The notes under the pieces: model-generated
Databases searched by the model: none
What the model was told of the DNA's origin: nothing
What the model saw: only the letters and a program-made list of their open reading frames with translations
Origin: Demequina sp. B12
Lineage (GTDB): Bacteria > Actinomycetota > Actinomycetes > Actinomycetales > Demequinaceae
Direction of reading: 5' to 3'
Assembly (NCBI RefSeq): GCF_028823635.1
Contig: NZ_JAPEHU010000002.1
Coordinates: 434,001 to 498,000, forward strand
DNA: 64,000 bases
Shown here: positions 1-64,000 of the stretch, in pieces
Numbering within the stretch: the stretch's first letter is position 1
Layout: the number at the start of each line of letters is the position of its first letter
Program-made: the position numbers and the translations under genes

Positions 1-1287
1 TTGCCGACGGTGCTGCGCGAGCGCGGGCTCAGTGGACGCGATGCGGCCTTCGCTACCGAGTTGACCTATGGCACTCTGCGCCTGGTGGGCCGCTACGACG
101 CGATCGTGAGCAAGGCGGCAAAGCGTTCGGCTCGGGACTTGGACGTGGAAGTGTTGGTGGCGTTGCGGTTGGGCGCCCATCAAGCTTTGGGGATGCGTGT
201 GCCTCCGCACGCGGCAGTCTCAGAGACGGTTGATCTGGTGCGCCTGCATCGGGGCAAGGGGGCAAGCGGCTTTGCGAACGCAGTGATGAGACGGATCGTG
301 GAGGCGGATCTCGACACGTGGCTCTCGCGCGTCGCGCCAGGAACGTCTCGCTCCTCACTTGGGGTCAAGCACTCCCATCCGGAGTGGATGGTGGGGGAGT
401 TGGACCGGGCGTTGATCGCTGATGGTCGTCCCGGTCAGCTGGAAGCGTTGCTTGAGGCTGACAATCAGCCTCCGGCTGTCACACTCGTGGCACGGCCGGG
501 ATTGGTGTCGCGTGACGCCGTCGCCCAGGACGCTCCTGGCGCCGTAGACGGCTCGTGGTCACCGTATGCTCTCATCCTTGAGTCAGGCGATCCGGGTGAC
601 ATTGCAGCGGTCGCACGGGGTGAAGCAGCCGTTCAAGACGAAGGTAGTCAGTTGGCTGCCTTGGCGCTGCTTCACGCCGACGCCGCCCTCAACAAGGACG
701 GGGGCCAACCGCCACAACGATGGCTCGACATGTGCGCCGGTCCCGGCGGCAAGGCAGCCCTCGTCGGTGCACAGGTCGCATTGGACGGCGGTGCGCTCGA
801 TGCACTGGAACTGCACCCGCATCGGGCCGGCCTGGTGAAGGACTCGGTTCGCGCTGTTCCTGAGGGCGTGGTCTCGGTGCACGCCGTCGATGCGCGCGCA
901 TGGGGTGAGCCCGCCAGCTATGACCGGATCATGGTGGACGCGCCTTGCACGGGTCTAGGGGCCCTTCGCCGCAGGCCGGAAGCCCGGTGGCGCCGGTCAC
1001 CACGGGACCTGGACGAACTCGTCGAGATTCAGACTCAACTTCTTGCGCAGGCACTTCGGCTGGTCACGCCAGGTGGTGCGGTCGCATATGTGACGTGTTC
1101 TCCGGTGGTTGCGGAGACGCGGGCAGTTGTCGAGGATGCCGGTGCGGTGCTGCTGGATACTCGCCTGGCTGTTGCAGCAGCGACCGGTACCGAGCCTGCG
1201 GACTGGGGTCAAGGACCCCATGTTCAGCTGTGGCCCCATGTTCACGCCACGGATGCGATGTTCATTCAGCTTCTGACAGTGGGCTAG
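1..1287 (+). CDS. rsmB: 16S rRNA (cytosine-C5)-methyltransferase RsmB, 5' end cut off by window
   Basis: Transfers a methyl group from S-adenosylmethionine to C5 of a 16S rRNA cytosine (position 967 in E. coli). The reading frame is open from base 1, and the NusB-like RNA-binding domain starts abruptly, so the true start lies upstream; 428 residues are visible. The SAM-binding motif DMCAGPGGKAA sits near residue 243. The two family cysteines are Cys316 in DAPCTGLG (product release) and Cys366 in YVTCSP (nucleophile). Between the NusB-like part (about 1-120) and the catalytic part lies an actinobacterial linker. It is followed 63 bases later by rpe on the same strand, a neighbour often seen in this phylum. 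Identity is firm; only the N-terminus is missing. Confidence 0.95.
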   Translation: MPTVLRERGLSGRDAAFATELTYGTLRLVGRYDAIVSKAAKRSARDLDVEVLVALRLGAHQALGMRVPPHAAVSETVDLVRLHRGKGASGFANAVMRRIVEADLDTWLSRVAPGTSRSSLGVKHSHPEWMVGELDRALIADGRPGQLEALLEADNQPPAVTLVARPGLVSRDAVAQDAPGAVDGSWSPYALILESGDPGDIAAVARGEAAVQDEGSQLAALALLHADAALNKDGGQPPQRWLDMCAGPGGKAALVGAQVALDGGALDALELHPHRAGLVKDSVRAVPEGVVSVHAVDARAWGEPASYDRIMVDAPCTGLGALRRRPEARWRRSPRDLDELVEIQTQLLAQALRLVTPGGAVAYVTCSPVVAETRAVVEDAGAVLLDTRLAVAAATGTEPADWGQGPHVQLWPHVHATDAMFIQLLTVG

Positions 1288-1350
1288 CGGACCTTCTGCC
1301 CGCGAAGAAATCCGGCGATCCGCAGGCCCGAGTCCAGTAGCCTCGTACCC

Positions 1351-2025
1351 ATGGGAATGCAGATATCTCCGTCAATCTTGTCGGCAGACTTCGCCAACTT
1401 GCAGGCAGAGGTGGCGCGCATCTCCACCGCCGACTGGGTCCACGTCGACGTCATGGACGGACACTTTGTTCCTAACCTCACGTTGGGACTACCCGTGGTG
1501 GAACGCATCGCCCAGGTCGCGCCCATGCCAGTCGACGCTCACCTGATGATCGAGAACCCAGATCATTGGGCTCCTCGATACGCGGAGGCCGGTGCCGCAT
1601 CGGTCACCTTCCACTATGAGGCTGCGTCCAACCCGCTGGCCATCGCTCAAGACCTGCGCGCCCTAGGCGCACGCGCGTCCGTGGCTTTGAAGCCGGGCAC
1701 CCCGGTCGACGCGGTGATTGACGACCTCAAGCACTTTGACATGGTGCTGGTCATGACAGTGGAACCAGGCTTTGGTGGCCAAGCTTTCATGCCCGACATG
1801 CTCCCAAAGGTCTCGGCTCTACGGGATGCAGCGCGTGCCGCAGATCTTGATCTGTGGATTCAGACCGACGGCGGAATCGCACGCGACACCATTGAGCAGA
1901 CTGCCGCTGCTGGCTGCGACGTGTTCGTCGCGGGCTCCGCTGTCTACGGTGCAGCCGACCCAGCGGCGGAGGTTGATGCGCTACGGCACCTCGCCGCGAG
2001 CGCGTCTGCGCATCCCTATGAGTGA
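1351..2025 (+). CDS. rpe: Ribulose-phosphate 3-epimerase
   Basis: Interconverts ribulose 5-phosphate and xylulose 5-phosphate in the pentose phosphate pathway, in the cytosol. The 224-residue length is normal for this TIM-barrel enzyme. Family motifs appear in order: [23 protein letters not shown] (metal and acid/base residues), [25 protein letters not shown] and the phosphate-binding VAGSAVYG near the C-terminus. The start at 1351 gives MGMQISPS; the second ATG at 1357 is an equally possible start. The stop codon overlaps the ribD start by eight bases, which suggests translational coupling and links ribulose phosphate supply to riboflavin synthesis, since RibB consumes ribulose 5-phosphate. 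Confidence 0.96.
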
Positions 2026-3067
2026 GACCACACCGGTGGTGACCTCCGGACGGGACGCGATGGACCGGGCAGTAGTGCTTGCGCAACGTGGCCCCGCGTA
2101 CGGGCCCAACCCCCAAGTGGGATGCGTCATCGTCTCCGGCGGCCAGGACCCTACGGCCGCAGGTGTGGTGGTGGGCGAAGGCTGGCATCGGGGCGCGGGC
2201 ACCGCTCACGCGGAGGTAGCGGCGTTGGCCGATGCCGTTGAGCGCGGCAACGATGTTCGCGGCGCCAGGGCTTACGTCACTTTGGAACCGTGCAACCACG
2301 TGGGACGTACGGGCCCCTGCGCTGACGCGCTGACCGCTGCCGGTATCGGTGACGTGGTCTACGCGGTCGCGGATCCGGGAGACGCCTCCAGCGGTGGTGC
2401 GGCAACGTTGCGTAGTCGGGGAATCGGCGCGGATTTGGTTGGGCACGACGGTGCCAAGCAACTCACGCGCCGCTGGCACCGCGCGATGTCGTTGCACCGG
2501 CCGTACGTGATTGCCAAGTGGGCGTCAACGCTCGACGGCCGAATGGCTGCAGCTGACGGAACCTCGTTTTGGATCACTGGAACGCAGGCACGAGAGCATG
2601 CTCACGGTGTCCGAGCAGTAGTGGACGCGATTGCTGTGGGCACCGGTACCGTCACCGCGGACAATCCAAGCCTGTCCGCGCGGCCTGGCGGTGTGGAACA
2701 GGGCCACCAGCCTCTGCGTGTGGTGGTGGGCCAACGGTCCACACCCGGCGCAGCGGTGTGGCGCGACTCGAATGCGATGCAGGCCTCCACCCACGATCCT
2801 GCTGAGGTCCTGGCGGAGTTGTGGGCGCGTGAGGTGAGGACAGTGGTGGTCGAGGGGGGACCCACCCTTCTGAGCGCGTTCTTTGCTGCCGGACTCGTGG
2901 ATGAGGTCAACGCTTACCTCGCGCCCGCCATCGTGGGCGCCGGTCCCACGTCTCTCGCGGACCTGGGAATCTCCACCATGGCGGATGCGTTACGGCTCCG
3001 GGATGTGACCTTCACGCCATTGGGCGCGGATATCCTGGTCACTGGGTTTTTGACGGAAGGAACCTGA
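2018..3067 (+). CDS. ribD: Bifunctional riboflavin biosynthesis deaminase/reductase RibD
   Basis: Catalyses deamination of the pyrimidine ring and then NADPH-dependent reduction of the ribose side chain, early steps from GTP to riboflavin. The frame is open further upstream, but the ATG at 2018 overlaps the end of rpe and begins a normal 349-residue protein. The deaminase domain (about 10-150) has the zinc site His64-Ala-Glu66 with Cys92 and Cys101 in [11 protein letters not shown]. The reductase domain (about 155-349) has [11 protein letters not shown] and VVEGGPTLL. The stop overlaps the ribE start as ATGA-type coupling (TGATG). I see no FMN riboswitch in front, so this operon is probably driven from upstream of rpe or rsmB. 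Confidence 0.95.
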
Positions 3068-3660
3068 TGTTTACGGGCATCGTTGAGACGGTCGGCACGG
3101 TCGAAGCTGTCTCGGACGCTGGCGCTCAGGCGCAGTTCACCATTCATACCGACGGTTTTGGCACCGACCTTGTTCATGGCGAGTCCATCGCTGTGAATGG
3201 CGTGTGCCTCACGGTCGCCAAGCACACGGGGGACACCTGGGTCGCTGACGTCATGAAGGTCACGTTGGAGACCACCTCGCTGGGTGGCTTGCAGGCAGGC
3301 GACCGGGTCAACATCGAGCGGGCGATGAAGGCTGACGGACGCCTGGGCGGTCACCTCATGCAGGGGCACGTCGATGGGCGTGCAACGTTGGTGGCCCGTG
3401 ACTCGCGGCCGGACTGGGACAATCTCACTTTCGAGCTACCGGACGACCTCCTGCGCTATGTGGTGCGCAAGGGATCCATTGCTCTCAATGGTGTGTCGTT
3501 GACGGTTGCGGAGCTCGAAGGTAATCGCGCGACGGTTTCTCTGATCCCCACGACTCTGTCCGACACCATCTTTGGCGAGGCCCAGGTGGGCGACATTGCG
3601 AATGTCGAGGTCGACGTCATCGGAAAGTACGTAGAGAAGATGCTGGGAGACCGCGCATGA
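3067..3660 (+). CDS. ribE: Riboflavin synthase alpha chain
   Basis: Dismutates two molecules of 6,7-dimethyl-8-ribityllumazine to riboflavin and the pyrimidinedione precursor. The 197-residue protein has the invariant N-terminus [10 protein letters not shown] and two tandem lumazine-binding barrels; the internal duplication shows as VNGVCLTV near residue 45 and LNGVSLTV near residue 141. Start and stop both overlap neighbours: one base with ribD and four bases (ATGA) with ribBA. Length and motifs are standard for the homotrimeric enzyme. In some nomenclatures this gene is called ribC. Confidence 0.95.
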   Translation: MFTGIVETVGTVEAVSDAGAQAQFTIHTDGFGTDLVHGESIAVNGVCLTVAKHTGDTWVADVMKVTLETTSLGGLQAGDRVNIERAMKADGRLGGHLMQGHVDGRATLVARDSRPDWDNLTFELPDDLLRYVVRKGSIALNGVSLTVAELEGNRATVSLIPTTLSDTIFGEAQVGDIANVEVDVIGKYVEKMLGDRA

Positions 3661-4916
3661 ACGCCGCCGCGGTGCTGACCGCTGAGGACGCGGTGCGCAT
3701 CGAGCAGGCGCTGGCGGATCTGCGCCAAGGCAAGCCGGTCCTGGTAGCCGACTCTCACCACCGGGAGAACGAGGCAGACTTCATCATGTCTGCTCAGACC
3801 GCCACGGTGGACTGGGTTGCATGGGGGATCCGCCACTCCAGTGGCTACTTGTGTGCACCGATGCCTGGGCCCAAGGCAGATGCGCTCCAGCTACCGCTGA
3901 TGGTGCCGAACAGCCAGGATCCGCGCCGCACGGCTTACACCGTGTCCGTTGACGCAGCTGAAGGTATCACCACTGGTATTTCCGCGGCTGACCGTCACCG
4001 TACGCTCCAAGTGCTGGCGAAGGCTGACGCCCACCCCGAGGATGTCATTCGCCCAGGCCATGTGTTGCCGTTGCGTGCAGTCGCTGGGGGAGTGCTGCAT
4101 CGGCCCGGCCACACGGAAGCCGCGGTCGACCTGTGCAGGCTCGCCGGTCTTGAGCCGGTGGGCGTGATCGCAGAAATGGTGAACGACGACGGCACCATGA
4201 TGCGTGCCGGTGACGCGAAAGCCATCGCACAGCGCGAGGGCTTGGTGTTCATGACCATCGAGGAACTCATCGCTTTCCGTCAGGACAGGGGAGACGAGGC
4301 ACCACCGGTCGAGCCTGCCCCTCATCGTGTGGTGGCGTTGGGTGAAGCACGCCTCCCCACCCGCCATGGCGTGCTGACGATTCGCGGGTTCCGGGACGCT
4401 CGCACCGGTGACGAGCACGTGGCGTTGACGGCACCCGTGCCGGAGGGAGGCACGCCCGTGGTGCGTGTGCACTCCGAGTGCCTCACCGGTGATGCCTTCG
4501 GTTCCTTGCGGTGCGACTGTGGCCCACAGCTCGACGCCGCTATCGCCCGGGTTGCTGCCGAGGGCGGAGCAGTGCTGTATTTGCGTGGTCACGAGGGCCG
4601 CGGGATTGGCATTGTGGCGAAGATCCAGGCCTACGCATTGCAAGATGCAGGCCGAGACACCGTAGACGCCAACACTGACCTGGGGCTTCCCATTGACCGA
4701 CGCGAATATGGTGCTGCGGCTGCAATGCTGAATGCTCTCGGTCTCCATGAGGTGCGCCTGATGACGAACAACCCCGCCAAGGTGGCTGCGCTTCAGGCAT
4801 CGGGTATTTCTGTGACGGAACGGGTTCCTCACCACTATGGCGAACACCCGGAAAATGCCGACTACTTGCGCACCAAGATTGAGCGCATGGGCCACTTGAC
4901 TGGAGGAGACGAATGA
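3657..4916 (+). CDS. ribBA: Bifunctional 3,4-dihydroxy-2-butanone-4-phosphate synthase / GTP cyclohydrolase II
   Basis: Makes both committed riboflavin precursors. The RibB half (about 1-210) converts ribulose 5-phosphate to dihydroxybutanone phosphate; it has RENEAD at 36-41, the metal-ligand histidine in GHTEAAVDL (His152), and IAEMVNDDG. The RibA half (about 225-419) opens the GTP ring; its zinc cysteines Cys275, Cys286 and Cys288 lie in SECLTGDAFGSLRCDCG, followed by GHEGRGIG. One oddity is the loop before RENEAD: it reads ADSHH, where the common form is DDED, and the following Gly is Ala. The core acidic residues are kept, so activity is likely. It overlaps ribE and ribH by four bases each. 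Confidence 0.94.
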   Translation: MNAAAVLTAEDAVRIEQALADLRQGKPVLVADSHHRENEADFIMSAQTATVDWVAWGIRHSSGYLCAPMPGPKADALQLPLMVPNSQDPRRTAYTVSVDAAEGITTGISAADRHRTLQVLAKADAHPEDVIRPGHVLPLRAVAGGVLHRPGHTEAAVDLCRLAGLEPVGVIAEMVNDDGTMMRAGDAKAIAQREGLVFMTIEELIAFRQDRGDEAPPVEPAPHRVVALGEARLPTRHGVLTIRGFRDARTGDEHVALTAPVPEGGTPVVRVHSECLTGDAFGSLRCDCGPQLDAAIARVAAEGGAVLYLRGHEGRGIGIVAKIQAYALQDAGRDTVDANTDLGLPIDRREYGAAAAMLNALGLHEVRLMTNNPAKVAALQASGISVTERVPHHYGEHPENADYLRTKIERMGHLTGGDE

Positions 4917-5383
4917 GCGGCGCTGGAGCACCTGTAATTGACGTTGACGGCCATGGCCTGACAGTCGAAATCGTCGCGAGCCTGTGGCACACCGAAATCA
5001 TGGACGGACTCGTGAACGGCGCTGTTGCGGCGGCTGAGAAGGCGGGCGCGGCCTATCGGGTGACGCGTGTCGCAGGCGCATTTGAACTCACCGTCGTCGC
5101 TGAGCATCTTGCCCGCCAGGGAGCCGATGCTGTGGTGGCCTTGGGCGTGGTGGTCCAGGGTGAAACTCCGCACTTTGAGTACGTGTGTTCTTCCGTGACG
5201 AATGGCCTCACCGAAGTGGCACGCCAGCACGCAGTTCCGGTGGGCTTTGGTGTGCTCACGGTCGACACGGTTGACCAGGCACTCAGCCGTGCAGGTCTTC
5301 CTGGGTCGAAGGAAGACAAGGGTGCGGAGTCGGTAGAAGCCGCTTTGGCCACTGCCCTGACCTTGCGTGACCTCGCGTCGTAA
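4913..5383 (+). CDS. ribH: 6,7-dimethyl-8-ribityllumazine synthase
   Basis: Condenses the pyrimidine product of RibD with dihydroxybutanone phosphate to make lumazine, the substrate of RibE; members usually form icosahedral shells. The 156-residue protein shows the family blocks IVASLWHTEIMDGL, the substrate loop GAFELTVVAE, ALGVVVQGETPHFEYV and FGVLTVDT. The ATG overlaps the ribBA stop (ATGA) and is preceded by a GGAGGAG ribosome-binding site at about 4902-4908. This is the last gene of the overlapping rpe-ribH run; 69 non-coding bases follow before hisE. Confidence 0.95.
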   Translation: MSGAGAPVIDVDGHGLTVEIVASLWHTEIMDGLVNGAVAAAEKAGAAYRVTRVAGAFELTVVAEHLARQGADAVVALGVVVQGETPHFEYVCSSVTNGLTEVARQHAVPVGFGVLTVDTVDQALSRAGLPGSKEDKGAESVEAALATALTLRDLAS

Positions 5384-5452
5384 CGAGTCGTGAGGACACG
5401 GCACGGTGTGTGGTGTCCGGTGAGGCGCGCCTGATCCCACTAGGCTGGGCGC

Positions 5453-5716
5453 GTGAAGACCTTCGACGAACTCTTTGTTGAACTGTCCGCCCGCGTTGCT
5501 GAGCGTCCTGAGGGCTCTGGCACGGTTGCGATGATCGACAAGGGCGTCCATTCGATCGGCAAGAAGCTGGTCGAGGAAGCCGCCGAGTCGTGGATGGCTG
5601 CCGAGTTTCAGTCCAAGGAAGACGCTGCTGAGGAGATCTCGCAGTTGCTTTACTGGGCTCAGGTCATGATGGTCGCCAAGGGTCTCACCCTTGATGACGT
5701 CTACCGCAATCTTTAA
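5453..5716 (+). CDS. hisE: Phosphoribosyl-ATP pyrophosphatase
   Basis: Hydrolyses phosphoribosyl-ATP to phosphoribosyl-AMP, the second step of histidine synthesis. The 87-residue all-alpha protein starts with GTG ([14 protein letters not shown]). It has the MazG-like metal site in [15 protein letters not shown] and EEISQLLYW, where the glutamates and aspartate coordinate magnesium. Its stop is eight bases before hisG, an arrangement (hisE-hisG) seen in many Actinomycetota. A 69-base gap separates it from ribH, so it could have its own promoter, although I see no strong one. Confidence 0.94.
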
Positions 5717-5724
5717 GGAGCGCC

Positions 5725-6567
5725 GTGCTGCGTATTGCTGTTCCCAATAAGGGGTCGTTGTCCGAACCTGCCGCTCAGCTGTTGAAGGAAGCGGGCTACA
5801 AGCAGCGCCGGGACTCTCGCGAGTTGGTGCTCGCGGATCCCCGCAATGACGTCGAGTTCTTCTTCCTGCGGCCGCGCGACGTCGCGGTGTACGTGGGCTC
5901 GGGCACCGTCGACGCCGGTATCACCGGCCGTGACCTGCTGCTCGACTCCGGCGCGGACGCCGTCGAGCACCTGGAACTTGGCTTTGGTGGGTCCACGTTC
6001 CGCTATGCCGCGCCCGCCGGCGAGATCTCGTCGATTGAGGCCCTCCACGGCAAGCGTGTGGCCACCAGCTATCCCCGTCTGGTGAAGCACCACCTCAAGT
6101 CTTTTGGTGTGGAGTCCACCGTGGTGCGCCTTGATGGTGCCGTCGAGTCGTCTGTGCGACTTGGTGTGGCCGATGCTGTTGCGGATGTGGTGTCCACAGG
6201 CACCACGTTGCGAGCGGCAGGGTTGGAGATCTTCGGCGACCCCATCTTGAAGTCGGAAGCGATCCTGATTCGCCGGCCTGACACTGCGGATGAAGACATT
6301 GCGGTCCTGACAGGCCGTTTGCGTGGTGTCCTGATGGCTCGCCAGTACGTGCTCATCGACTATGACGTGCCGTCGGAACACCTGGAGGCCTCCGTGGCAG
6401 TTTGCCCGGGATTCGAGGCGCCCACAGTCACGCCGCTGCACGGCAAGGACTGGCACGCCGTGCGTGTCATGGTGCCCCGTTCGGAGATGAACCAGGTGAT
6501 GGACCGGGTGTACGCCGCTGGTGGCCGTGCCATCCTCAGCACTGAACTGCTCGCAGTCCGGATCTAA
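5725..6567 (+). CDS. hisG: ATP phosphoribosyltransferase, long form
   Basis: Catalyses the first committed step of histidine synthesis, joining ATP and PRPP. At 280 residues it is the long HisG form: catalytic halves with [16 protein letters not shown] and the PRPP loop [14 protein letters not shown], then a C-terminal regulatory domain (about 210-280, ending in [15 protein letters not shown]) that binds histidine for feedback inhibition. HisZ is therefore not needed. The GTG start at 5725 is preceded by AAGGAG at 5715-5720. The stop is one base before the pafB start, so the histidine genes and pafBC are probably co-transcribed. Confidence 0.95.
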
Positions 6568-6568
6568 G

Positions 6569-7570
6569 GTGGCGAAGGTCACCCCTGAGGAACGGCTCCT
6601 CAACCTCATCATCGCTTTGATGCATGCTGGCGTTCGCATGACGAAGGACGACATTCGTGCGCGCGTTGCTGGATATGAAGCCGAAGACTCTGCGTGGGAT
6701 GACGAGACCGCGAAGCGCCGCAAGGCCACGTTTGAACGCATGTTTGAACGCGACAAAGATGCGCTTCGCAAGCTGGGTGTTCCTGTCGTCACGGTGCGCT
6801 CTCACGCTCACGGCGACGACATCGGCTATCGGATCGATCCCGACCAGGCCACATTGCCGCCTATCGATTTCACGCCGGCGGAGTCCGCGGTGATAGCGCT
6901 GGCCGCTGACTACTGGCGCGGTGCCGCATTGGGAGTGGATGCGTCTCAGGCATGGGTCAAGGCCGCGTCGCACGTCCCGCATGGTGAGGTCGCGGAGTTG
7001 CCGTTTGCCACGCTGTCTACCCATTTGACCGATGCGACCGCGACCTTGGTGGAAGCTGTCCAGCAACGCCAGGTGGTGAGCTTCGAATACGCGTCGGCTT
7101 CGTCGGGAGACCGACGTCGCCGTGTGGAGCCGTGGCGTATTCAGATTCGTGGTGGCGTGGACTACCTGGTGGGGTTTGACCAAGACCGCCAAGCCAAGCG
7201 GACCTTTCGCCTCAGTCGCGTCCTGGGGAATGTGAAACTTGAAGGCGATCCCGAGGCGTACACCATCCCGGAGTCCGGAGAAACTGAACGCGACTCGGCG
7301 CAGGACGAGCCAAAGATCGCAACCCTGGTGGTGAAGCCCGAGGCCGCGCATGAGCTGCGTCGGCGTGCGGTCGCCAGTACGCCGACAGCAGGGGGAGACC
7401 TCATTGAGGTCTCTTACTTCCACCGTGAGGATGTGCGTGAGCGTGTGCTGGCGCTAGGCGGTGCGGTCACCGTGGTGACGCCTGAAGACCTCGCGGCCGA
7501 GGTTGTGGAGTACGCGCAGGCGGCCCTGACCATCGGATCCAGTGCTGAGGAGGCGGACGGTGGCCGGTGA
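6569..7570 (+). CDS. pafB: WYL-domain transcriptional regulator PafB
   Basis: PafB and PafC form a DNA-damage-responsive transcription activator in mycobacteria, acting independently of LexA/RecA. The protein has an N-terminal winged-helix region (about 1-90), a WYL domain (about 165-235, with RVEPWRIQ and DYLVGFD in place of the canonical WYL triplet) and a C-terminal WCX extension. The frame is open upstream of 6569, but the GTG at 6569 directly follows the hisG stop and begins the conserved VAKVTPEERLLNLI, so I use it (333 residues). It overlaps pafC by 11 bases. No pafA, prcAB, mpa, dop or pup gene is in this window, unlike in Mycobacterium. Confidence 0.88.
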   Translation: MAKVTPEERLLNLIIALMHAGVRMTKDDIRARVAGYEAEDSAWDDETAKRRKATFERMFERDKDALRKLGVPVVTVRSHAHGDDIGYRIDPDQATLPPIDFTPAESAVIALAADYWRGAALGVDASQAWVKAASHVPHGEVAELPFATLSTHLTDATATLVEAVQQRQVVSFEYASASSGDRRRRVEPWRIQIRGGVDYLVGFDQDRQAKRTFRLSRVLGNVKLEGDPEAYTIPESGETERDSAQDEPKIATLVVKPEAAHELRRRAVASTPTAGGDLIEVSYFHREDVRERVLALGGAVTVVTPEDLAAEVVEYAQAALTIGSSAEEADGGR

Positions 7571-8480
7571 CAAGGCAGTAGGGAGGGTCACCCGCCTGCT
7601 GGGACTCGTCGAATACCTTGAGTTGCATGGGCCCACGTCCTTCGCGGACTTGGGTGCGCACTTCGGTGTGTCCGCGGCACAGATCAAGGACGACCTGTAC
7701 CTGTTGTGGGTGTCGGGCCGTCCGGGGTACTCCCATGAAGACCTGGTGGACTTTGATGCTTCCGCATTCGAGGCCGGCGTTGCGGACCTGACGGAAGCTC
7801 AGGGCCTGCGCCAGGTGCGTTACTCCGCCCGAGAGGCAGCCGCGCTCGTGGGTGCCCTATCCGCGCTCGACGCGACGGGGGCTGCACCTGCGGCAACGAG
7901 GACGGTGGTCGAGAAACTGACGGCCGCACTGGGCGGTTCGTCGGTGGAGATTGTTGACAGCGCCACGGTTGCTCCGGAAGTGAGGGGAGCCATCGATGAA
8001 GCGATCAGCGCGAGGTCGACGCTCGAACTGACGTACGTCGACGCCCAGGAGAGGCAAAGCGTCCGGACCGTGGAGCCACACCGCCTGGTCGTCATTGACG
8101 GGGCCGGGTATCTCGAGTGTTTCTGCCACCGAGCCCAGGACTACCGGATGTTGCGGCTTGAGCGCATCGTGTCGGTGCAGCCCGGCGGCGGCCACGGCAC
8201 TCATGAACCGGCGGACCGGCTGGGATTCACGGTCGACCAAGGATGGGTGGGAACCGTGACGCTTGCTCGTGCTGGTCAATGGGCGGTTGAGGAACTTCCC
8301 GGTGTTGAGCTGCACACTTCAGGAGAGCTGGTGACAGCCCGGTTCCATGTGGCCAACGCCGATTGGATCGCAGGGCGGCTGCTTGCCGTCGCTCCACACT
8401 TGCGTTCCGTGGGCCCTGCCGCACTTCACGATGCCGTCGTGCGGCGAGCGCAAGCCGTGATCGACGCACACTCGGTCTAG
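7560..8480 (+). CDS. pafC: WYL-domain transcriptional regulator PafC
   Basis: Partner of PafB in the heterodimeric DNA-damage regulator. The 306-residue protein has an N-terminal helix-turn-helix (GRVTRLLGLVEYLELHG, HFGVSAAQIKDDLYLLW) and a WYL domain around 155-215 (RTVEPHRLVVIDGAGYLEC), then the WCX region. A GTG at 7542 is in frame, but the GTG at 7560 has a GAGGAGG ribosome-binding site ending six bases upstream and is preferred. It overlaps pafB by 11 bases and is followed after 37 bases by tatA. The pafBC-tatAC order is a classic actinobacterial arrangement. Confidence 0.88.
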   Translation: MAGDKAVGRVTRLLGLVEYLELHGPTSFADLGAHFGVSAAQIKDDLYLLWVSGRPGYSHEDLVDFDASAFEAGVADLTEAQGLRQVRYSAREAAALVGALSALDATGAAPAATRTVVEKLTAALGGSSVEIVDSATVAPEVRGAIDEAISARSTLELTYVDAQERQSVRTVEPHRLVVIDGAGYLECFCHRAQDYRMLRLERIVSVQPGGGHGTHEPADRLGFTVDQGWVGTVTLARAGQWAVEELPGVELHTSGELVTARFHVANADWIAGRLLAVAPHLRSVGPAALHDAVVRRAQAVIDAHSV

Positions 8481-8517
8481 ACTGGAACACTGACGTTCAC
8501 TCCCGGAAGGAACCGTG

Positions 8518-8766
8518 ATGGGTTACCGCGAAATCATCATCATCGCCATTGTGGTGATCCTGCTCTTTGGTGCACCCAAGCTTCCTGAACTGGCTCGCAG
8601 CCTGGGCAAGTCCATGAAGATCCTGAAGGAAGAAACCAAGTCGCTGAGCGACTCGGACAAGAAGGACGCCGCTACGGACGACAAGGGAACAACGAACGCC
8701 AGTTCTGCGGACGGCGGCGAAGGCTCCGCCGAGTCCTCGAGCGACGACGACAAGCGTGGCAAGTAA
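8518..8766 (+). CDS. tatA: Sec-independent protein translocase subunit TatA
   Basis: Forms the size-variable pore of the twin-arginine translocase in the cytoplasmic membrane. The 82-residue protein has one N-terminal membrane helix (about 4-20, rich in Ile/Val), the FGAPKLPELARSLGKSM hinge and amphipathic helix, then a charged, disordered Ser/Asp/Lys tail. A GTG at 8515 is in frame, but the ATG at 8518 lies seven bases after GGAAGG (8505-8510) and fits better. It overlaps tatC by 11 bases. No tatB is nearby; actinobacterial tatB is usually elsewhere. Confidence 0.93.
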   Translation: MGYREIIIIAIVVILLFGAPKLPELARSLGKSMKILKEETKSLSDSDKKDAATDDKGTTNASSADGGEGSAESSSDDDKRGK

Positions 8767-9544
8767 CACCTCACGTCGGTCTAACCCCGATGCGCGCATG
8801 TCGTTGCGCGCTCACTTACGGGAGTTCCGCAACCGGCTGATCTACGCAGCGATTGGTGTCGCGGTGTGTTCGGTCGTTGGCTGGGTCATCTACGAACCGG
8901 TCTTCGAAGCACTTCAGGCGCCCATTATTGAAGCTGCTGAAAGTCAGGACGCGCTGGTCACCGTGAACTTTGCGGGACTCGCGACCGCCTTGGACATGAA
9001 GATCAAGGTCTCACTGTTTGTGGGCGTGGCGCTCTCGTCTCCCTGGTGGCTTTATCAACTGTGGGCGTTCGTCGCTCCAGGGTTGAAGTCAAAGGAGAAG
9101 CGTTACACGATCGGCTTCCTGGCATCGGCTATTCCGTTGTTTGGTGCAGGGCTGTTTCTGGCCTGGTGGATCTATCCGCAGGCCGTTCGGATTCTCACAG
9201 GATTCACCCCCGAAGGCGGGTCGAACTTCCTGGATGCCCAGATGCTGATGAGCTTCACGATGAGGCTGTTCCTCGCCTTTGGCATTGCGTTCGTCTTTCC
9301 TGTCGTCATGGTGTTCCTGAGCTGGTCAGGCGTAGTGCGGACCCGCACGTGGCTCAAGGGCTGGCGCTGGGCAGTCATGATCATCTTCATCGCCGCGGCC
9401 ATGCTGACACCCACACCAGACGTCGTCACGATGCTGACCATGGCTGGCCCGATGGTGGCCTTGTACTTTGGTGCGATCGGCGTAGCAAGGCTTGGCGAGA
9501 GACGGCGAGACCGCAAGCGCGCCGCGGCGCTCGACGACGCATGA
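8756..9544 (+). CDS. tatC: Sec-independent protein translocase subunit TatC
   Basis: Receptor subunit of the Tat translocase, recognising twin-arginine signal peptides. The 262-residue protein is polytopic with about six membrane helices. Family motifs are MSLRAHLREFRNRLI at the cytosolic N-terminus (the conserved HLxELRxRL block), SSPWWLYQLWAFVAPGL (the P-x-x-x-x-Q-x-W-x-F-x-x-P-G-L block) and FRLFLAFG-like MRLFLAFGIAFVFPVV. The GTG start lies inside the tatA end and the stop overlaps the next gene by four bases, so translation of all three is probably coupled. The C-terminus RRRDRKRAAALDDA is cytosolic and basic. Confidence 0.95.
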   Translation: MASNTSRRSNPDARMSLRAHLREFRNRLIYAAIGVAVCSVVGWVIYEPVFEALQAPIIEAAESQDALVTVNFAGLATALDMKIKVSLFVGVALSSPWWLYQLWAFVAPGLKSKEKRYTIGFLASAIPLFGAGLFLAWWIYPQAVRILTGFTPEGGSNFLDAQMLMSFTMRLFLAFGIAFVFPVVMVFLSWSGVVRTRTWLKGWRWAVMIIFIAAAMLTPTPDVVTMLTMAGPMVALYFGAIGVARLGERRRDRKRAAALDDA

Positions 9545-10470
9545 CAAGAGTCGGGTTGGTGGCCAACCCGGCCGCCAACTCGGGTCGAGGTGGGGGAGCG
9601 GGCACGCGAGCACTGCGAGCGCTCCAAGACCGGGGCGTTGACGTCCTTGATCTGTCGGGGCCGTCGTGGTCGCGAGCGCTGAGTAACGCGCTCGACGCAC
9701 GCACCCAACTGGATGCGTTGGTGGTCGTCGGTGGAGATGGAACGGTGCACCTGGGCGTACAGGTGTGTGCGAACACCGATGTGCCCTTGGGTATCGTTCC
9801 CGCGGGTTCAGGTAATGACTTTGCATCCGTGATGAGGGCTCCGGCCGCAGACGTGAGTGACACCGTCGACTCGATTCTTGCTTCACTGCAGGAACCGACC
9901 CCTGTTGATGTGGGACAGACACGCAGGAACGACGGGCACACACGGTGGTTCGCCGGGGTCCTCTCCGCGGGAATCGACGCGGCGATCGCGGAGCGCGGTC
10001 GTCGTATGCGTTTCCCCCGTGGCTCTCTTAAGTACAAGGCTGCCGTGGTGGGAGAGTTGCCGGTCTTTCGCCCCTATGACATCGACATCCATGCGTCACT
10101 TGACGGGCACACGGTGTACGCGCACTCGCAGTCGTGCACCCTGGTGGCAATCTCCAACTCTGGGTTGCTCGGCGGCGGAATTCCGATCAGCCCCAAGTCG
10201 TCGGTGACGGACGGCGCGCTCGAACTGGTCATTGCCGATGCTTTGACAAGGAGAGAGATCGTGGGGATCTTTCCCGCTCTGTTGAGGGGCGCACACATCG
10301 ATGACCCGCGCGTGCAGGTGATCTCCGCAGACCAGGTCACGATTGCGCCCTCTCGAGGCGGCACCTTACCGCCGGTGGCGTCTGCGGACGGGGAACCCAT
10401 CGGGCATCTGCCTGTTGACGTCCGTGTCCTCCCGGGTGGCTTGCGACTGCTCGGTCTGCAACGGCATTAG
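9541..10470 (+). CDS. Diacylglycerol kinase-family lipid kinase (DagK/YegS type)
   Basis: Likely phosphorylates diacylglycerol or a related lipid with ATP to recycle it into phospholipid synthesis at the membrane. The ATG at 9541 overlaps the tatC stop, giving a 309-residue protein; the frame is open far upstream but only as an antisense-free shadow of tatC. Motifs are VGLVANPAANSGRG at the N-terminus, the catalytic GGDGTVHLG (64-72) and PAGSGNDFAS. The C-terminal domain carries SADGEPIGHLPVDVRVLP, where the conserved Asp-Gly-Glu contributes to magnesium binding. Substrate specificity (diacylglycerol, sphingoid or other) cannot be read from the sequence. Confidence 0.88.
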   Translation: MTRVGLVANPAANSGRGGGAGTRALRALQDRGVDVLDLSGPSWSRALSNALDARTQLDALVVVGGDGTVHLGVQVCANTDVPLGIVPAGSGNDFASVMRAPAADVSDTVDSILASLQEPTPVDVGQTRRNDGHTRWFAGVLSAGIDAAIAERGRRMRFPRGSLKYKAAVVGELPVFRPYDIDIHASLDGHTVYAHSQSCTLVAISNSGLLGGGIPISPKSSVTDGALELVIADALTRREIVGIFPALLRGAHIDDPRVQVISADQVTIAPSRGGTLPPVASADGEPIGHLPVDVRVLPGGLRLLGLQRH

Positions 10471-10480
10471 CCTGGCTTGC

Positions 10481-13222
10481 ATGACTTCCCCCGCCGAGCG
10501 ATACGCGTCTGCACGCGCACGGGCCAAGCGTCCCGACCTCACCGCATTCGAGGAAACGCTGTCGTTCCCGCTGGACCCCTTTCAACGCGAAGCGTGTGAG
10601 GCCGTTGCCGATGGTCGGTCGGTACTTGTAGCGGCCCCCACCGGGGCAGGTAAGACCTTGGTGGGTGAGTTTGCCGTCAAGCACGCGTATGAGCGAGGCG
10701 AGAAGGCCTTCTACACCACACCTATCAAGGCGCTCAGCAATCAGAAGTTCCACGACCTTCAGCGGGTCTACGGCGACGACAACGTGGGCCTCCTGACAGG
10801 TGACACGTCGATCAACTCCAATGCGCCCATCGTCGTCATGACGACCGAGGTCTTGCGCAACATGATCTATGCCGGATCCAGCACTCTCCACACGCTGGGG
10901 GCTGTGGTCCTTGATGAGGTCCACTACCTCGCCGACAGGTTCCGCGGCTCCGTGTGGGAAGAAGTCATCATCCACCTGGGTCCGCGTACTGCGTTGATTG
11001 CTTTGTCTGCCACGGTGTCCAACGCTGAGGAGTTCGGCGCCTGGCTGACTGAGGTCCGCGGTGACACCGCTGTGGTGGTGTCGGAGCATCGGCCGGTCCC
11101 GCTGTGGCCCCACGTTCTGGTGAGGGAAGGCATCTTCGATCTCTACGGGCCCGGTGTTGATCCGCAGGATCCCGGAGTTAACCCTGCGGTCAATCCCGAA
11201 CTCATCGCCGCGACCAAGCGTGACCGTTTTGATGGCTCTCGGCATCGTGGCAGGCCCTCACGTGGGGGGCGCCGTCCTCAGGGCCGCAGGGCTCCGCCGC
11301 GGTTCGCGGTGATTGATGTCCTCGACCGCCAAGGGCTGCTACCCGCCATCGTGTTTGTGTTCTCGAGGGCAGGGTGCGAGGACGCTGTGGACCAAGTCCG
11401 CGCCGCTGGTCTCGCGTTGACGACTGAGGAAGAGCAGCGTGAGATCGCTCGCATCGTCGACGAGCGCTGTGCCGCTATCCCATCGGCGGACTTGGGGGCC
11501 CTGGGATTCCTGCGCTGGCGCGACTCGCTTGAAGCCGGCATTGCCGCTCATCATGCTGGCATGATCCCGTTGTTCAAGGAGGTGGTCGAGGAGTTGTTCT
11601 CCGCGGGCCTCCTGAAGGTCGTCTACGCTACCGAGACGCTTGCGCTGGGCATCAACATGCCCGCCCGTTCGGTGGTGCTCGAGAAGCTGGTCAAGTGGGA
11701 TGGTCAAGGCCACAAGGACCTGACAGCGGGGGAGTACACGCAGCTCACGGGCCGCGCTGGTCGCCGTGGGATCGACATCGAGGGCCACGCGGTCGTCGTG
11801 GAGCACCCCGGGTTCGACGCCACTCAGTTGGGCCGTCTCGCTTCCCGTCGCACCTACCCACTGGTGTCGAGTTTCTCCCCGTCGTACAACATGGCGATCA
11901 ACCTGGTGGCGCAGTCCGGTGTGGAAACCGCTCGCGAACTGCTGGAGCTGTCGTTTGCCCAGTATCAAGCGGACCAAACCGTGGTGGGCAAAGCGCGACG
12001 AGTTCGCGAACTCGAGAAGACGCTCGCCGGGTATGGGGAGTCCGTGACTTGTGACCAGGGCGACTTCATGGAGTATGCGGCCTTGCGTGAACGTATCAAC
12101 CGTGCGCAGAAAGAAGCGTCGCGGGCCGTGAAGCGCGAAAGGCGAGATGCAGGGGTGGAGACCCTCTCTCAACTCCGCAGGGGTGATGTGGTGTCGATCG
12201 CTTCAGGAAAGCGTGCGGGACTTGCGGTTGTCGTTCTCCCCGACCATCACGCGCATACGCCACGCCCCACCGTCATTACCCATCACGCCCGTTCAGTTCG
12301 GCTCTCCATTGCAGACCTTCCCGCCGGTGTGGAAGTGGTGGGTGCGATCCGTGTGCCCAAGAAAGTGGATTCACGGAACGCACAGCAGCGCCGCGAACTG
12401 GCGCAGGTGATGAACAATGCGAAGGACACTTTCGAACTACCGTCGCGACGTCGTGCCCAGCCCGCGTCCGGTCAGCAATTGCGAGATGACCAGATCGACA
12501 GCTTGCGCCGCCAGCTGCGGGCGCATCCCTGTCACGGCTGTCCCGACAGGGAGCAGCATGCGCGTTGGGCTGAGCGCTACCACCGGACTCTTCGGGATCG
12601 CGACCGCCTCGTGCGCGAGATCTCGCGCACGACCGGCTCCATTGCGACGATCTTTGACAGGCGCTGCGCTGTGCTGCGTGACCTGGGCTACCTCGAAGGG
12701 GATGGCACGCAGACCGCGGTGACGGAGTCCGGCGGGCTGATGAAGCGGCTGTACTCAGAGAACGACCTCGTCATCGCCGAATGCCTGCGTCAAGGAATCT
12801 GGCAGGAGCTTCACGCTCCCGCACTCGCTGCCGTCGTGTCCAGCCTGCTATATAACGGCCGCCGCGAGGACGACATGAGATCCCCCAAGATCCCGGGTGG
12901 GCCTTCGGGCGTCTTGGGGAGAGCGCTGCGGGATTCTGTTCGAGTGTGGTCGCACGTCGATGATCTTCAGCATGCGCATAAGCTGCCGGAAGCACCCGCA
13001 CCACACTGGGGCATGGTGAGCGCCATCCATGCCTGGGCGCAAGGCAAGACACTCGACGTTGCACTCAAGGACGCGGACATCGCGCCGGGTGACATGGTGC
13101 GGTGGTGCAAGCAAGTCATCGACGTCCTCGATCAGATCGCACAGGTGGCCCCCACAGAAATCCTTCGCAGTCGTGCGCACAGCGCCATCGAAGCGATGAG
13201 GCGTGGCGTCGTTGCTTACTGA
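10481..13222 (+). CDS. helY: Ski2/Mtr4-like superfamily 2 helicase HelY
   Basis: A DExH-box ATP-dependent RNA helicase of the actinobacterial HelY group, probably acting in RNA processing or decay in the cytosol. The 913-residue protein begins ten bases after the lipid kinase; the longer upstream frame is a shadow of that gene. Motifs: Walker A APTGAGKT (52-59), TTPIKALSNQK, DEVH at 145-148, SATVSN, then the second RecA fold with AHHAGMIP, ATETLALGINMPA and QLTGRAGRRG. The C-terminal half has the group's cysteine motif CHGCPDREQHARW and a helical DSHCT domain. Its position after tatC is typical for this phylum. Confidence 0.9.
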   Translation: MTSPAERYASARARAKRPDLTAFEETLSFPLDPFQREACEAVADGRSVLVAAPTGAGKTLVGEFAVKHAYERGEKAFYTTPIKALSNQKFHDLQRVYGDDNVGLLTGDTSINSNAPIVVMTTEVLRNMIYAGSSTLHTLGAVVLDEVHYLADRFRGSVWEEVIIHLGPRTALIALSATVSNAEEFGAWLTEVRGDTAVVVSEHRPVPLWPHVLVREGIFDLYGPGVDPQDPGVNPAVNPELIAATKRDRFDGSRHRGRPSRGGRRPQGRRAPPRFAVIDVLDRQGLLPAIVFVFSRAGCEDAVDQVRAAGLALTTEEEQREIARIVDERCAAIPSADLGALGFLRWRDSLEAGIAAHHAGMIPLFKEVVEELFSAGLLKVVYATETLALGINMPARSVVLEKLVKWDGQGHKDLTAGEYTQLTGRAGRRGIDIEGHAVVVEHPGFDATQLGRLASRRTYPLVSSFSPSYNMAINLVAQSGVETARELLELSFAQYQADQTVVGKARRVRELEKTLAGYGESVTCDQGDFMEYAALRERINRAQKEASRAVKRERRDAGVETLSQLRRGDVVSIASGKRAGLAVVVLPDHHAHTPRPTVITHHARSVRLSIADLPAGVEVVGAIRVPKKVDSRNAQQRRELAQVMNNAKDTFELPSRRRAQPASGQQLRDDQIDSLRRQLRAHPCHGCPDREQHARWAERYHRTLRDRDRLVREISRTTGSIATIFDRRCAVLRDLGYLEGDGTQTAVTESGGLMKRLYSENDLVIAECLRQGIWQELHAPALAAVVSSLLYNGRREDDMRSPKIPGGPSGVLGRALRDSVRVWSHVDDLQHAHKLPEAPAPHWGMVSAIHAWAQGKTLDVALKDADIAPGDMVRWCKQVIDVLDQIAQVAPTEILRSRAHSAIEAMRRGVVAY

Positions 13223-13279
13223 CAAGGGCCGTGCGTCGCGCCTCACGGCGCCACGCGGGACGGAAAGTAGGCTGAACCG

Positions 13280-14818
13280 GTGCTGATCGCCGCTACCCGC
13301 AACCTGTTCCTTGCCGTCCTAGGTGGGCTCGCCGTCAACGCTGCTTTCCCTGACTGGGGATGGTGGCCAGCCGCATACGCGGGCGTCGCACTGCTCTGGC
13401 TCGCCCTTCGAGAAGCCACCCCGTGGCGGGCCTTCCTTCTCACCTGGGCCTTCGGTATCGCGTTTTTGCTCCCGCATGTGTACTGGGCGTACACCTCAGT
13501 CGGGCTAGTGCCGTGGATTGCGTTGTCGATCGCAGAGGGGGCGTTCATCGGCCTGTTCGGTCTGGGATGGTCGCTCGTGAGGCGAGCCCCGTCTCGGCAC
13601 ACTGACGTGCCGTGGTGGTCGCCCGCTGTCTTTGGCTTGTTGTGGGTAGGCATGGAGCAGGTGCGCTCCATGATTCCGTTTGGGGGGTTCCCGTGGGGAA
13701 GGATCGCGTTTTCCCAGTCCGACTTGCCGGTGGCGAGACTTGCCTGGCTTGGGGGCGTGCCGCTGACCGGCCTTGTGGTCGTCACGGCCGGCGCAGCATT
13801 AGGCCTAGGGATCGAGGTCCTGATACGGCGCCGAATGGTCTTGGGGCTCGCAGCACCGCTCGCTGGCGGCACGCTACTCATGACGGGCCTGCTCATTCCA
13901 CTTGATACCCAGGCCACCGAGGGCACACTCAACGCTGGTTTCGTACAAGGCAATGTGCCCAATGCAGGCTTGGATGCGTTCGCCCAAGCTCGGCAAGTCA
14001 CGCAGAACCATCGAGACGGCACCTTCGCCCTGATGGACTCTGATCCGGGACCGCTGGACGTGGTCGTGTGGCCAGAGAACGCTGCTGACTACGATCCGCG
14101 AACGGATGCCGAGTCCGCAACGATGGTGGACGCCGCTGCACAGGCGGCGGGCGTTCCTATCTTCCTGGGGACCAACGACTTTTCGCCGGAGGAAGGCCGC
14201 TACAACACCTCGTTGCTGTGGGCACCGGGTGGTGACGTCTTGGACACCTACTCCAAACAACGGCCCGCACCGTTTGCCGAGTATGTGCCGATGCGCGACT
14301 TCGTCAGTCATTTCTCCGACGCTGTCGACCTGGTACGTACGGAGGTGATTCCTGGTGAGGGTCCTGCGACCGTGACCCTTCCGGTCGAGTCCGTGGGCCG
14401 CGATGTAGAGGTGGGCACCATCATCTGTTTTGAGGTGGCCTACGATCCGATCGTCACGGAAGCGGTGGCCGCTGGTGCAGAGGTGCTGTTTGTCCAGACG
14501 AACAATGCGAACTTTGGTCTCACCGCAGAGTCCACTCAGCAACTCCAGATGACGCAGTTCCGTGCAATCGAGACGGGCCGCGCGACGGTTCAGATCTCTA
14601 CGGTGGGCGTTTCCGGAGTCGTTGCTCCCAACGGTCGGATTGTGGAAACCACCGGGTTGTTCACAGCTGAACAGATGTATGCCCAGTTACCGCTACGCTC
14701 AGAGATCACTCCTGCCGTGCAGTGGCGGCACGTCTGGCAATGGGGATTCCTGCTGGTTCCCGTGCTACTCGTGGGCGTCGCAACGGTGCGAACGGTCAAA
14801 GAGAGGTACGACTGGTGA
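13280..14818 (+). CDS. lnt: Apolipoprotein N-acyltransferase
   Basis: Adds the third acyl chain to the N-terminal cysteine of lipoproteins in the membrane. The 512-residue protein has an N-terminal block of membrane helices (about 1-215), a nitrilase-like catalytic domain facing outside (about 220-475) and one C-terminal helix. The catalytic triad is visible: Glu266 in VWPENAAD, Lys326 in YSKQRPAPFAEYVP and Cys383 in IICFEVAYD. The start is GTG at 13280, 57 bases after helY. Its stop overlaps ppm1 by four bases. In Mycobacterium tuberculosis these two functions are fused in one protein (Ppm1); here they are separate but coupled. Confidence 0.95.
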   Translation: MLIAATRNLFLAVLGGLAVNAAFPDWGWWPAAYAGVALLWLALREATPWRAFLLTWAFGIAFLLPHVYWAYTSVGLVPWIALSIAEGAFIGLFGLGWSLVRRAPSRHTDVPWWSPAVFGLLWVGMEQVRSMIPFGGFPWGRIAFSQSDLPVARLAWLGGVPLTGLVVVTAGAALGLGIEVLIRRRMVLGLAAPLAGGTLLMTGLLIPLDTQATEGTLNAGFVQGNVPNAGLDAFAQARQVTQNHRDGTFALMDSDPGPLDVVVWPENAADYDPRTDAESATMVDAAAQAAGVPIFLGTNDFSPEEGRYNTSLLWAPGGDVLDTYSKQRPAPFAEYVPMRDFVSHFSDAVDLVRTEVIPGEGPATVTLPVESVGRDVEVGTIICFEVAYDPIVTEAVAAGAEVLFVQTNNANFGLTAESTQQLQMTQFRAIETGRATVQISTVGVSGVVAPNGRIVETTGLFTAEQMYAQLPLRSEITPAVQWRHVWQWGFLLVPVLLVGVATVRTVKERYDW

Positions 14819-15558
14819 GCGGCACCCTTGTCATCATTCCCACGTACAACGAGCGCGACTCGTTGCCCGTCCAAATCGATGGTGTGCGCGCGGCAGCGCC
14901 TGACGTCGACATCCTTGTGGCGGACGACAACTCGCCGGACGGCACGGGGGAGTGGGCCGATGCTCGGGCTGCGGAAGACTCACACGTCCACGTGCTTCAC
15001 CGACCGGGCAAGCAGGGTCTGGGCGCGGCCTACTTGGCAGGATTCGCGTGGGGACTTGAACGTGGTTACGACATCCTTGTGGAAATGGACGCCGACGGCT
15101 CTCATCGCGCACAGGACTTGCCCGATGTGCTGGCGGCACCTGGCGACTGGGACCTTGCCATCGGTTCACGCTGGGTCAAGGGCGGCTCGGTCGTGAACTG
15201 GCCCAAGCATCGGCTAGCGCTTTCTACCGGTGCGAACACGTATGTGCGCCTCATGCTGGGTCTCCACGTCAAGGACGCGACCGCAGGCTTCCGCGCGTAC
15301 ACCGCGGACGTGCTGCGCTCGTTGGATCTGGCGACTGTCGAGTCGCAGGGGTACTGCTTTCAAATCGACATGGCGTGGCGTGTGGTGAAGGCCGGTGGCA
15401 CAGTCGTCGAGGTGCCGATCACGTTTGTTGAGCGTGAGCAAGGTGTGTCAAAGATGAGTGGCGCCATCATCCGTGAGGCCTTGGTGAAGACCACCGTGTG
15501 GGGAATGAAAGAACGCACGGCGCAAGTGCGCCGTGCGTTCAGTCGCCGTACTTCTTGA
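14815..15558 (+). CDS. ppm1: Polyprenol-phosphate mannosyltransferase (Ppm1/DPM1 family)
   Basis: Transfers mannose from GDP-mannose to polyprenyl phosphate, supplying mannose donors for lipoglycans and protein O-mannosylation. The 247-residue protein is a GT2-family GT-A fold enzyme without membrane helices. It has IIPTYNERDSL, VADDNSPDGTG, the metal-binding EMDADGSH and the C-terminal block EVPITFVEREQGVSKMS. The GTG at 14815 overlaps the lnt stop, so membrane anchoring may come from interaction with Lnt. It ends one base before the convergent rbpA gene. Confidence 0.9.
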   Translation: MSGTLVIIPTYNERDSLPVQIDGVRAAAPDVDILVADDNSPDGTGEWADARAAEDSHVHVLHRPGKQGLGAAYLAGFAWGLERGYDILVEMDADGSHRAQDLPDVLAAPGDWDLAIGSRWVKGGSVVNWPKHRLALSTGANTYVRLMLGLHVKDATAGFRAYTADVLRSLDLATVESQGYCFQIDMAWRVVKAGGTVVEVPITFVEREQGVSKMSGAIIREALVKTTVWGMKERTAQVRRAFSRRTS

Positions 15559-15559
15559 A

Positions 15560-15898
15560 CTACGAGCCCAGGCGTCCTGCCCGGAGCAGTTGCAGGCGCT
15601 CGTCGAGGAGTTCCTCCAACTCGGGGATCGTGCGGCGTTCGAGCAGCATGTCCCAGTGGGTGCGTTGCGTCTTCTCTTCGGTCTCTTGTGGGCGGTCGCC
15701 GTCACGCAAGAGCGCGAGTGCGCCACAGTGGCACTCCCACGACAGCGGGACGTCAGCTTCCACCGAGAACGGCAGAGTAAGGATGTGCCCATTGGGGCAG
15801 TCGTAGTGGACATCGCGGCGCTCTGCCAGTTCGGCGTGAGCGGGGGTCTCCATGCTTTGTGTTCCCAAACGCATGCCGCGCAATGCTCGATCAGCCAT
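15560..15898 (-). CDS. rbpA: RNA polymerase-binding protein RbpA
   Basis: Binds the housekeeping sigma factor and RNA polymerase and stabilises open promoter complexes; found only in Actinomycetota. The 112-residue protein has the N-terminal tail, a core domain with YDCPNGH and WECHCG, a basic linker and the sigma-interacting C-terminal helices (THWDMLLERRTIPELEELL). The ribosome-binding site GGGAGG lies five bases before the ATG. It is convergent with ppm1, leaving only one base between the stop codons. A SigR/SigH-type promoter is placed upstream (separate entry), which fits rbpA regulation in Streptomyces and mycobacteria. Confidence 0.95.
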   Translation of the reverse strand: MADRALRGMRLGTQSMETPAHAELAERRDVHYDCPNGHILTLPFSVEADVPLSWECHCGALALLRDGDRPQETEEKTQRTHWDMLLERRTIPELEELLDERLQLLRAGRLGS

Positions 15899-15944
15899 GT
15901 CAGCCTCCCTACAAGTGTTCAGGCGGGGTATGCCTGCTACTGAG

Positions 15945-15974
15945 GGGAACGAGTCTGGTAGGCGTTATGTTCCC
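15945..15974 (-). promoter_or_regulatory. SigR/SigH-type stress promoter in front of rbpA
   Basis: Read on the minus strand, GGGAAC (15974-15969) is followed by 18 bases and then GTTCCC (15950-15945). This matches the GGAA(T/C)-N18-19-GTT consensus of the actinobacterial thiol-stress sigma factors SigR/SigH. The expected transcription start is about 40 bases before the rbpA ATG. The two hexamers are also a perfect inverted repeat, so a repressor site is an alternative reading. Upstream on the same side are a 12-bp palindrome GGAGAATTCTCC (15981-15992) and two weak hairpins (15991-16011 and 16011-16026) of unknown role, possibly the end of the acr3 transcript. Confidence 0.65.
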
Positions 15975-16033
15975 GTTGCCGGAGAATTCTCCTCGACTCT
16001 GTTTATCGAGGTAACTTGCCGGTTACTGTGACG

Positions 16034-17131
16034 CTAGCGCGTTTCCTCAACACGCGCATCAGGAGCGGTTTCAGGGACGCGCTGCGGGAACAGACGGGGG
16101 CGGAGCCAGAGCGTGACGTAGACCAACCCCACGAGCACGGGCACCTCAATGAGGGGCCCGACCACACCGGCTAGCGCTTCACCGGACGCCGCTCCAAATG
16201 TGCCGATCGCCACCGCGATCGCAAGCTCGAAGTTGTTGCCGGCCGCGGTGAACGCGAGCGTGGTGGTGCGGGCATAGCCCAGCCCTAGTGCGCGTCCCGT
16301 GACCATGCCGACGCCCCACATGATGGCAAAGTAGGCCAGCAGCGGAACGGCGATTCGCGCGACATCCCACGGGTGAGCAACGACCTGCTCGCCCTGCAAT
16401 GCGAACAGCAACACGATGGTGAACAGCAGTCCGTACAACGCCCAGGGGCCTACGCGGGGCAGAAACGTCTCCTCGTACCATTCGCGTCCCTTGGCGCGTT
16501 CACCCAGCGCACGGGACGCAAAGCCGGCCGCGAGCGGTATGCCCAAGAAGATCAGGACGTTGAGGGCAATCGTGCCAATGGATGCGTCAAGGCCTTGGGT
16601 GTCCCACCCCAGCCAGCCCGGCAGGACGGTGAGATAGAACCAACCAAGAAGCGAAAACGCGACTACCTGGAACACGGAGTTGATGGCAACCAAAACTGCG
16701 GCGGCCTCCCGGTCGCCGCAGGCAAGGTCGTTCCAAATGACCACCATGGCGATGCATCGCGCGAGTCCCACGATGATGAGGCCGGTGCGGTACTCGGGAA
16801 GATCGGGCAGGAAAGTCCACGCCAGAGTGAACATGACGGCGGGGCCCACCAGCCAGTTCAGAACGAGCGACGAGGTCAGTAGCCGCTTGTCGCCGGTGAC
16901 GGCAGCGACTTTGTCGTAGCGAACCTTCGCCAGGACCGGGTACATCATGACGAGCAGCCCGAGCGCAATGGGGATCGAGATTCCGCCTACTTCAAGCGCT
17001 TCGAGTGCTTGCGAGACCTGCGGCACAAAGTGCCCCAGGGCAACGCCGCCCACCATGGCCAGACCGATCCACAAGGGTAGCCATCGGTCCAACGTGGACA
17101 AGCGTGAGGGTGCTACCTGCGTGACCGTCAT
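16034..17131 (-). CDS. acr3: Arsenite efflux transporter Acr3
   Basis: Exports arsenite (and possibly antimonite) across the cytoplasmic membrane, driven by the proton gradient. The 365-residue protein has about ten membrane helices in the bile acid/sodium symporter-like fold. The essential cysteine of the family is Cys126 in GLARCIAMVVIWNDLACG, and the conserved glutamate is in AAGNNFELAIAVAIG in the ninth helix. Its start overlaps the arsC stop by four bases, so the two are one operon transcribed from the ars control region near 17,550. Confidence 0.95.
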   Translation of the reverse strand: MTVTQVAPSRLSTLDRWLPLWIGLAMVGGVALGHFVPQVSQALEALEVGGISIPIALGLLVMMYPVLAKVRYDKVAAVTGDKRLLTSSLVLNWLVGPAVMFTLAWTFLPDLPEYRTGLIIVGLARCIAMVVIWNDLACGDREAAAVLVAINSVFQVVAFSLLGWFYLTVLPGWLGWDTQGLDASIGTIALNVLIFLGIPLAAGFASRALGERAKGREWYEETFLPRVGPWALYGLLFTIVLLFALQGEQVVAHPWDVARIAVPLLAYFAIMWGVGMVTGRALGLGYARTTTLAFTAAGNNFELAIAVAIGTFGAASGEALAGVVGPLIEVPVLVGLVYVTLWLRPRLFPQRVPETAPDARVEETR

Positions 17132-17532
17132 GAGAGCAGGTCAGCGAGAAGAGCTTCGACTCGGCCCTTGATGTCGTCGCGAATCGGGCGGACGCTATCG
17201 ATGCCCTGGCCGGCTGGGTCATCAAGCTTCCAGTCCTCGTAGCGCTTTCCGGGGTAGAACGGGCATGCGTCGCCGCATCCCATGGTGATGACCGCGTCAG
17301 AGGCCTCGACGGCTTCGGGTGTGAGGACCTTTGGTTGTTCTTCGCGGATGTCGATTCCTTCTTCAAGCATTGCCTCGACGGCCACGGGGTTGATCTGGTC
17401 CGCGGGCATGGAGCCGGCAGAACGTACCTCGACGGCGCCGCCAGAAAGGTGACGCATGTACCCGGCGGCCATTTGGGACCGGCCGGCGTTGTGGATGCAA
17501 ACGAAGATGACTGAGGGCTTGTTTTCGCTCAT
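17128..17532 (-). CDS. arsC: Arsenate reductase, low-molecular-weight phosphatase fold
   Basis: Reduces arsenate to arsenite for export by Acr3. The 134-residue protein has the phosphatase loop VCIHNAGRSQ (CX5R form, nucleophile Cys12) and a second site MGCGDACPFYPGKRYEDW with Cys86 and Cys90, followed by the DDPAGQG loop. Three cysteines allow either a thioredoxin-type disulfide cascade or the mycothiol/mycoredoxin route known in Corynebacterium; the sequence alone does not decide. A thioredoxin gene sits next to arsM at 53 kb. The ATG has no clear ribosome-binding site, and a candidate promoter places transcription start at the ATG. Confidence 0.93.
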   Translation of the reverse strand: MSENKPSVIFVCIHNAGRSQMAAGYMRHLSGGAVEVRSAGSMPADQINPVAVEAMLEEGIDIREEQPKVLTPEAVEASDAVITMGCGDACPFYPGKRYEDWKLDDPAGQGIDSVRPIRDDIKGRVEALLADLLS

Positions 17533-17538
17533 GAGGCA

Positions 17539-17598
17539 AGCATGGCCTCAACATTGACACCTGTCAATATTGAACGAAATCAATGGTTCATGTACTGT
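17539..17598. promoter_or_regulatory. Divergent ars promoter/operator with ArsR-type dyad
   Basis: ATTGACACCTGTCAAT (17553-17568) is an inverted repeat with perfect 7-bp arms around CC; a second palindrome TCAATATTGA overlaps it (17565-17574 approx.). For arsR (plus strand): -35 TTGAAC 17570-17575, 17-base spacer, -10 TACTGT 17593-17598, six bases before the ATG. For arsC-acr3 (minus strand): -35 TTGACA over 17567-17562, 17-base spacer, -10 CATGCT over 17544-17539, again six bases from the ATG. Both transcripts would be leaderless, and the dyad covers both -35 regions, which fits repression by ArsR. Confidence 0.72.
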
Positions 17599-17604
17599 CT
17601 GGAC

Positions 17605-17976
17605 ATGGACAGTCCCAAGAACCTGTTGGCCGATGCGAACGTGTGCCCTCCTGGCACTGCTGTAGTGGTGCCTACAGGGGATGTCGCCCCCTTCGCAGCC
17701 CGGCTGAAGGTTGTCTCGGACCCGATGCGCTTGAAGATTCTGGGCATTCTTGCGGCCAATGGAGCCGTGTGTGCGTGTGACCTCGAAGCGCCCCTGGGGT
17801 TGAGCCAGCCCACCGTTTCGCATCACCTGCGTCAGTTGTTTGAGGCGGGCTTGGTCACTCGCGAGAAGCGGGGGACCTGGGCGTTCTATCGAGTGGACCC
17901 TGAGGCGCTGAGCGCATTAGGAGCCCCGCTGTCACGGCTCGCAGATGCTGCCACAGCAACGGCGGAGTCTTCCTGA
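17605..17976 (+). CDS. arsR: Arsenic-responsive repressor ArsR
   Basis: A SmtB/ArsR-family winged-helix repressor that leaves DNA when arsenite binds. The 123-residue protein has the recognition helix LGLSQPTVSHHLRQL (about 64-78) and, just before it, CAC in VCACDLEAP (Cys56 and Cys58). This matches the ELCVCDL arsenite site of E. coli ArsR; Cys14 could be a third ligand. The frame is open further upstream, but the ATG at 17605 lies where the predicted transcription start is. Its 3' 91 bases overlap the convergent eamA gene. Confidence 0.9.
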   Translation: MDSPKNLLADANVCPPGTAVVVPTGDVAPFAARLKVVSDPMRLKILGILAANGAVCACDLEAPLGLSQPTVSHHLRQLFEAGLVTREKRGTWAFYRVDPEALSALGAPLSRLADAATATAESS

Positions 17977-18842
17977 GCCCTGCCCGGGCGGTGCGGCCTG
18001 CGGAGGAGTCCTTGGCCGATGCTGACGGCGACGACAATGAGGACTGCGCCCGACAGCTGCAACGGGGTCAATGACTCCTGCAGCGCATACCAGCCCAGAA
18101 GAGCTGCGGTGAGTGGGGCCAGGAATGCTAGTGAACTGACCTGGCTTGCTGGCAAGGCAAGAATCCCGCGGAACCACAGCAAGTAGGACACGAGGCCACC
18201 GGCGATTGCCAGCCATGCGAGTCCGGCCAGGTTGACGTTCGTCAAGGTGGAGGGCAATCCCTCCAGTGCGATGAGGGGAACGATCAAGATAAGGCCGCCC
18301 CATGTCAACTGCCATCCGGTGAAGGCTGCCAAACTCGTGGGGCGTCCCCACCGCTTGGTGAGAATGACGCCTGCGGCCGTTGAGGTGCCTGCGGCGAGGC
18401 CTGCCACCACGCCCACAGCATCGGCGCTGGCTCCGGGTGTCAATACCAGGAGCGCCACGCCAGCCAAGCCCAGTAGAGCGGCGGCGAGGGTGCGCCGCGC
18501 GCTGCCCTCTTTCAGTACGACGACCGCAAGGATTCCGACGATGAGAGGGTGGACGGCGCCGAGCGTGGCCGCTACGCCTCCGGGTAGCCGGTATGCGGAG
18601 ATGAAGAGAAGTGCGAAGAAAGCGCCGATGTTCAGCGTGCCAAGGATGGCCGACTTCCACCACCAGTCGCCCCGCGGGAGTGAGCGAGTCGCAGCAATGA
18701 GGACGAGTCCGACGGGGAGCGCGCGTGCCACTGAAGCGAGGAGGGGGCGACCCTCTGGCAGAAGTTCAGTCGTGACGAGATAGGTGGTTCCCCACAATAT
18801 GGGGGCGATCGCCGTCGTGGCGATGAGTGCTGGCCTGTTCAC
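17886..18842 (-). CDS. EamA-family (DMT) exporter
   Basis: A drug/metabolite-superfamily transporter of the inner membrane, with ten predicted helices in two EamA repeats (about 5-135 and 145-285). The first repeat starts APILWGTTYLVTTELLP and the second ends QLSGAVLIVVAVSIGQG. The substrate cannot be deduced; relatives export amino acids, purines or toxic metabolites. The start is GTG with AGGAG six bases upstream. The hydrophilic C-terminal tail (about 286-318) is encoded antisense to the end of arsR, a 91-bp tail-to-tail overlap. It is divergent from marR across an operator-like region, so MarR is its likely regulator. Confidence 0.85.
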   Translation of the reverse strand: MNRPALIATTAIAPILWGTTYLVTTELLPEGRPLLASVARALPVGLVLIAATRSLPRGDWWWKSAILGTLNIGAFFALLFISAYRLPGGVAATLGAVHPLIVGILAVVVLKEGSARRTLAAALLGLAGVALLVLTPGASADAVGVVAGLAAGTSTAAGVILTKRWGRPTSLAAFTGWQLTWGGLILIVPLIALEGLPSTLTNVNLAGLAWLAIAGGLVSYLLWFRGILALPASQVSSLAFLAPLTAALLGWYALQESLTPLQLSGAVLIVVAVSIGQGLLRRPHRPGRAQEDSAVAVAASASRDSGAPNALSASGSTR

Positions 18843-18854
18843 GGAGACTCCTAT

Positions 18855-18901
18855 AGTTTGATGTCAAGATAACTTGAGAAGTAGTTTGACGTCAAAATAA
18901 T
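18855..18901. promoter_or_regulatory. Probable MarR operator pair between eamA and marR
   Basis: Two near-identical 18-bp units, AGTTTGATGTCAAGATAA (18855-18872) and AGTTTGACGTCAAAATAA (18883-18900), lie 28 bp apart as direct repeats. The second contains a perfect 12-bp palindrome TTTGACGTCAAA (18885-18896); the first is an imperfect copy. A minus-strand promoter for eamA (TTGACG, 17-base spacer, TTATCT) and a plus-strand one for marR (TTGAGA, 16-base spacer, AATAAT) both overlap these units. The layout fits autorepression by MarR together with control of eamA. Confidence 0.6.
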
Positions 18902-18916
18902 TCCCGGAGGTGCGCC

Positions 18917-19432
18917 ATGGGGGAGCAGCAGGACGCAGTAGACCACTTCATCGACCGATGGGCTCACGTACGCCCGGACGTCGACGTGACGCCAATGGCC
19001 GTCATCGGAAGGCTGTCGCGGTTGGCGAGCCTGGTGCAAAGGCAACTCGACTCCGTGTTTGGCGCGTACGGGCTGCAATCGTGGGAGTTTGATGTGTTGG
19101 CAACGCTGCGCCGCGCGGGCGCCGGAGTGTCCCTGACCCCAGGGCAACTCGATCGCACGATGATGATCAGCTCAGGCACCACGACCCACCGGCTCAAGCG
19201 CCTCGAAGACCGCGGCTGGGTGTTGCGGGAGCGGGATAGTGAAGATGGGCGCAGCATCCGGGTGCAGTTGACCGAGGAAGGGCTGAAGGTCTGTGATCGC
19301 GTACAGGAGGCACACATGGACAACGAGCGCGCCATCCTGGCCGGCCTGACATCAGAGCAGCAGGTTCAACTCGCGGCACTGTTGCGTAGTTTCGCACTGA
19401 GCCTCGGAGACAGGAGTCCCGACGCCAAGTAG
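18917..19432 (+). CDS. MarR-family transcriptional regulator
   Basis: A 171-residue dimeric winged-helix regulator. The DNA-binding core is visible as LTPGQLDRTMMISSGTTTHR followed by LEDRGWVLRERDSEDGRS, whose wing ends with the conserved D-R-S-like segment. The helices at both ends form the dimer interface. The ATG at 18917 has GGAGG six bases upstream. It is divergent from the EamA exporter, the usual sign that MarR senses the exported compound. The uvrA-like gene 62 bases downstream on the same strand could be in the same transcript. Confidence 0.88.
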   Translation: MGEQQDAVDHFIDRWAHVRPDVDVTPMAVIGRLSRLASLVQRQLDSVFGAYGLQSWEFDVLATLRRAGAGVSLTPGQLDRTMMISSGTTTHRLKRLEDRGWVLRERDSEDGRSIRVQLTEEGLKVCDRVQEAHMDNERAILAGLTSEQQVQLAALLRSFALSLGDRSPDAK

Positions 19433-19494
19433 GCGTCAGGTGCGAAGATAGGGCTACGCACCGCTGGGCAACCAGCCGCATTCAAGGAGGACCT

Positions 19495-21849
19495 GTGGCG
19501 AACCCCGACGCTCACGATCTCATCAAAGTACGCGGAGCCCGCGAGAACAATCTGTGCGACATCGATGTCGACCTGCCCAAGCGGCGCCTCACGGTCTTCA
19601 CGGGCGTGTCCGGTTCCGGAAAAAGTTCACTGGTGTTCGGCACCATCGCCGCAGAGTCCCGCCGTCTCATCGACGAGACCTATCCCGCGTTCGTTCAAGG
19701 CTTCATGCCTTCGCTGAACAGGCCCGATGTTGACGTGCTTGAGGGGCTTACGACCGCGATCATGGTCGACCAAGAGCGGATGGGAGCCAACGCACGCTCT
19801 ACGGTCGGCACCGCCACCGATGCCAACGCGCTGCTCCGGACACTGTTCTCCCGCATAGCTGAGCCACACATCGGCTCACCCCAGGCATACTCGTTCAACG
19901 TTGCGTCCATCTCCGGCCAAGGCGCGGTGACGATGGACACCACGCGTGGTGACAAGAAGAAAGAAGTGCGGTCATTCTCGATCCAGGGTGGCCAGTGTTC
20001 GCGGTGCGAGGGCATGGGCTCTGTCTCCGACATTGACCTCAGCCAACTGTTCGACGAAACGAAGTCGCTCTCCGAAGGTGCCATCACGGTGCCCGGGTAC
20101 ACCGCTGACGGCTGGTATGTGCGGATCTACTCCGAGTCGGGATTCCTTGACGGCAGCAAGCCCATCAAAGACTTCACTAAGCGCGAGCGTGAGGACTTCC
20201 TGTACAAGGAGCCCACAAAGGTCAAGTTCGCCAACATGAACATGACGTACGAAGGGCTTGTGCCGCGGATCCAAAAATCGATGCTGAGCAAGGATCGGGA
20301 TGCGATGCAACCGCATATCCGGGCGTTTGTGGACCGTGCCGTCACCTTTCAAGAGTGCCCCGAATGTGCTGGTACCAGGCTCAATGACGCCGCACGATCC
20401 TCTCTCATCAACGGAAAGTCCATTGCTGACCTGTGCCGCATGCAGATCACAGACTTGTCCCAGTGGTGTGATGCGCTCGAGGCCCCGCAGGCCGCACCAT
20501 TGCTCGAAGGAATCCGGGCAGTGTTGCGTTCGTTCGTCGACATTGGTTTGGGATATCTCTCCCTTGAACGACCTACCGGGACGTTGTCCGGTGGTGAATC
20601 GCAACGCACCAAGATGATTCGTCACCTTGGTTCCGCGTTGACCGATGTCACGTACGTCTTTGACGAGCCCACCATCGGGCTGCATCCGCACGACATCCAG
20701 CGCATGAACAGCCTGCTACTCCAACTCCGCGACAAGGGCAACACGGTGCTGGTGGTCGAGCACAAGCCTGAAACGATCGCCATCGGCGACCATGTGGTCG
20801 ACATGGGACCTGGCGCAGGTAGCGACGGGGGAGAGGTGGTGTTCGAGGGCACCCCAGCCGATCTTGCGCAGGCAGACACCGTGACCGGCCGGCATCTCCA
20901 TGACCGTGCCTCCCTCAAGGACACCGTGCGCCAGGCCTCCGGGATGATCGAAGTGCGGGGTGCGAGCACACACAACCTCCGCGACGTCAGCGTCGACATA
21001 CCCAAGGGCGTGCTGACCGTAGTCACGGGAGTCGCGGGCTCCGGCAAGTCGTCGTTGATTCATGGGTCGGTGACGCCCATGGATGGCGTGATTGCGGTTG
21101 ACCAGAGTGCGATTCGGGGATCCCGCCGGTCAAGCCCTGCGACCTACACCGGACTGCTGGACCCCATTCGCAAGGCCTTCGCCAAAGCCAATGGTGTGAA
21201 GCCCGCGCTGTTCAGCTCGAACTCCGACGGTGCATGTCCCGTCTGCAAGGGCGCAGGAGTCGTGGTCACGGAGTTGGGGCCTTTCGACTCTGTAGAGACG
21301 CGATGCGAAGAATGCGAGGGACGTCGTTTCCAAGCAGATGTCTTGGAGTACCGGTTGGGCGGCAAGAACATCGCCGAGGTGTTGGACATGTCGGTGGCGC
21401 AAGCTGAGGAGTTCCTGGGCAGCGGAGAGGCGAAAACGCCCGCTGCGCACAAGATTGTGGTCCGCTTGAGAGACGTAGGGCTAGGTTATGTCAAGTTGGG
21501 GCAGCCGCTCACGACGTTGTCCGGAGGAGAACGCCAGCGACTGAAGTTGGCGGCACGTATGACGGAGAGCGGCGACATCTACGTTCTGGACGAGCCGACC
21601 ACAGGATTGCACTTGGCGGATGTCGAGACAATGTTGACGTTGCTGGACCGACTCGTCGACGCTGGGAAATCTGTGGTGGTCATTGAGCACCATCAGGCCG
21701 TCATGGCGCACGCAGACTGGATCATCGACATGGGTCCAGGTGCTGGTCATGACGGAGGGACGATCGTCTTCGAAGGAACGCCGCGCGATCTGATCGATTC
21801 GCAGCGGGGTCTCACAGCGGAGCATCTGGGTCAATACGTGGGTGCATGA
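19495..21849 (+). CDS. Short UvrA-like ABC ATPase (UvrA2/drug-resistance type)
   Basis: An excinuclease-A-like tandem ABC ATPase of 784 residues, against about 950 for true UvrA; the UvrB-binding region is reduced. First half: Walker A GVSGSGKSS (37-45), zinc-type CSRCEG and CPECAG, signature LSGGESQRTKM, Walker B VFDEPTIGLHP. Second half: GVAGSGKSS, CPVCKG with CEECEG, LSGGERQRLKL and VLDEPTTGLH. Such paralogs (for example DrrC-like) are linked to resistance to DNA-binding drugs rather than general excision repair. The GTG start follows AAGGAGGA (19484-19491). It lies directly before the dif site. Confidence 0.85.
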   Translation: MANPDAHDLIKVRGARENNLCDIDVDLPKRRLTVFTGVSGSGKSSLVFGTIAAESRRLIDETYPAFVQGFMPSLNRPDVDVLEGLTTAIMVDQERMGANARSTVGTATDANALLRTLFSRIAEPHIGSPQAYSFNVASISGQGAVTMDTTRGDKKKEVRSFSIQGGQCSRCEGMGSVSDIDLSQLFDETKSLSEGAITVPGYTADGWYVRIYSESGFLDGSKPIKDFTKREREDFLYKEPTKVKFANMNMTYEGLVPRIQKSMLSKDRDAMQPHIRAFVDRAVTFQECPECAGTRLNDAARSSLINGKSIADLCRMQITDLSQWCDALEAPQAAPLLEGIRAVLRSFVDIGLGYLSLERPTGTLSGGESQRTKMIRHLGSALTDVTYVFDEPTIGLHPHDIQRMNSLLLQLRDKGNTVLVVEHKPETIAIGDHVVDMGPGAGSDGGEVVFEGTPADLAQADTVTGRHLHDRASLKDTVRQASGMIEVRGASTHNLRDVSVDIPKGVLTVVTGVAGSGKSSLIHGSVTPMDGVIAVDQSAIRGSRRSSPATYTGLLDPIRKAFAKANGVKPALFSSNSDGACPVCKGAGVVVTELGPFDSVETRCEECEGRRFQADVLEYRLGGKNIAEVLDMSVAQAEEFLGSGEAKTPAAHKIVVRLRDVGLGYVKLGQPLTTLSGGERQRLKLAARMTESGDIYVLDEPTTGLHLADVETMLTLLDRLVDAGKSVVVIEHHQAVMAHADWIIDMGPGAGHDGGTIVFEGTPRDLIDSQRGLTAEHLGQYVGA

Positions 21850-21895
21850 CCGCAACGGTGTGCGCTGACCGATGGCTGGAGGCCGTGAGACGCAT

Positions 21896-21923
21896 AACGC
21901 CGATAATGTGCATTATGTCAAGT
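21896..21923. other. Candidate dif site (XerC/XerD recombination, replication terminus)
   Basis: A 28-bp sequence with the XerC/XerD layout: left 11-bp arm AACGCCGATAA, 6-bp spacer TGTGCA, right 11-bp arm TTATGTCAAGT. E. coli dif has right arm TTATGTTAAAT and the inner GATAA/CATAA...TTATG core, and actinobacterial dif sites as I remember them carry CCGATAATGTxCATTATGTCAAG. The arms are partial inverted repeats (ATAATG/CATTAT). It lies in a 122-bp gap between the uvrA-like gene and a minus-strand gene. Gene direction switches here: mainly plus to the left, minus for about 13 kb to the right, as expected where two replication forks meet. Confidence 0.82.
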
Positions 21924-21971
21924 AAGGCTGTTGTGGGCACTGCCCCAGGTCATTGACGGGGCGCACACGGA

Positions 21972-22502
21972 CTATCCGACGCCCTGATCCATCAAGCGCC
22001 ATTGGCCGGACGAATCCTGGCGCAACGTGTAGCCCCATTGTGTGGGGCCCTCCGAGAGCGAGCCGTCGTTGCGGAGCATCTTCCAGTTAAGATCAAAAGT
22101 CACCTGGACGGACACGACCTGCGTCCCCGCAGGAAGCTCCACCCAGGCCGGATCAATACTGTGTGGATCCTGGCTCACCTCGGTGTCCCGCAATGTGGCT
22201 TCGCCGCACCACGAACCCGTTGACATCGCATCGGTCAGCCACAAGGCGTCGGCTGTTTCACAATCACGTGCATTCACAGCCTCGATGTAGGTCGCGACAA
22301 CTTCCGTAGGGCTCGCGTCTTCTGCCGGCATCGCCACGTCACCTGGCCTCATGAGCGCCCACACCACCACGCCCGCGGCAATCAGAGTTAACGCGATTGC
22401 AGCACTCCCCCAGCCAAACTTCCTGCGCTGGCCCGCAGGTGTAACGTCTGACGGCACCGCCGTGCCGTGCGAGTCTCCTGGGGCGGGTGTCACGTGCTTC
22501 AT
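21972..22502 (-). CDS. Membrane-anchored protein with NTF2-like outer domain, function unknown
   Basis: I do not recognise a named family. The 176-residue protein (start ATG at 22502) has a short cytosolic N-terminus, one membrane helix (about 35-53, GWGSAAIALTLIAAGVVVW) and an extracytoplasmic domain. That domain begins with SPTEVVATYIEAVNARDCETADAL, which resembles the first helices of NTF2/DUF4878-like folds, and it has two cysteines (in DCETA and SWCGEA) that could form a disulfide. The start overlaps the stop of the upstream gene by one base (TGATG), so the two are co-translated. Confidence 0.7.
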   Translation of the reverse strand: MKHVTPAPGDSHGTAVPSDVTPAGQRRKFGWGSAAIALTLIAAGVVVWALMRPGDVAMPAEDASPTEVVATYIEAVNARDCETADALWLTDAMSTGSWCGEATLRDTEVSQDPHSIDPAWVELPAGTQVVSVQVTFDLNWKMLRNDGSLSEGPTQWGYTLRQDSSGQWRLMDQGVG

Positions 22503-23008
22503 CACTGAAGGCTCCTGTCCAGGATCGACTGAACGGCCCCGTAACCCGGGATGAGCACCACAGAGAGCATGAGGCAATAGCCAGCGGTCAGCAGCGCGCG
22601 CCGCGACTCTGCTGGGGTGTGCTTGTCGTGATCGCGGAACATTGTCAGTGCCATCGCCACACCCGCGAGTGAGGACAACCCCAGCGCCACGCACATGGCG
22701 ATGGCGATTCCTGGCACTGACATCATCAGCACGGTAGCTAGTGCCCACATCAAGGCCAAGACTTGATATGACAACAGCAACGCTCGTGCGGCAAGGGCGC
22801 GGTTCGTGGCCCTACCCTGCCGTACTTCTCGCATTGCACGATGACCGAGCAATACACCCAGCGGTGGAACAATCACGCTGCTGATGATCGCCGTCACCGC
22901 TAGCCAGTTCCGCGCATCAGGGGACGGGACAATGAGCGGTCCGTCAAGGTTTGACACCTGACCATTGATCACAAACTCAGTTGCTTGATAGCTGCGCGCG
23001 TCCGACAA
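22502..23008 (-). CDS. Small multi-pass membrane protein (DUF4190-like), function unknown
   Basis: A 168-residue protein with about four membrane helices: two near 36-56 and 75-95 and two more after 100. The first helix region and following loop, IVPPLGVLLGHRAMREVRQG, match the pattern of DUF4190-type proteins common in Actinomycetota. The N-terminal 35 residues are cytosolic. It is the first gene of a two-gene unit with the membrane-anchored protein downstream. No function can be assigned from sequence. Confidence 0.7.
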   Translation of the reverse strand: MSDARSYQATEFVINGQVSNLDGPLIVPSPDARNWLAVTAIISSVIVPPLGVLLGHRAMREVRQGRATNRALAARALLLSYQVLALMWALATVLMMSVPGIAIAMCVALGLSSLAGVAMALTMFRDHDKHTPAESRRALLTAGYCLMLSVVLIPGYGAVQSILDRSLQ

Positions 23009-23102
23009 GACGGCACTCCCCCTTCGTGTGTGCCCGGAAACAGCAACGGGCCTGGTATCTGCACGCTAGCAGATTCCAGGCCCGGAGGCTGTTGCAAGAC
23101 TT

Positions 23103-23600
23103 TTACAGTGCCGCGACCGCCCTCAGCTCGGTCACGACTTGGCTTGCCCAATCGCGGATGGCCGCGAAGTCTCGGAAGTCACCCTTGGGAGGATTGAGTG
23201 CCCGGATGATGGCCTTCTCCCCCATGTTGAGCTTTTCGTAATCCAGGGCACCGTCGAAGCGCTGGTGCTCACGGGCGTTGATAAGCGCCGTGAGTTCCTT
23301 TGCTTCCTCGAACTCTTGGTTCGGCGTGGTCACGGTCGCCATGCCTACGGAGAACAGCCACACATCGCGGTTCTTGAGCTCTTCGCTGTGCTCGCGCACC
23401 AGCGCTGAGGCATCACGCCGCCATAGACCCCCGTAGACGGCAGAGCCGATCACGAAGGCGTCGTAGTAGTGGATGCCCGTGACTTCGTGTGCCGGGGCAC
23501 AGTCGACTTCAAAACCGGCTTCATTGAGCACGGCTGCAACTGCTTCCCCGACTTCGCGGGTAGCGCCGTACTTAGAACCTGTGGCGACCAAAACCTTCAT
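23103..23600 (-). CDS. Flavodoxin-domain protein
   Basis: A 165-residue single-domain FMN-binding protein. The N-terminal phosphate loop is MKVLVATGSKYGATREVGE, followed by YDAFVIGSAVYGGLWRRDA, the second flavin-contacting loop; this form resembles menaquinone-dependent protoporphyrinogen oxidase-like flavodoxins more than long-chain electron carriers. The start at 23600 is chosen because GAGGAGG lies just upstream and MKVLVATG begins the fold; the frame continues 29 codons further. It probably moves electrons in the cytosol; the partner is unknown. Confidence 0.82.
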   Translation of the reverse strand: MKVLVATGSKYGATREVGEAVAAVLNEAGFEVDCAPAHEVTGIHYYDAFVIGSAVYGGLWRRDASALVREHSEELKNRDVWLFSVGMATVTTPNQEFEEAKELTALINAREHQRFDGALDYEKLNMGEKAIIRALNPPKGDFRDFAAIRDWASQVVTELRAVAAL

Positions 23601-23748
23601 GACGAACCTCCTCGCGGCTGTTACTACCACTATGCTCGCCAAAACCCCGATGTGCGAGGGACTATGGTCCCCGCGTCGCGGTCGCAATGGATGGTGACGC
23701 CTATCGTGCCTGGCAGACGTGCTGAGGTTTCAAGCTGGGCCTAGACAT

Positions 23749-23800
23749 GCCAACGCCCTCGCTCAGTCCCGTCATGAGACCTCTGAGCAAGGGCGTTGGC
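23749..23800 (-). terminator. Strong stem-loop behind pyc
   Basis: Arms GCCAACGCCCTCGCTCAG (23749-23766) and CTGAGCAAGGGCGTTGGC (23783-23800) form an 18-bp stem with a 16-base loop. The one DNA mismatch becomes a G-U pair in the minus-strand RNA, so the stem is complete only for the pyc transcript. There is no U-run after it, so it may act as a factor-dependent terminator or an RNA 3'-end stabiliser. Confidence 0.75.
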
Positions 23801-23807
23801 GAGTGTC

Positions 23808-26800
23808 TTACGGTTCGATCACCAAGATCAGGTCTTTGCCCGACAGCGCCTCAGCGCCCGACACCACCACACGGGCAACAGTGCCTGAGATGGGCGCCGT
23901 GATCGCAGACTCCATCTTCATCGCCTCGATCACTGCAACCGTCTGTCCGGCCTCGACCTGAGCGCCTTCCTCGACGGCCGCAGAAACGGAACCAGAGAAT
24001 GGTGCGGCGACGTGTCCCTCGACAGTCGCATCGGCCTTCTCTCGCTCCACCACGTCGACCTTGGCTGACTCGTCACGGATCTGGACTGGTCGCAGCTGCC
24101 CGTTGTAATTGAACATTGCCGTGCGTTCGCCGTGGTCGTCGGGTTCGCCCAAGGCCTCTAGGGAGACCAGTACCTGGACGCCCTCCCCCAGTTCGACCAT
24201 GGCTTCTTCCCCACTGCCGACCGTCAATCCATAGAGATAGTGGAAGGTGTCGACCACAGAAATGTCGCCGTACTGTTCAACGGCGGCATCGAACTCGCGG
24301 GCCGGGCCAGGGAACAAGAGATGGTTCAGAGCACGTTGGCGTTCCGGTCCGGCCTGTGTCAGCGCGGCCTTGTCCTCGTCGCTCAGTTCCTTACGTGCAG
24401 GGGCTGCTGCGCGGCCCTGAAGGGCCTTGGTGCGGAACGGCTCAGGCCAACCGGCGGGAGGGACACCCAAGTCTCCCTGGAGGAACCCAATGACCGAATC
24501 AGGCAGGTCGTACTCCTGAGGGTTCGCCTCGAAGTCTGCCGGGTCGGTGCCATTGGCCACCAGGTTGAGTGCAAGGTCGCCCACCACCTTGGATGAGGGC
24601 GTGACCTTCACGAGTCGACCCAGCATCGCATCGGCTGCCGCGTAGGTGTCTTCGATCTGTTCGAACTTGTCTGCCAAGCCCAAGGAGATCGCCTGCTGGC
24701 GAAGGTTGGACAGTTGTCCGCCGGGAATTTCGTGGCGGTACACGCGGCCAGTAGGCGCCGATAGTCCCGACTCGTACGGTCCGTACAGTTTGCGGACGGC
24801 CTCCCAGTACGGCTCCAAGTCCTGTGCGGCGGACAACGGAATCGCGGTGTCGCGAGCGGTGTACTCCATCGCAGCGATCAGAGCAGCCATGGGCGGCTGC
24901 GAGGTCGTGCCGGCCATCGCCGCGTTAGCGACGTCTACCGCGTCTACACCGGCTTCTGCGGCAGCAAGCAATGTGGCGACCTGACCGCCGGTGGTGTCAT
25001 GGGTGTGGAGGTGGACGGGAAGGTCAAAGCGAGACCGCAACGCATCGACGAGCATGAAGCCCGAGGCGGGACGCAGCAGGCCTGCCATGTCCTTGATTGC
25101 CAGGATGTGTGCGCCAGCGTCGACCAACTGCTCTGCCAGCCGTAGGTAGTAGTCGAGCGTGTAGATGTCTTCATCCGGTGACACCATGTTGCCCGTGTAG
25201 CAGATCGTCGCCTCGGCGACTGACGTGCCGGTGGCCCGCACGGCTTCGATCGCAGGACGCATCTGGTCGACGTCGTTGAGGGCGTCGAAGATGCGGAAGA
25301 TGTCAATGCCGACCTCCGTGGCTTCCTCAACAAAGGCATGCGCGACTTCGTCCGGGTACGGCGTGTAGCCCACGGTGTTGCGTCCACGCAGCAGCATCTG
25401 CAATGCGATGTTGGGAACTGCTTCACGAAGGTTGGCGAGGCGCTGCCACGGGTCCTCCGACAGGAACCGCATCGCGACGTCGTAGGTGGCGCCACCCCAG
25501 CATTCCAGCGAGAACAACTCGGGGGCCATGCGTGCGGTGTGCCCTGCGGCGCCCAGAAGGTCGTAGGTGCGTACACGTGTCGCCAACAGCGACTGGTGCG
25601 CATCGCGCATGGTCGTGTCCGTGAGGCGCAGGCGACGGTCCTGACGGAGGGCCGATGCGAAACCTTCCGGGCCGAGTTCGAGTAGCTGTTGGCGTGTGCC
25701 GTCAGGGATGGGTGCGTTGAGATCGATCTGCGGCAGTTTGGTGCGGGGGGTCAGCAGTGCCCTGGACGGCTCGCCGTGAGGACGATTCACCGTGGTGTGG
25801 CCCAAGAAGTTCAGCAGTTTGGTCGACCGTTCGGCGCTCTCCGGCACTTCCAGCAGGTATGGACGCTCGTCAATGAAGCCGGTCGTGACTCCCCCGGCTT
25901 GGAAGGCTTCGTCTGCCAGGACTGCCCGAAGGAAGCGGATGTTGTTGGTCACACCGCGAATGCGGAACTCCGCCAATGCGCGTGCAGCGCGACGCACGGC
26001 AGCCTCGAAGTCGTGGCCGCGGCACGTCAGCTTGACCAGCATGGAGTCAAAGTGGCCTGTGACAGTATTTCCGGCCATGCCGGTCGCGCCATCGAGGCGT
26101 ACGCCTGCACCACCGGGTGAGCGATACGCGACGATGCGTCCTGTGTCCGGGATAAAACCGTTGGTGGGGTCTTCTGTGGTGATACGGGTTTGGACCGCGT
26201 ATCCGTTGGTACGGATGTCCTCTTGGTGAATCCCGATCTCGGGCAGGCTCTCCCCCGCCGCAATGCGCATCTGTGCGCTGACGATGTCGATGTCGGTGAC
26301 TTCTTCCGTCACCGTGTGTTCCACCTGAATACGGGGGTTCATCTCGATGAACACGTGCTCGCCGGCGCGTTCGCCCTCGGTGGCGACCAGGAACTCCACC
26401 GTTCCGGCGTTCACATAACCCAGCGACTGCGCGAACTTCACCGCGTCAGCACACAGCGCCTCACGGATGGCTGGGTCGAGCGCAGGCGCCGGTGCGATCT
26501 CGATGACCTTCTGGTGACGCCGCTGAACCGAGCAATCACGCTCGAACAGGTGCACCACGTTGCCGTGTGCGTCAGCCAGGATCTGGACCTCGATGTGGCG
26601 TGGGCCCAGAACCGCCTGCTCCAAGAACACCGTGGAGTCACCGAACGCGTTCTCTGCCTCCCGCATCGCTGCGGCGAGGGCTTCAGGGAGAGCCTCCCTG
26701 GATTCGACACGGCGCATTCCTCGTCCACCGCCACCGGCGACAGCCTTCACAAACACCGGGAAGCCGATGCGGTCAGCCGCTTCAATGAGTTCCGCAGGGT

Positions 26801-27218
26801 CCTTGGAAGGTTCCGACGAGTCGAGGACCGGAACGCCTGCCTCACGTGCCGCTTTGAGGGCGGCTACCTTGTCACCTGCTTGGGCGAGCACCTCTGGGGG
26901 CGGGCCCACGAAGGTGAGACCTTCATCCGCGCACCGCTGTGCGAGCTCCACGTTCTCTGACAGGAAGCCATAGCCGGGGTAGATGGCGTCAGCACCTGCG
27001 TGCCGGGCCACACGGACCATCTCGTCGATGTCGAGGTATGCCTTGACCGGGTGGCCCTCGTCGCCGATCTGGTAAGCCTCATCGGCCTTGACACGGTGTT
27101 CTGACATGCGGTCTTCGTACGGGAAGACGGCGACTGTGCGTGCACCCAACTCGTAAGCCGCGCGGAAAGCGCGCACAGCGATTTCGGCACGGTTGGCAAC
27201 AAGAACCTTAGAGAACAA
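23808..27218 (-). CDS. pyc: Pyruvate carboxylase
   Basis: Carboxylates pyruvate to oxaloacetate with ATP and biotin, refilling the citric acid cycle. The 1136-residue length is normal. Order of domains: biotin carboxylase (about 1-450, starting MFSKVLVANRAEIAVRA, with VAGGGGRGMRRV and the arginine of EMNPRIQVEHTVTE), carboxyltransferase (about 520-800, DTTMRDAHQSLLATR and the metal site LHTHDTTGG), allosteric linker, and C-terminal biotinyl domain with VIEAMKMESAI, the lysine being biotinylated. The start is TTG at 27218, with AAGGGA upstream. A long stem-loop follows the stop. Confidence 0.96.
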   Translation of the reverse strand: MFSKVLVANRAEIAVRAFRAAYELGARTVAVFPYEDRMSEHRVKADEAYQIGDEGHPVKAYLDIDEMVRVARHAGADAIYPGYGFLSENVELAQRCADEGLTFVGPPPEVLAQAGDKVAALKAAREAGVPVLDSSEPSKDPAELIEAADRIGFPVFVKAVAGGGGRGMRRVESREALPEALAAAMREAENAFGDSTVFLEQAVLGPRHIEVQILADAHGNVVHLFERDCSVQRRHQKVIEIAPAPALDPAIREALCADAVKFAQSLGYVNAGTVEFLVATEGERAGEHVFIEMNPRIQVEHTVTEEVTDIDIVSAQMRIAAGESLPEIGIHQEDIRTNGYAVQTRITTEDPTNGFIPDTGRIVAYRSPGGAGVRLDGATGMAGNTVTGHFDSMLVKLTCRGHDFEAAVRRAARALAEFRIRGVTNNIRFLRAVLADEAFQAGGVTTGFIDERPYLLEVPESAERSTKLLNFLGHTTVNRPHGEPSRALLTPRTKLPQIDLNAPIPDGTRQQLLELGPEGFASALRQDRRLRLTDTTMRDAHQSLLATRVRTYDLLGAAGHTARMAPELFSLECWGGATYDVAMRFLSEDPWQRLANLREAVPNIALQMLLRGRNTVGYTPYPDEVAHAFVEEATEVGIDIFRIFDALNDVDQMRPAIEAVRATGTSVAEATICYTGNMVSPDEDIYTLDYYLRLAEQLVDAGAHILAIKDMAGLLRPASGFMLVDALRSRFDLPVHLHTHDTTGGQVATLLAAAEAGVDAVDVANAAMAGTTSQPPMAALIAAMEYTARDTAIPLSAAQDLEPYWEAVRKLYGPYESGLSAPTGRVYRHEIPGGQLSNLRQQAISLGLADKFEQIEDTYAAADAMLGRLVKVTPSSKVVGDLALNLVANGTDPADFEANPQEYDLPDSVIGFLQGDLGVPPAGWPEPFRTKALQGRAAAPARKELSDEDKAALTQAGPERQRALNHLLFPGPAREFDAAVEQYGDISVVDTFHYLYGLTVGSGEEAMVELGEGVQVLVSLEALGEPDDHGERTAMFNYNGQLRPVQIRDESAKVDVVEREKADATVEGHVAAPFSGSVSAAVEEGAQVEAGQTVAVIEAMKMESAITAPISGTVARVVVSGAEALSGKDLILVIEP

Positions 27219-27299
27219 CGGTTTTCCCTTCGACGGTGAAGTTAATCCTGCCAGGCTTGTGCAGACCTGACCGCACTCACCGGTGGGAACTTGAAGGAC

Positions 27300-27881
27300 T
27301 TAAGACGCGTGGGTGCGCTTGGCACGACGCTGCGCGAGCTCGTCCATATGGTTGGATTCCGGCTCAACCACGCCGTCGCCCTTGTCTGCGGGCAGTGCGG
27401 ACAGCGATCCCTCAAGCTCGCGCCACACCTTGCCCAGGGCGATTCCAAAGACACCCTGTCCACCCTGGACCAGGTCGATGACCTCATCATCTGAGGTGCA
27501 CTCGTACACCGAGGCGCCATCAGACATCAGCGTGATTCGGGACAGGTCTTCAACCCCACGCTCTCGCAGGGTGTCGACGGCTGCACGGATCTGTTGGAGC
27601 GATACACCGGAGTCGAGCAGCCGCTTCACTACTCGCAACACCAGAATGTCTCGGAAGCCATACAGGCGTTGCGTTCCGGAACCTGTGGCGCCGCGCACGG
27701 TCGGTTCAACCAAGCCGGTCCGAGCCCAGTAGTCGAGTTGGCGGTACGTGATGCCGGCCGCCTTGCAAGCGGTCGGTCCGCGATATCCCGCGTTCTTGTC
27801 GAGGTGAGCTAGGCCGTCGTCAAACAGAACACCCTGGTCCTGCAGTGCACTCATATCGTGACCACCGGTCTGAGCCATCAT
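27300..27881 (-). CDS. MerR-family regulator (Rv1830-like)
   Basis: A 193-residue MerR-type transcription factor. Its winged helix is in the middle of the N-terminal half: GYRGPTACKAAGITYRQLDY, then WARTGLVEPTVRGA and FRDILVLRVVKRLLDSGVSL. The C-terminal part is not the classical coiled-coil sensor and carries a conserved acidic block. Gene context matches the Mycobacterium order garA-Rv1828-Rv1829-Rv1830, except that the bifunctional nuclease (Rv1829-type) is missing here. Two adjacent ATGs (27881, 27878) are possible starts behind GGAGGGG. Confidence 0.82.
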   Translation of the reverse strand: MMAQTGGHDMSALQDQGVLFDDGLAHLDKNAGYRGPTACKAAGITYRQLDYWARTGLVEPTVRGATGSGTQRLYGFRDILVLRVVKRLLDSGVSLQQIRAAVDTLRERGVEDLSRITLMSDGASVYECTSDDEVIDLVQGGQGVFGIALGKVWRELEGSLSALPADKGDGVVEPESNHMDELAQRRAKRTHAS

Positions 27882-27974
27882 CCCCTCCTCATCAACTAAC
27901 TGTGACCAAACTAGAGATCAGGGCCACCCTGGTCAACGCACCACGCGGCGCTGGGGATAGCCGTGTCCTCATTG

Positions 27975-28703
27975 TTATCGGTCGACTTCCGCGTGTACCC
28001 AAGCGCTGAACATCGCAATTGCCGCATCGGACCGTTGTCGCACTTGAGCATCGGCCTCAGCGTCATTGCCCTTGGTACGCGCGGGCCGGGAGAGCTCGCG
28101 TGCCTCGTGCGCTTCGCGCTGCGCGGCGCGCACCAGGTTCTTCAGCGCTCGAAGGTCGCCGCCCGCGTCAACGTATGCCTGCGCTGCGACGACGATCTCC
28201 ACCGCGGAACGCTCATAACGGCCGGGCGAGGTTTGAGCAATGATCGCTGCCGCGGTGAGTTCGTCTACCAACTCCAGAGAAGCCGAGGCATTGGAAGCAA
28301 GTTCCGATGTCGCAAGCAGGGGTTCCCGGTGTGTCACTTCGTGAAGCGAGACGGGTTCGTGCAACAGCCCCGCGTCAAGTTGCGCGAGGTAGTCGGCAAT
28401 GACTGACAGGGGGCGGTAGTGATCCCGCTGCTGACGCAAGACGAACCTCAGGCGCTCAACGTCCGCGGGCGAGTACTGGCGGTATCCAGATGGAGTTCTT
28501 ACCGGGGTGACGAGGCCATTGGAGTCCAGAAAGCGAAGCTTCGAAGAGGTGAGTGCAGGGAACTCCTGGGAAACTTGCGCAAGCACGTCGCTGACGCGCA
28601 AATGCGCGTCGTGGGAAAGCGCGTGAGGCCAGGTCCCCGACACGGACGCAGCCGGAGTAGTCCCGGCCGGTTCGGGAAGGGGGACGGCGCTCAGCGCAGC
28701 CAT
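27975..28703 (-). CDS. ftsR: MerR-family regulator, FtsR-like
   Basis: A 242-residue MerR-type protein with an unusually long, Pro/Ala-rich N-terminal tail (about 1-33) before the winged helix RVSDVLAQVSQEFPALTSSK, then FLDSNGLVTPVRTPSGYRQY. The C-terminal half is helical with an extra, helix-turn-helix-like block. Its position next to a GarA/OdhI gene matches cg1631 (FtsR, an activator of ftsZ in Corynebacterium glutamicum) and Rv1828. The symbol rests on this synteny and domain layout, so it is likely rather than proven. It starts four bases after the FHA gene stop. Confidence 0.7.
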   Translation of the reverse strand: MAALSAVPLPEPAGTTPAASVSGTWPHALSHDAHLRVSDVLAQVSQEFPALTSSKLRFLDSNGLVTPVRTPSGYRQYSPADVERLRFVLRQQRDHYRPLSVIADYLAQLDAGLLHEPVSLHEVTHREPLLATSELASNASASLELVDELTAAAIIAQTSPGRYERSAVEIVVAAQAYVDAGGDLRALKNLVRAAQREAHEARELSRPARTKGNDAEADAQVRQRSDAAIAMFSAWVHAEVDR

Positions 28704-28707
28704 CGAT

Positions 28708-29130
28708 TCAGGCTACCGAGCCGGGGTGGAAGGTCATGCGGTACTTGCCAATCTGCACTTCGTCACCAGCGTTGAGCTTGGCTTCAGACACCAGTTCCCG
28801 GTTCACGTACGTGCCGTTCAAGGAGCCCGCATCGCGAACGTAGAAGTCCTTGCCATCCCGAATGAACTGCACGTGCTCGCGTGACACGGTGACGTCGTCA
28901 AGGAAGATGTCACCCTTCACCGAACGTCCGGCGGTCGTCACGTCAACATCAAGCAGGAAGCGTGCTCCCTGGTTGGGGCCGTGGTGCACGATCAGAAGTG
29001 CACAGGCTTCGTCCAATGCGGCCACAGCTGCATCGTCCTGCGCGGACATGCGAGTGGGTGCTGATTCGTCGACAGGCAGTTGCGCATCCAGGGACATGGT
29101 GCGTTCAACTGGGCTTTCGTCGTAGGTCAT
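28708..29130 (-). CDS. garA: FHA-domain protein, GarA/OdhI family
   Basis: A 140-residue phosphopeptide-binding protein. In mycobacteria and corynebacteria the unphosphorylated form binds and inhibits 2-oxoglutarate dehydrogenase, and Ser/Thr kinases relieve this. The FHA domain (about 60-135) has AGRSVKGDIFLDDVTVSREH and GSLNGTYVNRE. The N-terminal tail does not have the usual ETTSVFR phosphorylation motif; ERTMSLDA is at the corresponding place, with Thr11 as the likely phospho-site. The start overlaps the CDP-alcohol transferase stop (ATGA). Confidence 0.82.
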   Translation of the reverse strand: MTYDESPVERTMSLDAQLPVDESAPTRMSAQDDAAVAALDEACALLIVHHGPNQGARFLLDVDVTTAGRSVKGDIFLDDVTVSREHVQFIRDGKDFYVRDAGSLNGTYVNRELVSEAKLNAGDEVQIGKYRMTFHPGSVA

Positions 29131-29774
29131 GACGCCTCCCTACTGTTGTGGTCGTTGGTATCCATCTTAGGCGTGGTGGCCTGCTGGAGGGCGTTACGCC
29201 GTGAGGCGCGTTCGTGAATGTCACGCACGTATCCCACGCCGCTTACCCAATACAAGACCGCAGCTCCACATGCGCCCACGATCGCCACCACGTGCAACCA
29301 GTCCCACCTGTCGAAACTGATGTAGGCCAGCGGAAGGAACACGTAGAGCGCGAATGTGGCGCTCTTGCCCACGAAGGTCACGTGCGGACTTGGGGTCTTG
29401 CGCACGCGCCCGTAGAGCAATGCGCTGCCGACCATGGCGTCCCGGGCCATCAGGACGATGACTAGCCACCACGGAATGATGTCTCGCACGGCGAGACCGA
29501 AGACTACGACGATGGTCAGGAGACGGTCGGCGGCTGGGTCGAGGAGACGGCCAAGTTTGGTGACTTGGTTCCAGCGGCGTGCAAGGTATCCGTCGAGGAA
29601 ATCGCTGATGCCAGCAAGGGCGAGCACGATGATCGCCCCAACATCCTGCGCAGCGAAGAAGAACCCCCCGAACACCCCGATCAGCAGGATGCGAACAAAC
29701 GAAATGACGTTGGGGAGCGTCCAAATCGCCGCCGACGGGACCTTGGTGGCACCAGATGCGGAGGGATCACTCAC
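29127..29774 (-). CDS. CDP-alcohol phosphatidyltransferase family protein (PgsA-like)
   Basis: A 215-residue membrane enzyme that swaps the CMP of a CDP-lipid for an alcohol, most likely making phosphatidylglycerol phosphate or a related phospholipid. The signature DG-xx-AR-x8-G-xxx-D-xxx-D is intact in DGYLARRWNQVTKLGRLLD followed by PAAD. About five to six membrane helices are predicted. Start is GTG at 29774. Its stop overlaps the garA start. In Mycobacterium pgsA2 also lies close to garA, supporting an orthologous neighbourhood; the alcohol acceptor is not certain. Confidence 0.82.
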   Translation of the reverse strand: MSDPSASGATKVPSAAIWTLPNVISFVRILLIGVFGGFFFAAQDVGAIIVLALAGISDFLDGYLARRWNQVTKLGRLLDPAADRLLTIVVVFGLAVRDIIPWWLVIVLMARDAMVGSALLYGRVRKTPSPHVTFVGKSATFALYVFLPLAYISFDRWDWLHVVAIVGACGAAVLYWVSGVGYVRDIHERASRRNALQQATTPKMDTNDHNSREAS

Positions 29775-29784
29775 GCAGGGGAGT

Positions 29785-29937
29785 CTACTTGTCCTTTGCT
29801 TCCTGGGCTAACACCTTGTCGACGGTCTCCGACGCGATCCGGGTTGCTTCATCCTCTGACGCGCCGCGTGCCAACTCCTTGGCGCGGATCTGGTCGAACT
29901 TGTACCGCCGAGTCTCGGTGGAGTGTTGCTCGGTCAT
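29785..29937 (-). CDS. Small conserved hypothetical protein, 50 residues
   Basis: I do not recognise a characterised family. The ATG at 29937 with GGAGAGGG just upstream starts MTEQHSTETRRYKFDQIRAK; the longer frame has no such site. The product is a soluble, highly charged, probably helical peptide whose middle, ELARGASEDEATRIA, is a compact helix-turn-helix-like segment seen in many short actinobacterial proteins. It lies ten bases before the pgsA-like start on the same strand, so it is probably co-transcribed with the garA cluster. Confidence 0.7.
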   Translation of the reverse strand: MTEQHSTETRRYKFDQIRAKELARGASEDEATRIASETVDKVLAQEAKDK

Positions 29938-30034
29938 CACCCTCTCCTTACCGTTCGCGCGGACCCCCGTGGTCCTGATCTCCAGGCTATGCCTGGAAGC
30001 GGTCCGATGCACGCGCATCGGACCGCCGTCAGAG

Positions 30035-31717
30035 CTAGTTTGCGAGGGGGTTGAAGGTGTCGTAGGTGGCGATGACGGTACGCACGCGCTCCAGCGCGTC
30101 TTCGTCGAGGTCCGCGTCGCCAGTGACTACGTGCAAGGAATCGAGTGCAAGGTTCCCGTACTTGTGGCCCTGATCCTCGGGAACTCCTTGGCTCAGGATG
30201 AGGTCGATGATGCCTTGGAAGGCTGTGACCCCGGGGATCCAGAACATGTCGTCGCTGACTTGGTCTGAGCGTTGACCCGGCTGCAACCACGCAGGTTCAG
30301 ACCAGATTACGGACGGCCCAATCCAGACAATGGGGTCGTTGCCGTGTTGAAGGTACGCAACCTTGGTGCCGTCCCACTGAGAGCTGGGTTCTTCTAGCCC
30401 GCCCCAGCGATCAGTCCACCGTACGTGTTCGCCTTGGTCCAATACTGGGAGCGCGTAGGGAGAGCCCTCGTCCCTGCGGTCCTGAAGTGTCGACCACAGT
30501 GACGTGAAACTTGGCGTCCCCGCGAGAACCGCGCCGTTGGTCTTGTCGAGGAGTTCTTGTTCGGAGTCGAAGGCGGCATTCATGCCGTACGAACCCAAGC
30601 TGAGCCCATAGACGGTGAGTTGTGGGCGGGAGTCATCGGGAAGTGCCGACCACCACTCGTACACAGCATCAAAGAGAGCGGATGTTCCTTCAGGTGCGAG
30701 GTCCGGCGTCAGCAACGCCGACACTGGGCTGGGCGTCGCACCGTATTGGAGGGTGACAAGCGCCGTATCTCCAGCGTGCAGGTACTCAAAACCATCGATC
30801 GCTGCCGGGTCGAGCCAGCCGGACCCCGTGGTTCCCGCGACAAGAAGCTGCGCCCTGTCGGCAGCCCCGGTACGTTCAAGTTCCTCGACGGCGAGTTGGG
30901 CCCTTTCGGCCAACGTGGGGGCCGAGTCCATCCCCACGTAGATGCGGATGGGTTCGGTAGCTTCGGTACCCGTAATCGCGGAGAGCTCCTCGACCGACGG
31001 GCCACCTCCGACAATCTTGGCGCCCGCCTGGCCTACGGACTCCCACGACACCGCACTGCTCGAACTTCCAGAACGCAGCTCAGTGGTGGGTTGCGCGAAG
31101 GCAGGGTCGTAGTGGTCGTTTCGTGCGCCATACAACGATGTGAGCAACAGCGACAGGATGGTGGTGCCGACCCCCAGAACGAGGAGAACACCGACCACGC
31201 TGGTGGCGCCCGCCGTGAGCGAGACCGCCACGGGTCGTGGACCGTGGTCTCGCCGTGACACCTTGGTCAGCAAGGCGACGACACCCTTGCGCAGGAAGTT
31301 GTGAAGACGCCGTACTCCCCTGCCGATGGCGAAGCCCAGCCACACACCCAGAGAACCACCGAGCACGATGCCCAGCCAATGCAAGCCATCCATCGGAGCG
31401 ATCCCCACAGCTTCGCGGATGTCGTTCTGCCAACGCACCGCGAGAGGTGACAGCGCGACAAACAGCGCGCCCGTTCCCACCGTCACAAGCCACGCAGGGG
31501 CCGAGGCGTCCCACTTCAATCGGCCGTATGACAGAAGGCGGATCAGGCGCCACGTGAGCACCCCAAGCCCGTAGCCCAAGGCAAAGGCAAGTCCTGCGAC
31601 GAGCCCCTGACCCCACGCGGGGCGAGGGAGCAATGATGGTGTCAGCGATGCCGTCACGAACAGCACGCCAACGATCGATCCCACGACGTCAAGTCGTCGT
31701 TCCCGCCACTGGCTCAT
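30035..31717 (-). CDS. Membrane alpha/beta-hydrolase (Abhydrolase_9 family)
   Basis: A 560-residue integral-membrane protein in two parts. The N-terminal part (about 1-210) has four to five membrane helices, typical of the Abhydrolase_9_N family. The C-terminal part (about 255-560) is an alpha/beta hydrolase outside the membrane with nucleophile elbow YGLSLGSYG and a late histidine region. Relatives in Mycobacterium and other Actinomycetota have unknown substrates; a lipid or cell-envelope ester is a guess. The ATG at 31717 is seven bases after GGAGAGG and is preferred to the GTG/ATG further upstream. Confidence 0.8.
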   Translation of the reverse strand: MSQWRERRLDVVGSIVGVLFVTASLTPSLLPRPAWGQGLVAGLAFALGYGLGVLTWRLIRLLSYGRLKWDASAPAWLVTVGTGALFVALSPLAVRWQNDIREAVGIAPMDGLHWLGIVLGGSLGVWLGFAIGRGVRRLHNFLRKGVVALLTKVSRRDHGPRPVAVSLTAGATSVVGVLLVLGVGTTILSLLLTSLYGARNDHYDPAFAQPTTELRSGSSSSAVSWESVGQAGAKIVGGGPSVEELSAITGTEATEPIRIYVGMDSAPTLAERAQLAVEELERTGAADRAQLLVAGTTGSGWLDPAAIDGFEYLHAGDTALVTLQYGATPSPVSALLTPDLAPEGTSALFDAVYEWWSALPDDSRPQLTVYGLSLGSYGMNAAFDSEQELLDKTNGAVLAGTPSFTSLWSTLQDRRDEGSPYALPVLDQGEHVRWTDRWGGLEEPSSQWDGTKVAYLQHGNDPIVWIGPSVIWSEPAWLQPGQRSDQVSDDMFWIPGVTAFQGIIDLILSQGVPEDQGHKYGNLALDSLHVVTGDADLDEDALERVRTVIATYDTFNPLAN

Positions 31718-31798
31718 ATGTGTGCCTCTCCAGGTGTGTCCCGATGAACTGAGCCACACACTAGCGGGCGCCGGTGACGGAAAGAGTGAACTCGGGTG

Positions 31799-34700
31799 CT
31801 AGTTCTGCGAGTCGACCGCACCTTGTATCAGTGCTGCTTTGAGAGCTAGCGCTGGCGCAAACGGAGTGCCGTACCGATGAGCGCACACCGAAACCGACTG
31901 CTCACGCAGGAACGGGAGCAGTTCGCGCTCCGCGTTGATGGTGGCAGCTGACGAGTACACCGCAAGGTCGGCGTGGCCGCGGAGTTCCGGCTCCACTGTG
32001 CCGACGACTCGAACTCGACCTACCGTTCGTGCCCGGCGTACAGCCGCCTCGGCAGGCTCCCTGTGGATGTCGACTGCGGCGGATAGTGCCTCGAGCGCTG
32101 CGCTGGACACTGTGGGCGGGATGGACAGTGTTGCCTGCCCTGTAGCGCGAATCGAGGCTCCAATGGTGCGGAGCACATCGGTATGCGATGCCCCGTCCCA
32201 CCTGATCGTGGCGGGCAGAGCCCGGTACCTGTACACGTTGACCTCTGAGCGAAGTCCGCTGGGGTCGTGCCCGCGACCAAACTGTTCCTGCCATGCGCGC
32301 TGGTCCGCAGCGAATGAGCGCAGAAGACGATCTCGGTCAGCGTCCGTCACGATGGAGCCGGCTTGCTCGATTGCCGGCTCGAGCAACGTCGCGACCGGAG
32401 TTACCTCCGCGGACACGCTGGTAGCGTCGTGGTCTGCTGCCCACCGTGCGAGCGAGCCCACGTAGTGAGGACCGCCTGCCTTGACCGTGGGTCCCACGAC
32501 GGATCGCTTCCAGCCCCCGAATGGCTGGCGCTGCACAATTGCACCTGTCGTGGTGCGGTTGACGTAAACGTTGCCGGCCTGGACGGTATCCACCCACAGC
32601 GCCATCTCTTTGGGGTCCAGCGAGTGCAGGCCTGCGGTAAGTCCGTAGTCGACCGCGTTGACCACTTGTAGTGCTTCGTCGAAAGTCTCAACACAGATAA
32701 GTCCCAGAATCGGTCCGAAGCATTCGGTGAGATGGAAGAACGATCCTGGCTGCACGCCTGCCCGCACACCAGGCGTCCACAGTGTGTCGGTCACCCTCTG
32801 AGGCTCGACCCACCAGCTCTCGCCGTCTTCAAGCGATGTCAACGCACGTGCGAGCTTCCCCTGCGGCGGGACAATGACTGGCCCCATATCCGTGGTGGGA
32901 TCCCAGGCCTCCCCCACCTTCAAGGACGTGACTGCATCGATCAGTTGATTGCGGAAGCGGTCTGACCTGCCAACGGAACCTACAAGCACGGCGAGCGAAG
33001 CTGCGGAACACTTCTGCCCCGCATGCCCGAACGCGGAGGCGACGAGGTCCGCGACTGCGACGTCGAGATCCGCATGAGGCGTGATGACGAGAGCGTTCTT
33101 TCCGGAGGTCTCTGCGCGTACATCGAGCGTGGGTCGATGGTTGAGGAAATGCTGCGCGGTCTCGTAGGCGCCGGTCAGGATGACCTGCTCGATGCGCTCG
33201 TCGCCGATGAGGTCTGATCCGAGCACATCGGTGTCAAGCGATAGTAGTTGGATGACTGACTGAGGTGGATTCGCCTCCTGAAGAACCTCCCACAGCACGG
33301 CGCCACAACGTCCGGCCTCAGGCGCCGGCTTGAGCAATACTGCGCTACCGGCCGCGACTGCCGCCATGGTGGACCCGGCGGGAATCGCCACAGGAAAGTT
33401 CCAAGGCGGGGTCACCAACGTCACGGCGTGCGACTGTGCAATTGCACCCACACCATCGCTGAGTGACAACGCGCTAGCCGCGTAGTACCGCGCAAAGTCA
33501 ACCGCTTCCGACACCTCGGGATCGGCTTGGTCAGGGGTCTTTCCTGCTTCACTGACCATAACTTCTACAAGCCTGGCTCGGTTGCGTTCCAGGGCATCGG
33601 CCATACGGCTCAACACTTCCGCCCTGGTTTGAGGCGACGACTGGGACCACACCTTGCCCGCCGTCTGTACACGCCCCACCACCTGGTCCAATGCCGAGCT
33701 CTCAGCGACATGCGCCGCCGCGAGGGTATCGACCCCGGCCATTGATGTCCGTGCGCGGTCGAGCACGCTCCGCATCGCCTCGCGTTGCTCCCAGACCGAC
33801 GGGTCTGTGTCCGCTGCGTTCGCAAAGGTATTGCCGAGGTCCCACGGCTCCACGGACGTCACCTCCCTGCCGCGCGTGCGACTGGGCGGATCCGTCATCA
33901 CCGCGACCGACTCGAGGAATGCCTCCCGTTGTGCATCCAAGGCCTCCCTGTGCGAACCTGCCCGCGCGGCATCTGCCAGGTAATTCCCTGGGCTGGCGAC
34001 CTCTTCAAGGCGCCTCGCCAGGTATGCCAAGGCCACGTCGAAGTCGTGCGGGTTCACCGCCGGTGTGTACAAGCGGACGGGCCCCGCATCCTCGCTCACG
34101 GCAGCCACGGCACCCGGCGCCATCCCCAACAACATCTCGACATCCATGCTGTCTGTCAGGCCTCGCGACAGTGCAAGTTCGAACGCCCACGCAATGTCGA
34201 ACAGGTTGTGTCCAGCAACCCCCACACGTAGCGAGCTGGCGGTGTCGGCACTCAACGCTTGATTGATCAGCCGCTTGTAGTGAGCATCGGATTGCGCCTT
34301 GGAATCCCACGGCGCTTGCCGCCACCCGTGGAGTTCTGCGTGAACACGTTCCATCGAAAGGTTGGCGCCCTTCACGATCCGCACCTTGAGTGGCGCTCCC
34401 CCAGCGCTGCTTCGACGTTGCGAGTAAGTCTGAAGCTCCGTCAGCGCCTGCAGCGAGTCAGGCAGGTATGCCTGAAGCACCAGCCCAGCACTGAGCCCAC
34501 GGAACTGTGGGTCATCCATGAGTCGGGTGAACACCGCGACCGTGAGATCGAGGTCGTGGTACTCCTCCATATCCAGGTTGACGAAGACGCCACCGTGATC
34601 GACGGCGTCCCGATACAACGGCGCCAATGCCTCCACGATGTCGTCGACTGCCTCGGCAAAAGCCCAACGGGAGTGAGGCGCAACAGCGGCAGAGACCTTG

Positions 34701-35275
34701 ATCGATACGTAGTCGACGTCTGGATGGCGAATAAGAGTCCGCGTGGTCTCGACACGCTTCGCTGCCTCACGACGTCCCAGAACAGCCTCACCGAGCAGGT
34801 TGAGATTGACCCGGGTGCCGTCGCGACGGATCGACCGCAGGGCCTTGCTCAGTTGACGGGGACGTACATCGACCACCAGATGCCCCATCAGTGCCTGGAC
34901 AATGAACCGCGCGCCGCGTGCCGTCAAGGTGGGGGCCACGCGTGCTGCAACGGCCCCTGCCGCGACGGACCAACGCAATGGTGGGGTCGCGGCGCTGGGC
35001 ACGGACTGTTGTGCGCGGACTAGCGACTCGGCCGCAATACGCAGATCCTCCGGCCGGAACAGGCCGTCAAGAAGTTCAGTGAGGAACCGTAGTCCTCCGT
35101 CTTGAGCCAGGAGGTGGTTCATGAGTCGAGACGCCACCGGCACTGGGGTGTGGCGCGCGTCCCGCGTCCACCGTTCCGCGCGTGCCAGGGCGGCCTGCAC
35201 GAGGCGGGAATCTCCAGTCGACAGCTCACCGTTGGCGGTGTGAGGAATGCGCGACGGCGCAGCATCTGTGCTCAT
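31799..35275 (-). CDS. putA: Bifunctional proline dehydrogenase / L-glutamate-gamma-semialdehyde dehydrogenase
   Basis: Oxidises proline to glutamate in two steps, feeding electrons to the respiratory chain. The 1158-residue protein has a FAD-dependent proline dehydrogenase barrel (about 80-460, with FVNLDMEEYHDLDLT and LRVGVAGHN) and an aldehyde dehydrogenase domain (about 500-960, with catalytic Glu722 in AETSGKNALVIT and Cys756 in GQKCSAAS). A C-terminal extension (about 970-1158) resembles the inactive ALDH-like fold of long PutA proteins. No N-terminal ribbon-helix-helix repressor is present, so control must come from elsewhere; the divergent LysR gene is the natural candidate. Confidence 0.94.
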   Translation of the reverse strand: MSTDAAPSRIPHTANGELSTGDSRLVQAALARAERWTRDARHTPVPVASRLMNHLLAQDGGLRFLTELLDGLFRPEDLRIAAESLVRAQQSVPSAATPPLRWSVAAGAVAARVAPTLTARGARFIVQALMGHLVVDVRPRQLSKALRSIRRDGTRVNLNLLGEAVLGRREAAKRVETTRTLIRHPDVDYVSIKVSAAVAPHSRWAFAEAVDDIVEALAPLYRDAVDHGGVFVNLDMEEYHDLDLTVAVFTRLMDDPQFRGLSAGLVLQAYLPDSLQALTELQTYSQRRSSAGGAPLKVRIVKGANLSMERVHAELHGWRQAPWDSKAQSDAHYKRLINQALSADTASSLRVGVAGHNLFDIAWAFELALSRGLTDSMDVEMLLGMAPGAVAAVSEDAGPVRLYTPAVNPHDFDVALAYLARRLEEVASPGNYLADAARAGSHREALDAQREAFLESVAVMTDPPSRTRGREVTSVEPWDLGNTFANAADTDPSVWEQREAMRSVLDRARTSMAGVDTLAAAHVAESSALDQVVGRVQTAGKVWSQSSPQTRAEVLSRMADALERNRARLVEVMVSEAGKTPDQADPEVSEAVDFARYYAASALSLSDGVGAIAQSHAVTLVTPPWNFPVAIPAGSTMAAVAAGSAVLLKPAPEAGRCGAVLWEVLQEANPPQSVIQLLSLDTDVLGSDLIGDERIEQVILTGAYETAQHFLNHRPTLDVRAETSGKNALVITPHADLDVAVADLVASAFGHAGQKCSAASLAVLVGSVGRSDRFRNQLIDAVTSLKVGEAWDPTTDMGPVIVPPQGKLARALTSLEDGESWWVEPQRVTDTLWTPGVRAGVQPGSFFHLTECFGPILGLICVETFDEALQVVNAVDYGLTAGLHSLDPKEMALWVDTVQAGNVYVNRTTTGAIVQRQPFGGWKRSVVGPTVKAGGPHYVGSLARWAADHDATSVSAEVTPVATLLEPAIEQAGSIVTDADRDRLLRSFAADQRAWQEQFGRGHDPSGLRSEVNVYRYRALPATIRWDGASHTDVLRTIGASIRATGQATLSIPPTVSSAALEALSAAVDIHREPAEAAVRRARTVGRVRVVGTVEPELRGHADLAVYSSAATINAERELLPFLREQSVSVCAHRYGTPFAPALALKAALIQGAVDSQN

Positions 35276-35331
35276 GGCATAAGTGTGCGCCTGGGTCTCA
35301 ATCCAGCACCAGCGACACTATTTATAGCAAT

Positions 35332-35352
35332 TCATGAAGTCTTGCTTCATGA
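35332..35352. promoter_or_regulatory. Inverted repeat between putA and lysR, likely LysR operator
   Basis: TCATGAAG (35332-35339), five bases, CTTCATGA (35345-35352): perfect 8-bp arms. It is 57 bases upstream of the putA start, over the presumed -35 of putA, whose -10 is TATAAA just downstream on the minus strand. It also lies where the lysR transcript should begin (TATTTATAG on the plus strand just before). The geometry suits a LysR regulator that activates putA and represses itself. Confidence 0.68.
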
Positions 35353-35359
35353 TGGGGAG

Positions 35360-36268
35360 ATGTTCGATCCCGTCCACTTGCGCACGCTGCTGGAGTTCTC
35401 TGCGCGCGGGACCATCACAGCGACAGCCGATGCCCTGGGCTACACACCATCGGCGGTATCCCAGCAGTTAGCAGCACTGCAGCGGGAGGCCGGGACGCCC
35501 CTGACGCGCCGCGCGGGAAGGGTCCTCTTGCTGACTGCGGCAGGGACGGCGCTTGTCCAGTCCGCCGCCGCAGTGCTCGACTCGATTGAGGTGGCTCACG
35601 CGCGAGTGGACGCCACCCGGTCCGATACCCACGGCACCGTGCGAATCGCCATCTTTCAGTCGGCTGCGCTCGCGCTGCTGCCCACAGTTCTCGATGAACT
35701 TGCGGAGAACGCCCCCGCCCTCCGTGTCGAGGTCACTCAAGTAGAGCCTGCCCAAGCGTTACAAGACACGTGGGCCCGCGAGTATGACCTGGTGGTAGCT
35801 GAGGAGTACCCCCACCACTCTGCACCGCACTATTCCGGCCTGGTACGCCACACGCTGGTGCAGGACAGAATCGCGTTGTGCCTCAGCAATGAGCGTCAGG
35901 AAGCGACCGTGACGGCCTGCGCCAAGCTCCCATGGGTAATGGAGCCGCACGGCACTGCGTCACGTCATTACGCAGAGCAGGCGTGCCGGGTCGCCGGATT
36001 CGAGCCGGACGTCCGGTTCGAGACAGCAGACCTTCAAGCTCAACTCGCGTTGATCGAGGCGGGGCACGCGGTGGCGTTCATCCCGGCGCTCATGCTCCAG
36101 GGTGCGCCCCGCCAGGTGAGAGTCATTCCGGGCCAGACAGAGGACCGGAGGACGGTGTTTGCAGCGGTGCGCGCGGCATCGCGTCAGGAACCCGGTGTGC
36201 AAGCCGTCCTCAACGCGTTACGACGGGCCTCGTATCCGTGGACGGACCAGCCGCCACCAGTCTCGTAG
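35360..36268 (+). CDS. LysR-family regulator, probably of putA
   Basis: A 302-residue LysR-type transcription factor. The N-terminal winged helix is MFDPVHLRTLLEFSARGTIT, followed by ATADALGYTPSAVSQQLAAL; the effector-binding domain (about 90-295) has the usual two lobes. The frame is open further upstream but the ATG at 35360 starts the conserved DNA-binding domain. It is divergent from putA across the TCATGAAG inverted repeat. By context the effector would be proline or pyrroline-5-carboxylate. The last 59 bases overlap the convergent EI24 gene. Confidence 0.87.
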   Translation: MFDPVHLRTLLEFSARGTITATADALGYTPSAVSQQLAALQREAGTPLTRRAGRVLLLTAAGTALVQSAAAVLDSIEVAHARVDATRSDTHGTVRIAIFQSAALALLPTVLDELAENAPALRVEVTQVEPAQALQDTWAREYDLVVAEEYPHHSAPHYSGLVRHTLVQDRIALCLSNERQEATVTACAKLPWVMEPHGTASRHYAEQACRVAGFEPDVRFETADLQAQLALIEAGHAVAFIPALMLQGAPRQVRVIPGQTEDRRTVFAAVRAASRQEPGVQAVLNALRRASYPWTDQPPPVS

Positions 36269-37010
36269 CGCCCGCCACCATAGTCGGGAACATGACGATC
36301 CCGGCGAACGGAATCAGCATCACCAAGAATGCACCGGTGCCGTACCCCCAAGCGCGGGGACGCATGGGCCGCAGTGCAGCCCGCCTTGCGCGCAGCGTCA
36401 CTGCTCCCCGCCTTGCCCACGGGTAAGTGGTCAACTCCAACGCCAACATCCACCCTCCCACCAGCGCTGATGCCACGAATGCGGCAGCAGAGCCCACCAC
36501 CGGAATCATGCTGACGATGAGGCCCGCGAGCCCCACAGGTACCGTGAGGAGCAACAGTCTGAGCGCCTCGCCAATGCCGCGCAACGTAGCCGTCAGAAGC
36601 GGCTCCTCACCGGCTCCGACCGTGGGAGGCAAGGTGTCGATGTCTCTGCTGAGACGCTCGTAGAACGGTTGACCCACCATGAGGGTGACTGCGGTGAAGG
36701 TCACCACTGCCGCGACAAAGGTAGCCCCCACAATCGCCAACGCGAATGCCACCGCAATGACGGTCAGTAGCCACCCCGTTGCCCCCGTGAGGTCTGCAAG
36801 CCACCGTGCCATCGACGGAGCTGCGAATGCCATCCCGACCACGACAACCGTCATAGCGCATGCGACGATCACCGCGGGCACCATGCCGCGCGCCATCACC
36901 GTGGCGTGCGTGCGCCATAGGGCGACGGCTTTGACCACATCGGCCATGCCGGCAAAGAAGGCCTGAGTGGGCCTGAGCGGCCGACCTGCGGGTCCCGATG
37001 ATGCTGCCAT
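36210..37010 (-). CDS. EI24-domain membrane protein (CysZ-like)
   Basis: A 266-residue membrane protein of the EI24/CysZ family. It has about six hydrophobic stretches, including two long ones near 40-65 and 78-112 and the reentrant-type segment VPVGLAGLIVSMIPVVGSAA. The conserved MVGQPFYERLSRDID and YPWARRG segments support the family call. E. coli CysZ is a sulfate transporter, but actinobacterial members are not characterised and sulfate transport is only a possibility; no cys genes are close by. It overlaps lysR tail-to-tail by 59 bp. Confidence 0.8.
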   Translation of the reverse strand: MAASSGPAGRPLRPTQAFFAGMADVVKAVALWRTHATVMARGMVPAVIVACAMTVVVVGMAFAAPSMARWLADLTGATGWLLTVIAVAFALAIVGATFVAAVVTFTAVTLMVGQPFYERLSRDIDTLPPTVGAGEEPLLTATLRGIGEALRLLLLTVPVGLAGLIVSMIPVVGSAAAFVASALVGGWMLALELTTYPWARRGAVTLRARRAALRPMRPRAWGYGTGAFLVMLIPFAGIVMFPTMVAGATRLVAAGPSTDTRPVVTR

Positions 37011-37079
37011 GGCCCGATGCTAGCGGCAGGCGGATATCCTGACGTCTTCCTTGCACGCGCCTAGGACGGAGCCCCCTCA

Positions 37080-38522
37080 GTGACCTCGTGGTACTTGGAC
37101 AATGTGCGAGTTGTCGGCGCCGATGCCCCCACCGCACTCGTCATTCGTGACGGGGTGTTGCAGGCACCTGGCAGCGACACCTCCGGTCTGGAACGTCTCG
37201 ATCTTGATGGACGGTGGGTGATGCCCGGCCTGTGGGACAAGCATGTTCACTTCACCCAGTGGGCGATCGTGAGACGCCGCCTTGATGTCTCCCAGGCGAC
37301 GAGTGCGCATGCAGCCGCCCAGATCGTCGCGGCGCGGCTTGTGGCTGAGTACAACCACAGCGAGCCTCTCATTGGATTCGGATTTCGCGACTCGTTGTGG
37401 GACGACCACGCGAATGCAGAGGTTCTTGACGCGGTCGCACCTGAACGGCCGGTCGTACTGCTGTCCGGCGACATGCATGCGTGCTGGGTGAACTCTGCCG
37501 CACAGCGCCGCTTCCAACTCTCGACAGCAGGCCTGGTGCGCGAACATGAAGCCTTCGCATTGCAAATGCGCCTTGACCGGGAGGCACCGGGCGACGAAGA
37601 CGTTGCCTTCTCCTCAGCGGCGGCCGATGCTGCTTCCAAGGGCATTGTGGGCATCGTCGATCTGGAGATGGCCCAAAACCTCGACGGGTGGGCTCACCGG
37701 ATCAGCCACGGATTGCACGCGTTTCGGGTGCGTTCGGGTTTCTACCCACAGGAGTTCGATGCACGAATTGCGGCAGGCCTGAGAACGGGCGCAACCATCG
37801 AAGGCACCAATGGGCTCCTCAGCATCGGGCCATTGAAACTCATCACCGATGGCTCGCTGAACACACGCACCGCGTACTGCCATGAGCCGTACCCCGGCAC
37901 TTCCCACCATGGAGACCTCACGATCTCCGCTGACGACACCGCTCAATACCTTTCACGTGCGACGGACGCCGGCTTCTCAGTAGCGGTCCACGCCCTCGGC
38001 GACGCGGCCGTGACCCACGCGCTGGACGCGTTTCGGGACACAGGCGCCCAGGGCTCAGTTGAGCATGCCCAACTTGTAGCGCACACCGACCTAGCCCGCT
38101 TCCGTGAGAGCGGTGTCACCGCATCGGTCCAGCCTGCGCACCTCTGGGATGACCGTGACGCGACTGCGAAGCATTGGCATGACCGCGCCGACCGGTGCTT
38201 CCCGTTCGCCTCATTGCGTGCGGCAGGTGCGCAGATTGTGCTGGGTTCCGATGCTCCGGTGGCTCCGCTCGACCCCTGGCGCGCGATTGCCGCTGCAGTC
38301 CACCGCAGCGCTGACGACCGCGAACCATGGAATCAGACAGAAGCGTTGACCCGTGCGGAGGCGCTCGCTGCGAGCGTCGACGGGAGATCCCTCCAGCCGG
38401 GCGACCCCGCCGACCTCATCGCGCTCGAGGACAACCCACTCGCCTGCACTCCGGAAGAGCTCATGGACATGGCCGTGGCTGCCACGGTGGTGGGTGGCGA
38501 GTTCACCCACTGGTCGCTCTAA
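37080..38522 (+). CDS. Amidohydrolase, YtcJ-like (Amidohydro_3), first copy
   Basis: A 480-residue metal-dependent hydrolase. The N-terminal metal-binding motif is DKHVHF (about residue 58), and later metal ligands are in VAVHALGDAAV and LGSDAPVAPLDPW; the C-terminal strands return to the small beta domain (QPGDPADLIALEDNP). Family members hydrolyse exocyclic C-N bonds of N-formyl or heterocyclic compounds; the substrate is unknown. The start is GTG at 37080. A second, longer YtcJ-like gene lies at 40.6-42.2 kb. Its stop overlaps the osmC stop by four bases, tail to tail. Confidence 0.85.
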   Translation: MTSWYLDNVRVVGADAPTALVIRDGVLQAPGSDTSGLERLDLDGRWVMPGLWDKHVHFTQWAIVRRRLDVSQATSAHAAAQIVAARLVAEYNHSEPLIGFGFRDSLWDDHANAEVLDAVAPERPVVLLSGDMHACWVNSAAQRRFQLSTAGLVREHEAFALQMRLDREAPGDEDVAFSSAAADAASKGIVGIVDLEMAQNLDGWAHRISHGLHAFRVRSGFYPQEFDARIAAGLRTGATIEGTNGLLSIGPLKLITDGSLNTRTAYCHEPYPGTSHHGDLTISADDTAQYLSRATDAGFSVAVHALGDAAVTHALDAFRDTGAQGSVEHAQLVAHTDLARFRESGVTASVQPAHLWDDRDATAKHWHDRADRCFPFASLRAAGAQIVLGSDAPVAPLDPWRAIAAAVHRSADDREPWNQTEALTRAEALAASVDGRSLQPGDPADLIALEDNPLACTPEELMDMAVAATVVGGEFTHWSL

Positions 38523-38944
38523 CTCAAAGTGGCACTGGCGAGTACGAGCTCGATACCCGCGAGGGCCTTCGACACAGGGCAGTTGGTCTTGGCATCTTCC
38601 GCGAATCGTCCGAACAGTTCCTGATCCAGTCCTGGGACTGTTGCTTCAACGGTCAGCACTGAGCGCAGCACACCCTCGCCGGGTTGGAACTCCACAGCGG
38701 CTGTCACGTGGACGCTCTCCGGCGGCGTGCCGTGCTGTCCCAGTTCGTGAGACAACGCCATCGAGTAGCAGGACGCGTGCGCAGCCGCAAGGAGCTCCTC
38801 TGGGGTGGTCGTCGAGTCTGACCCCTCCGAACGGGCTTTCCAATCGACGTCAAAACTGACGACGCCAGATCCTAGCGAGGTGTGGCCTGAACCATCGGCA
38901 AGGCCACCCTGCCATGAAGTCGACGCGGTACTCGTGATTGCCAT
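38519..38944 (-). CDS. osmC: OsmC-family peroxiredoxin
   Basis: A 141-residue thiol peroxidase that reduces organic hydroperoxides in the cytosol. The peroxidatic cysteine is Cys59 in AHASCYSMALSHEL and the resolving one Cys122 in TNCPVSKAL; SCYSMAL points to the OsmC rather than the Ohr subgroup. The reading frame continues far upstream but the ATG at 38944 begins the conserved MAITSTASTSW and follows GGGAGAAG. It is divergent from the esterase gene across 81 bases and overlaps the amidohydrolase stop. Confidence 0.9.
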   Translation of the reverse strand: MAITSTASTSWQGGLADGSGHTSLGSGVVSFDVDWKARSEGSDSTTTPEELLAAAHASCYSMALSHELGQHGTPPESVHVTAAVEFQPGEGVLRSVLTVEATVPGLDQELFGRFAEDAKTNCPVSKALAGIELVLASATLS

Positions 38945-39025
38945 GGTGCTTCTCCCGGGGGCTGAGATGCTCACCGGACGCTCCGGCGCGCCGTTCCAGT
39001 CAAACATGGCAGGCATACTGGCGCC

Positions 39026-39649
39026 ATGGACATTCCTGTCGGCGTTTTTTCTTCCCAGTTCGAGAACACGGATTCCGCTCTTCCCACGGTGCTGCTTCTT
39101 CACGGCTACGGATCCCATGAGCACGATCTCACCGGGCTCTCCTCCTGGCTGCCGCGTCACCTCCGGTGGGCATCGCCGCGCGCTCCCCTGCCGTTGGGGC
39201 AAGGCGGAGCCGCCTGGTTTCCGTTGACTTTGCCTGATGAGCCTGCTCAGGCCCCGGTCGACGACGCCACCAAGGCGTTGTGGGCATGGATCGACGATGT
39301 TGCGGGTGACGGTCCCATCATCCCGGTGGGCTTTTCACAAGGCGGACTCATGGCCACCGAGCTTCTCCGCACGCGTCCGGAGCGGGTTCCTGGGGCTGTG
39401 GTGCTGGCCGGCTTCATCACCGCCGAGGGCGAGTCCGACGATCCTTCCCTTGCAGATCGTCAGACGCCAGTGTTCTGGGGCCGCGGAGATGCGGATCCCG
39501 TCATTTGGCCTGCGGCTGTTGAACGCACCCAAAGGTGGCTTGCCACCCATAGTGCACTCCAGGAACGGTCGTACCGTGGGCTTGGCCACAGCGTGAGCGA
39601 GCAAGAGATGGACGATGTCGCAGCATTCTTGCGCGACCTGCTCCACTAG
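39026..39649 (+). CDS. Phospholipase/carboxylesterase family hydrolase
   Basis: A 207-residue serine hydrolase of the acyl-protein thioesterase-like family, cytosolic. The catalytic triad is Ser104 in GFSQGG, Asp157 in GDADPVI and His188 in GLGHSV; the oxyanion region is LLLHGYGSHEHDL. Its natural ester is unknown. It lies divergent to osmC with only an 81-base gap, a pairing often seen with organic-peroxide response genes, and its stop overlaps the Nudix-NYN gene by four bases in a tail-to-tail arrangement. Confidence 0.88.
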   Translation: MDIPVGVFSSQFENTDSALPTVLLLHGYGSHEHDLTGLSSWLPRHLRWASPRAPLPLGQGGAAWFPLTLPDEPAQAPVDDATKALWAWIDDVAGDGPIIPVGFSQGGLMATELLRTRPERVPGAVVLAGFITAEGESDDPSLADRQTPVFWGRGDADPVIWPAAVERTQRWLATHSALQERSYRGLGHSVSEQEMDDVAAFLRDLLH

Positions 39650-40587
39650 CCGTGGAGCGGTGGTGACGAGGGCGTGCCAAGCACCTTCAGGAGCCAGCCG
39701 GCAGACAGCGCGCTTGCTCCAGCATCGCGCGCCCGCCCCTGGAGTTCTCGATCGCTCGTCACCACCCAGCATCGCTCGCCACGCGCCGTGGACTCAGCCG
39801 CCTGCTGGACCACAGCATCGTCCCCCGAAGAAGGCGCTGCGACGACCTCGACCTGGTCAGTCCCAGCCGTCTGCCTGGCCTTCCCCTCCACCACGGCGGT
39901 CCATTGTGGGAACCAGCGGTGGCCCGTGAGCGTCAGGTCCTCGGCCGCTACTCCGTGAGGGACGGCATCGGTGATTTGGGCAATCCACCGCGACGCGGCC
40001 GCCGCACGGTCACGCCACCACCCGTCTGGAACCGACCCCATGACGTTGGCGAGGTCCACGATGATTCGGGGGCGCGTCCGCACTGCTTCCACGAGCCCCG
40101 GCCAACTCCGAGCAAAAGCGGGATGCAGGGGCATCAAGCCAACCTCATCAACAGGTGTCCACCTCAACTGGATGCTTTCGGCATCCATCATTCGTGGCTC
40201 AAGGGTGTCGCTGGCGTCAGCGATCACGGTTGTGTAGGTCCATACTTCTTTGTCGAGCTGTGAACTCGTACGCGGGCGAACGTCACGAGGAGCAATGCCC
40301 GCTTCTTCCTGTGCTTCGCGGAGCGCCCCGGCTAGCGGTGCTTCATCTTCGTGAAGCGCGCCGCCCGGGATGCCCCAGGTGCCGCCGTGGTGGCTCCACT
40401 GCGCACGGTGTTGAAGGAGCACGCCCTTGCGTGGATGCACCGCCAACAGACCTGCAGCCCCAAACCGGCCCCAGAAGCGTTCGCCGTCCGCGTTGTACAC
40501 CCACGCATCCCCCGGGTTCCGGTGGTGACTGAGCGCGGGTGGGAGGTGCGAGTGCGGATCACGGCGGGGCTCCATAAGAGCCACCAT
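39646..40587 (-). CDS. Nudix hydrolase fused to a NYN/PIN-like nuclease domain
   Basis: A 313-residue two-domain protein. The Nudix half (about 25-165) has the complete box GX5EX7REUXEEXGU in GALHEDEAPLAGALREAQEE with AGI following. The second half (about 172-305) starts RIIVDLANVMG and has SGDDAVVQQA and WVVTSDRELQGRA, the Asp-rich pattern of NYN/PIN-like RNases (Asp178, Asp256, Asp257, Asp279). Such fusions occur in Micrococcales; a joint role in clearing modified nucleotides or RNA is only inferred. Start may be 40587 or the ATG at residue 5. Confidence 0.82.
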   Translation of the reverse strand: MVALMEPRRDPHSHLPPALSHHRNPGDAWVYNADGERFWGRFGAAGLLAVHPRKGVLLQHRAQWSHHGGTWGIPGGALHEDEAPLAGALREAQEEAGIAPRDVRPRTSSQLDKEVWTYTTVIADASDTLEPRMMDAESIQLRWTPVDEVGLMPLHPAFARSWPGLVEAVRTRPRIIVDLANVMGSVPDGWWRDRAAAASRWIAQITDAVPHGVAAEDLTLTGHRWFPQWTAVVEGKARQTAGTDQVEVVAAPSSGDDAVVQQAAESTARGERCWVVTSDRELQGRARDAGASALSAGWLLKVLGTPSSPPLHG

Positions 40588-40618
40588 CCCACAGGCGCTT
40601 ACCTTTCCGCCAAGGCTC

Positions 40619-42232
40619 CTACTCGCTCAAGTAAACCGTGCGGCCACGCTTCACGGTGCGCAAAATCGAGACGTTTCGAATCGCGTCCGGCTCTACTTCC
40701 AGCGGATTAGACTCAAGCACCACCAGGTCAGCGACCTTGCCCACCTCAATTGAGCCCAAGTCGTCCTCGCACCGGTGCTCGTACGCGGCGTTCCAGGTCA
40801 GCGCACGCAGTCCTTCTGCGGCCGTGATGGACTGCTCTTGACCCAGGACTACGCCGCCTGTGGACCGACGCACGACGGACGTCCACAGCAACTGCAGAGG
40901 GTTCAACGGCGTGATGGGGTAATCGGAGTGGTTGGTGGGCTTCAAGCCTTTGTCGATAGCCGCCCGCATGGGCGAGATACCGAATGCACGAGCCTCACCG
41001 AAGTTGCGAATGTGCGTGTCGCCAAACAGCCAGGTGTGAATCGTGAACATCGAAGGCTCGAAGCCTTCAGCAACGTAGTCGTCGAGCTGATCCAAGCGCA
41101 TGACCTGCGAGTGGATGGGGATGGTTCGCGGCGTGGGGGTGATCCCCTGCGCGACCGCGGCTCGGTGTGCCGTGAGAAGTTGGTCGATAGCGGCGTCACC
41201 ATTGCAATGCGCGAACACCTGAAGGCCATGGCTGTAGGCAGCGGCCACAACCCGGGAGGTGTCTTCCTGGTTGACGAACGCGATGCCGTGCCAATGAGTC
41301 TCACCGCCGGGACCCCCCTCGAGGTACTCCTCCGTGACGTTCGCAGTCTTCCCCTGAGGTGAGCCGTCGAGGATGAGTTTCACGCCCTGGACGGTGTGTC
41401 CATTCACCGACGTGTTCACGAGGCCCTTGGCAAGAGCATCTTCGAGTTCGGTGAACAGCACCAACGAACGTACGTCGACAGGTAGTTGCATGCGTTCGGC
41501 GAGCGCACGGACGGCCTCGATCTGCTCAACGCTGGCAGCTCCATCCTGCACCGTCGTGATTCCCCATCGGGCATACTCCTGCAGCATCGACAGGAGGGCG
41601 TCATCGTCGGTGGTCAAGAAGTCCAAGACGAGCGGCATCCAGGCTGTCTCCCACAGCACACCGTTAGGCTTCGATGTGCCGGGGTAACGCACAATGGATC
41701 CGCCCTCGGGGTTGGGACATCCATCGGTGTATCCCGCCTGCTCAAGTGCTGCGGTGTTGGCGACGCCGCCGTGCCCTGAGATGTGGGCCACCACCACCTT
41801 ATGGTCAGGGAACTCCGCGTCCAGAAGCGCCGCGGTGAGTTCACCGCCGTCGTCCATCTCATCCGGGTAGTAGGCCCAACCGACGAGGTACTCCCCAGGC
41901 GGAGTCTGGTTCTTCGCAAGGTTGGCGTGCAGCTTGGCGATGATGTGATCGACTGTCCGCGTGTCCCCCACCGGCGGCGTATGGAGCGCGGCGTGACGGA
42001 TGTATGGAGCCCCCATAGAGACGTGGCTGTGCGCGTCAATGAAACCTGGCACCACTGTCGAGCCATCGAGCTCGATCACTTCGGTCTTGTCCGATGCCAG
42101 GGCCCGAACATCGGACGTCGTGCCAACGGCGGTGATCCTGCCATCAGTGACCGCTACAGCCTCGGCGGTCGAGTCATTCTCGTCGACGGTCAGCACAGTG
42201 CCGCCTACCAAGATCAGGTCGGGTGTTGACAT
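40619..42232 (-). CDS. Amidohydrolase, YtcJ-like (Amidohydro_3), second copy
   Basis: A 537-residue metal-dependent amidohydrolase with small N-terminal beta domain (LILVGGTVLTVDEND), metal motif FIDAHSHV (about 64-71), and further ligands in FAHCNGDAAIDQLL and TNHSDYPITPL. It is longer than the copy at 37 kb and clearly different in sequence, so they are not a recent tandem duplicate. Its start is 42 bases downstream of the MFS exporter stop on the same strand, so export or uptake of the substrate by that transporter is plausible. Confidence 0.87.
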   Translation of the reverse strand: MSTPDLILVGGTVLTVDENDSTAEAVAVTDGRITAVGTTSDVRALASDKTEVIELDGSTVVPGFIDAHSHVSMGAPYIRHAALHTPPVGDTRTVDHIIAKLHANLAKNQTPPGEYLVGWAYYPDEMDDGGELTAALLDAEFPDHKVVVAHISGHGGVANTAALEQAGYTDGCPNPEGGSIVRYPGTSKPNGVLWETAWMPLVLDFLTTDDDALLSMLQEYARWGITTVQDGAASVEQIEAVRALAERMQLPVDVRSLVLFTELEDALAKGLVNTSVNGHTVQGVKLILDGSPQGKTANVTEEYLEGGPGGETHWHGIAFVNQEDTSRVVAAAYSHGLQVFAHCNGDAAIDQLLTAHRAAVAQGITPTPRTIPIHSQVMRLDQLDDYVAEGFEPSMFTIHTWLFGDTHIRNFGEARAFGISPMRAAIDKGLKPTNHSDYPITPLNPLQLLWTSVVRRSTGGVVLGQEQSITAAEGLRALTWNAAYEHRCEDDLGSIEVGKVADLVVLESNPLEVEPDAIRNVSILRTVKRGRTVYLSE

Positions 42233-42274
42233 GGTCTGTCCTTTGTTCGTGGCTGATGTGAGTGGGACTGCGGC

Positions 42275-43930
42275 TTAGCGGTCGGGGGTGGGAGTGGTGC
42301 CGGGTGATTCGGCGTCACCCTCCGCGCTTGCGCTCTCTGGCGCTGCAAGCGCAACGGGAACACCGGATGAGGTCAAAGGTCCGTCGACCATGGTTCCGGC
42401 CTTGCGCATTCGCGACGCCTTGGCGAAGAAGAAAGTCGAGATCATCCACAGAAGGACCAGGATTCCGGCAAAGATGAGCATTGTGCCGTCGAAGGCATTC
42501 ATGAAGGCGCCGCTTGCTTCGCCCACCACGGTGGAGACAGTCGATGCGTCGTACTGGGACATGTCACCACCGGAGATGTACGTGGTGATCATGCCGGTAT
42601 AAGTGCCCTGCTGCTCGGGCTGGACGTTTGCTGCGGCGAACGCTTCCGCGATGCCGCGGCCGTACTGACTGAAGAGGAACGTGGTTGACAGTGCTGTTCC
42701 GAGCGCAAAGCTGAGTTGTCCGATCGCAGTCTTTGACGATGCCATCGCACCGGTCAGCGCTGCAGGTGGCTTCGCGACAAAGAACTGCCCCATCGTGGCC
42801 TCATTGAGCATGCGGGCAAAGCCTCCGACAAGCATGAGGACGAGGAAGAAGACGTAAGGCGAATTCTCATTCGTCAAGGCGAACACCAGAAGTGTCACGA
42901 TGAGCAGCAGGTGGCCCACCATGAGGTTTCTTGAAGCGGGTACACCCTTGGCTAGCAAGCGGCCCGCAACTGTCGCCCCCACGACCATGGCGAGACTCAG
43001 AGGCATGAGTGCGAGAGAAACCTGGAGGCCGCCCCACAGCGTCACGTACTGCCACAGCATCGACAACATGATGGTGACCACGGCTTGCCACATGTTGAAA
43101 GAGAATCCAGTTGCCACGGAGCCCGCCAACTCAGGGTCACGGAAGAGTCGAACAGGGAAAGCCGGGAACTGAATGCGTGCTTCCCACCAGATGAAACCAG
43201 CCATGCTGAGCAGGCCAACACCGAGGGGAATCAATACTTGACCCGCACCCCAGCCATAGCTGGCTGCGTTGGAGAGTCCGTAGATGATGCCGACCATCGC
43301 GACTGCGATAGCGATCAACCCCACGAAGTCGAATGGGCCGGTCTCGTCAGCCTTCGCTTCCGGTAGGCCTCGCATGCACATGAGGAATGCGATCACCGCA
43401 ACGATCGGCAGCAGGAGGTAGCCGGCTCGCCAGGAAATACCTGCCAGGTATCCGGCCAGGACGCCAAGCACAAGTGCTGCGGCCGTCTGTCCAGCGAGCC
43501 AGAATGCTACGGCTTTAGGAAGGTTGTCGGGCAGCACTGACCTGAGAAGAGCAAAAGACAACCCGAAGGCCGCGGCAATGCCCATGCCCGTGATCGCACG
43601 TCCCAACATGAAGATGGGTGTCACGGGTGCAACGGCTGTCAACACCCCGCCCACAGCGGCAACCACCAAACCCGCAAGCATGACTTTGCGGCGTCCAAGG
43701 CGATCGCCAAGTGAGCCTGCCGTCAAGATGAAGGCTGCAAGTGCCAGCGTCCCCACAGATGATGCGAACGCTCGCTCCGCACCCCCCATGTCCAAGTCGA
43801 CCGCAGCATCAATCACCGCGATCGAGTTCGCAGTGGGGTCTACGACTTGCAGGCACGAGGCTGCGGTCAAGGCGACTAGTGCGGCTGTTGCACCTCGGGA
43901 GGTGCGGGAGGTGCTAGTGGCTGTGGACAT
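42275..43930 (-). CDS. MFS transporter, DHA2 (14-helix) type
   Basis: A 551-residue major facilitator of the drug:H+ antiporter-2 family. The N-terminal motifs are DPTANSIAVIDAAVDLDM and the loop 2-3 signature GSLGDRLGRRKVM; about 14 membrane helices follow, with a hydrophilic Ala/Ser/Glu-rich tail after 500. The ATG at 43930 is used because GGGGGA lies upstream; the frame is open 30 codons further. It is upstream of the YtcJ-like amidohydrolase on the same strand. The substrate cannot be read from sequence. Confidence 0.87.
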   Translation of the reverse strand: MSTATSTSRTSRGATAALVALTAASCLQVVDPTANSIAVIDAAVDLDMGGAERAFASSVGTLALAAFILTAGSLGDRLGRRKVMLAGLVVAAVGGVLTAVAPVTPIFMLGRAITGMGIAAAFGLSFALLRSVLPDNLPKAVAFWLAGQTAAALVLGVLAGYLAGISWRAGYLLLPIVAVIAFLMCMRGLPEAKADETGPFDFVGLIAIAVAMVGIIYGLSNAASYGWGAGQVLIPLGVGLLSMAGFIWWEARIQFPAFPVRLFRDPELAGSVATGFSFNMWQAVVTIMLSMLWQYVTLWGGLQVSLALMPLSLAMVVGATVAGRLLAKGVPASRNLMVGHLLLIVTLLVFALTNENSPYVFFLVLMLVGGFARMLNEATMGQFFVAKPPAALTGAMASSKTAIGQLSFALGTALSTTFLFSQYGRGIAEAFAAANVQPEQQGTYTGMITTYISGGDMSQYDASTVSTVVGEASGAFMNAFDGTMLIFAGILVLLWMISTFFFAKASRMRKAGTMVDGPLTSSGVPVALAAPESASAEGDAESPGTTPTPDR

Positions 43931-44281
43931 GTAAATCCCCCGGCATCCTGCGTGTTGAGTGTCTGATCGACGTGCGCTTTTGACGCTAGCACTGGTGTCA
44001 CCGACGTGCCCGGGGAACATGGTGTGACAGATGTCATACCGGATCGTGCGATCGGCGCGAACCAGGGGTGATGTCGGTCGGGGTGCGGCATCTTAGGCCT
44101 TTAGGCAGGGGTCCTTCTGGCGACCTGCGACCTTCGTTATAGAATCGTGACCCAGATGCTACCCAAGCGCGGCGAAGATGCGCGCTCACGACAGGCGACA
44201 CGGTCGCCCATCGCATGCACACGCCGCTGAAGGGGCGTTGCCGCGTGCCTCCTCACCCCCCAACCCCCTCCCCGCACACTT
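43931..44281. promoter_or_regulatory. Intergenic control region between MFS exporter and VanY gene
   Basis: This 351-base stretch holds no gene I can support. It has a dyad GGTGTGACAGATGTCATACC (44021-44040, 9-bp arms with one mismatch) and a smaller GGTGTCACC (about 43994-44002), both upstream of the MFS exporter and probable regulator sites. Toward vanY a plausible -10 TAGAAT (44140-44145, within TATAGAAT) would give a leader of about 130 bases rich in C. No regulator gene sits beside either transcription unit. Confidence 0.45.
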
Positions 44282-45832
44282 ATGAAGTTTTCTTCCCGCT
44301 ACTTTCATCCCCGCTTCCTCGCTATCTTTGCGTTGGCCAGTTTCTCCACCGGGTTCCTCGGTGCGCACGGCGCGTTCGCTGTGGACCGCCACGTTGCGGT
44401 AGGGCAAGCACGTGCTGCCGCTGTCGAGCTCGAGGAACGCCAACGCATTCTCGAAGAGAGCCTTGCTGAAGCCGACGCAGCGACGGCCGACGCGCAAGAC
44501 TTCTCCGACGCCGAACCGGTCGCAGCAGCCGCAGGCGAGCTCGACGCGGTGACCGCCGACGCATCGGCGTCCATCGGCATCTCTACTTCGACCCCGCTGG
44601 TGGTCGTGGAAGACACGGAAGAATCACCCGAGCCCGAAGCATCGGCAGAACCGGAAGTGACGACGACGCACGACTCGGTCCTGCTGAGTAACGACGTTGA
44701 GAATGCCACAGCGAACTCGGTCCAGACTGAGACCGTCATCGACACGGAAACCTTGGAGAAAGCTATCGAGGGGGCTCTCGACGACGCAGACGAGGCACGC
44801 GACGCAAAAGAGCGCCTCGAAGCTGCCGCGGCGGAACTCGACCTTCAAGCTCAACAGATCGCCGAACGCACGGAGCACCTGGCTACCGCCACGGTCCAGG
44901 CAAAGCACGAATCTCAGCTCGATGCGCTTGAAGTAGCACAAGACGGCTTGGCGACAATCAATGACATCGTCGACGAACTCCTCCCGCAGTTGGAAGAGAC
45001 CGTCGACAACGCGGATACGCTCGACGAAGCCACGTCCGCTCACCAGCGCCTGCAAGCCGTGCTCGCCACTGCCTACGACACCACCGACGCAGAATCCGTC
45101 GATGCGCAAGCGGCCGCTGTCGCGGAGGCTGAGGCTGCCTTCGAAGCTGCCGTGGTCGCGGTCCGTGACTCCCACACTGCGTGGGTCGATGCTCAGAACG
45201 AGAAGATCGAAGCGGAGAACGAAGCCGCTACGGATGCTTACAAAGCCGAGTACAACGAAGCGCTCGCCGCGTGGTCTAGCGCTAACGAGGCCGCGGTCGC
45301 TGCGAACTCCAATGGCTGGACCGGTCGCCCGTCTGGCGTCAGTGGCTCCAATGGTGCGGTGTCCTCTGACAGCCTGTGCGAGCTGGACTTCGCTTCCGGC
45401 CACTATCTGCAGTGCGATGCTGCTGCAGCTCTCGAACGCGCCGACAAGGCGTATTACGAAGAGACCGGCCAGCATTTCTCCATGACCGATAGCTACCGCA
45501 CGTACGCGTCGCAGGTCACCACCTACGCCCGCAAGCCGGGCACGGCAGCCGTTCCCGGCACCTCCAACCACGGCTGGGGCATGGCCGTCGACATGGACTT
45601 GGCGTCCGCGACGTGGCTGGCACTCAACGGAGCAGAGTATGGTTGGGTACATCCCACCTGGGCGCGTCCCGGTGGTTCACGGCCTGAATGGTGGCATCTG
45701 GAGTATGTCGCCACTTCTGTCGGGAGCTTTAGTGCTCCGCAGAAGCCGGAAACGATCGCGACTGTGCCCAACCTCTTCGAGGAAGCCGGTCTTGGTGCCC
45801 CGGAAGAAGCCGAATCCGACAACGAGGACTAA
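44282..45832 (+). CDS. Secreted D,D-carboxypeptidase-like protein, VanY domain with long coiled coil
   Basis: A 516-residue secreted protein. A signal peptide covers about 1-33 (cleavage after AHGAFA). Residues about 40-330 are extremely rich in Ala, Glu and Asp with heptad-like spacing, a long coiled coil. The C-terminal VanY/peptidase M15 domain (about 370-485) has SYRTYASQ, GTSNHGWGMAVDMD and EWWHLEY, which supply the zinc ligands. It trims D-Ala-containing peptidoglycan stems. The layout (helical stalk plus hydrolase) resembles FtsEX-type cell-wall hydrolases. There is no clear ribosome-binding site before the ATG. Confidence 0.88.
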   Translation: MKFSSRYFHPRFLAIFALASFSTGFLGAHGAFAVDRHVAVGQARAAAVELEERQRILEESLAEADAATADAQDFSDAEPVAAAAGELDAVTADASASIGISTSTPLVVVEDTEESPEPEASAEPEVTTTHDSVLLSNDVENATANSVQTETVIDTETLEKAIEGALDDADEARDAKERLEAAAAELDLQAQQIAERTEHLATATVQAKHESQLDALEVAQDGLATINDIVDELLPQLEETVDNADTLDEATSAHQRLQAVLATAYDTTDAESVDAQAAAVAEAEAAFEAAVVAVRDSHTAWVDAQNEKIEAENEAATDAYKAEYNEALAAWSSANEAAVAANSNGWTGRPSGVSGSNGAVSSDSLCELDFASGHYLQCDAAAALERADKAYYEETGQHFSMTDSYRTYASQVTTYARKPGTAAVPGTSNHGWGMAVDMDLASATWLALNGAEYGWVHPTWARPGGSRPEWWHLEYVATSVGSFSAPQKPETIATVPNLFEEAGLGAPEEAESDNED

Positions 45833-45922
45833 GCCTCTTCCGGCTGGCGTGTGCCTGCCTGGCTAGGCACAACTTGGGCTGTCATCCCGCGATCCGCGCG
45901 GCATGAACGTCCTGACAATGAG

Positions 45923-45934
45923 AGTGTTAACACT
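45923..45934. promoter_or_regulatory. 12-bp palindrome touching the deaD start codon
   Basis: AGTGTTAACACT is a perfect palindrome whose last base is directly before the GTG start at 45935. It sits where the ribosome-binding site should be, so binding of a protein, or pairing in the RNA, would block translation or transcription. Further upstream is a hairpin TGTGCCT/AGGCACA (45850-45871) that may end the vanY transcript. Confidence 0.45.
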
Positions 45935-47818
45935 GTGAGTGAAACTGCTGACGCCAGCACCGAGGCGAACCCGACCATCACGTTTGCTGACCTTGGGTTG
46001 TCAGACACGATTCTGAAGGCCGTGAAGGCCATCGGCTATGAGACCCCGTCCGCTATCCAAGCGCAGACCATTCCCCTGCTGCTGGGCGGCAATGATGTGA
46101 TCGGTTTGGCGCAGACCGGAACCGGTAAGACCGCTGCGTTCGCATTGCCGGTACTGGACCAGATCACCCCGGGCCGCAAGAAGCCCCAGGCATTGGTCTT
46201 GGCTCCGACCCGTGAGCTCGCTTTGCAGGTGTGTGAAGCTTTCGAGGAGTATGCGGGCCACCGCAAGGGCGTCCACATTCTGCCGGTCTACGGTGGCCAG
46301 GGATATGGGGTGCAGTTGTCTGCGCTGCGTCGCGGCGTCGACATTGTGGTCGGTACGCCTGGCCGCATCATGGACCACCTTGACCGTGGCACCTTGGACT
46401 TGTCCGAACTGACGCACTTGGTTCTGGATGAGGCCGACGAGATGCTCAAGATGGGCTTTGCGGAAGACGTTGAGACCATTCTTGCCTCGACGCCTGAAGA
46501 CAAGCAGGTCGCGCTGTTCTCCGCGACAATGCCCGCGTCCATCCGTCGTCTTTCTCAGAAGTACCTGCGGTCGCCGCAGGAAGTGACAGTGAAGCGTCAG
46601 ACGGCTACGTCCGCGAACATTGCTCAGCGCTACTTGGTGGTTGCCTACCAGCAGAAGATGGACGCGCTCACTCGCATTCTTGAGGTCGAGAACTTCGCCG
46701 CGATGATCATCTTCACGCGCACGAAGAACGAGACGGAGACTGTTGCAGAGAAGTTGCGTGCGCGCGGTTATGCGGCAGCAGCCATCAACGGTGACGTGGC
46801 GCAGGCGCAGCGTGAGCGTGTGATCTCGCAGTTGCGCGACGGCAAGCTCGACATCGTGGTTGCGACTGATGTTGCTGCTCGCGGTCTGGATGTCGAGCGC
46901 ATCAGCCACGTCGTCAACTATGACCTTCCTATTGACAACGAGTCCTACGTTCACCGCGTGGGCCGCACGGGCCGCGCTGGTCGTACGGGTGACGCGATCA
47001 GCTTTGTCACGCCACGTGAGCGTGGCCGTTTGAAGTCGATCGAGAAAACCACCAAGCAGCCGGTCACGCCGATGGCGCTTCCGAGTGCCGATGACGTGAA
47101 CGCTACGCGTTTGACTCGTTTTGACGACTCGATCACTGCCGCGTTGGAACAGCGTGCCCGCATTGATCGCTTCCGCGACATCATTGCCCATTACGTTGAG
47201 CACCACGATGTGCCGGAAGCCGATGTCGCGGCCGCCCTTGCGGTGGTGGCTCAGGGGGATACTCCCCTGCTGCTTGACCCGCAGGACGACAAGCCGACTG
47301 TGGGCTTCGCTGAGCGCAAGGAACGTGGCAGCGACCGTGACCGTGGAGAACGCGGCGCTCCTGCTGGTGGCCGCGTGACCTACCGGATCTCGGTGGGCCG
47401 CCGTCAGAAGGTGGAACCCCGTCAGATTGTGGGTGCGTTGGCGAACGAGGGCGGTCTGCAGCGTTCTGACTTTGGTCGCATTGTGATCAAGGCAGACTTC
47501 TCGCTGGTGGAGCTGCCCGCAGAGCTGCCCAAGGACTCTCTCGACAAGCTGGCGCGTACGCGTATTAGTGGCCAGCTGATCGAACTGCAGCTTGACAAGG
47601 GTCCTGGTGGGCGTGGCAAGCGTGGGCCGTCGTCGGGTAAGCCTTACCGCAAGGGTCAGCGAGACGACCGTGGTTACGGATCACGCGACGATCGCGGCGA
47701 CCGTGGATATGGCTCGCGCAATGACCGGGGCGACCGCGGCGACCGCGGCGACCGTGGTTTCGATCGCCGTGACGGTGACTCGAAGCCTTTCCGCAAGCCG
47801 CGCACTAAGCGGAACTAA
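45935..47818 (+). CDS. deaD: DEAD-box RNA helicase, DeaD/CsdA type
   Basis: Unwinds structured RNA and helps ribosome assembly and mRNA decay, often at low temperature. The 627-residue protein has the Q motif, AQTGTGKT (59-66), DEAD at 165-168, SATMP and HRVGRTGRAGRTG; then a DbpA-like RNA-binding domain (about 480-555, ending ISGQLIEL) and a basic tail with Asp-Arg-Gly repeats (DRGDRGYGSR and related). The GTG at 45935 is the first in-frame start in the right place; the frame is open to 45851. The repeats are also visible in DNA as GACCGCGGC units (about 47,690-47,750). Confidence 0.92.
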   Translation: MSETADASTEANPTITFADLGLSDTILKAVKAIGYETPSAIQAQTIPLLLGGNDVIGLAQTGTGKTAAFALPVLDQITPGRKKPQALVLAPTRELALQVCEAFEEYAGHRKGVHILPVYGGQGYGVQLSALRRGVDIVVGTPGRIMDHLDRGTLDLSELTHLVLDEADEMLKMGFAEDVETILASTPEDKQVALFSATMPASIRRLSQKYLRSPQEVTVKRQTATSANIAQRYLVVAYQQKMDALTRILEVENFAAMIIFTRTKNETETVAEKLRARGYAAAAINGDVAQAQRERVISQLRDGKLDIVVATDVAARGLDVERISHVVNYDLPIDNESYVHRVGRTGRAGRTGDAISFVTPRERGRLKSIEKTTKQPVTPMALPSADDVNATRLTRFDDSITAALEQRARIDRFRDIIAHYVEHHDVPEADVAAALAVVAQGDTPLLLDPQDDKPTVGFAERKERGSDRDRGERGAPAGGRVTYRISVGRRQKVEPRQIVGALANEGGLQRSDFGRIVIKADFSLVELPAELPKDSLDKLARTRISGQLIELQLDKGPGGRGKRGPSSGKPYRKGQRDDRGYGSRDDRGDRGYGSRNDRGDRGDRGDRGFDRRDGDSKPFRKPRTKRN

Positions 47819-47838
47819 TGCTGTGACGTCACACGTGC

Positions 47839-48909
47839 CTACATGGACGTAGCGTTCTGCGGCATGTGAGGCGTGGATTGAGCGAGTGGGTGGCGTAGGT
47901 CACCCACTCGCTCTTTTCTTTTCTTGGCGCCGCCGATCAGTGCCCACGCCCAGTGGTTGGGTGTGAACTCACACTCGGCCCAGAATGACGGGATGGGGTC
48001 GGTGGGGCCTATGCCAAGGAGCCTTTCGCACTCGGGTTGGTTGATGTGTAGTCCTTGAGCGTGGGCTTCTTGGAGTATCCAGGCAAGGGGTATGTCGGGC
48101 AGTCGGTACCCGTCTTCGCCGTTGCGCCCTCCGCCAATGTCGCTGTGGACTCCGCGGAACCACATCTCTTGGAAGTCTCCGTCGTGCGCAGTAAGCCGTG
48201 ACGAGAACCTCAGCGGTGCAAACACTCGCCGGCATTCGTCAAGTGCGAGTGCGTGGCGTGCGTGGGCGACGTTTGTGATGGTGGAGGTGTACGGCCAGCG
48301 GACCTCTGTGAAGCGTTCCTTGACGTTCAAGGGTCCAAGTGACTTCACGGTGTCCCACAGGCCCATGAAGTGGACTTGGTCGCTGTGCGGCGGTGGGAAC
48401 TGTGGTTGAGAGAACATGGTGCGGAACCGTTCCACTGCGGTCCAGTACGCAGTGCTGTCTTCATTGGTCGCTGACTGCGGTGGGTTGCGAGTGTAGAGCT
48501 TGAGTGCGTAGGGCACCAGGTTGTCAGCGCCAGGCCGTAGTAGCCCAAGTGTGTGAAGCAGGCCGCTGAGGGCGCGTGCGGTGTATGCGCCGCGGGAGAG
48601 TCCGAACAGGTAGATCCGGTCGCCTGGCTGGTAGTGGTGCGACAGATAGAGGTAGGCCTCGGCGATGTTCTGGCGGATACCGTGGCCGCCAAGGACTCCC
48701 GCGATCTGCGTGAGCCGGCTCCCCAGCCGCGTCAAGGCGGCGCTTGATCCCAAGGTGCCGACGCCCGGATCGTAGTAAGTCAGCTGGCGCTCGGAGTGCT
48801 CGAGCATGCTGAACAGGCGCGCGACGTTGGTGTAACTGACTTCTGGTTCCGCGGAGGTGCCGTCGAAGCACAGCACAACGTTGCGTGGTGGAGACGGGGT
48901 GGGTTCCAT
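47839..48909 (-). CDS. DUF2235 phospholipase-like protein
   Basis: A 356-residue alpha/beta-hydrolase of the DUF2235 family, related to Tle1-type phospholipases. The N-terminus VVLCFDGTSAEP and the nucleophile elbow FGLSRGAYTARAL (Ser105) are typical, followed by LWDTVKSLG and the Asp/His-containing FRGVHSDIGGG. No signal peptide is present. The substrate is unknown; some relatives are secreted effectors, but nothing nearby suggests a secretion system. The last 20 or so codons (KKRKERVGDLRHPLAQ) are encoded across the deaD terminator on the opposite strand. Confidence 0.85.
   Translation of the reverse strand: MEPTPSPPRNVVLCFDGTSAEPEVSYTNVARLFSMLEHSERQLTYYDPGVGTLGSSAALTRLGSRLTQIAGVLGGHGIRQNIAEAYLYLSHHYQPGDRIYLFGLSRGAYTARALSGLLHTLGLLRPGADNLVPYALKLYTRNPPQSATNEDSTAYWTAVERFRTMFSQPQFPPPHSDQVHFMGLWDTVKSLGPLNVKERFTEVRWPYTSTITNVAHARHALALDECRRVFAPLRFSSRLTAHDGDFQEMWFRGVHSDIGGGRNGEDGYRLPDIPLAWILQEAHAQGLHINQPECERLLGIGPTDPIPSFWAECEFTPNHWAWALIGGAKKRKERVGDLRHPLAQSTPHMPQNATSM
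47880..47925 (+). terminator. Rho-independent terminator of deaD
   Basis: GAGCGAGTGGGTG (47880-47892), 8-base loop, CACCCACTCGCTC (47901-47913), then TTTTCTTTTCTT. This is a perfect 13-bp stem with a T-tract on the plus strand. It is located 62 bases after the deaD stop, but inside the coding end of the opposing DUF2235 gene. Confidence 0.9.
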
Positions 48910-49050
48910 CTGGGTTCCTTTGGGTGAGCGCCTTCGTTGGTGCTGGTGGACACCTTAGTGGTGGCGCCGGAATAGTGCGGCCGATACCTGGTGTTACCTG
49001 ACACAACGACGTATCAGGCAGCGTTCCCGCCGGACTCCTAGGAGGTTCTG

Positions 49051-50622
49051 ATGGACTCCCCTCGTGATCCACATGTGACCGCCGGATTGAGTGGGCCGTT
49101 GGGCACAGAGGACGACCTGCGTGCTGTGGTCCAGGAAGGGGCCGATGCGCCGCTGGTGTTGCTCCTGGGTGCGACGGGCTACATTGGCGGTCGTTTGGTG
49201 CCACGCCTGATTGCGGCCGGATACCGGGTGAGAGTGCTGTCGCGGTCGCGGCGCCGGGTGGAAGCGTTGCCCTGGGCCGGTGACCTTGAGGTTGTCGAGG
49301 GCGATGCGAGCGATCCCGAGGCGATGGCCCAGGCCACCGCAGGCGTAGATACGGTGTTCTACCTGGTGCATTCCATGACTGGTGGACGTGACTATGGGCG
49401 CAAGGACCGCGCGATCGCATTGAACGTCGCTAGGAAGGCTGCCGATGCTGGGGTGCGTCAGGTGATCTACTTGAGCGGCCTGCACCCCGATGGTGTGGAG
49501 TTGTCCGACCACCTGGCTTCCCGCCAGGAGGTGGCGGACATTCTCCTAGCATCGGCGAGCCCCACGCTGGTGCTGCAAGCGGGGGTGGTGATCGGTGCCG
49601 GATCCGCGTCTTTCGAGATGGTGCGGCACCTCACGGAGGTGTTGCCATACATGCCTGCACCCAAGTGGGTGCGCAACTCGATTCAGCCGATTGCTGTGCG
49701 GGACGTTATCTACTACTTGCTTGCTTCGGCGCGGCTCCCGGTGCCGGTGAATGACACGTACGACATCGGTGGTCCTGATGTGTTGCGGTACTCGGACATG
49801 ATGAACGGCTATGCGTCGGTCGCGGGCTTGCCCCAACGCGGCATCACCGCGTTGCCGGTGCTGACTCCCAAGCTTGCGTCGCATTGGGTGGGACTGGTGA
49901 CTCCAGTCCCCCGCCAGATTGCGCGCCCTTTGGTGGAGTCTCTTTTGCATTCATGTGTGATGAAGGACCACCGGATCGACGGCTTGATCCCTCCGCCCGC
50001 GGACGGGCTGACCGGATACGAGGAGTCGGTGCGTTTGGCGTTGGGGCGTATCGAAGTTGACCAGGTGGAGACCAGTTGGGTCGATTCGAGTGTCCCGGGG
50101 GTCCCCAGTGACCCGATGCCTAGCGACCCAGAGTGGACGGGACGCACTGTCTTTGTGGACTCTCGCTCCCGCACCACTACTGCTGCGCCCACTGCAGTGT
50201 GGAATGTCATCGCCCAGGTGGGCGGCAAGACCGGGTGGTACTCGGCATCGGTCCTGTGGGCCACGCGAGGCGTCATGGATCGTGTGGCAGGCGGGGTTGG
50301 GCTGCAACGTGGCAGGCGTACGCACGCGTCGGTCAAGGTGGGCGATGCGGTCGACGTCTGGCGGGTTGAGGTGGCGGATGCGCCTGATCTGTTGCGACTA
50401 CGGGCGGAAATGCGTGTACCGGGACAAGCGTGGCTTGAGATGGGTACGCGACCTGAGGACGGCGAAACCACGTATTGGCAGCGGGCGGTGTTCTTCCCGC
50501 GGGGCCTGTCGGGCCGGCTGTACTGGCTTGCGATGCTGCCATTTCACGGACTGATCTTCAGCGGCATGGTGAACCGCATCGTTACGGAAGCTGAAGACAC
50601 CGAGCCAACGGGCTCGTCATGA
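49051..50622 (+). CDS. NAD(P)-binding SDR-like protein with DUF2867 C-terminal domain
   Basis: A 523-residue two-domain protein. The Rossmann part (about 34-300) has GATGYIGGRL (40-49) and lies in the extended/atypical SDR group (NmrA-like). The C-terminal part (about 355-510) is a DUF2867 hydrophobic-pocket domain with WYSASVLWATRG and GLSGRLYWLAMLPFHG. Such fusions may bind NAD(P) and a lipid-like ligand; no activity is established. The ATG has AGGAGG upstream. It heads a plus-strand run with the enoyl-CoA hydratase-like and SDR genes. Confidence 0.83.
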   Translation: MDSPRDPHVTAGLSGPLGTEDDLRAVVQEGADAPLVLLLGATGYIGGRLVPRLIAAGYRVRVLSRSRRRVEALPWAGDLEVVEGDASDPEAMAQATAGVDTVFYLVHSMTGGRDYGRKDRAIALNVARKAADAGVRQVIYLSGLHPDGVELSDHLASRQEVADILLASASPTLVLQAGVVIGAGSASFEMVRHLTEVLPYMPAPKWVRNSIQPIAVRDVIYYLLASARLPVPVNDTYDIGGPDVLRYSDMMNGYASVAGLPQRGITALPVLTPKLASHWVGLVTPVPRQIARPLVESLLHSCVMKDHRIDGLIPPPADGLTGYEESVRLALGRIEVDQVETSWVDSSVPGVPSDPMPSDPEWTGRTVFVDSRSRTTTAAPTAVWNVIAQVGGKTGWYSASVLWATRGVMDRVAGGVGLQRGRRTHASVKVGDAVDVWRVEVADAPDLLRLRAEMRVPGQAWLEMGTRPEDGETTYWQRAVFFPRGLSGRLYWLAMLPFHGLIFSGMVNRIVTEAEDTEPTGSS

Positions 50623-50695
50623 TGCGAGGATGACTGCACAGGCCCTGCGCCTGAACTGGGACGCAAAGGATCAACGGCGATTCATGAGGAGTGCC

Positions 50696-51481
50696 ATGTC
50701 AGAACCTATCCAAGTCGAGCGCCACGAGTCTGGCATCGCTCACGTGATCTTCAACCGCCCCGGCAGGCTCAACGCCTTCGACTTTGCGATGGGGGCCGCG
50801 TATCGCGACGTATGTGTGGAACTCACCAGCGATGCGACCACGAAGGCGATTGTCTTGCGCGGCGAAGGTCCGGCGTTCTGTGCGGGCGGCGATGTGGTGG
50901 CAATGGCCGGCGCAGGTGTGAGGGGAACTGACGTGACGCGTGGCGCGCACGTCATCCACGAAGGTATTGCGGCACTCGTGGAGTCAGAAGTTCCGGTGGT
51001 GGCTGCCGTGCATGGCGCCGTTGCAGGCGGCGGCGTGGGGCTGATGTTGGCCGCGGACTATGTGGTGGCCGCGTCAACAGTAATGGTCGCCGGCAAATAC
51101 GCAGATGTGGGCCTCACCCCGGATTTGGGTGTGAGTACCTTGCTGACGCGCGCCGTGGGTGAACGGCGGGCGCTCGCGATGCTCGTCGCCGGGGTTCAAG
51201 CCGATGCCACCAAGGCTCTGGAATGGGGGCTGGTGCAGGAGGTGGTGCCGGATCCGGTGATGCGCGCCCATGAAGTTGCTCAAGTCTGGGCGACGAGCGC
51301 CACGGCAGCACTTGGTGGTGCCAAGCGCCTCGTGCGTGCCGCGCCCGAGCGTTCGTTCCGCGAGAGTCTTGACCAGGAGGCCAGGCGCATCGGACAGGCA
51401 TACGACACCGCCGACGCCCGTGCTCGGATTGCAGCCTTCACGGAACGTGCCACCCGCGCCTCGGCCGGCAGGGAGGGCTGA
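50696..51481 (+). CDS. Enoyl-CoA hydratase/isomerase family protein
   Basis: A crotonase-fold protein of 261 residues. The oxyanion-hole segments are FCAGGD (61-66) and GAVAGGG (107-113). The position of the catalytic glutamate of hydratases is in VGLTPDLGVSTLL, which has Asp143 and no Glu, as in PaaG-type isomerases; so isomerase or another crotonase reaction is as likely as hydration. The frame starts at 50630, but the ATG at 50696 has GAGGAG at 50686-50691 and gives the standard N-terminus. It ends four bases before the SDR gene. Confidence 0.87.
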   Translation: MSEPIQVERHESGIAHVIFNRPGRLNAFDFAMGAAYRDVCVELTSDATTKAIVLRGEGPAFCAGGDVVAMAGAGVRGTDVTRGAHVIHEGIAALVESEVPVVAAVHGAVAGGGVGLMLAADYVVAASTVMVAGKYADVGLTPDLGVSTLLTRAVGERRALAMLVAGVQADATKALEWGLVQEVVPDPVMRAHEVAQVWATSATAALGGAKRLVRAAPERSFRESLDQEARRIGQAYDTADARARIAAFTERATRASAGREG

Positions 51482-51484
51482 CAC

Positions 51485-52333
51485 ATGAGTGAACGTCGAA
51501 CTCCCTCACTTGAGCCCGGCACTACTGTCCTGATGTCCGGAGGTACGCGCGGCATCGGTCTGGCTATTGCGGTGCGTTTGGCGCAGGCTGGGGCGAACAT
51601 CGTCATGCTTGCCAAGACAGACAAGCCCCATCCTGTGTTGCCGGGGACCTTGCAGGAGGCAGCCGATGCTGTGGTCGCGGCGGGCGGCCACGCGCACAGC
51701 GTGGTGGGAGACGTGCGGGTAGACGAGGACATTGAGCGTGCGGTCGCGCAGGCGATGGAACGCTTTGGACGCATTGATGTGGTGGTGAACAACGCCAGTG
51801 CGATTGACCTGTCGCCTACGCAGGCGCTGACACCCAAGCGCTATGACCTGATGCAGGACATCAATGTGCGCGGCACGTTCATGTTGTCACGGGCCGCCAT
51901 GCCGCACCTGCTTGAGCAGCGTCAGCCGCGGGTGCTGTCGCTGTCACCTCCGCTGAACCCCACTCCCCAGTGGTTGGGTGCACACACGGCGTACACGGTC
52001 GCGAAGTTCGGCATGACGATGGTGACCTTGGGACTTGCTGCCGAGTTCGGTGACCGCGGATTGAGCGCCACGACCTTGTGGCCCCGCACCACCATCGCCA
52101 CTGCAGCAGTGAGCAACCTGTTGGGCGGAGACAAAGTCATGCGACTGAGCCGGACGCCCCAGATCTACGCGGATGCGGCCTTCGAAGTGCTGGCATGCCC
52201 GGGAACCTATGCGGGTCGCAGCGTCATCGTGGAGGACGTGTTGGAGGCATGCGGTGTCACTGACTTCAGCCAGTATGCGGCGGTTCCGGGTACCCCGGAC
52301 TCCGCAATGTTTCCGGATATCTTCCTGGACTGA
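51485..52333 (+). CDS. Short-chain dehydrogenase (HSDL2-like)
   Basis: A 282-residue NAD(P)-dependent oxidoreductase. Cofactor loop SGGTRGIGLAIA (about 18-29), NNASA, and the catalytic Ser154/Tyr170/Lys174 in LSLSPPLNP and AYTVAKFGM. The S-P-P-L-N motif and the long insert after GT are features of HSDL2-type SDRs, which in other organisms act on fatty-acyl or sterol-like substrates. With the crotonase gene three bases upstream it likely works in a small acyl-CoA pathway. The substrate is unknown. Confidence 0.87.
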   Translation: MSERRTPSLEPGTTVLMSGGTRGIGLAIAVRLAQAGANIVMLAKTDKPHPVLPGTLQEAADAVVAAGGHAHSVVGDVRVDEDIERAVAQAMERFGRIDVVVNNASAIDLSPTQALTPKRYDLMQDINVRGTFMLSRAAMPHLLEQRQPRVLSLSPPLNPTPQWLGAHTAYTVAKFGMTMVTLGLAAEFGDRGLSATTLWPRTTIATAAVSNLLGGDKVMRLSRTPQIYADAAFEVLACPGTYAGRSVIVEDVLEACGVTDFSQYAAVPGTPDSAMFPDIFLD

Positions 52334-52364
52334 GCGCCAGTCACACGCTAGGTCGAGTGTGGTT

Positions 52365-52781
52365 CTAGCGCGTGGCTAGAGCGGGGATCACGTGATGTTC
52401 GAGCAGCGGGGCCAGGTCCTGCGGCAGGCTGGTTCCGGACACGTCGAGCCATCGCAACTCTTCGATCTCTGCAGCCGGAGCGTCAACCAGAACTGTGTCG
52501 TGGCTGTACACGTGCGCGTGGACGCGGAAGCCGTCCTCGTTAGCTGCGGGGGCGGTGAACACGCCCACATCCGTGAGGTTTCTTTCTTCGAGAACCACAC
52601 CGAGTTCCTCGGCAACTTCTCGAACCGCTGTCTGGCGCGGGCTCTCCCCCGCCTCCGGCTTGCCGCCTGGGAGCATGAACCGTTGCGTTCCACGCTTACG
52701 CACCGTCAACACCAGTCCTTGAGCATTGCGAATCACCACGGCGCTGACATGGATGAGGCGGTCATGAGGTTCGGAGGCCAT
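52365..52781 (-). CDS. Nudix hydrolase
   Basis: A 138-residue single-domain Nudix enzyme. The box is complete in GGKPEAGESPRQTAVREVAE with ELGV following. The substrate could be a damaged or modified nucleotide such as 8-oxo-dGTP, or a nucleoside diphosphate derivative; it cannot be read from the sequence. The ATG at 52781 is preferred; an in-frame TTG lies at 52790. It is convergent with the SDR gene and followed upstream by the thioredoxin gene on the same strand. Confidence 0.85.
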   Translation of the reverse strand: MASEPHDRLIHVSAVVIRNAQGLVLTVRKRGTQRFMLPGGKPEAGESPRQTAVREVAEELGVVLEERNLTDVGVFTAPAANEDGFRVHAHVYSHDTVLVDAPAAEIEELRWLDVSGTSLPQDLAPLLEHHVIPALATR

Positions 52782-52823
52782 GGTCCCCAAGTCTAGGTGC
52801 CGGCCACAATGGCTGAGGAGTCG

Positions 52824-53204
52824 TTAGTTTCCAGCGCTCGGCTCTGCTTGTGCCTGGGCGACCTTGGCGTGGACTTCCTTCATGTCGAGGCCCTTGATCG
52901 CTTCCAGGAGCTGGGAAAACTGTGGTGCTGGCATAGCGCCGGGCTGGTTGAAGACCAACACCCCTTCGCGGAATGCCATGAGCGTCGGAATCGATGTGAT
53001 GCCAAAGCTTCCCGCCAGTTGCTGCTGGGCCTCCGTGTCGACCTTGCCGAAGATGATGTCCGTGTTGTCCTGGGATGCAGCCTCAAAGACGGGTCCAAAC
53101 ATGCGGCAAGGGCCGCACCATTCGGCCCAGAAATCCACCACCACGATGTCGTTGTCGCGGATGGTGTCTTCGATGTTGTCCAGAGTCAGTTCGGTGGTAG
53201 CCAT
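52824..53204 (-). CDS. trxA: Thioredoxin
   Basis: A 126-residue thioredoxin with the active site WCGPC (29-33), cis-proline in SIPTLMAF, and a C-terminal extension (about 108-126, AQAQAEPSAGN) longer than E. coli TrxA. It reduces disulfides in the cytosol. It is divergent from arsM with a CsoR-like palindrome and the ArsR-like dyad between them, so it may support thiol-dependent arsenic or metal detoxification. The -10 TATACT ends six bases before the ATG, so the mRNA is probably leaderless. Confidence 0.92.
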   Translation of the reverse strand: MATTELTLDNIEDTIRDNDIVVVDFWAEWCGPCRMFGPVFEAASQDNTDIIFGKVDTEAQQQLAGSFGITSIPTLMAFREGVLVFNQPGAMPAPQFSQLLEAIKGLDMKEVHAKVAQAQAEPSAGN

Positions 53205-53213
53205 ATCATCAGT

Positions 53214-53229
53214 ATACCCCTAGGGGTAT
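53214..53229. promoter_or_regulatory. CsoR-like palindrome at the thioredoxin promoter
   Basis: ATACCCCTAGGGGTAT is a perfect 16-bp palindrome with the TACCCC...GGGGTA pattern of CsoR/RicR-type (copper or persulfide) repressor sites. It lies nine bases upstream of the trx ATG and overlaps the -10 TATACT (53211-53216), a repressor position. No CsoR-family gene is in this window, so any regulator acts in trans. Confidence 0.65.
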
Positions 53230-53244
53230 GGGCTTGCCGGCCAT

Positions 53245-53282
53245 ATATTGACAGATGTCGATATATCGACAAGTATCAATAT
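53245..53282. promoter_or_regulatory. ArsR-type operator and promoter of arsM
   Basis: A 38-bp dyad with 19-bp arms agreeing at 16 positions, centred on ATA|TAT. Its left part ATTGACAGATGTCGAT (53247-53262) matches the arsR-arsC site ATTGACACCTGTCAAT at 13 of 16 bases. TTGACA (53248-53253), a 17-base spacer and AAGTAT (53271-53276) form a candidate promoter, with start about 30 bases before the ATG and a GGAAAGG ribosome-binding site. Confidence 0.72.
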
Positions 53283-53313
53283 TGCGTCCTCATTTACCTA
53301 GGAAAGGTCAGCC

Positions 53314-54129
53314 ATGACACCCTCATCCTCCACTGGACCGCTGTCCAACGACTTGCGAGACCAGGTTCGCGAACGCTATGCACGTGCAGCGCAAGAGGTC
53401 CAAGCGGGCGTGAAGAATCAGAACCTCCTCGCGGACGAAGAGTCCTGCTGCAGTTCAGGCGCCGCAACGACCGGCCTCAGCGCCCACGAAGCGTCGACCC
53501 GGTTTGGTGCGGCTCTGTATGACTCCGACTCTGCGCAGTCCTTGCCCGTCCAGGCAGTGGCCGCAAGCTTGGGGTGCGGCAACCCCACCGCTGTCGCTGA
53601 ACTCCGTGCCGGCGAGCGCGTGCTAGACCTGGGATCCGGCGGCGGGATCGACGTGCTGCTGTCCGCCAAGCGCGTGGGCGAGACCGGGTTCGCCTACGGC
53701 GTGGACATGACCGACGAGATGCTTGAACTCGCCCGCGCCAACGCTGCGGAAGCAGGCACCACCAACGTGCAGTTCTTGAAGGGGACCATTGAAGACGTCC
53801 CACTCCCCGACGCCGCGGTGGACGTGGTCATCTCCAACTGCGTCATCAACCTGTCCGACAACAAGCAACAAGTCCTTGACGAAATGTTCCGTGTTCTTGC
53901 GCCGGGCGGACGCATCGGGATCTCCGACGTGGTCGCGGAAGACCACTTGACAGCGGCCGACCGTGCCGAGCGGGGCACGCACGTGGGCTGTATTGCCGGT
54001 GCGCTTTCCGAGGCCGAGTACCTTGATGGGCTCGCGTCAGCAGGCTTCGAGGACGCCTCCGTCCAGTTCACTCACGCCGTCGCTGACCAGATGCACTCCG
54101 CAATCATTCGCGCCGTCAAGCCTGCCTAG
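53314..54129 (+). CDS. arsM: Arsenite methyltransferase ArsM
   Basis: Methylates arsenite with S-adenosylmethionine to methyl- and dimethylarsenicals, giving volatile or less reactive species. The 271-residue protein has the SAM motif VLDLGSGGGIDVL, and the arsenic-binding cysteines Cys88 (SLGCGNP), Cys176 (SNCVINL) and Cys226 (GCIAGALS); Cys45-Cys46 are extra. These three match Cys72, Cys174 and Cys224 of the Cyanidioschyzon enzyme. It is 36 kb from arsR-arsC-acr3 but has the same operator type, and is divergent from thioredoxin, a possible reductant. Confidence 0.94.
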   Translation: MTPSSSTGPLSNDLRDQVRERYARAAQEVQAGVKNQNLLADEESCCSSGAATTGLSAHEASTRFGAALYDSDSAQSLPVQAVAASLGCGNPTAVAELRAGERVLDLGSGGGIDVLLSAKRVGETGFAYGVDMTDEMLELARANAAEAGTTNVQFLKGTIEDVPLPDAAVDVVISNCVINLSDNKQQVLDEMFRVLAPGGRIGISDVVAEDHLTAADRAERGTHVGCIAGALSEAEYLDGLASAGFEDASVQFTHAVADQMHSAIIRAVKPA

Positions 54130-54172
54130 GCCAGTACCGACCACCGTCGCTCGGTGGCGACTCCGCCCGTGC

Positions 54173-55552
54173 CTACCAGGAGGCGGGGTCGCTACCCAGT
54201 GCGCGTGCGGGCACATCCGCGTGAATGTCAACGCCGTCAATCGTCAGCGGCGATCGGAGCCTGCGCGCCGGACCCCAACTGGTGCGCTCCACCTCCGCAG
54301 CGATGTCCTGCTTACCCAGGTCGCGCATCGGCTCCCCAAAAGGCTGTGGGCCGATGCTTGTGAGCAGGTGGGCGGTGCGGGCAAGGGAGAGTTGGGCGCT
54401 GTGTACGCGGCCCGAACGTTGCCTTTCCGTCAGGGCTTCGATGGCGGCAGCGGCCATGAGATAGCCCGTGGCGTGATCAAGTGCCTGCACCGGAAGCGGC
54501 GTGGGCCGGTCTGCGTCCCCCAGCCGCATGCCAGCATCGGCGATCCCCGTACTCATCTGCACCAGGCTGTCGAAACCACGCCTCCCAGCCCACGGACCAG
54601 ACCACCCGTAGGCGTCAAGCGATACTTCGATCAGCCCAGGTGCTGCGTCACGACGAGCCTCTGCGCCAAGGCCAAGGCCAAGGCCATCGAGGGCGCCAGG
54701 CCTGTAGCCGTGAACAAGGACGTCCGCACTCGTGAGGAGTTCAAGCACCTTCTGGCGGGTGTGGGGCTCTCGAAGATCAAGGCGGGCGGTGTGTTTGCCC
54801 CAGAGCACCTCGGGGACAAGGCCCGGCTCATCCCACCACGGCGGGTCGATGCGCAACACGTTCGCCCCCAGCATGGCCAGAAGCCTGGTCGCCACCGGAC
54901 CGGCAAGGACACGAGTCATATCCAGGACACGGACACCCTGCAAGGGGCGCGTGGCATCAGGCTGCCACGACCTCGCCGCACGTCCTGTCTCTTGCCAAGC
55001 AATCAGCAGCTCCTGCGCCACGGCACGGCCCTGCTCGCTCGAGCCCCACTCCTGCGCCGTCTGCATAGTGGCAGCACAGCCGCCAGCGTCGATAACAGCT
55101 TGTTCCAGTTCGGCAGCCTGCCACCGTGCTACTGCCTGAGCGACGCGCTCTCTTTCTGGCACGACGCCCAAGGCGGCCAATGCTGCTCGCTTGTGTTCGG
55201 GGGCGTTCGTGTGGAGTCGGATCCAGCCATCGGCAGCTTGGTAGTCCCCGGCGAGTGGATCCCAACTTGGCGGAACACTCCAGCCCACCGGACGTAGCGA
55301 AGACGAGAACCATGCAGACGCGAGACGGCGGTCCACCGTCACTGCCGGCCTTGAGCCAGTGGTGAGCGAAACGAGGCTACTGACTGCCGCTCCCGCTGCC
55401 GCAATGGATGCCGTGGCCAACTCCGTGACAGCAAAGACGGACGGCAGACTCCCCTCACCAATGATGCTCAGGTGTGGGCTCGAGTCCGTTCGCCGCATCT
55501 GGTCCACCATCGAGGGGATCACTGCCGCGGGGTCCGCGCCGGAGGGCATCAT
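54173..55552 (-). CDS. CaiB/BaiF-family CoA-transferase
   Basis: A 459-residue family III CoA-transferase, which moves CoA between carboxylic acids through an aspartyl anhydride. Motifs are GVRVLDMTRVLAGPVATRLL, VHGYRPGALDGLGLGL and, with the catalytic Asp, GRRGFDSLVQMSTGIA. Compared with typical members (about 400) it has an N-terminal extension of about 200 residues that resembles a second, degenerate copy of the fold, as in some actinobacterial fusions. The start overlaps the upstream small gene by four bases. A hairpin CCACCG/CGGTGG (54143-54159) lies between it and the convergent arsM. Confidence 0.85.
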   Translation of the reverse strand: MMPSGADPAAVIPSMVDQMRRTDSSPHLSIIGEGSLPSVFAVTELATASIAAAGAAVSSLVSLTTGSRPAVTVDRRLASAWFSSSLRPVGWSVPPSWDPLAGDYQAADGWIRLHTNAPEHKRAALAALGVVPERERVAQAVARWQAAELEQAVIDAGGCAATMQTAQEWGSSEQGRAVAQELLIAWQETGRAARSWQPDATRPLQGVRVLDMTRVLAGPVATRLLAMLGANVLRIDPPWWDEPGLVPEVLWGKHTARLDLREPHTRQKVLELLTSADVLVHGYRPGALDGLGLGLGAEARRDAAPGLIEVSLDAYGWSGPWAGRRGFDSLVQMSTGIADAGMRLGDADRPTPLPVQALDHATGYLMAAAAIEALTERQRSGRVHSAQLSLARTAHLLTSIGPQPFGEPMRDLGKQDIAAEVERTSWGPARRLRSPLTIDGVDIHADVPARALGSDPASW

Positions 55553-55788
55553 GACCGGCGTTGGGGTCGTTCTGGGCGCGGTGGAACTTCTTTTGCGGCG
55601 ACAATCTGACTGATGGCGATACGCTCAACTCCGCGCACGCCGTCCACCACGACCTCCTGCTCGTCACGGCTGAGCAACTCACCCAGAGCATCAGTCGCTT
55701 CGCCTGAAGGGATCAGGTAGCGCACCACTACTCGCGCGCCGGGCAAGGGGAGGCGAACTCGGCCCTGGTGGCCGCTTTGCTCAGGCAT
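55549..55788 (-). CDS. Small protein resembling the SH3-like N-terminal domain of Rv0428c-type proteins
   Basis: A 79-residue protein. The central stretch VRYLIPSGEATDALGELLSR with VAAKEVPPRP at the end is the pattern of the N-terminal SH3-like domain found in front of GNAT acetyltransferases such as Mycobacterium Rv0428c. Here it stands alone with no acetyltransferase domain attached. It overlaps the CoA-transferase start by four bases, so it is co-translated with it. The function is unknown; this assignment is by pattern memory only. Confidence 0.6.
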   Translation of the reverse strand: MPEQSGHQGRVRLPLPGARVVVRYLIPSGEATDALGELLSRDEQEVVVDGVRGVERIAISQIVAAKEVPPRPERPQRRS

Positions 55789-55858
55789 GGCCTCATCATT
55801 CCAGACCGGCCAGTGGCGGGCAGCGCGGACTCCCCTGGCCGCGCGCGGCTAGGATTTC

Positions 55859-56980
55859 ATGGTGAACGGGATCTTTGAAGAACTGCGGCGCTGGCCCGAT
55901 GTTGAGGCGCCTGGGCTTGTGGCGGCGGACGCCGCTGACAGGTTGATTCTGGACGAGTCCGCGGAGCTCCGCGCAGGCGCCGGCCCTGGCGAGGTTGTGG
56001 TCATCAACGACGCTTATGGCGCCCTCACCTTGGGAGCGGCGCAGGCTGGCGGAACCGAGATCCGCACGCATATTGATGCCATCACCGGCGAACGGGCGCT
56101 CGATGCCAACGCCGCTCGCGTGGGCCTGACCGGGCACTATCGTTCACTCCCCCTCAGCGCTGAACTGGTGTCCGGGGCACGGGTGGTCCTACTCCGGCTC
56201 CCCCGCTCCTTGGATAGTTTGCGTGACATCGCCGGGCTCATCGCGGCACACGCTCACCCTGGTGTGGTGGTGGTCGCGGGCGGGCGGCTCAAACACATGT
56301 CGCTCTCTATGAACACGGTGCTACGAGAGCATTTTGGGCAGCTGGATGTGAGCCATGCCCGTCAGAAGTCCCGAGTGCTCATGGCGCGTGGCCCTCAGGA
56401 CGGCGGCGATCCCGTTCCCGCTGCCGCACAGGTTGAAGGACTTGAGGTGCGTGCGTATGGAGGTGCTTTCGCGGGCGCACGGCTAGACATTGGGACCAGG
56501 CTGCTCCTGGAGAACCTGCCCGATACGCCGGCCGGAGGAACGCTAAGCGATCCCCTGATCGATCTGGCCTGCGGCACCGGAGTGGTGGGTGCCTGGATGG
56601 CTCAGCGGTACTCCGGCGCGCACGTGTACTCCTGTGATCAGTCAGCCATTGCCGTCGCTTCCGCGCAAGAGACGATGCGCGCGAACGGTGTGCAGGACCG
56701 TGTGGCGGTGGCGCGTGACGACATGCTGGGCGCCCGGGCTGACGCGAGTGCGTCGTTCATCGCGTTGAACCCACCGTTCCACTCGGCTGCTGCCGTGACT
56801 GACCTGATCGCGCCGCGCATGTTCGCCGACGTTGCCAGGGTCCTGCGCCCCGGCGGTGAGCTGTTGTGCGTGTGGAACTCTGGGTTGAAGTACCGGCCGA
56901 TGCTTGAACGCTTGGTGGGACCCACCCGCCAGGTGGCGCGCAACAACAAGTTCACGGTGACGGTTTCGACGCGGCGGTAG
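55859..56980 (+). CDS. rRNA guanine-N2 methyltransferase-like protein (RlmG/RsmC type)
   Basis: A 373-residue protein with two methyltransferase-like folds, as in RsmC and RlmG: the N-terminal half (about 1-190) lacks SAM motifs and helps bind RNA, the C-terminal half (about 200-373) has LIDLACGTGVVGAWMA and the catalytic ALNPPFHSAA. It methylates N2 of a guanine in 16S or 23S rRNA. Length is closer to RlmG (378) than RsmC (343), so 23S G1835 is more likely, but not certain. An inverted repeat after the stop may terminate it. Confidence 0.83.
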   Translation: MVNGIFEELRRWPDVEAPGLVAADAADRLILDESAELRAGAGPGEVVVINDAYGALTLGAAQAGGTEIRTHIDAITGERALDANAARVGLTGHYRSLPLSAELVSGARVVLLRLPRSLDSLRDIAGLIAAHAHPGVVVVAGGRLKHMSLSMNTVLREHFGQLDVSHARQKSRVLMARGPQDGGDPVPAAAQVEGLEVRAYGGAFAGARLDIGTRLLLENLPDTPAGGTLSDPLIDLACGTGVVGAWMAQRYSGAHVYSCDQSAIAVASAQETMRANGVQDRVAVARDDMLGARADASASFIALNPPFHSAAAVTDLIAPRMFADVARVLRPGGELLCVWNSGLKYRPMLERLVGPTRQVARNNKFTVTVSTRR

Positions 56981-56999
56981 GGGCCTGCTTGCCGAGATA

Positions 57000-57030
57000 G
57001 CATCGGCCAATGCAGCCGCTGGGCCGATGC
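57000..57030. repeat. Inverted repeat behind the rRNA methyltransferase gene
   Basis: GCATCGGCC (57000-57008) and GGCCGATGC (57022-57030) are perfect 9-bp arms around 13 bases. A stem-loop here, 20 bases after the stop codon, could end the methyltransferase transcript; no T-run follows. Confidence 0.55.
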
Positions 57031-57084
57031 GTCATGCGTCAGACGAGCCGGCCACCTGTCGCATCGGAGCGTCGCTCCGGCCAG

Positions 57085-57267
57085 ACCGAACTGGGATGGT
57101 GGCAAGCCAATGCGGCTGCGCTTGGAGACGCCATGGGCGAGCGAGAGTTTCCGCTCGCGTCTCGGGTTGGCCAGGCCGCTGGTGCGTTCTATCAAGCAGC
57201 CACCGACCCGGACCGGCAGTTTCGATTCGGACTCGATACGGTTGTTGCGGGGTTGCTCCGCTCCTAA
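57085..57267 (+). pseudogene. C-terminal fragment of a TetR-family regulator
   Basis: The translated piece ELGWWQANAAALGDAMGERE followed by FPLASRVGQAAGAFYQ and RFGLDTVVAGLLRS has the pattern of the C-terminal ligand/dimer helices of TetR regulators, which often end with F-x-F-G-L-D-x-x-L-x-G-L. The N-terminal helix-turn-helix is missing: the open frame begins at 57010 with unrelated codons, and no upstream frame continues it. It is most likely the remains of a deleted gene, possibly cut when the neighbouring toxin-antitoxin pair arrived. Confidence 0.6.
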
Positions 57268-57362
57268 CTAACTGGACTGTTGTTCACGCAGCCGTAGTAA
57301 CAACGTATTGACGTGGTCATGACAATGTCTCTACAGTTGAACTCGAGTCTTTGGAGGACAAC

Positions 57363-57641
57363 ATGGCTACACCCACTCGTGACGAGCACCTGCAGATGCG
57401 AATCACCGCTGAGGCAAAGGACCGACTGCGCGAGGCCGCACGCGCTTCCGAGCAGGACCTATCAACCTTCGTGCTCCAGGCCGCGAAGAGGGCCGCTGAC
57501 GAGGTCCTCGCCGAGCGCTGGACGTTTCGCCTCACCGACGAGGACTACGACTCGTTCCTGGCTCAACTCGATGAGCCGGCACGCGCCTTGCCCGGGCTCC
57601 AGGCCCTCGCCACCGAGCCGTCGCCGTTCTCCAATCGCTGA
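57363..57641 (+). CDS. DUF1778 antitoxin (TacA-like)
   Basis: A 92-residue ribbon-helix-helix-type antitoxin. The N-terminal DNA-binding part (about 1-48) has HLQMRITAEAKDRLREAARA with STFVLQAAKRAADEVL; the C-terminal part (about 50-92) would wrap the toxin. The ATG at 57363 follows GGAGG (57353-57357). A candidate promoter TTGACG (57308-57313) with TACAGT (57332-57337) precedes it, beside an inverted repeat GTTGTT/AACAAC (57279-57304) that may be its autoregulatory site. It is 16 bases upstream of the GNAT toxin. Confidence 0.87.
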   Translation: MATPTRDEHLQMRITAEAKDRLREAARASEQDLSTFVLQAAKRAADEVLAERWTFRLTDEDYDSFLAQLDEPARALPGLQALATEPSPFSNR

Positions 57642-57657
57642 CACGCGAGACTAACCG

Positions 57658-58176
57658 TTGAGCGACTACCTCAGCCCAGTCCACCTCTCGAACGCACACG
57701 ATGTCACGTCCTTTCGCTGCGCGAGCGAGGAACTCACCATCTGGCTGCAGAAGCATGCGCGTGGATCCCATAAAGGCGGGCACACCCGAGTTGCGGTCGT
57801 CACGCCAAAGGACAGCGACGACGTCGTCGCATACTACGCAATCGCCATGGGTTCCGTGGCACCCTCCGAAGCCACGACACGCATGACTTCTGGTGGTGGT
57901 CGCCACCCCGTGCCCGTCATCGTCCTGGCCCGCCTTGCCGTTGACGAACGTCACACGGGAAAACGCCTTGGCCGAGCGCTACTGCTCGACGCGATCCGTC
58001 GCTCAATCGCTGCCTCAAGCGATGTGGGCGCCCGCGCGATCACCGTGCACTGCAAGGACACCGCAGCCAAAGACTTCTACAGGAACGTCATCCCCGAGTT
58101 CCTAGAACTCCCCCACGACCCGATGATGCTCGCGTTGTTGCTGAAGGACGCGCGAGCCTCGCTCGGGATTGGCTGA
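57658..58176 (+). CDS. GNAT-fold toxin (TacT-like)
   Basis: A 172-residue GNAT acetyltransferase, paired with a DUF1778 antitoxin. TacT-type toxins acetylate the amino group of aminoacyl-tRNA and stop translation. The acetyl-CoA loop is in ERHTGKRLGRALLLDA, and Tyr141 in AKDFYRNVIPEF corresponds to the catalytic tyrosine of TacT. The start is a TTG (57658); it lacks a clear ribosome-binding site, which would keep toxin output below antitoxin. Which tRNA is modified cannot be told. Confidence 0.87.
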   Translation: MSDYLSPVHLSNAHDVTSFRCASEELTIWLQKHARGSHKGGHTRVAVVTPKDSDDVVAYYAIAMGSVAPSEATTRMTSGGGRHPVPVIVLARLAVDERHTGKRLGRALLLDAIRRSIAASSDVGARAITVHCKDTAAKDFYRNVIPEFLELPHDPMMLALLLKDARASLGIG

Positions 58177-58271
58177 GCCGCTCGCCACACACTCGTCGTC
58201 GACCAGGTTCGGGTGAGATCCTCGCGGGACACGAACTCGACGAACCCCGCGTCTACCGGCCCAAGAAACGA

Positions 58272-58298
58272 CAAAAGGCCCTCCCGAAGGGAGAGCCT
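58272..58298 (-). terminator. Rho-independent terminator of tRNA-Pro
   Basis: On the minus strand AGGCTCTCCC (58298-58289), loop TTC, GGGAGGGCCT (58285-58276), then TTTTGT. The stem is ten base pairs with one G-U pair. It is about 28 bases behind the tRNA 3' end and has its T-run only on the tRNA strand. Confidence 0.85.
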
Positions 58299-58325
58299 CT
58301 GTCATCGATGTCCGGGGACATCTTG

Positions 58326-58402
<77 letters not shown>

Positions 58403-58508
58403 TTGGCCCTGGTGAGTGGACTTTCATCCGCTCGTTTGGACCGGGAAACAGTCTACACAGGTTGGGGTGGTGCGAATGACACTTTGGGCACCTCGAACCC
58501 AACTTTCT

Positions 58509-59819
58509 TTAGGGCCGCCCGGGAACGCAGGCGACTTCCAACTCCCCGTCGGCCTCAACACCACCAGCACCAACAACAGCGCCATCCTCCACAGCATCGT
58601 CCTGGCGCACGCGGCGCGTGGTCCACGCCCCGGCAAGCGCAAAGAGCGCTCCCGGCACGCACAGCAGCAGCCCCACCCAGGTGGGTGCCAGGAACCCAAA
58701 CCCGGCGGCGATGACGGCGCCGCCCAGCACTGCACCTAGGGCGTTACCAATGTTGAGCGCAGAGTGGTTCAGCGCGGCTGCCATGGTTTGGCTGTCTCCG
58801 GCAACGTCCATGAGCCGGGTCTGGATCGCTGGCGACAAGGCTGCGGCGGATGCTCCCACCAGGAAGAGTCCTAGCAGCAGGCTCCAGGGCTGCCCTGCTC
58901 CCACAATGAGGATCAGTAGGGACACCGCGAAGGCGCCAAAGAGTTGGAAGATGGCGTCGAGCGCGCTGCGGTCCGCGAGCCTCCCGCCAACGAAGTTTCC
59001 TGCGGTCATGCCCACTCCCAGCGTCATGAGGGCGAACGGCACAAACCCTTCGCTGGTGCCGGTCACGCCGGTCGCGAGCGGTGAGACATATGAGTAGACC
59101 GCGAAGAACCCACCGAACCCAATGGCTCCGGTGGCCAGCGCGAACCAGACGGCGGGTTTGCGGAACGCATCGAGTTCTCGCCGCACCGTGGCGGTCCTAT
59201 CCCCCGCTTGCTTGGGTACAAAAGCCCAGATGCTCAGCGTCGCGGCGGCGAACAGTGCGGCCACGACCAGGTACGCGATGCGCCAGTTGGTTTGCTGTCC
59301 CAGGAACGTGACGGCGGGCACGCCCACCACGTTGGCGACGGTGAGCCCAGCCATCACCATTGCCACGGCTTGCCCGCGTTTGCCTGGCCCCATGAGCGAT
59401 GCCGCCACGAGCGCTGCGATGCCAAAGTATGCGCCGTGTGGCAGGCCAGCCAGGAAGCGGGCGGCGACAACGGATTCAAACGTGGGGGCTAGGGCCGATG
59501 CCACGGTGCCCACGGTGAACGCTGCGGCGAGGACCAGCAGCACTAGTTTGCGCGGGAACCGGGCCACGGAGGCGGCAATGGTGGGTGCGCCCACCACAAC
59601 GCCTGCCGCGTATGCGGAAATGACCCAGCCGGCTTGTCCGAGCGCTTCTTCTTGGTTGGTTGCCCACAGGTCGGGCAGCAGGTCGCGCGCCAGGTCGGGC
59701 AAGAGCCCCATGGCAACAAATTCGGTGGTGCCGATGCCAAAACCACCCAGGGCGAGTGCCAGGAGTGCGAGCCGTGTGTGGCGTGCGTGCGTGGGGACTG
59801 CGGAAGAGACCGTGGTCAC
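58509..59819 (-). CDS. MFS transporter, DHA1 (12-helix, AraJ/NepI-like)
   Basis: A 436-residue major facilitator with 12 predicted helices. The N-terminal LALGGFGIGTTEFVAMGLLP is the hallmark of the DHA1 exporters AraJ/YdhP/NepI, which export sugars, nucleosides or drugs; the loop SVARFPRKLVL stands for the RLG-R signature. The C-terminal tail after 415 is acidic and disordered. The start is GTG at 59819. Upstream (59820-59997) I see an inverted repeat CAACGATG/CATCGTTG (59833-59874), possibly an operator, and no gene. Substrate is unknown. Confidence 0.86.
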   Translation of the reverse strand: MTTVSSAVPTHARHTRLALLALALGGFGIGTTEFVAMGLLPDLARDLLPDLWATNQEEALGQAGWVISAYAAGVVVGAPTIAASVARFPRKLVLLVLAAAFTVGTVASALAPTFESVVAARFLAGLPHGAYFGIAALVAASLMGPGKRGQAVAMVMAGLTVANVVGVPAVTFLGQQTNWRIAYLVVAALFAAATLSIWAFVPKQAGDRTATVRRELDAFRKPAVWFALATGAIGFGGFFAVYSYVSPLATGVTGTSEGFVPFALMTLGVGMTAGNFVGGRLADRSALDAIFQLFGAFAVSLLILIVGAGQPWSLLLGLFLVGASAAALSPAIQTRLMDVAGDSQTMAAALNHSALNIGNALGAVLGGAVIAAGFGFLAPTWVGLLLCVPGALFALAGAWTTRRVRQDDAVEDGAVVGAGGVEADGELEVACVPGRP

Positions 59820-59997
59820 AGATGTCTCGTTTCAACGATGGTGAAGGGCGTGTCTGCGCTGATCGGCATCGTTGGCGCACAGAGTTGTCAACTGGAGAAA
59901 CGCGGCTACAAGCAGATTTGCGCGCTTCTGGGCAACCGGGACAACCTTGGGCTACGGTCCCCTATTCCCCGTCTCAAAAAAAGAGGGCCGGTCAGTT

Positions 59998-60612
59998 TTA
60001 GCCGAAGTAGCGCCCAGGCCGGTGGTTGATGGCGAGGACCAGGTTGAGGAGCACGGCACCCACGATGGAACACAACAGGATAGGCAACGACACAAGCGTC
60101 AGCGACGCGAGGACAACGACCAGGTCGAGTGCTCCTTGCACGTATCCGGCACGGATTCCGTAGCGTTCCTGGCAGTAGGCGGCCAGGATGCCGAATCCAC
60201 CAGCAGAGGACCCGTGGCGGAAGATCATGATCATGCCCACACCAATGCACAGTCCCGCAAAAATCGCGCCGTACAGCGGGTTCACGGAATCCACTTCCAT
60301 GTACAGGCCGTGGACGGCGGTGAACACTGAGACCAGCGTGACGGTGATGAGCGTCTTGATGGTGAACTTCCAGCCCATGCGTTTGGCAGCGAGCCAATAG
60401 AACGGCGCGTTGACCAGGAAGTAGATGATGCCGAACGAGATCCCAGTCCAGTAGCTGCCCAGGATCGCCACACCGGCCAAACCTCCGGAGACACCCTCGA
60501 TGCTTTCGAGCAAGAAGAGCCCGAACGACATCAGGAAGGCTCCGCTGGGTAGCGCTAGAGCGTCCTCCCACAACGCGTGCTTTTCAGCAATGGGCGGGTC
60601 GACAACGCTCAC
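59998..60612 (-). CDS. YitT-family membrane protein
   Basis: A 204-residue inner-membrane protein with five to six helices. Conserved blocks are SFGLFLLESIEGVSGGLAG, NAPFYWLAAKRMGWKF and RHGSSAGGFGILAAYC, typical of the YitT/YczE (DUF161) group. The C-terminal cytosolic domain of longer YitT proteins is absent. Function is unknown in general. The start is GTG at 60612 after GGAGA. It is separate from the neighbouring MFS gene (178 non-coding bases) and the MetE-like gene upstream. Confidence 0.83.
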   Translation of the reverse strand: MSVVDPPIAEKHALWEDALALPSGAFLMSFGLFLLESIEGVSGGLAGVAILGSYWTGISFGIIYFLVNAPFYWLAAKRMGWKFTIKTLITVTLVSVFTAVHGLYMEVDSVNPLYGAIFAGLCIGVGMIMIFRHGSSAGGFGILAAYCQERYGIRAGYVQGALDLVVVLASLTLVSLPILLCSIVGAVLLNLVLAINHRPGRYFG

Positions 60613-60706
60613 GCGTCTCTCCTCAAAGGTTCGTGTTCAGATGATTCACGCCACACGGGCGCCCACCATTGTCCATGATGAGCGCCCGTGTAGCAGAACT
60701 CGGGGT

Positions 60707-61924
60707 TTAGCCGCCGATGCGTGCGGCGGCGAGGCGTGCGCCCTCACCGAGCGAGGCGATCTTGGCCCACGCGATCTGGGAGTGCACGCGCCCACCAAGA
60801 CCGCAGTCGGTTGACGCGATCACGCGGTCGGGGCCCACGATGCTGGCGAAACGTTCGATGCGGTCAGCGACGAGCTCGGGGTGCTCCACCACGTTGGTGG
60901 CGTGGCTGACAACGCCAGGAACCAGGACGGCGCCATCGGGGAGCGCAACGTCGCGCCACACCTTCCATTCGTGTTCGTGGCGCACGTTTGCCGCTTCGAA
61001 GGAGAACTCGCCTGCGTTGATTTCCATCAGGAGGTCCACGATGTGGCGCAGTTCAAGGTCGGTGGTGTGAGGGCCGTGCCAGGAGCCCCAGCAGATGTGG
61101 AGGCGAACCTGTTCACGAGGCAGGCCTTCGATTGCGTGGTTGATGGCGTCTACGCGGGTGCGCAGGAAGGCGCGGTAGTCGGCGACGCTCGGCTCCGGGT
61201 TGATCTGGTCCCAGCTTTCTGCGAGCGAGGGGTCGTCCAACTGGACGGTGAGGCCTGCGTCGACCACCGCGCGGTACTCCTCACGCATGACATCGGCCCA
61301 TGCCCAGATGTGCTCTTCTTCGGAGCCGTAGTGGGCATTGCCGATGCGTGCGGCAGAGCCGGGTGCCAGGGACGTCAGGAAGCCGTTGCTCAATCCGTGT
61401 TCGTCCAGCGCAGCGCGCAGGTTGGCGGTGTCGGCAGCGATGTGCTCTTGTCCTCGGTAGGACAGGTCTCCCACAGTCATGGGCCAGAACGGCGGTTCTC
61501 CCAGGAGTACGCCCGAGGTGGGGTCGCCGTACGCCTCGGCGAAGGCCACCCAGTCGCGTCGGTCGTTCATCGAGGTGAGGCGCACCTTGCCTGGTTCCGA
61601 TCGGACGGGCTCGGGCATGGGGGCGTCAGGGCTAGGGAGCGCCAGGCCTGCGGTGCGTTGGAACGAGTACGACCACCATGCGCCAAAGTCGTGTGATGCG
61701 GTCATGGCCTTGCCATACTCGCCGTCGCCCACATCGGTGATGCCTAGGTCCACCTGTCGCTTGACCAAGGACGAGACCGCGGCGCGGGAAAGCGCGTTGT
61801 ATTCCTCGGTGCGCTCCAAGGTGAAGCCGTCCTCGGCGATGGAGAGCGCTGCGGTCGCGTCCACCAGCTCGGGTGAACGTGGCAGTGAGCCTGCCGTCGT
61901 AGTGCGGATGGTGACGTCGGTCAT
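60707..61924 (-). CDS. Cobalamin-independent methionine synthase-family protein (MetE C-terminal-like)
   Basis: A 405-residue zinc-dependent methyl-transfer protein equal to the C-terminal catalytic half of MetE. Zinc ligands are His276 and Cys278 in LHICWGSWHGPH and Cys374 in STDCGLGGR; Glu310 lies in FSFEAANVRHEHEW. Such short homologs (YxjG/YxjH type) may make methionine from homocysteine with an unusual donor, but the related epoxyalkane:coenzyme M transferases share the fold, so the substrate is open. The ATG at 61924 with GAGGAGG upstream is used. The frame is open into the leader, which has strong RNA structure. Confidence 0.85.
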   Translation of the reverse strand: MTDVTIRTTTAGSLPRSPELVDATAALSIAEDGFTLERTEEYNALSRAAVSSLVKRQVDLGITDVGDGEYGKAMTASHDFGAWWSYSFQRTAGLALPSPDAPMPEPVRSEPGKVRLTSMNDRRDWVAFAEAYGDPTSGVLLGEPPFWPMTVGDLSYRGQEHIAADTANLRAALDEHGLSNGFLTSLAPGSAARIGNAHYGSEEEHIWAWADVMREEYRAVVDAGLTVQLDDPSLAESWDQINPEPSVADYRAFLRTRVDAINHAIEGLPREQVRLHICWGSWHGPHTTDLELRHIVDLLMEINAGEFSFEAANVRHEHEWKVWRDVALPDGAVLVPGVVSHATNVVEHPELVADRIERFASIVGPDRVIASTDCGLGGRVHSQIAWAKIASLGEGARLAAARIGG

Positions 61925-61931
61925 GTGTCCT

Positions 61932-62018
61932 CCTCGGGTGCAGGGCCATCCTGGCCCCGCCGGAAACTTGGGGTCCTCCCCACGCAATGTTCGCCCACAT
62001 GCGTGGCGAATCCGAGGC
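61932..62018 (-). ncRNA. Structured mRNA leader of the MetE-like gene (possible riboswitch)
   Basis: Read on the minus strand, GCCTCGG (62018-62012) can pair with CCGAGG (61937-61932), which contains the ribosome-binding site GAGGAGG. Within this closing stem are CCACGCA/TGCGTGG (62006-62000 with 61986-61980), GGGCCA/TGGCCC (61957-61952 with 61948-61943), and competing TTCGCC/GGCGAA (62010-62005 with 61995-61990) and TGGGG/CCCCA (61982-61978 with 61973-61969). The alternatives exclude each other, as in a translation-controlling switch. It matches no SAM, SAH or cobalamin riboswitch that I can recall. Confidence 0.45.
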
Positions 62019-62165
62019 TTCGTTTGATGCGCGGTGTGCCTGACCATTGTGCCGCGAAAACACGTTGTGACCGAACACAGGAGCGCAAAAGGTACATAAA
62101 GCACCAACACGCCCGCGCCCTTGAATGTGCATTGCATCGGTAAAGCGGGCGTAAACTCTGAGGGC

Positions 62166-62822
62166 ATGAGCAACGAAGCTTGGATTCGGACCACCCGACT
62201 CGTGAGCGCCTTGACCATCACGGCCGGCCTCGCAGTCCAGGCCTGGGCAGACCTCACCTTCGGAACCTTCTCCTGGGACCAACTCCCCGGCTACTTCACG
62301 CCGCTAGCCGCGCTCGCGGGCGTCATCGCACTGCTCGCCGCTGCACTTCACCCTCATCCCCACCGGTGGTGGATCGACCTGCTCCGCGTCAATGCGCTCA
62401 CCTACCTCACCATCGCTGGCGTGGTGTACTGGCTGCTGCTCGCCGCCCACACCACACCCAAGGTGCCGTGGGCCAACGCCATCCTTCACGGCGGTGCAGC
62501 CGTCATCTTGCTGGCCGACTGGATCATGTTTGGTCAACGCCGCCGCCTGCCCGTCCGCACCTGGTGGACCGTCCTGGTCGTCCCCGCATTGTGGGCGTCC
62601 TACCTCATCATGCGAGCATCACGAGACGGATGGGTCCCCTACCCCTTCCTTGATCCGGCAAGGGGAACCGCGGCGATCGCAGGCACCCTCGCGATCATCG
62701 CCGGGTGCGGCCTGGCGCTTGTGGGGCTGTTCCACCTCTGCGTCTATCTCCGCCCCTCCCCGCTCGCAGCACCCGTCACCGGAACGTTTGCGGTCCGTCC
62801 GCACGCGCGGAGATTGCCATAG
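62166..62822 (+). CDS. Pr6Pr-family integral membrane protein
   Basis: A 218-residue membrane protein with about six helices. Features are NEAWIRTTRLVSALTITAGL at the start, YFTPLAALAGVIALLAAALH, the conserved middle LRVNALTYLTIAGVVYWLLL, and ASYLIMRASRDGWVPYPFLD; this is the pattern of the Pr6Pr (F420-associated/FAR-17a-like) membrane family common in Actinomycetota. No function is known. The ATG at 62166 lies nine bases after a -10-like TAAACT, so the mRNA may be leaderless. It is divergent from the MetE-like gene. Confidence 0.78.
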   Translation: MSNEAWIRTTRLVSALTITAGLAVQAWADLTFGTFSWDQLPGYFTPLAALAGVIALLAAALHPHPHRWWIDLLRVNALTYLTIAGVVYWLLLAAHTTPKVPWANAILHGGAAVILLADWIMFGQRRRLPVRTWWTVLVVPALWASYLIMRASRDGWVPYPFLDPARGTAAIAGTLAIIAGCGLALVGLFHLCVYLRPSPLAAPVTGTFAVRPHARRLP

Positions 62823-62850
62823 CGACTTGAGTGCGCGTACGAATGTGTCC

Positions 62851-63978
62851 ATGCAGGACTCTTCGCTCACGCTCCCGTCGTCGATCCCCATCCTCGTGGT
62901 CGGCGCGGGGCAAGCGGGCCTATCCGTGGGCTATCACCTCGTGAAGCAGGGCCTACAGCCAGGACGTGACTTCCTCGTCGTGGACCGCGGCCCCACCGCA
63001 GGCGGGGCTTGGCAGTACCGCTGGCCCACGCTGCGCTTCGGCGACGCGCACGCCCTCGCTGACCTCCCAGGAATGGCCGATGCTGGAGTGACGTTCAGCG
63101 GCGCACCCACCCAGCCCCCGGCAAGCGACGTGGTGCGTGAGCGCTACGCCACGTACGAGGCGCACTTTGGCCTGGACGTGCATCGGCCCGTCAACGTCGA
63201 GGAGGTCCGCACGGACGGCGATAGCTATGTAGCCACCTACACCGCCCACGGTGAGCGCCACCGCATCAATGCCACCGTGGTGATTGCCGCGGTAGGAACC
63301 TGGGGCGCTCCCCGGCAGCCAGCGCAGTGGAGGGACTCGACTTTCGCAGGCGCCCAGTTCACGACCCCCGAATATCCCGGCCCCGACTACTTCCGAGGCC
63401 TCAACGTCGCAGTAGTAGGAGCTGGCGCTTCGGCCCTGGGGTTTCTTCGTGAACTCGCAGACGTCGCCAAATCCCTTCACTGGTACACACGTCACCCAGT
63501 GGCGTTCCTCGACCGGGACACTTTCTTGCGGGAAGAGCTCGGGCGCAAAGCAGTTGCACTTCAGGACCAGGCCGCTCAAGCAGGGCGCCCACTCCCCAGC
63601 ATCGTGTCCACGACCGGGATGCCGCTCACTCCCCCACTGCGCAGGCTCAAGGAGCGCGGGCACCTCACCCGTACACCCATGTTCACCGCCCTGGTCTCCG
63701 ACGGTACGGTGCAGCAAGACGGCACCTTCCAAGCCCTCGACGCCGTGATGTGGGCCATGGGATTCGACGCCGAACTTGCGCTTCTCGAGCCCCTGGGAAT
63801 CAGTGCTACCCGCGGTGTCCGCGTGATCGATGGACACACGCCCAGCGTTCCGGGGATCTTCCTTGCCGGGTACGGGCCACAAGCCTCCACCATCAGCGCT
63901 AACCGTGGAGCGCGCGTCATCGCAAGGGACGCGGTCCGCTACCTCTCCTTCCACGAATGGCCACCGCCGCGCCACTAG
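62851..63978 (+). CDS. Flavin-containing monooxygenase-like oxidoreductase
   Basis: A 375-residue FAD- and NADPH-binding protein. The FAD site is VVGAGQAGLSVGYH (17-30); GGAWQYRWPTLRFGDAHAL follows; the NADPH site is VVGAGASALG (about 188-197). The full FMO fingerprint is not complete, so it could be a small flavoprotein such as CzcO-type rather than a monooxygenase. The frame is open upstream over the Pr6Pr gene; the ATG at 62851 (or the in-frame GTG at 62845) begins the fold. The stop is 22 bases from the window end. Confidence 0.83.
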   Translation: MQDSSLTLPSSIPILVVGAGQAGLSVGYHLVKQGLQPGRDFLVVDRGPTAGGAWQYRWPTLRFGDAHALADLPGMADAGVTFSGAPTQPPASDVVRERYATYEAHFGLDVHRPVNVEEVRTDGDSYVATYTAHGERHRINATVVIAAVGTWGAPRQPAQWRDSTFAGAQFTTPEYPGPDYFRGLNVAVVGAGASALGFLRELADVAKSLHWYTRHPVAFLDRDTFLREELGRKAVALQDQAAQAGRPLPSIVSTTGMPLTPPLRRLKERGHLTRTPMFTALVSDGTVQQDGTFQALDAVMWAMGFDAELALLEPLGISATRGVRVIDGHTPSVPGIFLAGYGPQASTISANRGARVIARDAVRYLSFHEWPPPRH

Positions 63979-64000
63979 GCCCCGGTCGTGACGCCGCGAC

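Follow-up and report, generated by a model that had tools for sequence, protein, structure and literature searches.

Dif is the place where fused chromosome copies are separated before division, and the resolution of chromosome dimers there by XerCD and FtsK is established. In actinobacteria, the accessible text of PMC3025954 predicts dif in 66 of 66 genomes, as a 28-bp site with a common core that occurs in one copy in the terminus region, and prints the F. alni dif as CACGCCGATAATGCACATTATGTCAAGT. The sequences that guide FtsK and SpoIIIE (KOPS/SRS) are short, G-rich words of the leading strand whose strand switches at dif. A broader class, the architecture imparting sequences (AIMS), is described in the accessible part of PMC5993296 as strand-biased words that become more abundant and more biased towards the terminus. 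The accessible part of PMC13342612 suggests that motifs of this type may be difficult to find in GC-rich genomes, with Deinococcus radiodurans as its example.

The window, by which we mean the whole stretch of 64,000 nucleotides analysed here, contains a 28-mer, AACGCCGATAATGTGCATTATGTCAAGT, which has in common with the actinobacterial sites its 28-bp length, its core, its single copy and its place in the terminus region. This 28-mer, at 455896-455923 of contig C21, is very probably an actinobacterium's own chromosomal dif and an ordinary one, next to which we infer a KOPS role for the motif RGGGGAG (Table 1). The most likely reading of the locus is an ordinary dif/XerCD/FtsK terminus whose guide sequence would be RGGGGAG, not GGGNAGGG, with FtsK as its putative binding partner. 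The dif site itself was expected, and the motif converging on it is the more useful part.

Table 1. Features in and around the dif region, in window coordinates
Feature	Position	Strand	Basis or remark
acr3	16034-17131	-	clear family match
Low-molecular-weight phosphatase	17128-17532	-	clear family match
EamA transporter	17886-18842	-	clear family match
UvrA-like gene, 784 aa	19495-21849	+	UvrA model has 924 positions
dif, 28 bp	21896-21923	+	25/28 versus F. alni dif; copy number; relatives
Left arm AACGCCGATAA, presumed XerC arm	21896-21906	+	analogy with published dif sites
Central region TGTGCA	21907-21912	+	sequence; position by analogy
Right arm TTATGTCAAGT, presumed XerD arm	21913-21923	+	identical to F. 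alni right arm
ORF	21972-22748	-	without a hit in Pfam or NCBIfam
Switch interval, 1584 bp	20827-22411	.	last plus GGGGGAG on the left (20827) to first minus on the right (22411)
RGGGGAG stretch left of dif	393-20833	+	10 plus and 0 minus sites; all point at dif
RGGGGAG stretch right of dif	22405-63635	-	19 minus sites towards dif, 2 plus sites away (29777, 55746)

Identity, copy number and neighbours of the dif site

The 28-mer has the 11-6-11 layout AACGCCGATAA-TGTGCA-TTATGTCAAGT and agrees with the F. alni dif at 25 of 28 positions, the right 11-bp arm being identical; the three bases that differ are two central ones and a single one in the outer part of the left arm. The layout is common to the E. 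coli dif as well, and a preliminary description of this DNA had likened the right arm to the XerD arm of E. coli. That likeness holds at 9 of 11 positions of the arm it quoted, but by sequence the proper comparator is the actinobacterial dif, which is closer. With up to three mismatches allowed, the core had one match in the window, none in 100 dinucleotide shuffles and one in the 2,332,661-base, 52-contig draft genome, so the match is not a product of chance; the reversed pattern had no match in the draft genome at the same tolerance. The identification of the sequence as dif, made in the preliminary description, is thus upheld by its agreement with F. alni and its standing as the sole match in the draft genome, where the proposed search for other 28-mers of this pattern returned no second match with three or fewer mismatches.

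Fifty of 59 relatives had a dif match, with exactly one copy apiece, and the reversed pattern matched in none of the 59. Searching the nine remaining relatives with a shorter pattern gave a near-consensus core (0-2 mismatches) in five (G012, G037, G038, G043 and G055), in a looser search whose reversed control also matched in four of the nine. The shorter pattern gave nothing better than three mismatches in G013, G029, G045 and G050, so that for 4 of 59 relatives neither search gave a convincing dif. Scanning named genomes with 23 fixed core bases returned at least 117 stretches; judging by their titles and genera, we take all 117 listed to be from Actinomycetota. The exact window 28-mer occurred in one of these 117 listed loci. 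Across 30 oriented loci, the mean majority fraction was 0.44 in the left flank, 0.46 in the right flank and 0.89 in the 28-mer, the last value being high partly by construction because the loci were chosen by that pattern.

Integrated elements also carry dif-like sites, according to the accessible text of PMC3025954, and the 28-mer might therefore be an attachment site derived from such an element (IMEX) or from a phage, not the host's own dif. Integration at dif normally leaves two copies, however, and the draft genome has one copy at three or fewer mismatches, for which reason we rejected an element-borne dif. With 50 relatives also holding one copy each, and with the polarity switch of the whole of contig C21 falling at the 28-mer (below), we regard such an origin as exceedingly improbable.

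The host's dif lies in a 122-bp gap (21850-21971) between the UvrA-like gene and an ORF on the opposite strand, in keeping with the short gap after a uvrA-like gene noted in the preliminary description. The UvrA-like product scored 686.8 bits against a cut-off of 729.8, below the threshold of the UvrA model, and is shorter than that model. Within the 1.5-kb dif flanks of 30 relatives, a UvrA-like gene occurred in three (L002, L003 and L025), in differing arrangements, and the downstream ORF in none. The neighbours are therefore not a fixed part of the dif site, and we rejected a fixed dif neighbourhood. Farther upstream, 16034-17976 resembles an arsenic-resistance cluster, with an ACR3 arsenite efflux gene and a low-molecular-weight phosphatase gene on the minus strand and an ArsR-type regulator gene on the plus strand. 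Rfam and ARAGORN searches of the window found only one tRNA-Pro.

GC skew, gene direction and the terminus region

GC skew on C21 is positive to the left of dif and near zero to negative to its right. The cumulative skew climbs to a plateau of about 10,000 at 455-500 kb and then declines. Its maximum, at C21:486557 (window 52557), lies 30.6 kb beyond dif on its right, a distance equal to 1.3% of the genome as represented by unordered draft contigs, and a two-segment fit placed the change point at C21:495945, 40 kb to the right. A local hump of positive skew, reaching 0.130 at window positions 46001-54000, displaces the cumulative maximum from dif, and the plateau that holds the maximum begins near dif. 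For Proteobacteria and Firmicutes, the accessible text of PMC3025954 puts the corresponding distance (one sigma) at 0.00-1.39% of genome length, against 1.3% here. GC skew was rejected as an exact marker of dif, being too blunt here by 30-40 kb.

Dif is where chromosome dimers are resolved and not necessarily the base where the replication forks meet, because the skew maximum is offset here and because the accessible parts of PMC3025954 and PMC13342612 state that dif and the termination point need not coincide. The earlier view that this site marks the terminus accordingly stands for the terminus region, to which the single match and the strand switch of polar words point, and does not extend to the exact base of fork meeting.

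Gene direction had been cited as further evidence of a terminus. The change around dif is real but statistical, since a simple ORF-based gene model gave 251 plus-strand and 149 minus-strand genes to the left of dif on C21 and 52 and 97, respectively, to the right. The minus-strand run from 21,972 to 35,275 was recovered, as all ORFs kept by the simple gene model there are on the minus strand. The reported run of 16 plus-strand genes from base 1 proved wrong because the acr3, phosphatase and EamA transporter genes upstream of dif lie on the minus strand; what remains of the change in direction is a statistical shift and not the end of an unbroken plus run.

Polarity of RGGGGAG in this genome and in other Actinomycetota

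Polar octamers were picked from two other contigs, C41 as given and C30 in reverse, with the orientation set from their GC skew, and were then counted along C21. There these octamers switched polarity no more than about 0.5 kb from dif. With the top 20, 50, 100 and 200 words, the cumulative maximum lay at 455740, 455838, 455838 and 456180 and the change point at 455740, 456361, 456206 and 456206. The strongest polar octamers were versions of GGGGGAG, and RGGGGAG drives the switch. On C21, the octamer CGGGGGAG was found 56+/0- to the left of dif and 0+/18- to the right, GGGGGAG 103+/0- and 0+/38-, AGGGGAG 53+/5- and 3+/18-, and RGGGGAG in total 156+/5- and 3+/56-. The last plus and first minus GGGGGAG thus place dif within a switch interval of less than 2 kb (Table 1). 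We rejected GGGNAGGG as the main polar motif: it was weakly polar on C21 (31+/25- left, 4+/13- right) and gave 44/41 left and 24/107 right in the 117 listed loci.

Polarity of this kind could arise as a mere by-product, whether of codon usage, of the way genes are oriented or of GC skew. Other G-rich words on C21 are somewhat skewed (GGGGG 493+/249- left, 89+/179- right), as is the C-rich word CGCCGCC in the 117 listed loci (z 12.8). GGGGGAG, however, is convergent at 141 of 141 sites on C21, whereas 18 of its 21 single-base variants are 38-69% convergent; the variants that keep part of the bias are AGGGGAG (71:8), GGGGGAC (75:18) and GGGGGAT (26:9). Its sites also fall in genes of both orientations: to the left of dif, 54 lie in genes on the plus strand, 40 in genes on the minus strand and 9 outside both, and to the right the minus sites number 9, 25 and 4, respectively. 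In the 117 listed loci, moreover, GGGGGCG (117:174) and GGGGGTG (93:216) point away from dif more often than towards it. On this evidence a by-product is very unlikely.

The specific convergence of RGGGGAG extends to other Actinomycetota. The 117 listed named loci cover up to 8 kb each, with 438,969 bases to the left and 472,761 bases to the right of dif, and RGGGGAG points towards dif at 690 sites and away at 15. Sites towards dif outnumbered sites away in 116 of the 117 loci, with one tied and the motif absent from none, in a set that is non-independent (17 loci are from Nocardia, and there are 39 genus or MAG labels altogether); the same held for 39 of 39 labels. The z of GGGGGAG, 21.7, was the largest of 5957 heptamers tested, and 300 random re-orientations of the listed loci reached a largest z of 8.9. 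In the window's own locus and 30 relatives (L001-L031), GGGGGAG gave 23/0 on the left and 0/48 on the right, and the three Acidimicrobiia loci among those listed gave 16:2 for RGGGGAG. As a control, the 25 kb on each side of the E. coli K-12 dif gave 10:0 for GGGNAGGG and 2:1 for GGGGGAG.

RGGGGAG as a putative KOPS and the recombination machinery

RGGGGAG resembles KOPS and SRS in being a short, G-rich, leading-strand word that switches strand at dif; it differs from them in sequence, and its reading by FtsK is putative. Compared with E. coli, it would take the place of GGGNAGGG, the enterobacterial-type KOPS sequence, which is not the main polar word here. Its polarity, specificity and position suggest that RGGGGAG is probably the KOPS that orients FtsK towards dif in the group to which this dif belongs. 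We also consider it likely that RGGGGAG orients FtsK throughout Actinomycetota, or in the class Actinomycetes at the least, replacing GGGNAGGG, being read by an FtsK gamma domain with a recognition helix changed from GYNRAAR to GFAKAGR, and locating dif within 1-2 kb without a dif model. If it is the actinobacterial KOPS, RGGGGAG offers a concrete FtsK guide sequence to test, and it may serve as a simple terminus finder and assembly check for GC-rich genomes. The accessible literature that we searched yielded no mention of RGGGGAG as a guide sequence, although an earlier report may exist; the accessible text of PMC5993296 has no occurrence of GGGGGAG, and that of PMC11898615 none of "GGG".

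As in AIMS, the octamers found here are strand-biased and more frequent on leading strands; here, one dominant word has near-total bias. The functions of most such octamers are unknown according to the accessible part of PMC5993296, and RGGGGAG, even at a real dif, could serve some purpose for which FtsK does not read it, for example a Chi-like one in repair or replication. Its bias does extend over most of the chromosome and is not confined to the surroundings of dif: on C10, which carries DnaA at about 346.7 kb, counts to the right of dnaA were 55+/6-, 53+/4- and 61+/0- (contigs unordered). To the left of dnaA, in bases 1-347000, polarity is weak (10+/28- and 22+/18-), which counts against the KOPS reading. 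Some classes of the phylum also carry other FtsK gamma helices. Nonetheless, the strand switch falls at dif, FtsK gamma is encoded in the genome, and both the bias and, on C21, the density appear to increase towards dif (13.3, 18.0 and 19.9 plus sites per 50 kb, as raw counts on unordered contigs), as the accessible text of PMC5357621 gives for KOPS. A role apart from FtsK therefore seems unlikely, although it is the rival that carries most weight.

The FtsK gamma domain had one match in the genome, on C30. The gamma piece alone matched no solved structure at E 1e-5, and the longer protein matched 2ius and 2iut, in whose FtsK chains GYNRAAR aligns with GFAKAGR here. The residues of this helix stretch are presumably those that contact KOPS, and their alteration lends indirect support to the putative binding of RGGGGAG by FtsK gamma. 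Among 25 loci from 24 chosen genomes of the same class, 22 had GFAKAGR, one GFARAGR and one GFAKGGR, and one, a second and weaker match in one genome, had no pattern match. The best 30 of 61 matches from the phylum's other classes comprised GFARAGR (9), GYSRAAR (7), GYTRAGR (4), GYSRAGR (4), GYARAAR (3), GYARAGR (2) and GYTRAAR (1). With several variants across classes the helix change is not all-or-none, and it cannot yet be tied to the motif because Acidimicrobiia loci show RGGGGAG too. If the reading holds, FtsK and the sequence that guides it may have changed in concert.

As in the E. coli dif/XerCD/FtsK system, XerC-, XerD- and FtsK-gamma-like proteins are encoded here and polar motifs converge on dif. 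Seven tyrosine-recombinase matches were found in the genome. The best two were an XerD-like protein encoded on C21 at a distance of 60 kb from dif and an XerC-like one on C30; between XerC and XerD each scored best against its own family, and both scored below the NCBIfam equivalog cut-offs, the XerD frame being a 283-aa ORF that starts at profile position 19 and lacks the first residues. By analogy with the established system, XerC and XerD would bind the two 11-bp arms and recombine the two dif copies of dimeric sister chromosomes. FtsK would load on RGGGGAG facing the way that takes it to dif and, on meeting XerCD at the 28-mer, would activate XerD, leading to the resolution of chromosome dimers. 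At a contig end, bases 42-18414 of C10 hold four tyrosine-recombinase matches in 18.4 kb, perhaps a mobile element or an integrase cluster.
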